A stretch of 64,000 nucleotides of DNA from Dromaius novaehollandiae (taxonomy: Eukaryota; Chordata; Aves; Casuariiformes; Dromaiidae). The notes beneath the pieces were generated by a model, which saw nothing but the letters and a program-made list of their open reading frames with translations, was not told the origin of the DNA and made no database searches. Below, piece after piece: positions 1 through 64,000 of the stretch (position 1 is the stretch's first letter; each line of letters begins with the position of its first letter). The DNA lies in assembly GCF_036370855.1 (NCBI RefSeq), contig NC_088117.1:1240001-1304000 (forward strand), in the 5' to 3' direction. Position numbers and translations under genes: made by a program.

Positions 1-2492
1 ATTCCCATCTATTCCCAGTATATTCCCTATCATTCTCTATTTCCCATTATTTCCTTCTCTTCCCACGTATTCTCCACCATTGCCTTCCATCTGTAGCAAG
101 AATGTGCACATGGGCTGTATAGTTATCATTAGCCAGTGAACTTTTAACTGTGTTATTTTGGTGCATCCCTTGCAGCCAAGGACGCCCCTGTTTTGCATAA
201 CTGGTCACCAGATGGTCTGGCAGGGTTCATATGCTTGGAGATGGCGTCCAAGAGAAGCTGCTCCAACAAAACAGTTCAAACAGTCCATCATAACTTTTTT
301 TAAGAACAAAAGCTTTCCATTAATTTTAAATAACCATTTTCTTCAATGTCAGTTTTCTTTTTTCTTTTTTTTTTTTTTGTTCATGTAAACAAAGGTGAGG
401 AACTGGAACTCCAGAAAACAGGAAGAGTTTTGAAGAGGAAGATATGGATGGCAGCTGTTAACAGTCACAATTCAGCAGTGAAGACTCAACACCTCACTCA
501 CCCAAGCTCTAACTACTGAGTTGCTCAGATGTTCAAAAGCAAAAGGGAAGGACAATGCCATTTAAGCAGTAAGTGCTTCTGCCAGGCTCTATCTTTAGAA
601 GCTCAGTCTTTCATTTTGGTTTCAAGAAAATAAATAGCATGACTTGAAATACACACATCAAGGATTCTTTCATCTGTCAGTAGTTCCAGAATGGATTAAC
701 CATTGAAAACAATTTGACTAAGGAACACCTTGTGAGCAAAGACATTTTCACTGGAAGGTATGTATATATTGATTTCATTAGTCAAACAAGCTCAAATGCC
801 TCATTGGTCTAGGAGTTTTATCAGATATCTGATCCTTTCATATTTTAGGAAAATTCCTAATCTTTTCTCAAGTCAAATCTTTTAACATAAATAAGCAATA
901 TATTGCCATTAAAGTGGTAAAATCTCTGCTGTCTGTGGGTTGGGCTATAATTTATCAGATCTGACCTGTGCCCTTCAGCTTTATTTGCTGCTTCTGCAGC
1001 ATCTATCAAGGCACATTCTGCTCCGAACATGTTTTTTTATTATCACTTCATTATTCTTCTCTATCACTTTGAGGATGATGCAAAAATTAAGCTGACTGGA
1101 GTGGCTGCTACTTTGTCTCCATTCCAGTGTCCTGCTTTGACTGGCCCATGATGGTTGCTTAGAGAAGTCAGCATGCCTGTCAGGGTGCAGGACAGTCAGC
1201 AACACACTGTGTGCTTAAAGACAGAGTCTGACTGAACTCAAGCTGGTTGGTTACCCTTCTGTGGCATGCACCGTGCCGTTTTCCCAGAAGCCTCTACCAT
1301 TCCCCCAGATCATTTTTATTGTTTTCTAGTGGTTCCGATTCACAGTCTTCAGGACTTCCCTTTCTAAGTCTGTTCCCATTTCCATCCCAAACATATGAAA
1401 AAATAGTAGTAAAAACAGAGTGTTCTGTATACACGTGTTGCAGTTCTCATACATCAAATGCTGTAAAAGCAGAAGTGTGTAAGTGGGTGAAAGGTAGCTT
1501 CCAGAAAAGAGTGAAACTCAAAAGCTTTAATTACATGCAGGAGTGTAACAAAACTTTATGAAAGGAACAGGAAGAAGAAAAAGCACTTGATTAAGGTGCA
1601 AGGGAAATCTCCCGTTATTAAGAACAGTTTCATTTATTCCCATATGATCTGGGAAGTACACCACTGATATCTTATCTTGGGAAAACCGCTAGAAGATGTT
1701 TAGAACCCATACTGATAAGCATGTATGCTTCATATAAATCATCTCCAGTTGGACAGGCCTCACTCCCTTCACAGGTTTTACAAGTACCCAGATTTAAAAG
1801 ACCCATCCTGGACCGACTTTTTAGTGGCTGGACAGCCACTAAAAGACAGATCAGCCTCAGAATGGCAGCAGTTCCTTATTTATCTTCACATTTCAGATTC
1901 CTCATTGTGGCTCATATGCGAGCATCTCATATGGTGACAGCACTTTAATTTCTTGTATAAATCCACTATGCCAGTCTTCTACTGCTGTGTAGTGTGTGCA
2001 TGTGTATAACGTGTATAATGTCCTTTTTTTTGTCAATGACAAATGCTGCAGTTTACCTGAACCACAGTAGGGTGGTATCAATGATTCAATGCACAAAGGT
2101 CAGAAATCTCGTAGATTTCTATTCTAATATGCAGATAGAGGTAAAGTTTGTACTGAAAGCCCCGTTCCTCCTAGCTTGTTAGATGTATTGAGGTTCTTCA
2201 GCTTGGAAAGTTGTATATTTATGATTTCAGTAATGAACATTAGTCTTCAGGAGCATCTTCCTTTTGTTCTGTGCTCACCTGAAAGATTCTTCTCTCTTGA
2301 AACTGACTGTAATGACACATTAGTAGCTCTCTTAAAGCTGATGGTTTTACAGACACAGCTATTCAAGGGAATAACTGAATTTTTTTTGTTTAAATTGTAA
2401 CCAAAACACATTTTACTGAGCCATTACAAGGAAGACATTCCAGCTCAGTAAAACATGCACAAACAACTGTACACACATACTAGTGACTGTCA
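1..2492. other. Downstream of the last ANKMY1 exon found; nothing else recognised
   Basis: This stretch should hold the terminal ANKMY1 exon and 3' UTR on the minus strand unless they lie beyond the left edge. I could not identify them. Open frames here are short and without family features. A T-rich run lies near 357-378. Confidence 0.5.
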
Positions 2493-2499
2493 GACCTAC

Positions 2500-2654
2500 C
2501 CAGCAATCCCGAACACTCATGCCTATGCCGCTCCTTCCAGGATTTCCTTCTGCAAGCTTCACTGCAAGTGAAGATTTCATGGCAATGAATGCAAGATGTC
2601 AGCTGAACACCAACAGAACGTCCGCACTGATAGCAGTATTTAAAAAACGGTGTC
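2500..2654 (-). CDS. ANKMY1: ANKMY1 exon 15, MYND zinc finger
   Basis: 155 nt, acceptor TTCTAG and donor CTGG|GTAGGT. The MYND ligands are all present: CYQC, then CIHC nine residues later, CSEAC after five more, and H-x(3)-C in HRHEC. MYND fingers bind proline-rich peptides in partner proteins. The exon ends in phase 1. Reading through the donor gives only a few more residues (GRSDSH) before a stop at 2480, which would be a minimal C-terminus if the intron were retained. Confidence 0.92.
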
Positions 2655-5600
2655 CTAGAACAAAGGCAGTTATAAAAAAAAAGCACAATATTGTTTGTTT
2701 GAAGTTTTTTCTTAGTCTGACAACGTTTGTTCATCACAGTAAAATTATATCAAAATGGCTCACAATATAGAAATATAAATGTCGTAATATTCACGGATAA
2801 AGAAACAGGAGACCCTGCAGCTTATCCTAGGAGTATTTGGGGACCGGGCTGCACACCAGCCCCTAGAAAAGTCAAACGTCCTAGTGAGGAACACTCCCAA
2901 GCCTTTACCAAATCAACATCTGCATCCTAGTGCATGGTGTGCTTCAGTTTGCTCGTAACAACCGAGTCTGGAGGTATTCACTTTCAAACTGGCAGGCAGG
3001 GCAGACAATATGCGGCCAGAAATAAAGCCAAGCAGGCAGACTTAAAAAAACTGACAGAACCTACTGGAATATTGCAGAGGCAAACAGGGCTACAGCCAGG
3101 TCCCTGCAACACAGCAAAGCTGGAAGAAGCAGCAAAGAGTGCTTAGGCAAAGATTTTCAGTGGGACTGGGAAGTAGAATGTTACTAAGTGCAAATTGGCC
3201 TATGTACCTATATCCTTTTCAGAGCATTTAAGAATCCCTTACAGCACCGATTTCCCTAATGTGGTCTGAGCCAAATTGTTCTGCACTTATGAAATTTGAC
3301 CACAACATAAAGCCAAAGGTGATTTCATGCAATAGATTCATTCATGTGTTAGTATAATTTTAAAGAGCTAAGAGGCATCAGAGGCAACACTGGATGCATT
3401 ACACTTAACACCAAATCAGATTTTGTAGCATTCTAGTCATGTGACATGGATTCCATTAAATGCCTTGCTAAGGGAGGTAGCAGGCAATGACCCAGACAAC
3501 TCCTGTCAGTATCCAGTCAAAGCACAGCCACAGTCCAACAGAGGTCTTTACAAAAACAATTCATCCAACTTGAATTGGAAACTGCAGCAACTTTTCTGCA
3601 GAGTCCCCAGAAGAGAAAAAGACCAAGGATCAGTTCCCTGAGAGTAACAAATGTTCTATGAGAGGATAGCTACAGTGTGGGCACAGTGGTAGTCAGCAGA
3701 GGATAAGCCACAGCTAAATAGGAACAATGATATCAAGGAACTCCAGTTACTGTACAGATAAGCTGGTAAATTGTTCCCATCCTTCCATGGAGCCAAGAAC
3801 AGAGGGTGGCAAACAAGGAGCTTGGGTAGAATCAGGCCTTTGCAGGGAAAGAGTTTCAGGAGAGAGTGGCAGGATCCCTGAAATAATAAGTTGTCTACCA
3901 GTTGCTGTCTCCTTTGGCTGTAAATTTAAAGGCCTGTCCAATTACAAATCATAACCTTGCATATTTGCCTAGGGCTGTATGTTGAGAACATGATACAAGT
4001 CTTGCACTTGGAAGTTTATGCGAAATTCCCATTCTTGGGCTATAGTGACCAGACAGGCAGCTGTTGAAACTAATTGAGAAAACAAAACTTGCACAATTCT
4101 GGCAAAGGAAATGGCTAGCAATTTTCACTGAGATCTCATCTCTGCCTGCAAGTCATCCCTAACATCTATTTGTAAAACGTTTGTGTGCTGCTTTAACCTT
4201 CCAGATTTCATTTTAGTTCTTGGTTTACATTCTTCCGGCTATTTCTGCATCTTATGCTACTGTTGATCCATTTTGGTTCAGCAGAAATACTACCTCACAA
4301 CTTATGCCCGCGAAAAGTGCCTCAGTTCCTGACCATGATTCAAATTCTCACTTGATTCAAATACTGAGACAAAGTTCAGGATGATGAGAGTGCCTTGCTC
4401 AGAAGAAACTGATGACAGAGTACAGTATCCTTGAGCCAACTATTTCCTCCGTAACTCAAACCGCTGAGAATGCTACAATTCCAAGACTAATGTTCAAACT
4501 CTAGAAGTCTTTCCTGATTTAGAGACCAGAAATGCAAGCCACAAAACTTGTCTGTGTCCATTTCTTAGTATTTGTAAGCTACCCTAAGCCACTGATGTCA
4601 TGAATTAGCTTAAGATACCAGGCCACACTGCTTATCACGAGAAGACTGAATATTATGCAGACTCTCCTGGCAGAGTCTGAAGCTGAAAAGGAATGATGTG
4701 ATCAGAACAGAGGAAGAAGCTGTCTGTAGCTGACAAGACTGGACACACTAAAGAGGAAACAATTAGAAAAGAAAAAACATGGTAGGGTGACATTAAGCCT
4801 GGTGAGGAAAAAACAGGACATAATATTTTTGGCTAAGAACAGTCAACACTTGCATGCAGTGTCTTCCACCTACCTCACTTCTTTCGCATGATGGCTCCCC
4901 GATTTCTTCTTTGAAGCAGATGTACGAATATTTGAATCCACTACACCAACATAAAGAAGGGGGGAAAAAAAATCAGCATTCCTACTTAGGATCTGAGAAT
5001 TAGAATACTAGTCACAAGACACCTTTCCTTAAAACTCTGCTTAGCCACAGGACAGTTGTTGATCAACTGGGCAAACATAATCAATATGATGATGTGTATC
5101 AGACACACTAAAACAACATCCTTCTTGAAAGTAAGATTATGAAAAATGTGAGACATAATAGTTCTAGGTAACATTGCCTTCTACTCCTCATTTGGATATT
5201 TTTCACAGTGAATATATGAAACATTTTTCAGATTATAGTGGTATTGGGAGATCTAGAGTCTAAGCCTGGCTTCACCACGTATTTGAGCACTACTCAGGAA
5301 GTCATTCAAATGACCTTAATTTACATATTTATTGTCACCACTCTAGGAGTAGAAGAGCATTAATACAGTGGGAATCCCAGGAAAGGACCTGGGAGCAAGT
5401 TACCACGGGGAATGGACATATGCTAGCTGTCCACAGTCACCATTGAATGCACACTGCTACCTGCACCAAATACAAAGCAATTCAAAGGTCCATCTGTGAA
5501 AGAGGAACAAGCTCACTCAATTACTCCATAACACGTGGTAACAGATCTTGTATAGGAATTCACGAGGAAGCAGTGCATAGGCACTAAGCCTATATTCAAA

Positions 5601-8600
5601 ATTTCCTTCACAGTGACTTGTTCATTCTCTTTAACGTTTGTAGAACCCCTACATCTCCTCACTGCTTATGTAGGACTGGTTTTGAGAAAGAGCTATCCTT
5701 TCAGACAACAATACTGGAACTAATAACAGTAAATTTCCTCTCCACACCAGGCAGTGCCACCCTTAAGCTTGAACTAACATTTCTTGGATCTTCGCAGCTC
5801 TTCCTGATTCCATTCTTTCTCTTTCAGGATGACACGCTCACGGAGCTTCCCAGTAATGTGTTCCATCAGTGATTGGCGTTTTTGAAAAATCTCCCGCTCA
5901 GATGCTGTCAGTACATGGTATGGTGTGTGAGCAATTCTCCTATCCTGCAACACACCAGGAGTTAATACGCTAATGTATGGGAGAACAAATCTAACAAGTA
6001 AGTGTTTCAAGTCAAACCAGTCTAAAAGCACAGTATCATCCCTGCTTAATCCTGGCACAGGAGATGTCCATATTAAACAGTCTAGTTGTTCCGATTATCT
6101 GTTCAGTGAGTGCTCAACAAGTTAACTAAAACAATTTTTCTTCAAGGGAGAAGCTGCCGTCATTTTGCAGGGCTCTCCTCCTCTCCCAGCACTTCTGGCA
6201 ACACAGGAAAGCTTCCTGAAAATGGAAAGACTGCTAGAGGGCACTGTTTGGCCACTATTAAGTTTCTCTGTTTCCCACACTGCTCCCTATTAGTGCCAGC
6301 AAGGAGCATATTAAACCCAAGATGCAAAAGCCTAAGGCAGACCAGAGCAAGACAGGAAAGAAGTAAGATACCTGGAGTATGCTGACCAAGGCTGGCCAGT
6401 GATTACAACTGCTAATTGTTTAAATTGCATTTCCTATTTGAGGATCAGTTGCGATTGCAAGCCAAAGAATAACAATTTTACTATCTACACGGAACACTGC
6501 AGCGGGATGCAGAAAACCACATTAGCTCCAAGTAGGCTGCTCTGCCAGTGAGATGCAGTGATGGATCCCACAGTCACAGGACTGTAGTAGCAATGAGCTG
6601 TACCCCACCTTAGGAATGGAGGTACCATGTTGCACTTTCTCAAGTAGCTTGAATGTGGCTGCTCTACTGCAAGGTGCCCAAGACTCACCATTACTTTTGT
6701 TCTTTTCAGAACATCTACTGTTTATGTCCCAGAGGCAAGCAATCTGCAGTATAACTTGGCTTTCCTTCCCATCCCTGCAGTTTCCTAGTTTAATATATTA
6801 AGTAATTCTCTATCTATTTTTTGCATTATTCAACAAATGATTCTCTCAAGAACCAAACCACTTAATCTCTGACGCTGCTAAGAAACAAAGATTCTTTGTC
6901 ATGTAAACTTTCTTATTCACAATAAAGCTACCAAAAAAAGTTACTTATATGACCCAAAGGCAGATTCATTTCTAATTAGAAACTGTTACAGCATCGCAGA
7001 CCATTTCAAAATTTTTTTTAAACAAATACATCCCCCGCCCCCCCCCCAAAAAAAAAACTGGGCAGAAAATTCTTAGTTATACTTCATAGGAAGATTCTTT
7101 TTATAAGGGGTTAAATAATGATTAAGGATGACTTTAATAAGTGGTTAACCCTTTATTTTGAAGTTTGACTGATCAGTAATTTATTATCATAGCTTATAAC
7201 ATACCTAAATTTATTATCTACTATACATATATATATCTCATAACAGCTTTTCCTGTTTTGATTGTAGCCTCATGGAAACGCACGTTACTTCCGTTTTTAA
7301 TGGCTGGATGTAGAATTACAGCTAACTCTTTACAAACCAATTATGAACAGAATCTTACTATAAAATGTGACAACAAGGATTGCCTTCACAGGCAAAACTA
7401 CTAGAGGTATTCAGTCTTCGGGTGGTTATAAGTTTGGCAGCAAATGAAATGAGTCTCAAGACAAATGAAGGGAAAAGTAAATTTTCAGTGAAAGCTTCTG
7501 AAGAAGGCCCTAGACAAATCCTAAGGACACAAAAGGCTGTTTGTTCTGATGAATGCAAAGAACACGGTATCTTCAGTTACGGGAACTGAAGTCATACCTG
7601 AAAATATTCAAAATAGGCATAGTCGACAGCTGTTCCCACTGCTTTTTGCTGTCCTTCCCTAAGAGTAACTGGTGCAAGGATATCCGCGCCAGCTTCAAGC
7701 AGCTTATCAACCTGAAAAAAGAAAGCAAAACATTTGACATCCAGCTTTCTAACTATACTGTGTCCATGCCACAGTTAGAGACAGGGCTGAATATCAGAGC
7801 TTAACCTCGATTTGTGTGGCTACTCTGTGTACCAAATTGTGCATTTCTTCTGCCACTGGAGAGCCGTTGATGGACTGTTAAATCTACATGTGTTTTGTAA
7901 ATAAAACCTCCTTGGAGGCATTTGCTATTTGTTTCTGGATATCTCACAACCTAATCTTGCAGCAACAGATGAAGCACGGACAACTAGTGACGCGGGGTAG
8001 AACAGAACCCGGCTGGAGAAATCACCTCCTCTCCTAGTGCTCCTCAACTGCAGTTTTCCTCCCCTCCATTCTCAATGAGGTCAGCTCTGTGCTTTATGGG
8101 ACGAGGGAAAAATGTCCAGTTTTCACAAGGCCAAATGCTTCCATTGAGCTCATCATAGGTGAGAAAGTGCACTTTATCAACTACTTTATATAGCACAATC
8201 AAATGCAATGCATCTTTCTTCATGTGGATGCCAGCTGTGTTTACAAACAAGGTAACAGTCAGATCTGACAGGGCCATGGGCAACCCCCCATCTGCTTTAA
8301 ATGCAGTGTTTCCTCTTCTACACAAGGAGGTTGCCATCACCTTCACTCAAACATGAAAACGAATTTCCTTACAAAACCTCTATTCCTTAGGAGACAAACA
8401 AATAGCATTGGGAAGAGACACAAATGAATTGTTCTGCAAAAAAAAAAAAAAAAAAAAAATCAGCTTGCCCATTAAAGAGAAATGGAACTCAACACACCTG
8501 ATAAAAATTACTGCTTTTCCTGAAGTTAAAAACAACAAAAAAAACCCCACATTTCTCTCACCAAAGCAATCCTCTGTGCTTTTGTTCTCTTCTGTTCATA

Positions 8601-11600
8601 TGTGGTACTGACAGCTGTACAGAGGGCACTTCTTACTGCTCTGCTTAATGGCAGATTTGGATCAGCCCCATGTTTGAGGAGTTCGACCACTGCCTGCAAA
8701 TGCAACAGATAATTGCTGGAGATGCATTTTGACAGTTCCACAGCAGAAAAGCGATACCCCAGCCAGACCAAGATGCTATAGGGTAGGTTTCATAAAATAT
8801 ACTAAAACCACCTATGTTTTACCATAAAGATAAGGATTAGAGAGGTTGAACATTTATGGTCTATTAGATCATCACTCCATTGAATGTTAGCCTCTGAGAG
8901 GGGCAGGAGAAGCAGTAGAATGTGTTGGATATGGGACTTTCCATTCCGTGGGAAGTCCTGAAATTTCATCTTTTCTGTACAAACAAATCAAAGATGCAGT
9001 AAACTCCTTTTTCCAGAAAAATACCTAAATTGTCTTTTAAAAGAAACAAAGATAACATAAGGAAAAATGTTCTGGTTCAAACATTTGATACAGAATCTAT
9101 TTTCTACTGTATTTGGCTGCATCCATTTCTACTGTATCTACTTCCGCAGTCCATCCTGTAGCTCCCTATTATATTGTATCCAGATGACTGATAACTTTCT
9201 ACTGAAATAAATATAGCTAGAAAGTAACAATACACAGTAGATCTTTTCCATTATGATCTACCATTAATCCTAACACACAGTATAAAACTTGCAGTGACAG
9301 AACAAGAGGTAAAATTTTGATTTCATCAGTAACACTGAAAGTGGCTTCCCCTTGCTTTGTTCACATCTGCATTTCCAAGACAATGCCTGACTGAATTATT
9401 AGCGTGCTTTTACACAGGAGAAAGTAACCCGAGAAACAGAAATTAGACCCAAACCCTGCCCCTATCAGCTTATTACCTGAACCACTAGGCTACACAGTCA
9501 CGCTTGCTCCCTTCCAATTGTTCTTCCCCTGGCCTTGTGCTGGCTGGTTGCCTGCACAACGGCTGAGCTTAGTGGGCAGCCTGGGTGCAACTCTTACCCC
9601 CTCACTCTCCTCCCTTGTTTTCCACAAAGAAGATGAACCAGGAGCCTGGAGCTGTATTCCAAGAGGAGCAGAGCACTGCAGACACACCACTTTGTCACCA
9701 TTACCTGTTTTGCTGGTACACTTTCTCTCGCAGCATGCTGGCTGCTGTGGACCCACTCTTAAGGGCCTTGTCTGAGCAGAAGGGAGGCCATTCCCTGCTC
9801 AGGGAAGGTAGGTGCTGACTTCACATATTGCACTCTACTGTGTGAGCTGTAAGCCTCCTCTGTGGAGTGCTGAGCCCCGTAATGCCCAGATCCTTTCCAA
9901 GTGTGATCACTGATCTTTTCCTAGAAAAGCATACTCCTTACCCTCAAAGAGCTACATTTTTTTTCTTATATCCAGAAGCAAAGTGTTTTAACATTTGGCT
10001 GGGATGATTTGAGTGGGGAGGTAGCCTGTAAGAGAACTGCATGTTCTTGTGATTCATAAAAATGGATACTCTTCTCTGAATGCTATACCCTTCTGAATCT
10101 TACCAAATATTTCTAGCTATCACTGTCATACTACACGGCTCCTCTAGTTCAGCTCATGCAACATCCACAGGTTTGAAGGAAAAGCAAATTTAGTACTTTC
10201 ACTGGGAATGAATTATGGCAAACATAACTAGTTACCCAAGTCTGCCTGTCATCAGAGAAGGCAGAGACAAATGGAGGAGTACAACACGCGTAAAGAGGAA
10301 CTCAAAGATGCTCACCAAATCATTCCCACTGGCGATTGCTAAGGAAAGTGGTGAATGGCCACTCCACAGTGTGTTTGGATTTGCCTTATGCATTAAAAGG
10401 AGGCGGATAACATCTCTGGCATGCTGTGTAGGCAGGTGCAGAAAAAGGTGGAATTAGATCATAATAATGTGAACTTTTAAATATAATATATATGTAACAA
10501 TAATGAACAAAATGAGCAGCATAAAACACGTCCAAGCCTTTCACCTAAGCTATGATCCTATAGCAAAAATATACCTCCATTTTCTCATGGCTAAGAACCC
10601 CAAGCATGGTAGTGTTATGCATAAACCTCTTCATCAGATTACCAAATCTCATTAACCCTGCTGCCAAAGGGTATATGTAAGCTTGCCTCTGAAGAAGTAC
10701 ATCTCCTCTCTCAAAAACCTCTCCTTCCTCCAAGTGCACACCTCGTAAATCTGCTAGAAGAATGTTACTACGGTAAAAACCCAAATGCTCAAAGGTTAGC
10801 ACATGAGAAAACTCAGACTGTCCAGCTTCAAATTGGCCTCGTGAATAGTAAAACTTAATGGCCAAGTCACTAATGGAAACTTAAGCAGAGGAATTTCCTG
10901 TGTTAAACAGAATTCTAAAGACTTAAGAAATATTTTTTTCTCAAGTGCTAATGGGTTTTTAATCAGTACAACACTAATAATTCACAAGGTAAGGAGTTTA
11001 TCCTGGGAATTCAATCAGCTCCTTACAGAGGGATGAAAAGTATTCATTCCCCAGATATGTCATTTGGGGAGTTTAGCTTATAAGTACTCTCTATGAGCAG
11101 AACCTCGGATGCCATGCTCTTACCTCACAGTTATCCTCTCTTTCGCATGCAATATGCAATGCACTCCTTCCACCTTCTTCTGGAACAGGACCAAAATAGG
11201 AGGAGAAGTACCCTTTTGGTGGTCCTGTTTCATTCTTCAGGTGCACAGTGACACCACGGGACAACTGGGTTTCTCTGGTTTGAGGCAGAGGAACCTAAGT
11301 GAAATTATGTGAACATTTGTAACATAGCTCAGAGACAAACAGAAGAAAATAAACTGCTTGGTCACCCATTGCTCTGGATGTCAATCATGGACGAGACTTG
11401 TTCAGCCTCACCAAAACAATGGCCACCCTTTTTCTACTTCCTTCTTTACATTCAGATTCCATCTGCCTAAATCATCTTCAGCACTGCACATTAAGAAATT
11501 TGATTCCACTGGAGGAATCCAGGGAAGGAAAATTTTACAGACAGAATTTAATAACTTTTACTGGGCCAAATGATACAGTGAGGGGTGGGAAGAAAGAAGC

Positions 11601-14600
11601 AAGCTATCAGGCAAAAAGGGTCTTCACTCAAGTTCATTCACATGTCATTCATTTAAGGTGCATGAATATAGGCTTACCAGACCAATATAAAAAAATAAAA
11701 AATGGTATGTCAGAAAGTAATATAGCCTGCACTGCATCTGGGCATTTTATAACTGCATACTGTTTGCAAATAGGTACCAAGTCATCCTGATTGCTACTAA
11801 AGGAGAAAGTACTGCAATACAAACTGAAGAAGCTATCTAAACCTCCCTGGACTGCAAACAGACATTCACCTTAGCCACTGTCTTGACAAGACAAATCTTA
11901 TCTTTCCTGTTACACAAGCCAACTCATTTTTCAAGTGACTAGGACCTGATGGGATGTCAGGGAGCCCATCAATGTCATTGCAAGGTCACTCAATTATCTT
12001 TGAAATGTCATGGCAACCAGGTGAGGTTCCTGAGGACTGGAAGAAAGCAAATGTCACTCCTATATTCGGGAAGGGCAAGAAGGAGGATCTGCAGAAAGCA
12101 AATGTCACTCCTATATTCGGGAAGGGCAAGAAGGAGGATCTGCAGAATTACAAGTACGTCAGCCTCATTTCAATCCCTGGGAAGGTGATGAAGCACATCC
12201 TCTGAGAAGCCATTTCCAAAAATACTAAGGAAAAGAAAGTGAATGGGAGTCGTCAGCTTGGATTTACAAAGGGGAAATCGAGCCTGAACAACTTGATAGC
12301 CTTCTACAAGGAGATGACCAGTTTGGTGAAAGATGGGAGAGCAGTGGATGTCATTTACCTTGATGTCAGTAAGGCTGTCAAAACTTTTTCCCACAACGTC
12401 TGCATAGACAAGCTCCTAAAGTATGGCTTACATAAATGGACAGTGAGGACTGAAAACTAGCTGAACTACCGGATTCAAAGGGTTATGATCAGTGGCATGA
12501 AGTTCAGCTGAGGGCCAGTCACCAGTGATGCACCTACAGGGGTCAATACAAGGACAATACTGGTTAAGTTGTTTACTACTGTTTACTAATTGACCTGGAT
12601 GAAGGGATAGAGTGCACCCTCAGCAAGTTTGCTGATGATCCCAAACTGGGAGGAGTGGCTGATACACCAGAGGGCTGCACTGCCATTCAGAGGGACCTCG
12701 AGAGACTGGACAGATGGGCAGAGGGGAACCTCATGAAGTTCAGCAAAGGGAAGTGCAGAGTCCTGCCCCTGGGGAGGAATAACCCCAGGCACTAGTATAT
12801 GCTGGGGGCTGACCTACTGGAAAGTAGCTCTGCAGAAAAGGACCTGGGGGTCCTGGTGGACAAGCTGAACATGACCAGTAACGTGCCTTTGCAGCAAAGC
12901 AGGCCAACAGCATCGTGGGCAGCATTAGAAAGAGCGTTGCCAGCAGGTCAATGGAGGTGATCCTTCCCCTCTGTTCAGCCCAGGTCAGACCACATCTGTG
13001 TGTCTAGTTCTGGACTCCCCTGGAGCAAGTCCAGCAAAGGACCACAAAGAGGATTAAGGAACTGGAGCATCTCTCGTGCAAGGAGAGGCTGAGAGATCTG
13101 GGATTGTTTAGCTCTGAGAAGGCCCAGGGGGATCTTATCAATGTGTATAAATACCTGATGGGAGGGAGTAAACAAGCTGGAGCCTTACTCTTCTCAGTGG
13201 CACCCAGTGGCAGGACAAGAAGCAATGGGCAGGAATTGAAAGACAGGAAATTCCACTTAAACATAATAAAAATCTTTTTTCCCTTTGAGGGTGATCAAAC
13301 ACGGGAAGAGGTTGCCCAGAGATGCCATGGAGTCTCCATTCCTGGAGATATTCAAAGCCCAACTGGACAAGGTCCTGAGCAACTTGCTCTCATTGACCCT
13401 CCTTTGAGCTGGGGTTTTGGACCAGACGATCTTCAGAGGTCCCTTCCAAACTCTCAACTGTTTTGTAATTCTGTGAAATGATTTAAGTACTATAACGTAA
13501 AGTAATTCCTCAGCTAACAAATGCCAAAAAGAGCACTTTTCGCTGGTATAACTCCATCACAAGTAGACAATTATCATAAAAAATGGCAACCCTAACCAAA
13601 AAGTTCTGTACTACCAAAAAAGTTTACTGCAGAGCTATCTTTCTGTAACTCTGGGGGCACAGTGAATGCTGCAGGAATCCAGCAGAAAGAGTCTGTGTTC
13701 AAGGAAAACAAAACAAAACAAAAACAAGTAGGCAGGCTCCATGGAGATGAAACAAGCAGGTCCCATCATGTGTCTGTTTCTGACAGTGGTCCTATGTTCA
13801 CTGCTCTCATTATACCTTCAGGCATTTATACTAGACTGCCCACAAGAGACTTTTAACCTCTGCCTTAAACGAGGCATGACAGCAAAAATGTTCTGGGGCA
13901 TCAAAACACATGGATGTGTTTACTGTAACCCAATAATACAAACCTTCAGTGGCTTTTTTTTTTTTTTTTAAAGGACCATAGTTATTCCAATAGGATGCAA
14001 AAATTTCACGGAAATCAAGCAGGCAGGAAGCTCAACTCCCTGCTTATGTATTGTGCAGCCTTCAAGAGCTGCAAGAAGCTGAGCTCACAAAGCAACATAC
14101 CTGGTCTGGACCATATACCTCATTTCCATCTTCTGCCCTTGCATCAAGATCTGGTGCAGAATGCAGGAGGTACTGTGTTATCTGGACTCCTTCCTCCCCA
14201 GGAATAGATACAGCTATGTGGAGAGGGGTTAGACCCCCAAACTGAAAAAAGAAACATAGCATTAAGACTCCTGTTTATCGCAACTTAAAACAGTACCAAA
14301 TATTTTCAACAGAATAATCCCAGCTTCTTCTTCCCACATACTGTGTCTCACTTTCAGCCACCATGAACCTACAAACTGAGTTACGGGACAGTGGAAAGCT
14401 CAAGGTACCAGATACACAACGTACCAAAATCACAACAGCTGTTACCAACTTGAGGAGCAGCTTCACAAGCATTCCCCAGTCATGCATGGGCTTGGCAACA
14501 AGAAAACATAATGAGGAAGGAAAACTCAGGGAATAAGGAGCTTTGAGTTCTTTCTATAAAATAGTTCTTTGAACAGGATAATCACTTTAAACAGCTTTTT

Positions 14601-17600
14601 GTCCGTTCTAAACCTGGTTCTTACTTGCAGATTTTACAGCAGGACACAGAAGCTGCTGCACTCATCTAGAATCCTACATCATTATCAATTATAATGCAAT
14701 AAAACCTTGGATGGAAGCCGCACATCAGTCCTGGCTCCCCTTTCTAAGAGGAGTTTCACTGCTTCTGCATCTGCAGCTTTAACGGCAAGGAAGAGAAGGG
14801 GTGCTGGTATCCAGCATGCATTGGGATCTGCACCTCGGTGAAGCAGCAGCTGGATTGTTGCCCATCTCTTCTGCTGTCTAAAGTTGACATGGAAAATACC
14901 AGAATCACTCATTAGCATCTTGCAAAAAACCTCTAAATGATGGTGAACTAAGATGACTCCCAGGTGCAGACATTAAAAATGGCATTTGGCAGAGACAAGA
15001 CTTCATTCTTTAGAGCAGTGTCACAACAACTGCCGTGCTCCACCCAGGCAACAATATTATTACCTGAAGAGGACATCTCACCCCTCCAAACTAAAAAGGC
15101 AGCACTTAAAAGCAGTTCCTTCGGGTTGCATGGGAATGGATAGGCAAAGTAAGGTTCCCTGCATCTCCACTATTCACTCATGTGTCACTTCTAAACGTTT
15201 AGTGTGAGACTTGTTTAATGACAGAAACAGACTGACTCCTCCTTCCTGTCATCTAAGACTGTTTGGAAGGTTCTTTCCTCTATCATACTTCATTCATCCA
15301 TCCCAAGAAAACAGAGATACTTTTTCTGTGTTTCCCTTAACCAAAGCTGGAACAAGAGCTATGCTGGACTAGGACAGTGTATTTCAGCAGGCTGATGATT
15401 CCATCTGTATTTCCATGGAGGCAAAATACACATGCACACCCCTAAAAAAGAAACCTAACACCATCAAAAAAAGCAAACAGTCCTTGGATATCACCCAGAA
15501 ACTCTACCACATAGTGATCTGGGCAGAGGCTCCTCTTTTCTCACATGGCATTAACTCATTTTTACTCACAAGCCCTACATTCAGTGCATCTTTATATTCC
15601 AATGAAAAACATGCAACGCACACACAATATTCATGAGAGAAGCAAGGGAGGTGGCAAGATGTGCCACAAAAGCCAAATGCAAGGGATGAAGGGCAAGAAG
15701 GCCAACAGGGAATTTTCATTGTGGGAATTCTAAGACGTCAAAGTGACCTACGCTGGCATAAAACCCAAGACAAAAATTTCATCATCTTTGGGGACTGCTC
15801 TGGAGGCAAAACAAAAGGCAAGATGTGGCCCTTTGGGGGATCCATAAAAGCAAGACAAAAAGACTACATTTCAGGCCACGCGGCTAAACAGACACCTGTA
15901 GAAAACAACCAGCACGGTCAAATGTAGTCAAAACTTCAAAGAGTAAGCTGAATATATTCTTATCTTTCCTCATATCCACACTACACTGCAGGTGTGCATA
16001 GCAGACTGTGACAAGCTGCAAAGTATGCAATCAGGAAAGCTTGTCTTGTTCAAGCATGAGGTCCTTAGCTTGAACTACACTTTCCAGCTTCACTCTTCAC
16101 ACTCTGCCAACCTGAATTATAACAGAGCATATAAACGAGTGGCTTCTACTGATATGAACACAAGATTTCTATAGTTAAGCAAACAAAATTATACTGACAT
16201 CTGACTAGCTTTTCCTGCAATAGCTGCACCCTTCTGTGAAATATGTGAAATACTAATTGTTGCCTTCTATGTTCAAAGAGACTTAGGAGACTCTGTCTCC
16301 CATTCATAGGGCATAAGTGAGACTTACTCTGAGATTACGCCTTCAGACACATTAGCTGTTTCTGACGGTTCTGATTGTTCATTCTGCTTGAAGATTAAAA
16401 AAATAAAAGAAAGTAGTTACAAAAATGAAAAACCACACTTTCAATGGGTGAGTCAGCATATTCAGTCATCAGAACAATAATACAAGTAATAACAGTAATA
16501 CAAGAGCATGTAATAATAATGGAATTCAGTTAACAACAGATAGGGAAATCATTTAGAAGTAATTTGTAACTAAGTTTTTTTTTAAATAAACCAAATAACT
16601 GAACATTTTCTTGCTCAATTTCCTTTGTGAGTAAAACATGCTTACAAGACTCTTACAGATTTTCAACCTGCATTATTTTGCACGAGAATGTAGAACTAGG
16701 ACCTCCAAGACCACTGTTTCCAAATCTTCTGGATTCGTATTCAACTCAGAGGAAAAGAGAAAGCAAAGCACATTTTCCTTTCTGAATCTTAGAGACCGTG
16801 ACAGAAACAAATCCTGTTTATTCCTAATTTCCTTTTCTCACTCCAAAATGAGAAGTAATAGTTTCACACTGATTTTCTGTGAATCTCTGAGCATCTGCTT
16901 TGTATACATCTCTCTCTCTCTCTTTCTTTCCTTCCCACAGAAGTCTTGCAACTTTGGTAACGGGCCACCACTTAAACATACTCTTGGAACTTGAACAGGT
17001 ATTTTACAGCAACCAAAAACTATTCTGTAGTTCATTTCCAACAAGTTTCTTGAGGGCATTTAGACCTGTGTAGCCTCTTCTGACAGCCTCAGCAACATCC
17101 TTACATTTCTACCACACAGTCCCTACCTGCCTAGGCCCCTCTTTGATTCCTTCTATCTTCTCAGACTGTTTGGAGATTCCTGACCCTCTGCTTCACCCTT
17201 GTTATCATCTCCTTCCCCACTGCATGGTTTGTACTCTTACAAAATATGTATCATGCTCCTCCACAGGACAATTTAAAGCAGGTACTTCTCTTTTCGGCAG
17301 GAGGAAGCCTAGGGTCATGAGTCTTCCTTTGTAAACACTCCCTAAGGGTCAAGAGACTCCTCTGACAGTTGAATTGCTTCTTGCTTGACACTTCAACCAT
17401 GCCAGCAGGACTCTGTGCTATCGGAACCACCTAAATCCTCTTGTCCTGCTGGGATGCTTTCGTAATTCCCACCAGTTGCCCGCTGCATCTTCACTGTCTT
17501 AAATACCTAGCAGACGTGGCCTCACATCTGTGCTATTAATACAGTGCCCTATTTCAACTGCAGAGTAAGCTTGTTTCTGCACTGGAGCTTGGTCATTTGA

Positions 17601-20600
17601 AGTAGGACTTAGTAGTGAGAGCAGAGAATACTCTGCATCCTCAGAGTGCAAGATGCACAAAAGTTCTGGCTTTTTCCTAGGGAGTCAACACAGTAAAGTA
17701 ATTCCGAAAAGTAAACTTACAGCTTGAGACGAGAATATATCATGATTCTGACATTTTAGATTAGAAATAAACCAACCTTGCAGCTGTGCAAGTTCCTCTC
17801 AGCAATATTACCCTTAAAAGATTCTGCTGGATAATACAGAATAAAGCACATGGAGAGAGCAGATAATCCTTCATCACTACACTTATTCACATCAGCTCCA
17901 CTATCGAGAAGAAGATTGACAATATCGTTGTGGGAATTAACCTGTAGAGGAGAAAATGCTTCAGGATGTTATTTTATTTTGTAAACATCTGTACTTGCAC
18001 ATACACTCACGCACTTGCAGATTTCTACATGGAAAGAATAGGCAGCAGTTTGAAAGTAGTGACAGCCAACACTGTTGAACTAATTCAGGTTTATATTTGC
18101 CACACAATAAAAACGCGATACTGAACCATGTCTTACGGGGTTCAGAATGTGTACCTTGGAGCATCCTCAAGTATATCCCTGACCTTCCTCTCTTTTTTAT
18201 AACAATTTCTACCAGATTTCACAGGAACTCAGTGAGGATTCACACACAGAAAGAGGCTAAAAGTGATTGAGATGACTGTAGGGGAAATATAGCGCCCTAA
18301 ATTATTATCTAAATTTTGCTGGACTTTACAATGAATGCCAGCTATTCAGGTAGCTGAAAAGGGCACAAAGAAAAGGGGAGGTCATCCTCCCCTACAGCAA
18401 GTCATGCATGCACAGTTTCTAACCACCACCCCTTGCCAGCAAAAACAAAATAACCCTGTCTGAATGTGATTACGACTGGACAAGAAAAAAACAGTAATAA
18501 GGACAGGGTCATACCCAAGAACGCAGATCTAGTCCACTGCATAATCACAAACGGAAAACAAACTTGACAGCTGAAATAATCTCTAATGTTTACTGAAGTG
18601 CTTCTTTTTGTAGATTATTATTTACTGTGGGGTTTGGCATGATACCATTCATTACAGATATTCCTCATGCCACACCTGCTCTTTTGTTGTTTACTGAACA
18701 TTCCCTTCACACTTACTATGTAATGGAACAAGAGAAAAATCTAATCCAGGCTACTACACCAGGAATTTCTCATCATATGGTAAAGAGTCATTCTCAGAGT
18801 CTTACAGCGGCAGCAGCAAGTGCTGTGTATCCATGTTTGTCTGCTACGTCCGGATGAGCAAGCTCATCCCTCAGAATCGTATAGACCCCATCAAAGTCTC
18901 CTTTTGCCGCTTTCTGAATTAACTGCTCTGAGGCAAGTTCTTTGGGGCCTGGAGGCCCATAAGTACTGCGGACTCCACTGAGAATGAAGTTGACGTCTGA
19001 AGTAAACTCTGCTTCACAGCACCTAGCAAAGGAGAAAAAAGCACTGATGCATTTAAGCAGCTAGGTACTCTTAGGCCGCTAATGCAATTAAAGAAAAAAC
19101 ACATCAAGAGCAAAACATGCTGCTGGGTAAGATGCAAAAATATGAACAGCTATCATTTTAAGAACTATTTCAGATAGTATAAGTTTGCTTAAATTACAGG
19201 CAGAAAGGCAAACTAGTCTAGGGGCTGCTGGCAGCAGCACACAGATTTTGGCTACAGAAGAGTCCATAAATATCCAGCCATCCAACACCTATAAAATTAG
19301 AAAGCAAAATCTAACTGCCAAGTGTTTCTACAAACAGAATATTTAGCATGCACATTCATATCTGTTTAGTATTTGATTTATATAACCAGCTTTAGCTATG
19401 GCTATAAAATACACACATGTGGCACGTGTTCCCAGCAACAAAGCAAACCAAAACATACTCTGCCTGCCCAAAGAACATCTCCATGTACAAGTATCAAGCT
19501 ACACATAAACCTAAGGCTCAGTGGGCAGTTACAAGTAGCTGCAGACTTGCTGCAGCATGTTTTCTATAGCCTTGAAGTAGAATAAGAGTTAAGACAACCA
19601 CAGAAAGGTACCATTGGTATCATAAATTGTTTGTTTCATTTAAAAAATTCCTCATTGGCAACCTGTCATCTCAAGACTATAAAAAAACTTTTGGAGAGCA
19701 GCTGCAATCATGCAACTTATATTTGAAAATAATAGATATGATTTATAAAAATCCATACATAAAAAACAAATGATCAACAGCTACCTGTGCTTATAAACAT
19801 GCATCTGCATTCTGACCAGTAAGGGGGTTACATTTGCAACAGGCCAAGGTTCTTCCTCAGGCAGCTTGGAGGTATTCTGAAAATATGAAGCATCACACTC
19901 TTTCAGAAAGGTGCAAGTCAAAGTAAGATGATCTGTGTTATGGGAATAGGCAAAAACTCCTTCAGGCAAAATATTCTTGTCATCAAAGGGGAGACGTTTA
20001 TAGCTACGGAGAAATGGGTCCCCCTCAACAGAAATATACTTCCTTTGAGAACTGGCATCAACATATCTGAAGTGTTCTGGATGATCCGAGACAGAAAAAT
20101 AACCAGGTACTTCAGTACATAGTTTAATTAGATGATTCCTCAGCCACAAGCCAACATCCTGACAGCCATCTGGATAGCTCTCAATTCCCGGTCCAAATCG
20201 CTCATCAGATTTGTACAGCCCCTTAAGAAACGAGTAAGCTCGTTAGTATCAATCAGAGATCAAACAAGTTATACAATTAAAGTCTGGTTTCTATCTCAAC
20301 TGTTCTGCCTGCATCTTATTGGTCCATTTCTTATTGGCAGAGTAATAACTGCTGAAGCCATTCTGTACTACAAAGCCTTCACAGTCAGTTTGATTCATTT
20401 AATGACAAACACATTAACTTTTCCAGTACAAGAACAGTGGAAGGCCCTAAATTTAACTACATTGGGATGTTATGTTTAGATGAAATTTCACGTAGATTTT
20501 AGCCTGAGCAGGATTCTGATTCAAGGCATATTCACACAAGGCTATCACAACCTCAAAACAGCTATTTGGAACACAAATTAACTGCTTCACTCATTGAACT

Positions 20601-22890
20601 GTTTAGCTATGGAGATAAAGAACCAGGAAAAAGCACTATGACTGGCAAGAATAAAATTTCAAGTTTGATTATAACCTGAGGGTGTTCTATTTTTCCCTTA
20701 GTTTCAGATTATACATGATCTATTCAAATTAAAGTTCTCCGAAATCCATAATTAGTGCCACATTATCAACATTCAGCAAGAATGTTATGTTCTTGTTGGC
20801 CAACTTAATGCAAAGGCTGTATGTTGTTTTGTTATATCTTTTGGATTATCTGATGAAGCACTGTTTCCTGTTGCAGAGATACCCATGTATCAGTATGAGG
20901 GGAGGGCTGCCCTACGCTGGGCACTTTTCAGATACACCTCCTTCTTCTTTGAAAACAAAGAATTATAAACTCTTAGAAAACAAGTTTTCTAGCTTCTACT
21001 AGTAGCAGCAGGCCTGGAAATGATACAAAAGAGACAACTAGCTATCTCGATACTCCAGAATGCTCTTTGTCTCCACAGTCTCTTCAAATGCAGTATTTTT
21101 CAGTTTCATATTGCTGGCTTCTTAATATGTCTGTTGAGAGTACTGACTAGCTAATGAGTTCTTCATCTAGCAAGGGGAGTAAATACTGAAGACTTCTACA
21201 TTAGAAACTGGAAAAAGAAACTCTTCTAGGCATCAGATTTTCAGTTCTAGACAGACAGTATCACATTATCTCCTTCAATATTTCCCTAAGCAAAAGTTGT
21301 GTACAGTAGAAGTTGAGTAGTTCAAGAGAGCAACCTAGCTTACTGGAGACTGAAGCATGACACTTTTGCTCTAAACAACCCAAACACTAATGGAGCTGCC
21401 TGAAAAAAAAAAAAAAAACACTCAAATTTTCCTGTACTCATGCTGACTTTGAAAGGCAGGGAAATCATGGTAACAGCACAACATTTTTCCAGTTACCTGA
21501 AATTTTCTGCCGTCCTTCCATTCCCAAGTCCCATAGCCTTCTACGTGGCTGAGATAAAACGCTCCAATGAATTTGGAACCATCAGGCCAGTAGCATATCC
21601 CTTTCCCATGGCAATGGTCCATGTACAACTGTCCCGTGTATCTCTGTAATCCACCACAAAGAGAAGGGACAGTAAGAATGATACCGTTCAGAGGACAGAA
21701 ATAAGTGAATTTTTAATTGCCTCCTTAATGCAACAGAGCAGCACTAACAAGGTGCAGGAAACTGAGGATGAAACTGTTATACAGTTAAGAAAGACTAGGC
21801 AAAATCTCAACTTCACTGTAGTCACTGTCTTCAAAACTCCACCAAGATTTTACCAGTTGCCACAGCAGCTCTTCCATCATGTAGCAATCATGATGGAAGA
21901 TCATACTATTTTAGCAGATGTGTCTCAGTGTTCATATCGTTGATATGCTGCCAAATGATGCAGGCTAAACCAAGACCTATCAAAGTGTTCAACACCTCTC
22001 ACAAAGACCTGTATCCCAATAAACATTTGGTTGGGAAATTTTGCATCCGACAAAACAGGGCATTCAGCATAGCCATGAAAACACGTATTTTGCTAAAAAA
22101 CAAGCAGCCGAATACATAAAACCCAGTAAAACCAAACGAAAAACACCTAGCTAACATGCTTATAAATCAATTTTTTCATTACAGAAGGAAAGAACCTCCA
22201 CACATAGAGAATATTCCTACTTCCAAATGACAAAACTCTGCTTGGAGAAAGAGCTATCGCTCAAATGACTCTCGGCAACGGCATCACGGCAGCCATCTGC
22301 TTACCCTGAGCGTGAGGGCAGACCAAGTCCTTCGAAGCAGGGGGGCAAAAGCACGTTATCTGGGAACTTGTGTCCCGATTTGCATTTTAGCAGCAAATAT
22401 ATTATTAACCTGAACACAGAGCAACAGAATGCCCCCAAAGGGCAGCAAGGGCCAGCGCGCTGGCCGAGCAGGTGCTCGGATGTTGCAGGGGAGCTGGGAA
22501 AGCGCTCGCTTTACTAAGAAATAAGGCGAAACCGCCTAGTTTGCCCCAAAACCAGAGACGAGAGGAGAGATGCAAGCCTAGGAAAAACCTGCATTTCAGA
22601 GACCCATCTCCTTGCCAAATGGACCGGTGGGGAACACGAAGGCAGAAAGCCCTGCACGGCGCGCTCCCACCGCCTGGCCCGGCTCCCCGGCCCGGCCCAG
22701 GCCGGGGGGCGGCGGCGGGGGGCCCCGCTTGCAGCCGGTTGCGCCAGGCAGGGCGCTCCCCGACGGCGGCTCCCCGCGGCCCGCGCACCTCGCCGCCCCC
22801 AGGCCCGCTGCCGTCGCCGGGCGCTGCCGCCTCCTCTGCGCCGCCCTCGGCCGCCGCCTGACTGGAAACTCGCTCGGCACCGGCCTCCAT
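2500..22890 (-). CDS. ANKMY1: ANKMY1, ankyrin repeat and MYND domain protein 1 (15 exons read; last exon not found)
   Basis: Seen: fifteen minus-strand exons with AG/GT borders, 22789-22890, 21497-21643, 19785-20221, 18806-19022, 17777-17941, 16328-16386, 14706-14877, 14119-14241, 11124-11294, 10316-10423, 8562-8693, 7598-7711, 5779-5944, 4874-4940 and 2500-2654. Their lengths sum to 2335 nt and every junction keeps the frame, giving about 778 residues. Domain order: a low-complexity Ala/Gly/Glu N-terminus (1-34), MORN repeats (about 35-110), a linker, ankyrin repeats (about 250-640), a charged helical stretch (650-725) and a MYND zinc finger (734-774). This order is diagnostic of ANKMY1. The MYND and ankyrin parts imply protein-protein contacts; the cellular role is poorly known. 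The human protein, as I recall, is about 940 residues, so a short 5' exon and the 3' end may be missing. The start is an ATG in a GCCGCCATGG context within a CpG island. The terminal exon must lie below position 2499. Confidence 0.9.
4874..4940 (-). CDS. ANKMY1: ANKMY1 exon 14, basic linker
   Basis: 67 nt, acceptor GTGTAG and donor GAG|GTAGGT. It encodes [20 protein letters not shown] and V, with split codons on both sides (TTG before, AGG after) that join exactly to exons 13 and 15. It is a basic low-complexity linker before the zinc finger. Confidence 0.82.
5779..5944 (-). CDS. ANKMY1: ANKMY1 exon 13, charged helical segment
   Basis: 166 nt, acceptor TTGCAG and donor AAAT|GTTAGT. It encodes [19 protein letters not shown], then a highly charged stretch ending RRSKK. 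It is probably helical or coiled and links the ankyrin domain to the MYND finger. Confidence 0.85.
7598..7711 (-). CDS. ANKMY1: ANKMY1 exon 12, last ankyrin repeat
   Basis: 38 codons, phase 0 at both ends, acceptor TTTTTCAG and donor CAG|GTATGA. It begins [17 protein letters not shown] and includes [13 protein letters not shown]. Confidence 0.9.
8439..8459 (+). repeat. Poly-A run in an ANKMY1 intron
   Basis: A run of about 21 As. A similar A run lies at 21402-21419, and a C-then-A run at 7032-7050. They are simple-sequence tracts without a recognisable retroposon in front. Confidence 0.8.
8562..8693 (-). CDS. ANKMY1: ANKMY1 exon 11, ankyrin repeat
   Basis: 44 codons, phase 0 at both ends, acceptor TTTGCAG and donor TTG|GTGAGA. 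It contains [20 protein letters not shown] and then a helical stretch ending KAQRIAL, continued in exon 12 by [12 protein letters not shown]. Confidence 0.92.
10316..10423 (-). CDS. ANKMY1: ANKMY1 exon 10, ankyrin repeat
   Basis: 36 codons, phase 0 at both ends, acceptor CTACACAG and donor TTG|GTGAGC. It contains [17 protein letters not shown], then [16 protein letters not shown]. Confidence 0.9.
11124..11294 (-). CDS. ANKMY1: ANKMY1 exon 9, linker and ankyrin repeat
   Basis: 57 codons, phase 0 at both ends, acceptor TCACTTAG and donor GAG|GTAAGA. A Pro/Gly-rich segment ([20 protein letters not shown]) leads into [17 protein letters not shown], which the next exon completes as [17 protein letters not shown]. 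Confidence 0.88.
11940..13484 (+). mobile_element. CR1 LINE, 5'-truncated, in an ANKMY1 intron
   Basis: It begins within the reverse transcriptase ([16 protein letters not shown]) and continues through [20 protein letters not shown]-type motifs, [11 protein letters not shown]-like sequence near 12610-12640, and the 3' part ([18 protein letters not shown]). It ends near a TTCTGTGAAATGA stretch typical of CR1 3' ends. Multiple stops and frame changes make it inactive. It is antisense to ANKMY1, in the intron between exons 9 and 8. Confidence 0.92.
12042..12143 (+). repeat. Perfect 51-bp tandem duplication inside the CR1
   Basis: Units 12042-12092 and 12093-12143 are identical, each running from agaaagcaaatgtcac to aggaggatctgc. 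The unit is 17 codons long and duplicates the [17 protein letters not shown] block of the reverse transcriptase without changing frame. Confidence 0.95.
14119..14241 (-). CDS. ANKMY1: ANKMY1 exon 8, ankyrin repeat
   Basis: 41 codons, phase 0 at both ends, acceptor TTTTTCAG and donor GAG|GTATAT. It reads [20 protein letters not shown], then [20 protein letters not shown]. The TPLHIA core and the following helix are canonical ankyrin. Confidence 0.92.
14706..14877 (-). CDS. ANKMY1: ANKMY1 exon 7, ankyrin repeats
   Basis: 172 nt. It contains [20 protein letters not shown], then [20 protein letters not shown] and ARTDVR, about one and a half ankyrin repeats. The acceptor is CTTTAG. The donor AAG|GTTTTA is poor after the GT; if it is skipped, the reading continues only a few codons to a stop. 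Confidence 0.88.
16328..16386 (-). CDS. ANKMY1: ANKMY1 exon 6, short polar linker
   Basis: 59 nt, acceptor CTTCAAG and donor AGA|GTAAGT. It encodes [19 protein letters not shown] plus two bases that join the A of exon 7 to make Glu. It is an acidic, serine-rich insert between ankyrin repeats, supported mainly by splice sites and phase. Confidence 0.75.
17777..17941 (-). CDS. ANKMY1: ANKMY1 exon 5, ankyrin repeat
   Basis: 55 codons, phase 0 at both ends, acceptor TCTACAG. It contains [20 protein letters not shown] followed by [10 protein letters not shown], a standard ankyrin hairpin and helix. The donor AAG|GTTGGT is weaker than consensus but keeps the frame. Confidence 0.9.
18806..19022 (-). 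CDS. ANKMY1: ANKMY1 exon 4, start of the ankyrin region
   Basis: 217 nt, acceptor TGCTAG and donor GCCGCT|GTAAGA. It encodes a helical segment ([20 protein letters not shown]) and ends in the ankyrin core [10 protein letters not shown], completed by the next exon as [19 protein letters not shown]. Confidence 0.9.
19785..20221 (-). CDS. ANKMY1: ANKMY1 exon 3, third MORN unit and linker
   Basis: 437 nt, phase 0 to phase 2, acceptor CTTAAG and donor CACAG|GTAGCT. It opens with [19 protein letters not shown], the third MORN-like unit, followed by DVGLW and about 120 residues of non-repeat linker ending MHVYKH. The AG left at the donor joins the G of the next exon to form an Arg codon. Confidence 0.9.
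21497..21643 (-). CDS. ANKMY1: ANKMY1 exon 2, MORN repeats
   Basis: 49 codons, phase 0 at both ends, acceptor TTACAG and donor CAG|GTAACT. It reads [20 protein letters not shown], then [20 protein letters not shown]. These are two MORN units with the typical G-x-G and DG-x-x-F/Y-x-G spacing. MORN repeats are known from junctophilins and PIP kinases and are thought to contact membranes or other proteins. Confidence 0.9.
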
Positions 22891-23600
22891 GGCGGCGGCC
22901 CCCGCCGACGGCTCCGCAGCGGCCGCGCTCCGCCTCGGCGGCGCCCGCGTTGCCGTGGAGACGGTAGCGGGGCGAGGGAGGCGGGGCCGCCGCCGGGCCC
23001 CGGCAGCGCCTCCGCAGCGGCCCGGAGGCCCCGGAGCGTCTGCAGCGAAGGCCTGAGGAGGAAAGGCCCGGAGAGTCCTCGCTTCGTGCAGCCTGGGGTG
23101 CCTTCTCCTCGCTTACAGTCTGCAGGGGGCCGAAGCTGCTCCGCAGGAGCCGGGGCGCGGCGTTTGCTGGGGCTGCCCCCACCTCCCGCACGGCTCCTGC
23201 AGGGCCAGCGGCTCTCCCCGCTGAGGCCTGCGCGCGCTCGCCGTCACCCTGCCGTGGCTAGCTCCTGAGGAGCAATTTCTGGGAAAGGCATCGTTCAAAT
23301 ATACTGCATCGCACAACCCCTTACGTTCTGCAGGGGAGAGATGAGAGGGGAATTGGCGCAACGCAGCCCAGCAGAGAAGAAGCACGGAGCGTCACGGGTG
23401 AGGTGGAAGGAGTCCCTACAGTTGGCGTATGGCAAACTGTTCCTGGAGCAGCCCGTCCCTCGACAGCCAGCCCCCGCCTGCCCGCCGCGGCTGGAGCCAG
23501 GCCCATCTCCCAGGCCGACCCTCAAACACTCCTGGCGAGCTCGCTCGACCTCATGCACACCGGCGTTACACCGCCAGCACCGCTTCGCAAGTGGTTGGTG
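22430..23600. promoter_or_regulatory. CpG island, ANKMY1 promoter, probably bidirectional
   Basis: The sequence changes abruptly from AT-rich to very GC- and CpG-rich, most densely at 22660-23040, across the ANKMY1 ATG at 22890. GC boxes (ggcggg, ccgccc) occur on both strands and no TATA box is evident. Many long overlapping frames here come from the lack of AT-rich stop codons and are not genes. The DUSP28-like remnant on the plus strand 4 kb away would fit an ancestral head-to-head pair sharing this island. Confidence 0.8.
22789..22890 (-). CDS. ANKMY1: ANKMY1 exon 1, N-terminus
   Basis: The ATG is at 22890-22888 in a GCCGCCATGG Kozak context. The exon encodes 34 residues rich in Ala, Gly and Glu and ends GGCGAG|GTGCGC in phase 0, which fits the phase-0 start of the next exon. 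The donor is the best phase-compatible GT in this GC-rich stretch, but others exist, and a further small exon may lie in the 1.1-kb intron before 21643. Confidence 0.65.
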
Positions 23601-26600
23601 AGCTCCACGCTTGCACGGTGAATAACAGCAAGAGCAGAGCTTCATCGTTACTTTAGCACGACCAGCTGTCGCAGAAATGCACCAAGTCTACATCGGTCTA
23701 AGTTACCACATGGCCAGAGCAGCGACCGCTTCAGAGCCACGGCTCTGAGACCTCTCGGCCTCCTAAAAGACTTGTTCGCCACGAGCACAGCAGCGACTCC
23801 CACCCTGCACCTACTCAGCACAGCCTGTTGCATTACTCTTCTAACCCGCCAGAATTCAGCCGCTGCTGGGCAGGTTTTGGTGGCACCAGTGCTCTTTTTT
23901 CCATCGTTGCTACCCAGACACTTTGAAGCGGTTGAAAGCAGCCTAGCGTAGCAAATTTGGGTAGTTTACACTTCCTTGTCTTCTTTGGGGTTATTCTAAT
24001 GCCCATGTCGTACAGTTTAAGTTCATAATGCTTTGTCTACACCCAGAAGCCAGGAGGGTGGTCACATCCTTTCTTATCCCCTAAAGAGGGGTGGCATTTC
24101 AGGTAAAGCCATGGTGATTCTAAGCTGAGATCTGTGGGCAAGAGACATAAAAAAAATGGGAGGTGGAATATCTTTTCCTCTTGACAAAGAACAAGCAGAG
24201 AAAGAAAACCCTCTGCCTACTCTTAAAGAGGCTTTTTTCTTGAACCAGTAGGTGGTATAATTAGATGCCCTGGCATGCTAGAAAATATTGACAGTAACAT
24301 CTCCAGATAACTTGGTTGCAGGGCTCCGTACCAGGAGAGCTTATCATGGGTTGGTTTAGTGTTTAAAAAAATCCTCACAAATGCCAGATTTTCCAGCATT
24401 ATAAAAAGAGCCAGCTAATCAGTTTAAACCTCCCTTTCCCTTTCTTTATGAAGAAAGCACTGTCAATCTGAAGCTAGTAAGTCAATTTATAGTAAGACAA
24501 ATGGGGAACTTTTCCTTAAGTCTCTGCTGAGCATGACAGCCCATGAAAGAACTTTTATTCAAATGTCATTTGAGCTTTAAAAACTTTTGATCTGCATTTT
24601 TATTTATTGTTTGTGAAAACCTTACCAGTCTCTGGTTTAATTTCCAGGATTCCTCTTAGGCTGTACCTGCCAGAATTACTGAAGCCATAATCTCCGTGAC
24701 AGAAATTCAGAATGTTGAATCAATAAGGAATAGAAACCAGTGCATTGTAATCTGAAAACAATAGACTGGACATGTAATACCAGGGTATGAAACATCCCGT
24801 ACAGTAAGTGTACTTCAGATGTTTTTAAGTGGAAATGTACTCTCTAAATAGCTGGTAAATTCTGCTGAGCATGCCATCAGGTGTGAATCTTAGGTCACAC
24901 AGCTCTCATATATCCCTGTGAGAAATGTGGAGTAGTTTCTATTGTAAGTTGTGATGGGAGGTTATCGTTTATTAGGAGTAAATTATGGATAAGATACTAT
25001 TTGCAGAAAAAATACAGGACTGGAAGAGACCTTTTGGAATTGCATCCTATCATTTTTTCTTTTAACTATACTGTTCATGCTGCATCATAAAACTAGGTCC
25101 TGTGCCCCATTATTCCTGTTTAAAAAGTAGTAATGTCACAGCCCAGCCTGAATTATAAATGGTTTATATATCCTTTTTCCTTCTGTTAACATTTCTTCCA
25201 CTTTGAATTCCTCTTGCCTGGCCAAAATACCACACACAGTTCTGGGTGAAGTGCCTTCTATGTTTACATTTCCCTATTTTTTCATCTGCTACACCGTAGG
25301 ATGGTTTCTGCTTATGTTTTATTCCTGAAGCTGTCTTGTGGCTCCTAAGCATCCAATGGTTAGCTAACACCTTTTCCTTGGAGGTGATCTCTGATATCTC
25401 CAGCTGTAAGAGTTCTTCTTTGCCCCCACATAACCAAATTGTCACTTGTTAGCACTGTGTTTTGTACCAATCATTCCATTTCCTTCCACTATGTTGGCCG
25501 GTGTCACCTGACTTAGTAGTGCCTCTCAGCTTTTTGTCATCAACAAACAGTCACGTACTCTTTTTGTGTCAAGACCAGAAATGAAAATGTTAACCAAAAT
25601 CAGTCTGACACTTGATCCTCAAGGGAGTCCACTAGTCACCTGTATTCAACTATACAGCACTTTTTTCAGCATGGATATTTGTTGCTTTCATTTTTTTAGC
25701 TCCTCGTGCCCTCCCCATACCCATCGCTTACAGTTTTTTAGAAAGCTCCACTTTAACCAGAAGACTTTTTTTCCATTGCAGTGCACCAACTCTTTTACTG
25801 AATTCCAGTGCGATTAGAGATCGTTGATCTTTCTTTTCAATGGAATCATTCACCCTATCAAAAAAGATATTAGTTGGGCACAATCTACCATGATAAACCC
25901 ATGTCATATTTATTGTATTTTCAAAATACTCCCTATATACTCAGAGAAGATCAGGATCTTTATAAAATGCAGCCAGTCTCTTCTTTTTAATTCAGGCCAG
26001 TAGAGGGAGTGATGACTGCTATATGTAGAGTACACAAACAAACCCAAGAGAAAAAAATAGGACTCCGTCTGCCTGTCGACTGTCTGTCTCACTGCTAATA
26101 ACCCTAACCATCAGCCTATAGAGTCATGCTTTTTCTAGCAGCCAGGATGACAGCAAGTCCAACCAGTAGAACTAACTTTATAGTCTGATGACAACTGCAT
26201 TAGAGTGAGAGGTGGGAGAGGTGAGTCTGAACCCCGTCCCACTAAAGTAAGCTTTAAGGTCAGGTTTGCCACTTCTAGGATGAACACACTACAGAAGTAT
26301 GACAATTCTTTCCTGTAATACCTCTTTAAAAAGAATAAATAACAAAAGAAGTGCAAAGGTCGTTGAGATTTTCATCACAAAGTACCTAGGAAACTTCAAA
26401 TAATGTATTAAGCAAAATGAATATTTTTCATTTTGATTAATTTTGTAAAATCTTCTGTCCCTCAGAAGATGAGGGCCCTCCTGGGCCCTTATTCTAGGCA
26501 AGGTGCAACATGCCCTATTTCTTTTCTATTTCATTCTAACTCAAATCAATAATGTCAGCGCTTACTGTAACAGTAGTTTTCCAGTGAACAATAGCCTGAA

Positions 26601-26976
26601 GCTGGTGGTGGTTTTGGTTTTTTTTAAACAAACTGTTATAAGAATGGGGGCTTTAACAATCACATTTGGTTTACAGTTTATCCATGACCTCTGAAACTGA
26701 TTTCATTTTTTAAATGCTTATTTCTCACTCTTACAGGAACCATACAGGACCCTCCATAATCCTTGAAGACTGATACTATGTGATTGGAACAAAAATAGCA
26801 CAGCACAGATGGTTAAGGAACGGGACAACAAAGACAGTTCAAGATGCTGCTGGAAGCAAACTACACATTCAGTTAACTGGAGTTTAAGTATTACTTTATG
26901 CTCTCTTGCTGTTCTTAGTGCTGCTCAGGGCAAGCAGCCTGTGTTGACACAGTGCCCTTTGCTTCCAAAGCTCCAG
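23601..26976. other. Non-coding stretch between ANKMY1 and the DUSP28-like remnant
   Basis: AT-rich sequence after the CpG island. No exon with protein similarity, no RNA gene and no intact repeat was recognised. Confidence 0.5.
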
Positions 26977-27270
26977 CTTTGTAAGGTCATTCTCTCTTTG
27001 CTAATCAACAATTATAGGTCCACTTTCATTAAAGAACTCCTTGCTCAGGAGGGAGATACTTTCTGCATTAATATCTCCAGGCAGCAACCATTCCCCAGGC
27101 TTCCACAAATCAAAGCTATGTGGGAATTCAGCAAGGATGCCAGGACCCTGCAGAGCTGCCAGGTACAAGCCCAGGGCACCAGGTAGCACCAGTTCACAGC
27201 ATTGCTACTGAAGTTTGCAGGAATGTCTCTAGTTTGACTCTCCTGAAGTTTCTGTCCAGACCTCCTTACG
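26977..27270 (+). pseudogene. DUSP28: DUSP28-like atypical dual-specificity phosphatase, decayed
   Basis: Seen: from 26977 the frame reads LCKVILSLL, then ELLAQEGDTFCINISRQQPF and PRLPQIKAM. Recalled human DUSP28 has the same spacing over 40 residues, with matching V, S-L, R, E-L-A, G, T, C, N and the SRQQP motif. At about 27119 the match moves to the +2 frame, where DPAE follows at 27144-27155, as in the VFDDPAED motif of the family. About 20 residues later comes CRNVSSL at 27216-27236, where DUSP28 has its catalytic loop CKNGRSR; the glycine and the final arginine are gone. No C-terminal half follows. The frame change and broken loop point to a pseudogene. Position supports the call: DUSP28 lies head-to-head with ANKMY1 in human 2q37, as I recall. 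I had no alignment, so identity is an inference. Confidence 0.6.
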
Positions 27271-30200
27271 TTCATGCCATTGCTTCCCAGACAGACTCTT
27301 TTATCTATAGGGCTTCCCACACCTGAAGCACCAGCTAACACAGGCACTCTTGGGGATACAAGATATATAGCAGCTCTGCACAGCAATAATGTGTGGTTTT
27401 CAGAGAAAAAATCAACATCTCTTTATCTCTGCTTTTATTTCTGGCTATGGAAGAGGATCTCAGGGGCAGAACATGAGCAAGCTGGAGGAAGAGGATTACT
27501 CCCTCCCATACTTGCAGTGTACCAGCAGACTCCTGGAACATGAAAAGTTTGAGACCAGTGCTGGTTTTAGGACAGGCTGTGCCATCCTGCAGGCATCCCG
27601 TAATGGTCTTCAGGCCTCCTTTGCTTCCCTCTGGGCAGTCAAGTTTCTTTTGCAGTGTCAAATGACTACCCAGGACATGGATAAGGGAGAGCAAATGAAT
27701 CCCACCACCACTACATTGCCTGTACATCACCAGTCAGGGAAGAGAAAGTGGCTTGCACAAATGAAGTGGCTCTGAGACCACAGACCCAGAGAAGGCTCTG
27801 GCAGAAACACGGTTGGTCTGCTGTGGTCAGGAAAGCAGCAAGAGGGAGGAAAGCCCTCACTTCCCCAGCAGGATTGTCCCCCAGTACAGGGCCTGCTGCC
27901 AGCCACAGCACTGGAAGAGCCCAGCCAGACATAGCCAGCAAGAGCACCCAAGGAGACCTGCACAGCCAGAATGTGCCAGCGTAGTAAAAGGAAAACCCCT
28001 TGCACAGGACTCGGCCAAAGACACCTTGGAATGTACAGAGAGGACTTTTACAGCAGGGTAATCTGTGTGGGGGCAAACCCTCTCAGGATACAACTTGCAG
28101 CAAAAGTTCTCTATGAGCTGCTGCAGGACTCTTAAGCAGAGCTAGCAGTTGGGTCAGAACAAGCAAACAATACCCATCTTTTGCTGTTAGATTTGCCGCT
28201 TTCTTCCCAAGTGCTGACAACACCTGGAAAATCATTCCCGGAATACTGAGGGATGAAGATGTTAGTTTACCTCAGGCTCACTGATCCCCCTTGCTAGTCA
28301 CTTCAGGAAAAAGTGTGACTCCAAGGAAATTTCCCCTTCTCCCCCCTGCCTTGCTACTGAAGTGGTGCCTGGCTGGCAAGATCTCACACCTTTTCCTTCC
28401 TATGTCATCTGTATGAAGTGTCCCATTTCCCAGTTTAGATGGCTTCTGCCTGCCAGACCATATATATGTCACCCTCTCCTGCTTTGCACATCCCAGCAGA
28501 CAGATGGAAGTAAAAAGTGTTCCTCATGTGTCATCACCACCAGCAGCTCTTGGTGTTTCCAGCAGAAGGCATTTCCCCTATTCCGTTCTGAAGGAGAGAA
28601 GGGAGAAAAGCAAGATGATGTTTGATGTGCTGCCTGCTATGTTCCCCCAGCTGGTGTCAGCTCGTTAGTATTTTGATAGATACCCTAAATGAAATTAATT
28701 AACCTTCCTAGCAGCCTGGGATGAACAGATTCAGCAGCAAGGTGTAATTTAAGAGCAGGAGATAACCCTGTGCTGGCAACCGTTATATTTAAAAGCAGCC
28801 TAAGGGAACATAATTGCTTTGGTAAAATATGCAACAAGCCAGGTTGGGAGAGGATCTCCCAGGAGGACCAGAAGCTGCATCCTAGAAATGGAGTAACAGT
28901 AAGGCCAGTTCAACAGGGACTGCACAAGCTGTGACTGATCCTCTCCATTTGAAGTGGATCATGTGCAGATTTATTTTTCTCCCTGAAAGTAGTTAATTAT
29001 AAAATGCAGTGACTTTTCTCGCAGTGACTGAAACTCCAAATGCCTTTACAGGAAATTTGATGAATAATTTTGTCCCTCAACCCACTCCCCCCAACCAAAG
29101 GAAAAGGTTCTGAAAGGTCCATTTGTTCAGGACTAGGAATTACCAACATTAATAGTTTTTTCTACTGGTTAGTTTTGAAATGGCACTTGGATTTAGTGAT
29201 TGCCCAAAATTAACCTTGAAAAAAAAAGGCTATCAGAAAAATGAAAGATGTTTAGGTAAGGCAGTAGGAGAAGAGACAGGATGGTGATTTATGGAGATAA
29301 ATTTCCTTCAAGTCTATCTATGACAATTTTCTTTTTATTCAGCCAGTCAGTTTAACATTCAGGTCTTCCCACCTCCTTGGAGGTGCCACTGATACCTTTA
29401 TTGATCTTTTCCCAATTGGTGATTTTTTTTTGTTCTTCTGTAGCTTTTCGTACAAAGCTATCAAGATTTCTAGGTTCCCCACTCTCCCCCGGAGTGATGT
29501 TAACTTCCTGTCTTCACTTCTTTAGGCCAAATCCTGGTGCAATTCCAGCTCTGCAGATGCCTGTTACACCAGCTGATGACATGATCTTTTTCCTTTTCCC
29601 TTCTACAGTGTCATTCCATGCAAAGTGAATGCTATTACATCTCTGTGCAGTTCAAACTTTCCTATTTCAGTCTTTAAGGAAACAAAGCTAACACCAACTT
29701 ACTGTCTGTGTGTCTGTTTGCCGACTTGTCTGTTTTTCTGTCGGCCCACCCCTCAAGAACTAGGGCCCTGACTGGTTTGTGAAAGTGGGAGAGAGACCCA
29801 AATTAGTGTTGCCTGGAGAGAAAAACAGCAAAACTCTGGCCTTTTATCTTCTGAAGGGTACCAGCCAGTTAGTCAATCAGCACATGCTGTAAATAACAAA
29901 TTACCAAGCTTACCAAGAGCCAAATAACAGGTACTTTTGCCTCTTACCTGGCAAAACAGGTAGCAGCTTGGGAAGGTTGCTGTAAGAAATGTAGAGGGTT
30001 TTGGGTGTAGAGAGAATTAGTAATACTGAAAGAAGCATTTGGAGAAGGGGAGTGCTGGTGGGAAGTCGTAGGGATTATTTGAATGTAAGGAGAAGATTTT
30101 AGTAGTGGGGGAGAGTGTTCTGAGGAGGAGCTGGAGTGATTCCAGTGAAAATTACAGACTGCTTCTTGGAAGTTTCTGTTCAGGTACTATGAATAGGTAC

Positions 30201-32770
30201 TAGGTGTTCCCTCTATACTCCATAGCTCCAGGAAACCCTACAAAGCCAATACAAGCAAGAGCATAGTTCCCAGAAAATAACTGTATTGTCTTGTAGCTAA
30301 ATATTGATGCTATAATTCATTTGTCCTGAATTCTTATTCAAGTTTTGTTCCATTGAACTTCCAGATGTTTCTTATGAAACAAGTTAGCAGGGAGCTTAAA
30401 TCTTGTAAAATACAGGGAGGCTGTATCTCAAAAAGTCAGTTTTGCCCAGATAACTGCAGTCACTGTTTTTTATGAAATGCCATATTGCTGCTTTATGCTG
30501 AAATTGAGCTAGGACAAAGCAGACAGCCTTCCTTTAGGACCCCTTAGAGTGCATGTGGCTTGCAATATTCACTCTTTTCTGTGTATGTACATTTGCATAG
30601 GGAGTAGCAGACAATTGCCATTTTGCTTTCAGGCCCTTTGCAATCTTTCAGAAAGTATCTAGACAGAAAGCTCTCTCCAGCAAAAAATTAACTTTGTTTT
30701 CATCCTAGTTTTAAGCAAGAAATCCAGGTGTTGTAAATAGAGCGCGCTGGTCTTCTACTGAAGAAGCAGCATGTAGGCTTGTTGCACAGGCTCACAGCTT
30801 GGACTTTTGAGCCTGGAGCAAAACAAAGATAAATCTTACTGATGCCTCCAAATTCTGAAGTTTGGTATTTGGATGCTGTTCTTAAATGGCTGTTTCTAGG
30901 GTTAGTCAGTCCCATAGGTACAATGCAGTGAAGAGACCTGAACTATGCCAACATGCTTGCATGTTTACACCATGCAATTCAGGCAACTGAGATGGCAGCA
31001 GGTCAAAAGCAATCTAGTCATTTTCGTAAAGTAGTGTGCCCAAACCAAAAGGTCCTGACCTGAGATGATCGTGGTCTTCAGTCATATTCCTCACATTTTC
31101 AAAAGTTGTTTGGTCCCCCTCATTTGGACATCTCTGTATTGCATTTCTCAATGCAGGCTATATCCTTCGCAAAGGTTTTAGGGTCACCACTCAAGTCTCA
31201 TCTATGATTCCTGGATATTCATTCTGTGGGTCTCATTAGCAAGACTGATATGTGCTATCTAAACTGTGTAATTTCTCCAATCAGAAGTGAACTCCCTGCT
31301 CAGTATCTCTATCTTTTTAAGAACATTTGGCCACTGTTCTGCATATTCTGCAAATCATGGTCACATTCTTTGAAGTCTCTCCGCCACTCTTATTTCTGTC
31401 TTGATGATACTTAGGAACCCTTACTGGTCATAGATATTAAGTTGTTATATATAACATTCCATCCCTGCCTCATGGAGCTATAACTCTAAGTAAGTAGGAT
31501 CATGAATGGGTGAAAGCAAAATTTATCTGTCTTTTAACAATAGAGGGCTATTATGAAAAGTTTTTTGAAGCGGCCTGTAGCACCCACTTCCCAGTCACTT
31601 TCTAGCAACCTGCTAAGCTTACAGACAAGCCTAAAACTGCTGAGCTGGAATCCAGCCCTTCTGATTCCCATTACAATGATTCATCCACAAGTATCAGGTG
31701 AAATACCTCCATCTTGAAAGAGAAAAATTTTATATATAACCTAGCACCTGAAAAATCAGAAACTGCGAGGGAAGTATTTGAGTTCAAGTCTCTTATTTAC
31801 AGGCCGAGGGATTTCAGGTGCCTTAGAGCAAGCAAGCAGGGGAGAGGGGAATGAGGAATGCTACTCAGGAATAACAGACTTGGCCCTTATAGAACTGAGC
31901 TGCAGAGGTCTGCCATAGATGATAATTTCATTGCTTTCACCACATGGGATACACTTTCTGTCCTTGACAGTTTGCAACTATAGACTGAGAGCATAGTCCT
32001 GAGGTGAATGAATGTTCAACAGTTTACACAAGGGCCTGGTAGTACAACGAGTGCTTCGATTCCAACACAAAGAGATAGCACCTGGGCAGAGAGAAATATG
32101 ACCTATGGAGACAGTATAAAGTGAAACAGAAGCAAAGGGTATGACTGCAGTTACAAAAAGACCAAAATGAAATTTTAGACAGCTGAGTATAAAGACATCA
32201 TGTATAGCTTGTAGGAGCATCCAGTCAAAGCTTGTAGTTTCAAGGGCAAGTTTTGCACAGCATATGCAGCCTGCATTATGTAATGCTCTCAGCACTGGGG
32301 CAGGACATCATGTTGCCGTTGATCAATCGCCAGTGCAAAAAAACCTGGATGGTCTTTCTTTCTGCTCCAGTAGAGCCTAGGGAGGCACTGATACAGAAAA
32401 CCAGCTCATTAATTAATCTAATCCTGTCAATAGGAAGAGCTGAATGACATTTGTGCTGCACGGTTATTCAGTAGACCATCCTGAAGGAAATAGCCTTCCT
32501 TCAACCTCTTTGTGACAAGCAATAATTATATTTCTTGTGAAGTTTTGCGTATCTAATGTAATCCTTCATGTTCTCTGTAGCCATTTAATTTACAGTCTCA
32601 TTGTGGACCATGCCATACCCTAGGCCTTAAGATGTCCTGGGGCAGGAACTCAGACAGTGAATTTAGCACTGATTTGGATGTTTGAAATACCTTTAACTGC
32701 ATTCCTTAATTTTTCTCTTGTACTACTCTAGAGTAAAATAAATAGAAACAGTCAACTTACAGTTCTTACT
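27271..32770. other. Non-coding stretch, nothing recognised
   Basis: Frames of up to 131 codons occur on both strands at 27.3-28.1 kb but show no domain, no consistent splice sites and heavy overlap. They look like chance openings in moderately GC-rich DNA. The rest is AT-rich with no recognisable repeat family. Confidence 0.45.
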
Positions 32771-32774
32771 TATT

Positions 32775-35700
32775 CTTTTCACAGAATCACAGATTAGTCA
32801 GGGTCAGAAGGGACGTCTGGATCATCTGGTCCAACTCTCCTGTTCAAGCAAGGTCCGCTAAAGCAGGTTGCCTGCAAGTTTGTTCGGAGGGGTTTTGGAT
32901 ATCTTCAAGGGTGGAGACTACACAACCTCTAGGCAACCTGTTCCAATGTTCAGCCACCCTCACGGTAAAGTTTTTTCTTATATTCAGACAGAACTTTCTG
33001 TGTTTCACTTTGTGCTCATTGCCTCTCATTCTGTCACTGGGCACCACTGAGAGGAGTCTGTTTACACCCTCCCATAAAACATGGATAAGATGCCCCCAAC
33101 CCTTCTCTTTGCCAAGCAAGGGTCCCAGCTCTCTCGATCTCTGCTTGTATGAGAGATGCTCCAGGCTGTTAATCATCTTTGTGGTCCTTTGCTGGACTCA
33201 GTCTGGTAAATCCATATCTCTCTTGTACTAGGAAGCCCAGAACTGGACACAGTGCTCCAGATGTGACCCCATCAGTGCTGAGGAGAGGGGAAGGATCACC
33301 TTCCTTAGCCTTCTGGCAACACTCTTCCTAATGCAGCCCAGGATACCACTGGCCTTTGCCACGAGGGCACATTGTTGATTCATGTTCAACTTGTCCACCA
33401 GGAACCCCAGGTCCTCTGCTCTTGTTCCGGCTGCATTGTTTCCCAGCCTGTTTTGATGCAAGGGGCTGTTTCTCCCCATGTGCAGAACTCTGCACTTCCC
33501 TTTATTGAACTTCATGACGTTCCTCCCTGCCCATTTCTGCAACCTATCAAGGTCCCTCTGAATAGCAGCACAACCCTCTGGTGTATTCTCACAGTTTTGT
33601 ATCATCAGTAAACTTACTGAAGGTGCATTTGGTCCCATCATCCAGGTCATTAATGAAGGTGTGAGACAGTATTGTCCCAGTATCAAACCCTGGCAGATGC
33701 TAGTAGTGATTGGTCTCCAGCTGGATGTTGTGCTGTTGATCACAAACCTCTGAACCCAGCACTTCAGCTGGTTTTCAGTCCACCTCACTGTGCACTTATC
33801 TAGTCTGCACTTTGTCAACTTGTCTATGAGGATGTTATGGGAGACAGTGTTGAAAGCCTTACTAAAATCGAGGTAAACAACATCACTGCTCTCCCCTCAT
33901 CTCCCCAGCTAGTCATTTCATCAGACAAGGCTGTCAGGTTGCGTAAGCATGATTTCCCCTTTGCTGCTTACTCTTGATCACCTTCCTGTCCTCCTCATGT
34001 CTAGAAATGGTTTCCAGAATTATTTGCTCCCTCACCTTCCCAGGGATCGAGATGAGGCTGACTGGCCTGTAGTTCCCTGGGTCTTCTTTCTTGCCTTTTT
34101 TGAAGACTGGAGTGACATTTGCTTTCTTCCAGTCCTCAGGAACCTCCCCTGATTGCCCTGACCTTCCAAAAATAATTAAGAGTGGTCTCACAATGACACT
34201 GGCCGGCTCCCTCAGCTCTCATGGATGCATCCTATCACATCCCATGCACTTCTGTAGGTCCAACTTTTTAAGTGTTCACCAGCTCGATCCTTCTTGATGA
34301 TATATTCTCATCACTCCAGACTTTTTTACTGGTCTTAGGAACCTGAAGTTCCTGAAGGTCAGTCTTACCAGTAAAGACAGAGGTGAAGAAGGCATTCAGT
34401 ACCTTTTTCATGTCCTCTGTCACCATAACCCTCAATGAGGGTTATGAGCCCACATTTTCACTAGCTTTCCTTATGCTGCTGATGTACTTGCAGAAGCCTT
34501 TCTTGTTGCCCTTCACATCCCTCACCAGATTCCACTCCACATGGCCTTTGCCTTTCCTAACCTGATCCCTGCACACTCAGTGTCTCTATATTCCTCCCAG
34601 GTCAGCTGTCCTTACTTCTGCCCCTTGTATGCTTCCTTTTCTGTTTGAGCTTAGTCAGGAACTCCTTCTCATCCATGCAGGCCTCCTGCCAGTTTTGCTG
34701 GATTTGCTGCATGTGGGGTTGGACTGCTCTTCAGCCTGGGGGATGTGAGGTAAACCAGCTCTCCTGGACTCCTCTTCTCTCCAGGGCTGCATCCCATGGG
34801 TTTCTTCCAAGCAGGGCCCTGAACAGGCCAGAGTCTGCACTCCTGAAGCCTAGGGTTGTGATTCTGCTTTTTGCCTTGCTCCTTCCTTGCAGGATCCTGA
34901 ACTCCATCATCCTGTGGTTGCTGTTGCCAAGGCTGCCCACAGCTTCCACATCTCTGACCAGTCCTGCCTTGTTTGTAAGTACAAGGTCTAGCAGAGTGCC
35001 TCTCCTCGCTGGCTCCTCAATCACCTGAGTCAGGAAGTTGTCACTGATGCACTCCAGGAACCTCCTGGCTTGCTTGTGCCCTGCTGTGTTGTCCCTGCGG
35101 CAGATATCAGGGTAGTTAGAGTCCCCCATGAGGACCAGGGCCTGTGAACATGAGGCTTCTTCCAGTTTTCTGAAGAAGGCCTCATCTGCTTCTTCCTGAT
35201 CAGGTGGTCTGCAGCAGACACTCACAACAACATTGCCCATACTGGTCTGCCCACTAATACTGAGCCATAAGCTCTCAGCTGGCTCATCTCCCTTCCGCAG
35301 GCAGGGCTTCATCAACGTTCCAGTTGCTCTCTCACATAGAGGGTGACTCCCCCTCCTCACTTTCCCAGCCTGTCCTTCCTAAACAGTCCGTATTCATCCA
35401 TTGTAGCGCTCTAGTTGTATGAGCTATCCCACCACGTCCCGATGATCCCAATGAGAACATAGCCCTGTAACTGCATGCACACCTAATTCCTCCTGTTTGT
35501 TCCTTATGCTGCATGCGTTAGCACACAGGCACTTCAGAGAGGCACCCTGACATGCTGTCTTTCTAGAAAGGGCATGACAGCTTCCCCCATAATGTGATCC
35601 CACAGACACTTCCTTATTTGCTTACACTTGTGGTATGCTTCCACTTCAGCCCTGTGATGTTGATGAAGAGGTCCCTTCTGCTTACATCACCCTAAACCCT

Positions 35701-37100
35701 TTTTTTGCCAACCCATCCACCACTTCCTTACTTGACTGTTGGTCAATCTCTCACACTGCCATCATCCCTAGTTTAAAGCCCTCTTTCCCAGGTTGGTCAG
35801 CCTGTTGGCAAAGATACTTTTGCCACATGTGGTCAGGTGGATCCGATCTCTACCAAGCACTTGTCAGTCTTTGAAGAGGGTTCCATGGTCATAGAAACTG
35901 AAACCTGTCTGTCAACACCAGCTGTGCAACCAATTTTTGGCCTGCAGGATCCATTCAGTCCTCCACAGGCCCTTTCTCTTCAGCAACAGGAAGGAGGAGA
36001 ACACCACCTGGGCTCCCATGCCCTTTACCATTACCCCTGGAGCCATGTGGTCACTTCGATACTTTCCAGGTCTCCCCTGGAAGTATCATTAGTCCTCATG
36101 TGGAAGAGCAGCAGGAGTAATCGTCAAAGGGCCAGACAACCCTTAGCAGTCTCTCTACAGCATCTTGAATGTGAGCCCCTGGCAAGCAGAAAACCCCCCT
36201 AGATGGCAGGTCAGGTCAGCAGACGGTGTCCTCCTTCCCTCGCAGCAGGGAGTCTCCCACCACTGACACTCCCCGCTTCCTTCTGGTGCTGCTAGGTGGC
36301 TGAGGCTCAGCTCACACAGATGCTCCATTTGAGTGTGTTCCCAGGTCCAACAGCTACATGAGGAGCGAACATCTTCCAAAGTTTGAAGTCTTCCAGTGGA
36401 GCAGGAGCCCTCCTCCAGGTGCCATAAGTCACCAGCTTCCAGCCTTCACCATCATGGGAGTTTCCTACTTCATGATGTGATAGGCAGTGACTCTGCCTGC
36501 CCCTCCACTGCAGTTGGAGGTTCAGGCTCCTATATCTGCAGAGTCTCAGATATGATCCAGTTCATCTCCTTCTTATCCTCTCTGATGCTGCACAGTCTGC
36601 TGACCCTCTCCCTGAGCTCCTTGATTTGACATCTTGGCCTCCTGCAGGCAGAGAGACCTAGTCCCAGCCTCATCAAGGGGACCCAGGCACTTCCTGCAGG
36701 CTGAGACCCTGAGACTTGCAGGACTGCACCTCCTTTTGAGGCTCCATCTGTGTTGAAGCCTGTAACGTTGTAGGGACAATTGCTCTAATAGTTGTTGGGA
36801 CCATGCCCTGTTGCACATCACCGCCATGCTGGTCTGGTTGGTGTTCTAGGCCCTTCTTTACATCATGCTGCACAAACTGCTGTATGTTGGCTGCACTCTA
36901 GGTCTGGCTCTTACATAGGCCTCTCCCTATCACTGGTTAAAGGGGTGCTTGGACCTCCCTAACCAGGGGTCAGCTGGAACAGATACCCCAACAGGGTCTG
37001 ATCAGGGGTGACGGGCAGCGCTCATCAGTAGCTGCCAGAGCATGCTGAAGCTTCTCAGGAGAAGGCCTCCGGTGACTGTCCTTATCTGGCTCTCCTCTCC
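32775..37100 (-). mobile_element. CR1 LINE, nearly full length, inactive
   Basis: Minus strand, with the CR1 3' end at 32775-32840 (plus-strand cacagaatcacagattagtc, the complement of the usual octamer-like tail). Going 5' it has the C-terminal ORF2 region (33176-32844), reverse transcriptase (about 34190-33230, with [20 protein letters not shown]), endonuclease (35360-34731, with LVLMGDSNYPDICRRDNTAG) and ORF1-like debris up to about 36.9 kb. Endonuclease acids are altered: D-F-N is D-S-N, and the S-D-H motif is S-N-H. The reverse transcriptase has frame breaks around its T-D-D core. The 5' edge is approximate. Confidence 0.9.
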
Positions 37101-40100
37101 TGTCAGCAGCAGGCACCCTCTAGTTCCTCAGAGGTTCCCAGGAATCTCCCGATGATCTCCAACAAAATCACCAGAAGATCTAAGCAGAGCCTAGAAAATG
37201 CTATGCAAACAGCTGCATCTGGGGCTGCCTCTGTAAGGTGTGCTCCCTTACATCTTTGATGATTATTTATTTTGTTTTCTACATTATTTATCATCTACTA
37301 ACACATCATTTTTAAAATTATGGCAATACATCCTCACAAAAGATGCTTTGCTAGTATTCATCTGCTTAGCCACAGGTCTTAGGGAGAACATATCTTCTCC
37401 AGGGAGATGTCTTATACCATTCTAATAACAGATGCTGCCATCCACTTATGTGGACTGTCTAGAGGGATTCATCTTTTTTTGTTGTTGTTGTTATTGTTGT
37501 TGCTGTCTCCTAAGCCACCTCTCTGTGTCACTGTCTTTTGGTTGTTTCAAAGCACTGTAGTGGAGCCGGAGAGCCAAGGAATTTCTGGTTAGGTTTGTGG
37601 CATATATAGAAGTGTTTCTACCACCAGTTCACAGTGTAAGGAATTCAGTAGGACTGTTGCTAAACAGAAGAGGAATAGCAGCTTCCATAACAAGAAGAAG
37701 AGGAAAAAATAAAACTTTATTCCAAAATATATTACATGCAGCAAACATTGTCCTCAGTGTACTTCTCTCTTTAAAGCCTAGGGAGGAAATAGGCCTTGCA
37801 GTTACCCCAAAAGTGAATAATTTTGGAATTTACATCAATATAAACAATAAAATTAATGATAGTGAGCAGTTTTAGGAATAATTTGTTCTTCTATTTCATG
37901 GCAAGTTATTTTTATTCCTGCAAGGGTCAGTATGTCTTTCCACAGAGCAGCAGAGTGGAACTGCAGTTCTCTGTGTTCTGCAATACTCCCACTCAGTCCC
38001 ACCCCAATGCAATTAACTCCCACTCCAGAGAGTGAATAGTTATAAAATCCAGCAGAGAAACTATGTCAACAACAATTAACTAACAAACATTAGAAGAAAG
38101 GGCGAAGAAGGGAAAAGCCGGGAGTGGATCTGTGTCTCTCAATCTGGCTGCTTACCATGTTACTCTAGCAATAGCTACCGGTTGTAAGCCTGCAGTGCTT
38201 TCATGCCAATCTGTGAAAGGTCATGTGGTAATATGAACTTGCTTCTTCTTTTCTAGAATATGGAGGAGACATTTGGGTACTACACGAGATACTGTGCACT
38301 CTCTTGTATATCATTTTTTAAATTGTGATAGCTCAATTACACAGGAAGCTTCAGCACCTGAGTGGGAAGAACAGAAGGTCCTTCTAGAGGTTAGTCTGAG
38401 CTTGCACTACATTAAAGGTATGATTTAAACATGGGGTTCTTAAAAGATGTTCTCAGTTACAGCTAATAAATATTCTGAGATGAGAGAAATCCAAATTATG
38501 TTGGCCACTTTCTCCATGAATAGTTCAACAGATCATACAGTAATGAAAGTGATTGGTTCTCATACCTCAGATGCTTGAGGACTACCCTAAAGCCAAGAGG
38601 ATGTAGATGGTATCCTTCCACGAAGTTTCAAGCAGTAGTAGCTTGCCGCTGACTAACAGCTCCGTGGTGTCTACATAGTCCATAGGCATGGCTTTTATGA
38701 GGCTGGAAATCCTATGTTCAGTGGGACTGCCTCATTAGATTTTGAGAGGAACAAGCTCTGATTTCAAGGCTCCCGATCCAAGAAATGGCCACTTCAATGA
38801 GTGGCTGTGATGCAGCACTTCTACTGTTAGAACTGGAAGGCCCCAAAAACTTGACAGTATAAGTGCCAACTTCCAGGAAAGAAGGCAGCACATTTCCCTG
38901 TCAATAATGATCTTATTTAAATCTTAATTTGAACTGGGAATACATAAGTGTTATTTCCCAGGTTTTGCATTTTCCTGTGTGTAAAAATATGTTAGAATAT
39001 TTTAATTTCTTTCCTTTATATTCTGTGGATCCTGTGGTTTTGTCTTGAGGTCTCAGCTGTGATCCCCTCTTTTTTATTTTAATTATTTTTAACTGCTAAA
39101 TTTGAGATGCCTTTTAATTATAATTTGCATGTACTGAACTCCCCAGTTTAATTTCTTTATGTACAAATAATCCTTCTCAAATAAACAGAAATGCAACAGC
39201 ATCCAGGCAGGTAGTGACGATGTGAAGCTCATGAGTAGAACCAGGGGCTGGGAAAGTCATTAAAGCTGAAATGGGAACCTTCATTTTGCTTTTTTATAAC
39301 TGCCGGTTCAGTTGCTATTTCAGAAATAGTCTTTTGTTGTAATTGATTAATCATTTGCCTTTGCTCTTTCTAGCAAGGAATCAAAGTGACATTTTAATTG
39401 AGAACACAGGCTATCATAACAAGGAAGGCAGGAGATCATGTTCTTTTGCAGTTGTTATCTGATGTGCTCCCTCTGTACAAAAGAGAAATGAGAAGGTCCT
39501 TTTGGAAGAAAGCCAGAAAGTGGTTTTAGAAATCTCAGGTCCAAGTCTCAGCTGACAAAACAGACGTCAGTCTCTCTGTCTGAACTGAGCCCAGTACAGT
39601 GAGTTATGATGGCGGGGGATAGCAAGGGATCAGGCAGGACTCATTAAACACAGGACTTGTGAGTAAATTAAAAAACTAGACCCTAAACTCAAATCAGGGG
39701 GAGTCTACTGAAGGCCTAGATGGACCCCAGCTTGTATTGTGCAAGGCCTTTAACTGAGTTGGGTCTATGCTGAGGTCTGAGAGAAATGCTAAGTTTTAGA
39801 CAAGCCATGAATGTGTACAGATTGCCTGTTGCTGCAGTCCTCATCTCTTGTTACTGTTCTTCTGAATGGATAAATAGCATTTAGTTTAGAAGGAGAAGCA
39901 AGGAGTGGCTATATCTGCCCATTTCAGGGACCTCTGAATCCCCCTCATGCAGCTTGGTTCTACTGAGAATACACACCTAGTTAAGCTGGGGTATTAGAAG
40001 TCAGGAACCCTGCATATGAGAGGGAGAACTACAGCACACAGGATGAGTGTGCAGTTTTGGAGGGATGTGTGTCTTGGTTCGTGGCCTTCCACTGCAGGAG

Positions 40101-41558
40101 AGCTTGTGCTCAAGAGACCCTTCAGACCACATCTTTCACACCACAGTGTAGATGGAGGTTACCCTAGAGATGGTGGGGAGGCTTGGAAAAGAGGGTGTGG
40201 GTTACTATATTTTGAAATGTCGTCTCTACCTTGAAGCATCCCTGGGAGAGAGCCAACTGAATTTCAATGATCTGTTGCTTGAAACCTCTCCATTCTGAAA
40301 TTTCCTACAAAATGTCAATTCTGAGGAAAAAAGGGGTTTTGGAAATAGAATATTATGTTTCCAAAATAGTATCTGTTCCGTGGTGGGACCTTAAGAATTT
40401 CACCAGAGGTATTCAGCCCTGAATGCATTACATGTGATGTGATGAGGCAGCTGGTGCCTGCACCTCCATGAGAACCCCACAGCATTGTGTGCTAGGACTG
40501 TCTCTCTCAGGTCTTTCAGACTCCCAGACCAGCATATTCACGTTCTCAATTTTAAGTTAGCAGATTCCACAGGCTGTTTGTATTCATCAGGCTGTGATTA
40601 ATTCAAGTTATTGCTGGACTTGCAAGGAATCTTGGCTACCATGGATAGTGCACTTTTACAGGGCTCCTCAAAACTACAACCATTAATACTTGCATATTCC
40701 AACTCATCCTCTGCAGCAGCACATCACGTAAGCTGTTCAGAAGACAGGCAGGGCCTGAATGGAAACCTGTTTGTTTCTTGATTCAAGTTCCTTCATGTGC
40801 CAGTAGTTTCTAAATATTGACAAGTTCACATTTTCCAGCAAAATTATGTTTTCACAGAAAGTTTCCAGCCAACACTTCAGGGCACATTCATCGGAATGGC
40901 AGGACTGGTGACTAGACCTTAGTATGGGAGGGATGAAATGGTGTTACTGCAAGAGGATATCTTCTGCAGCGAAGTGATGACAGAAATCTGTGTGAATCCT
41001 TTGGAGGAAGGCTGCAATCTCTAGGGAACCTGAAAAAGAGTGGAAAAGAACAAAAGGAAACTCAAGCCGCACTGGATTGACAATGTCGTTTTGTGTTCAC
41101 ATCTCCAGCTCTGCCCATAAAAATGTGGTTCTTGTAGTCATCATTGAGGGCTGTCCCTGATTACAAACTTACCAGGTGGTTTAGTTGTTTCGTGGTACAC
41201 CACCTTCTAGGATGGTGTGAAGTTGTGGTTCATGGGCAATTCATCATAAACTTTTATAAAAAATCTCTTGGTGACTCTGTAACAGAATGCTCCAGAAAGC
41301 AGCAAGAATATCAAAGCCACAGAAGGCTTTAGTTTTTTTTAAATCAAATTTTATTGGGGTTTTCTCCATTTAAAAATTAAGCTTTATCTTCACTGTGATC
41401 TCTGTGGGAAGAACCAATGGAAGGTTTAGCTAGCAAAGGGGCAGGAAAGTGTGTAGGAGGGGTTTTATGCTGTAATTCCCATTCTCTAAAGCCCTAAAGA
41501 GCAAGAGGGCATGGGGAGAAGACAAGTGAAACTCTCACTGTAAAGACCAGCACTAGCT
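37101..41558. other. Non-coding stretch upstream of ficolin unit A
   Basis: No exon recognised. There is a short imperfect (TTG)n run at 37477-37505. The last few hundred bases should contain the ancestral promoter of unit A; no clear TATA box was seen. Confidence 0.45.
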
Positions 41559-41634
41559 ATGGGAAGAGCTGCCTAGCAAACCCTCCTAGCTTTACTCAGC
41601 CTCGCAGCAGTAGTGTATCAGGCCATTGCCCAAG
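41559..41634 (+). pseudogene. Ficolin A exon 1, signal peptide with internal stop
   Basis: ATG at 41559, donor CAAG|GTGAGT, phase 1. The reading is MGRAA, stop (TAG 41574-41576), then QTLLALLSLAAVVYQAIAQ. Compare unit [21 protein letters not shown]. The hydrophobic core, length and donor match, so this is the true homologous exon, with a nonsense codon. It lacks the Cys-Pro that ends exon 1 in unit C. Confidence 0.75.
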
Positions 41635-42492
41635 GTGAGTAAAAGACAAAACTGATTTATCTAATAACCTGGTTCTTAGAGGATCACATTATAGCTGAGT
41701 TGATCTAATGATGAGGACCATTCAACTTATTTAAACCCTTATTCAAACCTCTGCTGTTGGCTATACATTCATCTTCTTCTCCTTCACTACATTGTGTGGT
41801 CATGCAGTTGGAAGGTTCTGGCAAAACAAGCATTTGCTGTTGTATTAGCCAGCTGAGTTGATATCTTCTGTAAGCACAAGACCACTGGATCTCACATAGA
41901 GAGAAAATGGTCAGGAGAGTGATCATGGGCAAAGATGGAGAGGTGGGGATTGGAGTCTGACCACTTTTTCTGACAGCACACCACTGTTAAACTGACCTGG
42001 CTATCTGAATCTGCATCCTTAGGTAGAGAAAACATCTGCTCCTCAGTGCTCCCTTCATATGACTATGTATTTGGTTCAATTCCTAGGTTTAAATGCAAAT
42101 CTCATTTTGGGTTAACTATGGGAGCTCTTAACATTCTTGTCTGTCTAGGAAGGGAATGATGGAGTAAAGGACAAATGAGATCAGCCAAAAAGGTATATCA
42201 AAAAACCTCACTGTTAGAGGAGAAGGACAGAGACGAGGCAACTAAGAGTTTTCTCTATTGTGCCCTGTGCAGGAGGAGCAAGAGAAAAATTCTGGGATGG
42301 GGGCTGGTAAGGGAGGAAGTAAACCTACCTGTACTTGTGTTTCAACACACCACAACATGCATCATTTCATTACTAGCCAAAACCACTGGAGCTCTGCTGG
42401 ATTTCAGGAGTAGCACATGCTTCCTGCTAGACTACACAATTCACAGGTTGTGTAAGAGCTGTGGCTATTATAATTGCATTTTATGTCTCCAG

Positions 42493-42606
42493 AAGTCAAA
42501 ACCATGGATGCTGAGCAAAATAAACAACTCTCTCTTCCTGAAGGATTCACTGGAACCCTCGATGCCAGCGGCTCTGCGAGACTGCTTCTGCCTTTTGTCC
42601 CCAAAG
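42493..42606 (+). pseudogene. Ficolin A exon 2, collagen exon with lost Gly-X-Y
   Basis: Acceptor TCTCCAG, donor AAAG|GTAAAT, phase 1 at both ends, 114 nt, exactly the length of exon 2 in unit C (60021-60134). Aligned codon for codon it keeps V1, L12, G17, G20, A24-S25-G26 and K37-G38. It replaces the collagen glycines at 23, 29, 32 and 35 and turns the N-terminal Cys18 into Phe. The opening EVKTMD resembles the EVKMVG start recalled for human FCN2. The frame is open but cannot form a triple helix. Confidence 0.75.
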
Positions 42607-42975
42607 GTAAATTCCCCAAAACTAAGTGCGAGTCTGATAGATGGTGGGGAAGGGGAAATGACTTAATTATCTGCCTTATGGTGCTGATTAAAATCCAAGT
42701 TCAGAACTATGGACCTAGATATAAAAACATTGTCTGCAGTCATAGAAGGTCGTATCCTTCACTGACATAACGTGGACTGGCTTTGGTGACTCTAATGCAG
42801 TCCTGGTCTTCTGCATTTGGGAAAGGAGGGTCTATGATCTGTGGACTCTGCTGTGATAAAAATGCAAGGCCATGGTCTTGAGCAGATGAGAAAGCTAGGA
42901 CCTAACAAGATACTTTACTACCCCATGGTCATTTTACATGTTGCACTCCACCACTGTTTTTCTCTTCCTGAACAG

Positions 42976-43005
42976 GAGGCAAGGCTCTCCAGTCATGTAT
43001 CACAG
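42976..43005 (+). pseudogene. Ficolin A, candidate short third exon
   Basis: 30 nt between TGAACAG and CACAG|GTGAGT, phase 1 at both ends like ficolin collagen exons. It encodes GKALQSCIT with no Gly-X-Y pattern. Splice sites and phase are its only support. The 54-nt and 36-nt exons of unit C have no other visible counterpart here. Confidence 0.35.
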
Positions 43006-43514
43006 GTGAGTGTTTCCAACTCATGTTATGTGAGTTGCTACTTTATTTCATTGGAGTTGCAAAGTGTGGAATTGAGGGAGTAGAAATACATGGAAAAGCA
43101 TATGCAATTGACTCTGAATTCTGCTGATGCTTGTCTTTTTTTTTCTGTTCTATTAGCATTTCTGGCTTAAAAAGTGTTCAGTTTTACCAGGACCCCTATA
43201 AATCATAATGCATGACAGGTTACCCTGAAAGATAACTTAGTGACTTCCAGAATCTACTGTGAATCCTTGTCTACTTTGCCATCTTGAATCTGAAGAAGAT
43301 ACTTACATGTAAACAGCAGCTTCCTGATTTTTTTTTCCCCAATGCTTGCTAGGATTTCAGAAAAATGGTTTAATCCAGTTTTCCATAACTTTGGGCTTCA
43401 GAAAATCAGGAAACAACTTTTTGAAAAACCTAGTTCCATAAGAAGTCCTCAAACTGTCTTTGTTGGAATTTACTGCAGATTTCTTTAATAACAATTACTT
43501 GTCTTCCTGTGCAG

Positions 43515-43640
43515 GAGAAAAGAACTGCAAAGAACTGTTAGACAAAGGAAACAGGCTGAGTGGTTGGTACACCATTTATCTCCCAAACTGTATGGCCATC
43601 CATGTATTGTGTAACATGCATACGGAAGGAGGTGGATGGA
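43515..43640 (+). pseudogene. Ficolin A, fibrinogen-like exon 1
   Basis: Acceptor TGTGCAG. It reads [20 protein letters not shown], then [20 protein letters not shown] and GW, with the first disulfide pair of the domain. The donor lies in a run of gtaa repeats (GGA TGG A|GTAAGTAAGTAAG) and leaves one base. The next exon starts in phase 0, so the junction shifts the frame and meets a stop soon after. Confidence 0.85.
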
Positions 43641-44265
43641 GTAAGTAAGTAAGAGCGAGAAGAAGAATACTTGTAGAGAAAACATCTAATGGATTTCATT
43701 AGAGGTGGGATAGATTTTGTTTGAATAAGTTTGTCCCTAGAGAGGCCATCGCCTATTTGTCAGCATTGTATAATAACCTCTTGAAAACTGAAAATGAAAA
43801 CAGTTTTCTGCATACTGTCATGAAGATTCAGGATTTCTAAAGCAGAATTTCAGGCAAAATGGCTTCTGACTTTCCTGTACTGCAAGTCTCTTTGTAGTCT
43901 CAAACGAGCTGGGAGGTGGTTGAGCAAAAATGGAGGCTGGTGACCTGAAATGGTAATTAACTTAATACTGTTTCCTTAGAAAACAAGAAAAAGATAAAAA
44001 TGATAAGGCAAAAATGAGGACCTAGAAGGAAGGGCAAGGAAGTTTTCTCTGTGCTACAGTCAGTAAAATTTCTAAGGAAAGTCTTTCAAGTTAAATGAGC
44101 TTTGAACAATCTGGAAAATTGGGATCATTTACAATACTGACAGCATCTTTTTACCTTTTCCCCAAAATGAAATTTCAGTTAAATCAACAAAATATAAATC
44201 AACAAGACAATTTTATTCAGAAAGTCCAAAAATCCCATATCTGACTGTCTTTGCCCTCTCCAAAG

Positions 44266-44395
44266 GTCTTTCAGAGAAGAATAGATGGCTCCGTAGACTT
44301 TTTCCGTAACTGGGAAGAATACAAGAAAGGTTTTGGCAGCCAACTAACAGATTTCTGGTTAGGGAATGAATATATTCACCTTCTGACATCTTTTG
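44266..44395 (+). pseudogene. Ficolin A, fibrinogen-like exon 2
   Basis: 130 nt, acceptor TCCAAAG, donor TTTTG|GTAAGT. It reads [20 protein letters not shown], then [20 protein letters not shown]. Typical ficolin core; the frame is open. Confidence 0.92.
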
Positions 44396-45435
44396 GTAAG
44401 TATCGTGTTTTTCATTTACTTTGCCCCATCAGCTTCTCCCTCCGTACTTGATACAGAATTGTATTTGGTTAAAAGAGCTCTAAACTGCCTGTTAGGCAAG
44501 AAAAGAGACACTCTAAATGTAACTGTTCATTATTGAGTGTTTTTGTAGAATGAGACAGACTGTGGAATCATAATTGCCATCTAAACTTTGTTTATGTGGG
44601 CTCTTAATGGAAACCATTAGTAGCCATGAGGATCACCATTACATAGGACTGCAATGGTATAGGCTGTAACAGATAATATTATCCATAAGCAGCCTTGGCC
44701 AGAAAAATTTATATGCAGAGCTAATGGGTTCAGAGTAGTTGCTGTAGTCACACTTGCCTCAACAGGATTGTGAGGCAATGGACAAATAACCTGTCTGTCA
44801 AAATCCATCCTTGTCTTACAAAGAGAGCCTGCCTGGCAGGCTTGAAGCACAATAGCTGGGAGGTGTAAGGGCTGCTCTGTTTATGGTCTCTTGTTCAGGC
44901 TTCTTTTGTTACTTTCACAAACAAGAAGTTTGAAGCTACACAGAAAGTGCGGAGTGGAGCTAAGAAGACCTTTATTCCCAGACACTCATAGTACTGTTTA
45001 CACCAGACACAATCAACCAGGTTTTCAAGACACTGGAGATATTTCTTAGGGTTATTAGTTTTTCAGTTGAAGTTCTTGAAGACACCATCTTCAAATATCT
45101 CCCAGCTAAACCCTTGTGAGTTAGGCTTCGCCAGGCAAGGCTTTGAGCATGTCTTTACTTACGCTTAGTGTCATTCTGATGCTGGTGCATCTCGTCAGTT
45201 TTGTCCAACTCAGGTGGCAGCTTCTCAGCCAATGGAAGTAGGAAATAGCTCTGGGGAAAGAAAGGGGTGCTGGTGTCAGAGTTGCAGGAAAGGGCACCAC
45301 TTCTCAAGGAGGAAGCTGATGGTACTGAGTAGCATCTCTGACTCAAACATTGCATTCAGAAGCCTGTCTTACAGGTGTAAAACAATGATGGAAAACAAGA
45401 AGTGAATGTTTCACTTTCAAATCTGCTTTTTGTAG

Positions 45436-45570
45436 GTACTCAGGAACTTCGCATTGACCTCATGGATTTCAATTACAAACACACATTTACCAAGTATGAA
45501 TCATTCGAAGTATTTTCAGAGCAAGACAATTACAAGCTGAGTCTTGGAAGTTTCCTTTTAGGTACTGCAG
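45436..45570 (+). pseudogene. Ficolin A, fibrinogen-like exon 3
   Basis: 135 nt, phase 1 at both ends, acceptor TTGTAG, donor GCAG|GTGAGT. It reads GTQELRIDLMDFNYKHTFTK, then YESFEVFSEQDNYKLSLGSF. Intact. Confidence 0.92.
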
Positions 45571-46202
45571 GTGAGTGTTGGGCATCATCACAAACTTTCA
45601 TAGCAATAGCAAGTCTGACAAACGCAACAGCAGCACTGAAGAATAGCTTCAGCGTAAGCAAGACAAACTAGTTCCCAAGAAAAAACTCTTGCTGTCTCTT
45701 TTACGCCAGTCCTGAAGTTACAATCCACTCTTCCTTAGCCCTCACTCAGCCATTTTACATTAACATCAGTGTAACTAAAGTATGACTAATTCAATAGCTT
45801 AGGGACTGATTTATTTGAATTTCAAAAGGATCTTCTTGAATAAATTGGTTCAGATAAAATAAAAGCAGACCTCACTTTGTTATACACAGAATAGGGCCTT
45901 ACCTTCTAACGCTAAAGGTAGAGAGAGGGTTTTTTAATGGTTTAAGTACATTTACATGCTTTTTGTTTACTGCACTTGTCAATCTAAGTTGCTATCAGAG
46001 TTAGCAAAAGGTTTGGAAAGCCTTATATAGTGCACATAATTTGCAATATTTTCCCTTTTTTCCTAGATATTGCATGTTTACACTCAAGGACTAGTTCGTT
46101 ACTTTTTCTTTTCCAAACACGTTCTGCTGCTTTTTGAGAGACCTACTCATAGGGTTCTCTTGGGCAAAGACTTAATTTTGATTTTGGCTGAAATTATGTA
46201 AG

Positions 46203-46341
46203 TTTAACACAGCATAAGCTAGATCCAGTTAGTTTTGTCAGCTTCATTTGCCATTTCTGTATCAGTGTAGTGCTGTTTTTTCCCTAAGCCTTATACTTTC
46301 AGCCATTTGGAATGCAATTGCTAACTGCTCTGTGCCTAAGC
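46203..46341 (+). repeat. Direct repeat, copy 1 (last intron of ficolin A)
   Basis: 139 bp repeated at 46830-46968 with a constant offset of 627 bases, no indels and about three mismatches, all transitions (for example at 46213). The copies flank the last coding exon. Copy 2 starts at the stop codon and covers the first part of the 3' UTR. Confidence 0.95.
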
Positions 46342-46586
46342 TAAAGACCAATATTTTTGTGATAGGAAGATATGTATATTCCTCAATATGAAGACTGAAG
46401 TTATATCACTTTGAATTCTTGTGCAAATTCAAGATTAAATTCAGTTGTGCACTCAAATGCTAGCGATTTCGTAACTAGATACTGTTGTTAAAATGCTTTG
46501 TCCACCTTTTGGTAGTAGATGTGGACACTGTGGGGCTAGCCTGAATGCACTTTGCCATAAATACTAATATTGGTCCATTCTTTCAG

Positions 46587-46834
46587 GGGATGCATTGTCA
46601 GTCCACCATATGATGCCATTTTCAACTAAAGACCGAGAGCAAGATCCTCAGTCGAACAAGTGTGCAACAGCCTACAAAGGTGCTTGGTGGTTCCATGATT
46701 GCCTAGATTCCAGTTTAAATGGGATGTATGAGAATGGACAACACGATACATATGCACATGGTATAATCTGGAATACAGACAAAGGGTATTATTACTCCTA
46801 CAAACAGACTGAAATGAAATTTTGCCCATTTTAA
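46587..46834 (+). pseudogene. Ficolin A, last fibrinogen-like exon with stop
   Basis: 248 nt, acceptor TTTCAG, stop TAA at 46832-46834. It reads MPFSTKDREQDPQSNKCATA, then YKGAWWFHDCLDSSLNGMYE, and closes with YYYSYKQTEMKFCPF. The calcium loop is D-R-E-Q-D rather than the usual D-x-D-N-D. Lys stands before the Cys that forms the acetyl-binding cis-peptide, where human ficolins have Asn or Asp. Confidence 0.92.
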
Positions 46835-46968
46835 CACAGTATAAGCTAGATCCAGTTAGTTTTGTCAGCTTCATTTGCCATTTCTGTATCAGTGTAGTGC
46901 TGTTTTTTCCCTAAGCCTTATACTTTCAGCCATTTGGAATGCAATTGCTAACTGCTCTGTGCTTGAGC
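46830..46968 (+). repeat. Direct repeat, copy 2 (3' UTR of ficolin A)
   Basis: Partner of 46203-46341. It begins at the last codon and stop and forms the proximal 3' UTR. It matches no interspersed repeat I know, so it is best read as a local duplication. Confidence 0.95.
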
Positions 46969-47022
46969 AACAGTTCCATCATTCAGGTAGTCCAGGACAA
47001 AGTACGGAGGAAAAGAATTCTG

Positions 47023-47098
47023 AATAAAAGATTTGAGAATATCTGAATAGTTCATGTAAGCTGCTTTTCATTGTTAATGATTTTTAGAAATAAATAAA
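47023..47098 (+). terminator. Polyadenylation signals of ficolin unit A
   Basis: AATAAA occurs at 47023-47028 and, overlapping, at 47089-47094 and 47093-47098, about 190 and 260 bases after the stop codon. This spacing is normal for a ficolin 3' UTR. Confidence 0.6.
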
Positions 47099-48913
47099 AC
47101 TCTGAAATGTGAAGATTTCAAAAAATTACAACTGCTGTAGCCGTCTCCTTATAACTAGATGTTTGCTCTCCAAGACAGATGTTTCCTGAAATCTTGTCCA
47201 GTAATCACATGGCAGGGCTTCTACACAGGTGAATGGTAGAGATGACATGTTGTTTATGGATTTTTGGACTGGTTTAGCTCTTTTGGAAGGTGTTTATATG
47301 ATCAGAGTAGAACTAGATTAAATGACTGTCAGTAAACAAAGAGCTTGCCATCTTCTCGAAAGGCTAAATTTATTTTATTCTGCTGGATAATGGGGACAAT
47401 TGAGTGAGCTACACTTGGGGACAAGTGTAGTGATAAAGGATATCACTACACTTCCCAATTAGTCTTCCTGACTAACACTGACAACTGACCACTCATCTGT
47501 GTCTTTGGGAGAACTGTGGGAGAAGCTGTGGAAAACAGAAACTATACAGTTAACTCCTGGAAAAGTGCTTATGTTTGGATCTGACCTAGTGAACAGGCTA
47601 AGATTTATAGCCCATTTCCAGATTAAAAAAAGCCAATGTGGGGCCAATGGGTCAATAAGTATGCACTTTACAATTTGGTGCTGTAGACTAAGTCCATGAA
47701 GGAGAAACTCTGAGTACCAGACAGCATTATTAGTATCACAGGGCATTTCTCCCATTGCAGAAAAGTCAAGAACAACAATAAAATTTTGTTTGCTTCTGCT
47801 AGAGACTTGCCAGTAGACAGCAGAGCCAGCATAGGAGATTAGGCTGATGTACTGTTAAAGTCATGGCCCTACCTCTAGCAGCCTATACAGAAAGCATCAA
47901 AGGAAGCAAAAAGAAAGCTGTAATGGACATGTAAGGGATGGCTCACCCATAAATGGAGGCTCTGTCTTCACATACTTACTGACTTTAGTGTCACTTGCTG
48001 CCACCTGCATCTAAAATCTCCCATCACCCAGCCAGACATTAGCCCCAGCCTCTATTACCATGAAAACAGGTAACATCCTTGCCTTGCTGACTGGACCATG
48101 AGGAAGTTCACTACCTGATTCTGTAAAAAAGTTCCCCTTTTGAACTAAATTTCTGTGTGTCCTGGAAGGTTTAGCACTCAAATTTAAGAGGATGGAGAGC
48201 TTATCTTGTAGCATGGCAGAGAAGGTTGGCATCACACACCATTGCTGCTTTTGTCTGTGAACTTCTAAGTGCTCTATGAAGGCAGGGTGCCATGACTGCA
48301 GCTAAGCAGAGGCACAAAGGGTTTGTCCATACTTGCACATGGATACGAGGCTATTGCAATTCTTATGACCAGATGCTCTGACAGTGCAGACAGACAGTCG
48401 TCTCGCCTGGTCCCCACAAATGCAGAGACTGCCCTGGGGAGCGTGCGACACCAAAATCTTTGTAAGCTGCCGGGCATTGCCAGGCAGGCTGCATGCAGAC
48501 AGTCTACCAGGCATCTGTGCTGTCAGGAGGTGGAAAAATGCAGAGTAAGGGCTGCTCCCCACAGCTCTTGCATTCACCCCTCCAGTACATTGCCTGAGAA
48601 GCCAATTCACCTGCCTGCAATCACAGAACATATTGAAGGAGCACTCAGGACTGCCCACACTCATCTCCCAGTGAAGTTCTGCATGAACTGGAATGTGCTG
48701 ATGCATCAGAGTGGGGAATCTGTTTCCACAACATGACCACCTGTGAAAAAGGCAACTATATGAGACTCTGGGATCCAGGAAAAGGCTGCTTATCGAAGAG
48801 TGGATTTCTCAAATTGCTATTTAATGAAACAATAACTAGCTGGTGAGGTGGAGGGAGGGATAGTGAACTAGGAAAGGCAGCCCTTGGCTGGTACGTTTTT
48901 CCATGCTCCTCAG
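47099..48913. other. Spacer between ficolin units A and B1
   Basis: Frames of 134 and 137 codons face each other at 48.3-48.7 kb but show no ficolin or other family feature. No upstream exon of unit B1 was found here. Confidence 0.4.
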
Positions 48914-49052
48914 GAAATAACAAGCTGCATATAGATTTTGAGGACACTGGTGGCAAGAAATATTTTTCTAAGTACAGGTCATTCCAGATTGTGGAGGAGC
49001 CTGAAAATTACAAGTTGATTCTGGGGCAAATGGTGACTGGTGATGCAGAGAG
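48914..49052 (+). pseudogene. Ficolin B1, isolated fibrinogen-like exon
   Basis: Acceptor CTCCTCAG. It reads GNNKLHIDFEDTGGKKYFSK, then YRSFQIVEEPENYKLILGQM, homologous to exon 45436-45570 of unit A. The homologous part is also 135 nt long (48914-49048, ending GCAG). The base pair after it is AG instead of GT; the next GT is four bases on (GCAGAGAG|GTAAGG), so using it shifts the frame. No partner exons were seen within 3 kb. Probably a remnant of a separate ficolin copy. Confidence 0.8.
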
Positions 49053-52000
49053 GTAAGGTGATCTCAGTTATGTTCACAGAAAAGGCAAAACCTGTTCTGC
49101 TGACTGAAATGCCACTAATCTTGTTAGAGAGGAAACAAATCCCAAACTGCGCAAGTTTGGGACTGCAGCAAATGGCTCTAAACACTAACAAAACATCATT
49201 GCCAGAGCACAGGTAACACAAGCCCTTTACAGCCCCCTCTTCCAAGCACAGACCTGAGAAAACTTTCCTCCCAAAGACCTTCTGAGCCCAGCTGCTTAAA
49301 TACTTGCCCAGCTAAGTCCAATGGGTTTAGCAGGCTGATCTAATCAAGGCAGGATAGGCCTTTAATTCAAGGACTAGATTCCTTGCCTCTGGGGCTGTTT
49401 GACTCTTTCCAGGTGGGCTTCCCTATATACGATTTGGCCATAAAGGAAAAACAAATTCCCATCACCTGCTGAAATGCTCTGCAATGATCCAGCATGGGGC
49501 TGGGAGAGCTTGTTGTGATAGGCTAGTAAGATACCAGCCTCTCATGTCCACCTGTCTCTCTGACTGCCAGTTTTCAGAGGTCATGTGAGTTGGCACAATT
49601 TCCGGGAGAATTCCCCACTCTTCAGCCAGGGAAATACAGGGAGGAGAAAGAGAGGGAGCGAGAGACACTGCTTGCTTTCCAGCCACAAATTCCCTCGACC
49701 ACTAGTGCCATCACCGAAATCTCATCCCTTCCCAAGCATCTCAAAACAAGCCTTCCTGCAGAGCCAGAAGGACTTCTGTATTGGCTGATGAATGGCAGGG
49801 GCTTGAGAGGAATTAATAGTGCTGGGCAGGTGTTAGTTAGCTGTGCCACAGTCTGGACTGACGACCCTGTCCTCCCACAAACACGACTTGAGGAGTAAGG
49901 TGTGCTTTCTGCTTTGGTTGCTGCAGTCATCCCTCTCCCCAAACCTCACACATGCATTTCTCTATCTCCCCTCTCCCTGGAACCCCTTTCTCCCATGCGC
50001 GGTCCTACAAGGATCAGTGAGTCCATCCCAGCATGAGAGCGGGGCCAAGGGGAGGAAGGGGGACAGAAAAGCAGGGCAGGACCATGGCGGTAGCTGCACC
50101 TTGAGGTCCATGGAAGCAGTTTGCTCTGAACCTCTTCAGAGCAGTTGGTGCATGGCCACTCAATTCATCATCAGCATGCTGTACGGGATGTGCAAACGCT
50201 CTGCAGTGGGTGCCCCAAGAGGGTAAAGGCTGAGACCCTCATGGGGAAACAAAGGTCGCCCAGCCTCATGCTGTGTTGAGAGCTCCAGGCAACAGAGAGG
50301 AGCAAAGGGAAGGTGGTGGGGAAGGAGGAAGAGTCATCTCTCCTCGGTGCATCCCTGCTGTCATGTGCTCCTGACCTGCAGAGCCGATGGCTTGCTGTAA
50401 CCAAGCGTGCTCCCGGGGGGTCTTCGCCAGGATCTGCAAGAGCAGTCTCTCTGGAAATGTCACTGTGATCAGCAACTAAGCAGAAGGGGGACAGCAGAGG
50501 GAAAGGAAAGAATGAAGGAGAGAGAAAGAAGAAGAAACTGAAAAGGGAAGAAGGAGAAATACAGACCAGAACCAATTAGAAGCTTCTACCTTTAGCCTCT
50601 ATCCCTGGACAGATGTCTTTTTTAATCTAGTAAGGGAGGAAGTATCTAATGCCACTTCTTTTTCTTCACCACGGAAAAGCATACTCCAGAGAAAACAGCA
50701 AATGAGTCAGCTCAGCACCTCTTCAGTACTCTTTTCATGGCTATGGAATTTCAGTACAGGATTATATATATATTTTTTTTGTACTGAAAGATGAACTCCC
50801 AGTTACCCAGGAGCAATTCAAGAATTCACACATTTTTATGAAGTCCACCTTTCCTTGAAATATCTCATTTTGACTTCTTCCTGGGATATTTTTTGGTCCA
50901 GTTTAGATCTTGCAAAACCGACTGGCAATACTCCATCTGCTGGTTTATATATGCCTGTTTGCCTCCATGCCTGTGCATTGTGTCAGGCTGAATACATTTT
51001 GTTCTAGTCGTAGCAAATAACTAAGGCAATACTTCCCCCATTCTCTGAGATTTATGTAGCAGCAGATTCTGTTGCAGATCTTGGTGTGATCATTTCCACA
51101 CAACAGACTCTGCAGTTTCCTGTGACCATGATGTGGGCTCTGCAAATTTTAATTGGAGCAACAGGCACCTGAGTTGATTTTTCTTGAGTTGGATGGTTAA
51201 AAGTGGCATCTTTGAGGCCTTGGTTATTAGGCATCATCCAAAATAAATTTGTGAGAGTTATGTCTGATATTTAAACTGTTATTTCTGCAGCTTGTTCAAA
51301 GTCTCCACAGACCTTCTTTTAGGAGTTCTCTGAACTCAGAAGTTCCCAAATATGAGTTTTTTCCTCTCCAAATGGAACTGTCTGCTCCTTTACCACCCAG
51401 AGGACATGTGACTCAGCTGTAATTCCCTGGAGGCTCCTTCCAGACTGATTTATCCCATGATCCTATGATCTGCCCCCAATCATTCTGGGGTAAAAGAAAA
51501 GCAATAGGCATGCAATAACTGGGTTTGGGGAGGTCAAAATATTCTTGTGGTGTCCTTCACAGTTCCATTTACAGTCTGGCTGATACACTTCCCCTGAACT
51601 TGATTACACTGGGAAAGCCTTTCCTTCTTAAAATGGGCGGAGGAAGTGGGGGGAGAGAGTGTTTTTTCCTTTTGATCACATATAGAGCTGTGTAGGACCT
51701 GAGATCTACTTTTGTGCATCTCCAAACTACCAAACAGTGGCCTACAGAGATGCAGCGAGATTTGTTCAGCGCCATTTGTTCAGTTCCTCTACATCAGCTT
51801 TCACCAAAGCAGCTTGCAAAACATGCCTGTTCTCTAAGTTTGAGGGTAGAGCTGTTTCATGGGAGGGGGAAAACTGCATTTCTAGCTCAATTCCAAATTC
51901 TTGAAACAGTTTTAACCATGTTGTGGGTTAGCAAAAGTAATAAATCACTAATCCAGTGTTTTGGAAATATAAACATTTTAACCAGTGCAGTTAAGGAGAG

Positions 52001-52267
52001 TGACAAAGATCTTACAAGACAAGTAAATAACCGCCACTGCTGTGTCTCCCCCATTCCTGGCACACAGACAGTCCAGGACCAGGGACTGTGCAATACTTTC
52101 TCCTGTCCTCTAGCATGCTTAATATTCAAATTTGGACTGTAAAGTAACATGATGGGAAGATCAGGACCTTATTGTGCCAGGATGGGAGTGGGGTTAGTGC
52201 TGAACTGCATGTTCTGCTCAGCACATGGTCTCCAGTAATGCAGAATCTGCAGCTCTTGTTTTTGCAG
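49053..52267. other. Spacer between ficolin remnants B1 and B2
   Basis: No coding exon recognised. A purine-rich, nearly strand-asymmetric tract lies at about 50483-50565. The open frames at 49.6-50.6 kb overlap on both strands and have no domain. Confidence 0.4.
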
Positions 52268-53717
52268 GAGCCAAAGGAGATGCTGGGGAACCAGCAAAGA
52301 CAGGCAGGAGACATCAAAGATCCGATATTTTATTGTATGAAAAAAGAGAGCAACTCTGCAAATAACCACCAAGTTTCCTGAGCCCTTAGTGCAGCAGAGG
52401 TCAATGAGGCTGTGAGTCTGTCCAGTTTCTACCACGGAACTCTTGTCAGTTCTGGAAAGATCAACGTATCTCAAGCTCTGCTCACACCTGTAGTATAACG
52501 GTATCTTCTGCAAGAATGGGGGTCAGATAAGGACTCCAAAGAAATAGTTATTGTCATGCAAAGAAGCCATTCCAGATGGAGATCATGCTAACTGCTTTCC
52601 AGCTCTTCTTAATTTCGGAGGAAAATAAAAAACACAAACTGATCCTAGGAAACTTCAGTGGTGGCAGTGCAGTTAAGGAGGATCCAAGGGATGATCTGGA
52701 GCTTCTAGCAAGGGGTGGATGATCTGCAGAGAAAAAATGATGTTGTATGATATAATGACAAGACATGAAGTGTTTTTACCTTCATGTGAATGGTTTTGTC
52801 CCGTCTGTCCTGTAAGAGACCTTGCAGGACCTCTCAGGAGCTGGCACTGCTAGGGATGCTAGCACGAGCAGGATAGTATCCACCACAGTCCCAGAGCGCT
52901 GTGAAAAACCACCCCAGAGCATCACTGATCTTCCCGGGATTACGAGCTCCCCTCAAGCCAAGGCTGCTAATTCTAAAGACTAAAAAGGCACAGCATAATT
53001 TAATAACACGCCTTAGAGATCTGTAAATAGAAAAACTCTCACTCCATCAGGCATTTTGAGTTAGTTGTTCTGACTGAGCTTTCCATTTGCTGAGGAAGGG
53101 TCCGAATATGGAATTTATTGGACACTAAAAATAATAACTGACAGTTGTTTTCATGTCTGGGCTTTCTAGCACTTGAGATAGGACACTAACATAAGCAAAT
53201 AACAGAGCAGCAGACTGGCAAGACAGACCCAAATATCTGGGATTCCAGAGATCTTACTACTAGTCTGCCCTGCCTGCGCCAGTCTATTTAAATGGATCCT
53301 TGCCACCTTTGGCTTAGTAAAGGGGAGTGTGAGGACAGGGACTTTGCCTCCACTGCAGAGGACTGCACGTTCCTGGAGGCCCAGAGAGGACAGGCCTAGA
53401 TGGAGGGGCTGGGACTGTGGAGACACACAGAAGCTGGAGTTTTAGCAAGATTTGTTAGTTTTCTCCACAGCGGGTTCATTGATCAAACACAAAAGCATGC
53501 TGTTTTCAACCAAAGACCGTGATAATGATGCAATCCACAATAATTGTGCTGTAACCTACAGAGGGCCCTGGTGGTACAGCCAGTGCCACAACTCCAACCT
53601 AAATGGATTTAACACCGAGGAGCCCAGGACAGTTTTGCAGATGGAGGGAAGTGGCAGACAGGCAAAGGATACAATTACTCCTGCCAGCTGTCAGAGATAA
53701 AATTCAGGCCTGTGTAG
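52268..53717 (+). pseudogene. Ficolin B2, broken copy with collagen and fibrinogen remnants
   Basis: Three pieces in ficolin order. At 52268-52319 a collagen remnant after TTTTGCAG reads GAKGDAGEPAKTGR; its donor GT is now AT. At about 52556-52672 a fibrinogen exon reads FQLFLISEENKKHKLILGNF and SGGSA; its donor GT is now TT and its acceptor half is unrecognisable. At 53471-53717 is the last exon: acceptor [26 protein letters not shown], then [17 protein letters not shown]. The frame then breaks, and the next frame gives [18 protein letters not shown] and a stop. At 247 nt it is one base shorter than the 248 nt of unit A. The first two fibrinogen exons are missing. Confidence 0.85.
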
Positions 53718-54238
53718 CCTGGCAGGAAGGCTTTCCTGAGCACATTCCTCATCCAACCAGTTGTGCCAGAGTGACCAATCCCACCTGCATCTCTGCAGCT
53801 CTGTACATGACAGAAATACAATAAGCAAAGAAAATGGGCTTGGGAATTGACCTTCTGCTCTTAAGGAATCATCTGAACAGGGAGGGCACAGAACATCCTC
53901 TGCCTCTCCTACCAATCATATCTTTGCCTGCAGGAATTACTCTGTATGTGAACTATTCCTGTTCTTTCAGTGATGAATGGCTGCCAGCATTTCACAGAAC
54001 AGAAAAGGTGTTACCAGAGATTATAAAAGATGTTAAAAATTGAAAGTTTGGTACAGAGGCTGGTGGGAAAGAGTCCTTTCTGGTAAGTGGTCACAATTTA
54101 TCACCGTAAGTGCAGTTAAACAAAGGCCACCCGATGCCAGCTCCTGGAGGAAACCAAGCAAATACCAAACCAAATGTTCAAGAAGGGCACGCAGCTGGCG
54201 TGCAATAACGGATAGGGAGGTTTCCTAATCGACTCTTG

Positions 54239-54261
54239 CCCCCCCCCCCCCCAAAAAAAAA
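54239..54261 (+). repeat. C14 followed by A9
   Basis: Fourteen Cs followed directly by nine As. Simple-sequence tract. Confidence 0.9.
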
Positions 54262-56672
54262 CACTGTATGGGAAAGTGGAGAAGGAACCCCACATTCACA
54301 GGTTCAAAGTTGGTGCTCTCTGTATGCTTCATAAATCACTGCACTGCCTGGCTCTCCAGGTACTGAGATGTGTGCTGTGGTCAGCACCAGCTACGGAAAA
54401 GGTCAGCTCTGCAGGACAGGTCTGTGGAAACCAATCAAGACCAGTGAAACCAACAGCTTGAGCTTTTCATAGCAAGGAGTTCCTGTTGAGACTGCAGTGG
54501 GAAAGCAGAGAGTGAAACTGTGTTCAGCAACGCAGAGTGTGACGCCAAAGGGCTGAGCAGGAGGGGAAGTCTCCTCCCTTTGCTTCCCCACATTTCCCAC
54601 TCACTGGTGAGCACAGCTGTCATTAGAAAATACACCTCTAATCTGTCCCCTTTTGGATCCTCAGGAATCCCTGAGCCAGGAGCTAAAATATACATCATTT
54701 AGCAAGGATGAGAGAAAGGTGCAGTGTAACTCTTCTGAAAAGTGAGGGACTCGGGCACTTAGCACACTCCATATTCACAAAATCCAGCAGCAGAAAGGGA
54801 AAAAGCAAACGATGTCTTTTGAAAAAAGTGCCTTCTTAGCTTAGGCAAATGTTTCCACCATAAATGCTAAGACTGGTCATGGGCTGGAGAAATTCTCCCA
54901 TGGAAATTGCTAGTGTTCACCCAAAGAAATTAATAACTTCATGATGGGCACTCAGTGAAGAGTGCCAAATAGCATGACCCAGGCAAGGCTGAGCCAGAAG
55001 AAAATCCCTCCTTGCTGCTTTGGATAACAACCTGCCTTTGCAGGTCTGCTATCCAGACATCATTCCTTTCCCAGCAAGCCAAGCCTCCAGAGCACACAGA
55101 AGCTCAGCCATTGGCATGCACAATGGTGCCGGCCCTCTCAAGCGAGGTCTTATTTCACATCTCTTAAATTTAGAGCTGCCAGAGAGTTTACCTTCCAGCT
55201 TCACAATGCCAGCTGTCTGCCTTTCTTGCAGCTTTAGGAGAGGTTCATGGCAATGTCCTCAGGTTAGCACAGAGCAGAGGCATGCAATGACTGGCACTCT
55301 CTGCTTGTTTTGTTGGCTGCTTACAGCCTTTGCTGCTTTCCCCATCTCCACTGTGAGGCTCTAGCATCCTGGTGGCAATGAAGCTAATGGCAAAGCTCCC
55401 AGGACCACACAGGGAGCCAGAATTTCATGTACAATTTTGCATTAATCAGTGTTAAATCAGCTGTTGGACACAATAATCATATTTCCACATCCACTTTTTG
55501 AGGCACTTTCATCATCTGGTTGTGTCTTCTAATTTGCTAAGCTTATTTTCTTGGGATCTGCAGATTAGTTTGATCCTGAGGGCTTTCATTCTTGACGTTT
55601 ATTTCTCTAGAGGTGAAGAGGCAAGTTGTAGTGTTCAGAGGTACTCCGCATTCTCCTAAAATGCTTCAAACCCCTGTTACTACATCTCAAAACTGATCCT
55701 GGAATTAAGAAAAAGATGGGGTCATTTCCCAGGGGTCGAGGAAGAATCTACATAGAAAAAAGAATTGCAGATGATGTAAATGATTATCCCTATGAGATCT
55801 TCACTAGATGAGTAAAAGTAATTTAGGACACATTGATCACTAGGCCAGTTTCAAAAGCTACCCTCAGGGTCCTGACCTACTTTGGACTAAGCTTGCTCAT
55901 TGTTTCCCCCCTGCTCCCAAATGTAGCTGCATCTGCAGGGACACTGCAGCAATGGCCTGGTATTACCTCCTAGGGTGAAAGCTGAGGTGACATCTCCAAG
56001 CATCCCACTAGGCTGGAAGGAATCCACAGCCAGCAACACCTAAGTGGATCCATCAGTGCTGGGCAGGTACATCAAAACTGCCTCCATAACGTGTATTCTC
56101 CGTCCAACACTGAACTCTTTGCTCCTGTAAGGGAGCAGCTTGGAAAAAGCTGGACAAACCCATTCCTACTTTTTTCACATGACATATCTAACCAGGAGCC
56201 CTTGAAAGATTATAAATTTGGGTGAATCTATGAGTCTAGTTTTTGCCACTGCTTTTTAGAGTGACTTACCAGGGGAAACAGCTGAGGAGGAGCTTCAGCC
56301 TCATGAGAGTCGAAAGAAAGTATTACAGCCTTTTCCAGGCACATAGCACATGCTATTACAGCAGAAGGCTTCTCGGTGCTAGGGGCTGGCTCTGCAGCAC
56401 TGCTTGCCCCTTGGGCAGACACAGCTCTAAGCCAGACCAGGGTGCATCAGCTGTGCTTCAGAAGCATTTGCCCCGCACAGAGCAGTATGACTGAGAGAAG
56501 AGGGGGGTGCAGATGGCCCTAGTCAGCCTACAGCTGCTTAGATCTCTCCCTCCCTAGCAGCTCAGAGGCATCTGCTCATCCTTTTTCTCTTTCCTTTTGA
56601 AAGGCTGAAGAAAGAAGGTATTCTCAGTTCTCCTCAGGTTGCATGCACAGAAAATGGCATGGATGATGATTT

Positions 56673-56690
56673 CCCCCCCCCCCCCCCCCC
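56673..56690 (+). repeat. Homopolymer C18
   Basis: Eighteen consecutive Cs, or G18 on the minus strand. Likely length-variable and able to form a G-quadruplex. Confidence 0.9.
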
Positions 56691-57827
56691 ACTTAAAGCA
56701 AACCCCAGATTTGAATGTGGCTAGTCTGATCACAGTCCCTCTCATTTCAATGCAGTTTTTTCAGACAGGGGCAGGGAAAGGATGTATGCTTTTCCCTGCC
56801 AGAATTAGGTCTCGGGAGCAACAACAGTCACACGATCTACTTGTTTACTATTATTTTATATATACACGTATATGTATGTGTATATGTACTGACTACTTGG
56901 GGATATGGAATTTAAGTGGCAACCAATTACTTTTCTTACCTCTCTCCTGCCTACTCCCTTTTGCTTAACATTAAAGCAGGCTTTCATTTATCATTGGAAT
57001 TCAGGATAGAGTTTGGGATATTAGAGGGATCTCATGAAGAAAGTAAATGCTTGTGGGGAAGCTATGTTCTGCCTCTGATATCCCAATAGCTGAGAAAGAC
57101 TCCAGAAATAACAGTCTCATCTGAACTGGGATGAAGCAATAAGGAGAAAAACCTTAAATTCTGCCCTCTGATAAAATTCATAAACTTTATGGGCTCTCTA
57201 TCTGAAGGTAACATGAGGGTCAAATTCAGTCAGGCAGTCTGGACTTCACATAATGCTGCCACTGATGAGCAGAGCACACAGCATAGCAGCAAAGCAAAAC
57301 TGAAATTCTGCTCAGTATTACAATGAATAGGGACTGGGTTAAAAAAAAATTCATGCACACTCTGCCCAGCTAGCATTGTCTGGACATACAAAGTCTTATC
57401 TCTAAATCAGTCCTGGATCACCTATAAACCTCTGTTTGAAGGGCTGCAAAGTGCTGCCTGGCAGGTAGAGCACTAGAGCATGAGTCAGGCAGTTCAGCTT
57501 CTGCACGTGGTCTTGGCTCTACCATCTGCAAAGTAAGCTCTGTCTTTGTAAAGTGCCACTAAGGTAGAAGCAGAATAGCTGTCTGCTTTAATCAAATGCA
57601 TGTTTTTGCTGGTTCATTTCCACTGGTGATAAAATGAGGGAGGGGAAAGACACCTGAAGTCTGCTAAGGACCCAGGAGGCGTGAGCTACAACAGCCAGAC
57701 AAGAACTTTCCCCATCGGACTTTTGCGAAACTGCTTCTCTGTGAAACAGCTCCCAGGGAACTCTCCCGAGCCCCAGACTTGATAGGCAGGTGGTGGGAAA
57801 GTGCAGGGGTGGAGCTTAGTGCTAGAT

Positions 57828-57862
<35 letters not shown>
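57828..57862 (+). repeat. (TTG)n microsatellite in the unit C promoter
   Basis: About eleven and a half perfect TTG units ending only three bases before a TATA-like AAATAAAG and 88 bases before the ATG of ficolin C. Confidence 0.95.
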
Positions 57863-57864
57863 AG

Positions 57865-57872
57865 AAATAAAG
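57865..57872 (+). promoter_or_regulatory. TATA-like box of ficolin C
   Basis: AAATAAAG lies 85 bases before the ATG at 57950, which would put transcription start near 57895-57900 and give a 5' UTR of about 50 bases. This is inferred from position; no experimental start is known to me. Confidence 0.45.
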
Positions 57873-57949
57873 GCTTAAATGGGTCAAATGGTAACCACAG
57901 TGCCTGGGACACGGAAGAGGGGAGCGGAGAGCGTAGACCAGCGCTTGCC

Positions 57950-58028
57950 ATGGAGAGGACAGCCCCAACCCTCCTCGTTCTGCTCAGCCTAACGGTGGCA
58001 GTTTCTGATGCCCAGGACTCCTGCCCAG
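57950..58028 (+). CDS. FCN: Ficolin C exon 1, signal peptide
   Basis: 79 nt, donor CCCAG|GTGAGT, phase 1. The ATG is preceded by CTTGCC and followed by G. The likely cleavage site is after VSDA, leaving QDSCPG as the mature start with its oligomer-forming Cys. Confidence 0.88.
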
Positions 58029-61000
58029 GTGAGTGGAGCACGACTCCCACTGTCTCCCTAATGAGACAGTCTGCTTCACCCCCCACCTCTATGACACAAG
58101 AGCCATAAAAATGAGCTTGGGGGTGGATTTTTTTCCTCCTGGGGATCATTTTAACTCAGCTGCAGGCAGGAGGAGGGCAAGGGGGGATGAAGTCTCAGCA
58201 GCCATCCCACCCCACCTTGGGGTGCCTTGACACAGTTCCTGAAGGATGCAGAGCAATATGATGGAGCATTCGAGTGCTCACAGGATGTCAGGCACTCTGG
58301 CAGCTTGGGGAGACTGCCCAAAGCAGCTTTCTGTCCATATTCACTGGGAGGGTGGTAGCAACAATTCCAAACTGATCTGGTGCTGGGAAATTCGGCAGAG
58401 CCTTTACTGTCCGCAGATCTGTCAATGCCGCTTAGTCTCTGCTGTCAATATCCCACAGGGCATCTCTTGGCTTTTGTTTTATTAAACTGTAACGTATTTG
58501 TCACGCATGCAATGTCATGTATAATAGCATCCTCTCAGACTGAACTCCTGTGAAGCTGGAGAGATTCTGTGTTGGTATAAAATTGCTCCCCAACATGCAC
58601 CTCAAGCTGGATTCTCACAGCCGTTAATTCAGGCTGCTGCCAAAGTTGCACCTCAGCCATGTAGGGACAAAACTGTGGCAGGAATATCACACCAGGTATC
58701 ATACAGCAGGGCTCAGCCATGCCAGGAGTAGGTAGATGAGGGGAGAGTAGTGGATGTTGTCTCACTTGGCTTCAGTAAGGTGTTCGACACTGTTTCCCAC
58801 AACATCTGCATAGACAAGCTGATGAGGTGCAGGCTAGATGAGCACACAGTGAGGTGGATTCAAAACTGGCTGAACAGCCAAGTTCAGAGGGTTGTGATCA
58901 GTGGCGCAAAGTCTAGCTGGAGGCTCATAACTAATGATGTCCCCCAGGGGTCAATAATGTGTCCAATATTGTTCATCTTACTCGTCAATGGTCTGGATGA
59001 AGAGACAGAGTGCACGCTCAGCAAGCTTGCTGATGATCCCAAACTGGGAGGAGTGGATGATACACCGGAGGGCTGCACTGCCATTCAGAGGGACCTCGAG
59101 AGGCTGGAGAGATGGGCAGAGAGGAACCTCATGAAGTTCAACAAAGGGAAGCAGAGTCCTGCCCCTGGGGAGGAATGACCCCAGGCACCAGTACAGGCTG
59201 GGGGCTGACGTGCTGGAAAGCAGCTCTGCAGAGAAGGACCTGGGAGTCCTGGGGGACAACAAGTGGACCATCAGTCATGAATGTGCCCTGTTGCCAAGGC
59301 AGCCAATGGTATCCTGGTCTGCATTAGGAAGAGTGTTGCCAGCAGGTCGAGGGAGGTGATCCTTCCCTTTTGCTCAACCCTGGTGAGGCCACACCTGGAG
59401 TGCTGTGTCCAGCTCTGGGCTCCCCAGTAAACGAGGGACATGGTCATAGTGGATTGAGTGCAGCGAAGGGCTACTAAAATGATTAAGAAACTGGAGAATC
59501 TGTCATAGGAGGAAAGGCTGAGAGAGCTGTGCCTGTTGAGCCTGGACAAGAGAAGGCTGAGAAAGCTCATCTTATCCATGTGTATAAGTATCTGAAGGGA
59601 GGGTGTCAAGAGGATGAGGCTAGACTCTTTTCAGTGGTGCCTAATGATAGAATGAAAAGCAACAGGCACAAACAGAAACACAGGAAGTTTCATCTGAACA
59701 CAAGAAAAAAAAATCTTTTTACTGTGAGAGTGACTGAGCACTAGAACAGGTTACCCAGAGGGGTTGTGGAGTCTCCATCCTTTGAGTCATTCAAAAGCTG
59801 TCTGGACAAGGTCCTAGGCAACCTGCTCTGGGTTATATGTGATAAGCCAGTTCCTCACTGCCATTTGTTAATCCACACAACAACTCCAAACTCCCATCCT
59901 CAACTCAGGAGGGATACTGCTTTTGCCTGCACTATTCCCAGATCCCAGACAGTTCAGTTTCCTCTCCAAGGCATTTCAGAGTCCTAATAATCTCTGTGAT
60001 GGTTGTCTTCATTTCCTCAGGTGTAAGAATAGTGGGGTTGGGTGATGCTGATCGGCTTGCTGTCCTCCAAGGATGTCCAGGGATCCCAGGTGCCTCTGGC
60101 CCAAAAGGAGAACCAGGTCTCCCAGGAACAAAAGGTGAGATCCCAAAAGCCAGCAAAGAATGTTTTTGTGTTAGATTGTTTTGTTGCTTTAAGTAGGGGA
60201 AAACTGAGGCTGGAGCACTGGCTAGCCTAGCGCTGGTTTCTGTGAAGAGCTGGAGAGTCAAATAGAAGGGGAAAATACCCTAGCTAGAAATGTACTGATA
60301 CACAAGGAATGTCTTTCTTTCCTGAGTCCTGTCACAAGTCAGAAGAGCTCTTGGGGCATGAAATGTCATAACCTGCTTTTTTTTTTGCATTAGTAATGTC
60401 CATTTCTTCCTTGAGCCTTTATTCAACAGTCTACTGTTGTTGTGAAACAACCCAAAGGCTAGAAGCAGTCTGGAGTGTGGAGCTGACACACTAGCTGGGA
60501 CCAGCCTGCTGCAGTGGCCTTGCTTGCCAAGAAACACCACCATGGTCTGGTCAACCGCAGGGTGGGAATAAGTCTGGGATGCTCCTGCATGTCTACATGG
60601 GGCCACGAATGTGCATCATTTGGGAACTGTAACAGCACCCCTACTCCAGAAAGCGAGGGAGAAGGAGGTCCTTTAGGGTTTTCAGAGACAACATACGGGG
60701 CAGCCAAATCACTTCAGTCGAGCGAGCAGCTTCCACATGGCAAAAGCCAAAATGTAGGAGGCTCACAGGAATTCATTCATGAACTACAAATTAGCACCTT
60801 TCACTGGAACTACCCACATCGTGTAGCTTTAGTGGAAGGTAGAGAGTGAGATCGGTTGTATTTTTAACAAAACCAGCTTCCTTGTACCTGCAGAAGTCAA
60901 GGGCCAGCTTCCAAGGCTTTTGTATCATCTTCCCTCTAGTTAATTTGCAATGTGCCTACATAAACAGAGCTTTTCTTTGCAGGAGAAACGGGAGCCCAGG

Positions 61001-63585
61001 GAAATCCCGGGAAAGCAGGACCGCCTGGTACAAAAGGTAATGAATAACATTCTCAGCTATAATCCATAAACTCTCCCAGGCTGAGAGCACACACAGGGAG
61101 ACTGCGTCTAGAGATATAACTGTCTGGGAGCTGATCATAGTCCAAGAAGCAGCCTTGAAGAAGCACAGGCAAAGCAGGATTTGGGGGTATGGCTCTTGCA
61201 TGAGATGGGTACTAGGAACAGAGTCTCCTTCAGTGGTAACATATCTCAGAGGAATACATTTCTCTTTTTCCCAGAGGTCCCCATGGACCCTTCTCAGCCC
61301 CCAGCCACCAAAAAAATGCCACTCCTCTCTAAGGAGTCTTGAGCCAGCTCTGCCAGGAGGCCTGATGCAGAAACATGGGTTCTGGGTGCTTCCAGCAGCC
61401 TCCAGGCCTGGACTCTTGGTGCAGTTCCATCATGTCCCCCTTGACCAGAAGGATGGTGATCAAACCACCTAGGAACAGATGGCACAGGGTGAAGCAAGAA
61501 GGGAATGGAGGTTTCTTTGCAGTGAGATAACCCACAAAAGGGGACGAGTGTGTCTGCCAGGAAATCAGCTTTCACTCCATCCAGACAGTGCTTAAGCTCT
61601 TCAGCAGGATCTGTGTGCTCCAAATGTTGGAACAGTCTCTCTTCTAAAAAAACCCAGCATTTGTATCTTTTCCCTACCTTTTTACACTTTCCTTGAAAAG
61701 AAAAGCCTTCAGGGGCCATTTTCATCTGAACTTTGGGCTGTGTTTGGCCTTGGCTTCTTCACAGACCCAAGCTGAAAGCAAGGGTTCATAGGACAAGACT
61801 GCTGTACTCTGCCTCCAAAGTGTTCAAAGCCATGGCCCAAGGTCTCAGGAAGCAAATATTTTCATTTCAGACTGATTTCAGCTCCCTGTACAAGCTGCCA
61901 CCCAGGGACTGAGCACTGGTGCACAGACTAGCAGCAAAATCAGCCACTCTGCATGCCGAATGTGTATCTATTTCCCAGCCAAAAGGACTTAGGACTTCAG
62001 CAGAAACCCCAGCAGGAAATGGGTGAACATGCTGAAATGGCAGCTATTGCCCAAAATCCCACAGATGCCTGATTGAAAACAGAAAGCCTACAAAAAAAGT
62101 CACTGAGGCAGGGAAGTGAATCCTCCATATATCTCAAGAGATGGAAAAGCAATTTTCTCTCCCTTATGTACTTGCTCCGCCTAGTGTTCCTGAAAGACTC
62201 TGCTGACTAAGCGAGCAGCCAGGGCTATGCAGGCAGGAGTGGCATATAGCAGCCATGCCTTCAGCAAACCTGGCAGAGCACCGTAGCTTTCCATCACTTA
62301 GGACAGCCTCGCTTGTGCACTTTGGAAATGTGGAGGGGCTGGACCAGCCGTTTGGGGAATCCAATTAATTCACTTCCATTGAGTAACTTGTGAAGAGCTG
62401 TCTCCTCTTCTCTCCCACAGGAGTGGCTGGAGAGCCTGGCTTCCCAGGACCTAAAGGTAAATAGTGCTGAATTGAATTTAGGTTTGGGGCCTGTTAAGTT
62501 GAACTATCACAGCATGACCGGGGATGGGTTTCTCTAACAACACAAAGAAACTGCATGCTGTTTGGGAACAACTCACAAATGGGACCGGTTATAAGTAAAT
62601 GCAAATACTCACTGGGTACTGCATGGGGCTGTTTGAAGATAGTTGCCCCCCATGTGTAGGGCCTGGGGTGCTGAAGCACCTTGCGAAGGCATTCAGTGAG
62701 GTTCAGCCCCAGCTGAGACCGTGTGAGGAGCCCTTCTCCACCAAACTAGTTGTATGGTGACAGAGGCCCAGGAGCCGGGGCTGCCTGATGCTGCTGCCCA
62801 GCACTGCTGCCTATCGAAACCACAAGGCTTCACACACGCCAGCCTCAGCGGCCAGCTAGATCCAGGCAGACCATTCAACTTCCTATGCTATGTCAAAAGG
62901 CAGAAAGGCTCCGATGAAACTGCATCCATGCTAGTGCAAGAGGAACGTGTCTTTCTACCAGCACTAGCGATAGGATACATGGGAAACGGTTTTTTCATGA
63001 TACCATCATCCTGCATATTAGGGCCACCGGTATTTATGCCTGAGCACTGCCTACACTACAGCTTCTAACATTAGAGCTTGGTTTGTAATAATTATGGGCC
63101 AAATACCACTGATCTGGTCACCAGCTTGGCACGTTTCCTTCAGCTGTCACAACTACTTCCAAAGCACCTAGTAAAGCCCTCTGCCAGCACTAACTGTTCC
63201 CCCTCTCAGGCTTTCCTCCCCTGCCTTCCCCTCTGGGTGCGTTTCCCCTTTCTTCCCACACCCACTTGCCTCTGTCCCAAGTGTCTCAGCCCAGCAAGAC
63301 TCACCTGCACAAAATGTTTGCAGCTATCTTCTTGGACTGGCTGAGCAGCAGACAGAGCAGCCAGCTCTAGCAGAAAGAGGGCTTGTGCCAGTTTTGCTAT
63401 TTGGCCCTCCCTGCTGCAAATCGTATCGTTCACCAGCACCACTGTCTCAGCAGGACTTGGCTTGAAAAGCAAGCAATGTCAAGAGATGGAAGAGGGGAGG
63501 CCTTGGTACAAAGGGCAGAGAGCAACTGATAATGTTGTTTGTCCAACAGGAACGAAAGGAGAACCTGGATTTCCAGAAACTTCGG
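57950..63585 (+). CDS. FCN: Ficolin unit C, secreted collagen lectin (5' half; continues past the right edge)
   Basis: Five plus-strand exons, all split in phase 1: 57950-58028, 60021-60134, 60983-61036, 62421-62456 and 63550-63585. Exon 1 gives a signal peptide ([20 protein letters not shown], then AQDSCPG) from an ATG in a good Kozak context. Exons 2-5 encode about 20 Gly-X-Y triplets with one break near the end (GFP-ETS-G). The two N-terminal cysteines, SCPG and GCPG, which link ficolin trimers into oligomers in the human proteins, are present. PGKAGP in exon 3 fits the OGKXGP motif by which ficolins and mannose-binding lectin bind MASP proteases. The fibrinogen-like lectin exons should follow beyond 64000. 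No lesion is visible, unlike the three neighbours. Orthology to a particular human FCN gene cannot be settled from this half. Confidence 0.88.
58738..59845 (+). mobile_element. CR1 LINE fragment in intron 1 of ficolin C
   Basis: Same strand as the gene. It starts inside the reverse transcriptase ([19 protein letters not shown]), passes [20 protein letters not shown] and [12 protein letters not shown], and ends in the 3' domain ([20 protein letters not shown]). It is 5'-truncated and has many stops. It is the youngest-looking of the three copies in the continuity of its frame. Confidence 0.92.
60021..60134 (+). CDS. FCN: Ficolin C exon 2, N-terminal segment and start of the collagen helix
   Basis: 114 nt, acceptor TTCCTCAG, donor AAAG|GTGAGA. 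It reads [20 protein letters not shown], then [19 protein letters not shown]. The exon holds the second N-terminal Cys and seven Gly-X-Y triplets. Confidence 0.9.
60983..61036 (+). CDS. FCN: Ficolin C exon 3, collagen with MASP-binding motif
   Basis: 54 nt, acceptor TTTGCAG, donor AAAAG|GTAATG. It reads [19 protein letters not shown], six uninterrupted triplets including PGKAGP. Confidence 0.9.
61037..62420. other. Intron 3 of ficolin C, nothing recognised
   Basis: No repeat or exon could be supported. A minus-strand frame of 143 codons at 61294-61725 has no recognisable domain. Confidence 0.5.
62421..62456 (+). CDS. FCN: Ficolin C exon 4, collagen
   Basis: 36 nt, acceptor TCCCACAG, donor AAAG|GTAAAT. 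It reads [13 protein letters not shown], four triplets. Confidence 0.88.
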
Positions 63586-64000
63586 GTGAGTTTCACCCTG
63601 GGGCCTTCCTACCACCATTGGCTTTGCAGAGCAGATCGATGATGACAAGTAGGAAGGCAGACGCTTGCACCAGAAGTCAGGGCAGGGCAGCAATAAAAAC
63701 AAATTCAGACCAATACAGAAGGACAGACTAAGGAAATACCATTCTATTAACCCATTTGCTTCTCACATCAACACAGCTTCAGAGTGGCTATTCTGTCACT
63801 CCAGGCAGGACAGGAAAGTCATGTCCTTTGGGTGCTAGTCAAGTAATTTGCTTTCCTGCACTCCCACAAGACTCCTGTGTGAGCTAGATGAGGTCTATCT
63901 TAGTCTTTACAGTCTCAGTATCCCTGTTTCCAAGGATCACTCGAAAGCCCTCTGTAGGCACCTGGCTACTTCAAAGCTAGTTAAACCACCACATTTACCT
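62457..64000. other. Introns 4 and 5 of ficolin C around exon 5
   Basis: Apart from exon 5 (63550-63585), no further collagen or fibrinogen exon is visible before the right edge. Confidence 0.5.
63550..63585 (+). CDS. FCN: Ficolin C exon 5, collagen with one interruption
   Basis: 36 nt, acceptor CCAACAG, donor TCGG|GTGAGT. It reads [13 protein letters not shown]; the fourth triplet starts with Glu instead of Gly, close to where the helix should end. Confidence 0.82.

Follow-up and report, generated by a model that had tools for sequence, protein, structure and literature searches.

When the conceptual lectin domain of the gene copy described here, unit D, was compared to PDB, the human ficolins FCN1 and FCN2 (ficolin-1 and ficolin-2, or M- and L-ficolin) scored highest, with 299.6 and 291.8 bits and 126 and 120 of 217 identical residues, respectively. 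Unit D keeps Asp264, Cys270, Trp279, Asp282-Cys283, His297, Tyr300, Ala301 and Tyr312 of M-ficolin and carries the substitutions His284 to Leu, Asp262 to Glu and Phe274 to Tyr; according to the accessible part of a simulation study of M-ficolin, His284 is indispensable to pH-dependent binding (PMC3088710). Unlike FCN1 and FCN2, unit D has neither a collagen helix nor the N-terminal cysteines, its reading frame is broken, and it has a seventh cysteine near its C-terminus. The next PDB matches were FIBCD1, MFAP4 and other fibrinogen-domain proteins (192.5 and 187.5 bits, compared to 299.6 bits for ficolin-1), which are not known to have a ficolin-type collagen stalk and whose recognition domain is of the same family as that of unit D. 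Unlike this group, unit D has the gene layout of the neighbouring ficolin, unit C.

Loss of one ficolin copy while others stay has been described for the rodent FCN3 pseudogene and for frameshift alleles of primate FCN genes, and in this respect both resemble unit D; unlike the history proposed here for unit D, a loss that began with the collagen part is not described in the accessible part of that report (PMC3240626). The same part describes two alleles of marmoset FCN1, distinguished by an insertion in exon 2 that shifts the frame and each carrying additional deletions that alter it (PMC3240626). A literature search for avian, chicken, bird or reptile ficolin and for ficolin with ANKMY1 returned no papers, and the locus may still be described. 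In this study, we analysed a window of 64,000 nucleotides from Dromaius novaehollandiae (GCF_036370855.1, NC_088117.1, positions 1,240,001 to 1,304,000), in which all features given below lie on the forward (+) strand. The results suggest that unit D is quite probably an unprocessed (duplicated) ficolin pseudogene, which lost its collagen part while still coding and died later. As a duplicated pseudogene it is ordinary in kind, and its prehistory is unusual.

Results

Structure of unit D and its neighbours

Unit D, at 41559-46834, is a real ficolin copy of seven exons. Its exon order and phases and four of its exon sizes (114, 130, 135 and 248 nt for exons 2, 5, 6 and 7) match those of unit C, its six introns are kept, and it turned up just once in a genome search of the assembly. 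Exon 1 (41559-41634, donor gtgagt) resembles a signal peptide, aligns together with its 5' flank to exon 1 of unit C, and carries a TAG at codon 6 (41574-41576). Exon 2 (42493-42606) is 114 nt long, and exon 3 (42976-43005) is a 30-nt linker exon encoding, with its split codons, GGKALQSCITG, which aligns to QSCATG of M-ficolin. The fibrinogen domain starts in exon 4 (43515-43640, 126 nt), continues through exon 5 (44266-44395, 130 nt) and exon 6 (45436-45570, 135 nt), and ends with a TAA in exon 7 (46587-46834, 248 nt), where the extra cysteine is the third residue from the C-terminus. Pfam Fibrinogen_C matched the lectin domain with 223.5 bits, the query being a conceptual join across the frameshift described below.

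Unit C, the intact reference copy, begins about 11 kb downstream, at 57950, and ends 3.7 kb past the window. Exon 1 (57950-58028) is followed by the collagen exons 2 (60021-60134, 114 nt), 3 (60983-61036, 54 nt) and 4 (62421-62456, 36 nt), by exon 5 (63550-63585, 36 nt), which holds the collagen end and the linker, and by exons 6-9, which lie outside the window within C20:1304001-1310000. Pfam Collagen matched its joined collagen residues. Unit C has nine exons, which joined form a single open frame, and a collagen domain; the seven exons of unit D, in contrast, are interrupted by a stop and a frameshift. Two further units are decayed: unit A (31971-32178) is a last fibrinogen exon with stops, and unit B consists of an exon-6-like fibrinogen remnant (48915-49050) and a frameshifted exon-7-like remnant (53468-53719).

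The original prediction, made from the letters of the window, placed the TAG in an otherwise typical signal peptide and held the four fibrinogen exons to be open. The former was borne out, and the latter holds for each exon alone in its expected frame, but exons 4 and 5 are out of frame with each other. The donor of exon 4 (GGA/gtaagt at 43640) ends in phase 1 and the acceptor of exon 5 (ccaaag/GTC at 44266) is in phase 0, and their canonical join results in a frameshift with a stop at the 15th codon. In unit C, the exon matching exon 4 of unit D is 128 nt long, has the donor ATT/gtgagt and ends in phase 0, and the next exon begins with GTTTTTCAG. Because unit C is one open frame with this donor and this next exon, the junction works in phase 0. 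The frameshift, which had been overlooked, is the main lesion of unit D: no full lectin domain was found from canonical splicing with any start. The donor of exon 4 is also the weakest of the six, agreeing with the consensus at 6 of 9 positions, compared to 7 to 9 for the others.

Loss of the collagen stalk

Exon 2 of unit D has the length and phases of the collagen exon 2 of unit C, and its frame is open. We also found the losses that had been predicted for this region: of the seven glycines in register in exon 2 of unit C, unit D retains three and is without four, and the cysteine of exon 1 and that of exon 2 of unit C are both absent. The original prediction omitted that two whole collagen exons of unit C, exons 3 and 4 (54 and 36 nt), have no counterpart in unit D.

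The DNA identity between the two copies of exon 2 was 50/114, and the top ungapped match elsewhere in the window reached 52; raw DNA identity, being within chance for this window, was rejected as proof that exon 2 is a collagen exon. A genome search with the residues of exon 2 of unit C returned unit C itself only, and not unit D. The residues of the two exons were identical at 8/37 positions (shuffle p 0.0046), and all three glycines of exon 2 of unit D fall in the collagen register (shuffle p 0.0046). The putative homology of this exon to the collagen exon of unit C rests on its place, length and phases, the 8/37 residues and the glycine register. At E up to 0.1, no Pfam family matched the residues of exons 2 and 3 of unit D. 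The longest Gly-X-Y run was 3 in 41559-43515, compared to 7 in exon 2 of unit C, leaving unit D short of a ficolin collagen region. In intron 2 of unit D, where we looked for collagen remnants, the longest run was 2; the background, taken per 369 nt over window positions 1-40000, had a mean of 1.5 and a maximum of 4.

Divergence and timing

The lectin exons of units C and D share 127/209 residues and differ at 49, 43 and 112 of 209 sites at codon positions 1, 2 and 3, respectively. The values of pN and pS were 0.238 and 0.686, with a dN/dS of 0.155 as a pairwise ratio that spans both lineages and a saturated dS of about 1.8. This ratio and the open exons, rather than the branch of unit D itself, point to long constraint on unit D. 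When changes in exon 7 were polarised by units A and B, unit D showed 3 silent and 10 replacement changes and unit C showed 7 and 7, indicating that the branch of unit D looks relaxed and that constraint does not show there. This four-way count replaced a three-way count without unit C (5, 5 and 12 by codon position), which was more favourable to unit D but included the branch shared with unit C. With human M-ficolin as the outgroup (210 positions), unit D had 27 private residues and unit C had 14 (chi-square 4.1), an excess that a late phase free of constraint would produce.

Of the neutral runs, 7.1% at K 0.1 and 0.8% at K 0.2 left 627 nt without a stop; with no stop present, neutral change since release is limited to about 0.1 substitutions per site. 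At each of six K values, no more than 2 of 4000 runs lost at least four of the seven glycines and the cysteine while keeping both exon 2 and the lectin exons open; these simulations started from exon 2 of unit C (not from the ancestor), used substitutions only and took all exon 2 divergence as neutral. Since the simulated collagen loss does not fit into the time after release, loss of the stalk probably preceded the death of the gene. The alternative is a plain pseudogene that died with a normal collagen helix, its exon 2 and collagen exons decaying afterwards. This would agree with the TAG, the frameshift, the two missing collagen exons, the decay of the adjoining units A and B, and the 10 replacement to 3 silent changes on the branch of unit D, but it is rather unlikely in view of the contrast between 8/37 shared residues in exon 2 and 127/209 in the lectin exons, the rarity of the observed state among the neutral runs, and the retained length and open frame of exon 2.

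Lesions in the assembly, alternative starts and alternative splicing

Both lesions were read from one assembly, in which a segregating null allele is indistinguishable from a fixed one. An assembly error, or a null allele of this individual in a species that has a working non-collagenous unit D, would be in line with the single assembly, with the otherwise good preservation of unit D and with the frame-breaking ficolin alleles on record, such as those of marmoset FCN1 in the accessible part of PMC3240626. This explanation would have to account for two separate lesions, neither of which sits in a homopolymer, in a copy that occurs once in the assembly and so has no second copy for comparison, and we regard it as distinctly improbable.

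We scanned 37000-42492 for an alternative signal-peptide exon with set thresholds and obtained 0 hits (shuffles, mean 0.13), while exon 1 of unit C was recovered as a control. With the TAG at codon 6 and no other leader exon in this region under these thresholds, unit D is without the secretion signal of a ficolin. An in-frame ATG in exon 2 (42505) lies in the context ACCATGG; because the frameshift is inside the lectin domain, an upstream start cannot rescue it. Near the junction of exons 4 and 5, the scan of GT/AG pairs gave 38 that were in frame and stop-free, and these were rejected as a rescue, since all of them remove part of the conserved GGGW-VFQRR. The splice dinucleotides of unit D are all present (12/12), which fits a young death. 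It is hardly credible that an unusual splice or an alternative start lets unit D be translated today as a lectin without collagen: the singly open lectin exons, the complete splice dinucleotides, the ATG context and in-frame non-standard junctions on paper (e.g. 43644 to 44277) would favour it, but every in-frame pair costs conserved residues and the scanned region holds no leader exon under the thresholds used.

Discussion

Our preferred reading, a duplicated ficolin whose stalk was lost before the gene died, would begin with an ancient duplication that split unit D from the lineage of unit C, after which unit D would have been coding for a long time. The two collagen exons and the glycine register of exon 2 would have disappeared in this period, leaving a stalkless fibrinogen-domain lectin that persisted. 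Later, exon 1 would have acquired its TAG, and exon 4 would have become 2 nt too short at its end, which shifts the frame inside the lectin domain. The present spliced message would hold a five-codon reading frame, and a ribosome restarting at the exon 2 ATG would produce a fragment with no leader, terminated after 14 residues of the shifted frame and lacking the part from exons 6-7, the site of the Ca2+ and acetyl-binding residues.

The original prediction had offered two options, either a pseudogene whose lectin exons have not yet decayed or a lectin domain selected from another start. The first was supported, and the frameshift between exons 4 and 5 strengthened it. The second fails today for the canonical transcripts examined, given the frameshift and the 0 leader hits in 37000-42492, and survives as history, to which the simulations point. 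Judged from sequence, the two options look sequential rather than exclusive. We suggest, tentatively, that the ancestor of unit D may have been a working ficolin without the collagen stalk and the N-terminal disulphides; such a lectin would have lost access to MASP binding and complement, and would perhaps have paired through the new C-terminal cysteine instead. Relatives, or alleles of this species, may still carry intact versions. If the proposed order of events is right, unit C would probably be the only intact ficolin of the genome among the fibrinogen-domain matches that were classified; a complement-type lectin would then have parted with its effector stalk at a time when selection still acted on its recognition domain, and this step could be sought alive in related species. 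Unit D shows that open exons are not the same as an open gene, as its lectin exons are clean and its message is broken at a junction.

Among viral contigs, one stretch matched a pattern and none was confirmed. Within unit D, intron 6 contains a copy of the end of exon 7 and its 3' flank (46189-46346), which is 93.7% identical to the other copy (46815-46973) over 159 nt, with 144 nt at 97%.

Gene structure of unit D

The window was placed at C20:1240001-1304000 of a 1.47 Gb genome in 271 contigs, and its ficolin-type pieces were located by tblastn. The results showed that the ficolin copy under study (unit D) has seven plus-strand exons at 41559-41634 (76 nt), 42493-42606 (114 nt), 42976-43005 (30 nt), 43515-43640 (126 nt), 44266-44395 (130 nt), 45436-45570 (135 nt) and 46587-46834 (248 nt), with GT or AG at 12/12 splice dinucleotides of its six introns. 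The adjoining intact ficolin (unit C) has exons of 79, 114, 54, 36, 36, 128, 130, 135 and 248 nt, of which exons 6-9 lie just past the window end in the neighbouring locus L009; all nine splice to one open frame, and nine exons are also given for human FCN1 (PMC3240626). Aligned to C, the exons of D measure 76, 114, none, none, 30, 126, 130, 135 and 248 nt, indicating that D lacks two collagen exons (54 and 36 nt in C), and no Gly-X-Y run above background was found in D intron 2 (369 nt; longest 2 vs background mean 1.5, maximum 4). The conceptual lectin domain of D matched Pfam Fibrinogen_C at 223.5 bits, and its closest solved structures were ficolin-1 (299.6 bits) and ficolin-2 (291.8 bits), with FIBCD1 behind at 192.5. 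Within intron 6, the final 20 nt of exon 7 and about 140 nt of 3' flank occur as a second copy (46189-46346), about 627 nt upstream of the original (46815-46973) and 93.7% identical over 159 nt.

A frameshift at the exon 4/5 junction

We then analyzed the splice phases of the lectin exons (exons 4-7). The exon 4 donor (GGA/gtaagt, 43640) is in phase 1 and the exon 5 acceptor (ccaaag/GTC, 44266) in phase 0, and canonical joining shifts the frame so that the 15th codon beyond the final Trp is a stop. The later donors 43644 and 43648, in the same GTAA repeat, also led to stops with acceptor 44266. We scanned GT donors in 43560-44199 against AG acceptors in 43700-44395; 38 in-frame stop-free pairs were obtained, every one of which removes part of the conserved GGGW-VFQRR stretch. 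The matching exon of C has 128 nt, against 126 nt in D, and ends in phase 0. Given this working phase in C, the open lectin domain of the original prediction does not hold in the canonical message, where the overlooked exon 4/5 lesion breaks it. Nor could the canonical message express the domain from another start, as had been proposed, because the frameshift lies inside it and no alternative start restores the frame. The evidence for this decisive lesion is good, and we conclude that D is an ordinary case of a ficolin pseudogene that arose by duplication.

Loss of the collagen stalk

Other features of the original prediction were confirmed: TAG is at codon 6 of exon 1, exon 2 has 114 nt and the phases of C exon 2, four collagen glycines are gone (Gly at 3/7 collagen positions of C), and the Cys of C exon 1 and that of C exon 2 are both absent. 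DNA identity between the two second exons was 50/114, not above background, since the highest ungapped identity found elsewhere in the window was 52; a genome search with C exon 2 recovered C alone and not D exon 2. At the protein level, 8/37 residues were identical (shuffle p 0.0046) and 3/3 Gly of D exon 2 sat in collagen register (shuffle p 0.0046), which, together with place, length and phases, argues for homology.

To follow the order of events, neutral decay of C exon 2 and the D lectin exons was simulated jointly (4000 runs per K). Runs that lost at least 4/7 Gly plus Cys yet kept both exon 2 and the lectin exons open numbered 0, 0, 2, 0, 0 and 0 at K = 0.05, 0.1, 0.2, 0.3, 0.5 and 0.8, and in no run did retention fall to 8/37 residues with all exons open; with substitutions only and C standing in for the ancestor, these counts are a guide and no proof. 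Taken alone, the open frame of exon 2 is weak evidence, since at 50% identity some 26% of simulated copies remained open. These results argue with moderate force that the stalk was lost before gene death: exon 2 would have passed out of collagen register while the lectin exons were still maintained, and a stalkless lectin would have persisted for some time before D died.

Selection on the lectin exons

Comparison of C with D across 209 lectin codons yielded pN 0.238 and pS 0.686, giving a dN/dS of 0.155 that sums over both lineages with dS saturated at about 1.8; differences at codon positions 1/2/3 were 49, 43 and 112. Neutral runs kept 627 nt free of stops in 24.1%, 7.1% and 0.8% of cases at 0.05, 0.1 and 0.2 substitutions/site (24.4, 6.2 and 0.7% in a separate simulation), indicating that the unconstrained time of D was short relative to the duplication age. 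D had 27 private residues vs 14 in C (outgroup human M-ficolin, 210 positions, chi-square 4.1), as expected from a late unconstrained phase, although faster adaptive change would give the same excess. Exon 7 changes polarised by the decayed ficolin units A and B (3 silent/10 replacement on the D branch, 7/7 on the C branch) are too few to decide, and no constraint on D is visible in them. A three-way exon 7 count without C (positions 1/2/3: D 5, 5, 12; A 18, 13, 8; B 14, 14, 19) seems kinder to D but takes in the branch that D shares with C; on exon 6, D gave 3, 6, 9.

Predicted properties of the former D protein

Residues retained in D, numbered as in M-ficolin, are Asp264, Cys270, Trp279, Asp282-Cys283, His297, Tyr300, Ala301 and Tyr312, but positions 262, 274 and 284 are occupied by Glu, Tyr and Leu, respectively. 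Of these residues, 262 and 264 are presumably Ca2+ ligands. The linker and domain of D hold seven Cys, one more than in M-ficolin (six); the additional Cys is the third residue from the C-terminus. PMC3088710 lists Phe274, Asp282, Cys283, His284, Tyr300, Ala301 and Tyr312 as the GlcNAc pocket of M-ficolin and describes His284 as indispensable to pH-dependent binding; set against this pocket, the changed residues suggest that the sugar specificity or pH response of the extinct protein had probably altered. As ficolins interact with MASPs via the collagen-like domain (PMC3240626), complement would probably not be triggered by a stalkless form of D.

Other ficolin copies and the rest of the window

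D is single copy in the genome, with only two other DNA matches, the last exon of C (71%) and a 63-nt stretch on C4 (79%). Exon 7 of D as query gave 22 places, the best after D being C (60%) and the rest, unit B among them, at most 49%. Genome-wide, 84 exon-level fibrinogen-domain matches were found, and D exons were compared with those of 14 loci lying beyond the cluster (L001-L008, L010-L015). We take these loci to be tenascin, FIBCD1/MFAP4, angiopoietin-like or fibrinogen-like genes rather than ficolins. On this comparison of 14 loci, C is probably, though not for certain, the sole intact ficolin of this genome. Within C (63550-63585 and L009:976-2517), which is intact in other respects, the first Cys ahead of the fibrinogen domain seems to be missing, whereas D and M-ficolin have it in the motif QSC. 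No Cys-bearing linker exon in 63590-64975 was convincing, and an unusual Cys (TCEL) opens the exon-6 equivalent of C.

Unit A (29999-32178) is a decayed remnant with exon 6-like (30147-30188) and exon 7-like (31971-32176, with stops) pieces. The interval 48915-53719 contains a minimum of one more decayed unit and may contain two; its pieces are two resembling exon 6 (48922-49047 and 52570-52671), what may be a collagen exon (52267-52311) and a frameshifted exon 7 (53468-53711). Upstream of the cluster, the minus strand of the window's first third holds a MYND finger exon (2480-2749), a MORN repeat exon (21422-21712) and, between them (2480-21712), ankyrin-like pieces, presumably ANKMY1-like. 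A weak minus-strand endonuclease-domain match (Exo_endo_phos_2, 26.7 bits, slightly below cut-off) lies at 34731-35378. Three related repeats with reverse-transcriptase-like frames (11949-13495, 32757-34222 and 58731-59829; 68-74% identity) are, we assume, CR1-like.
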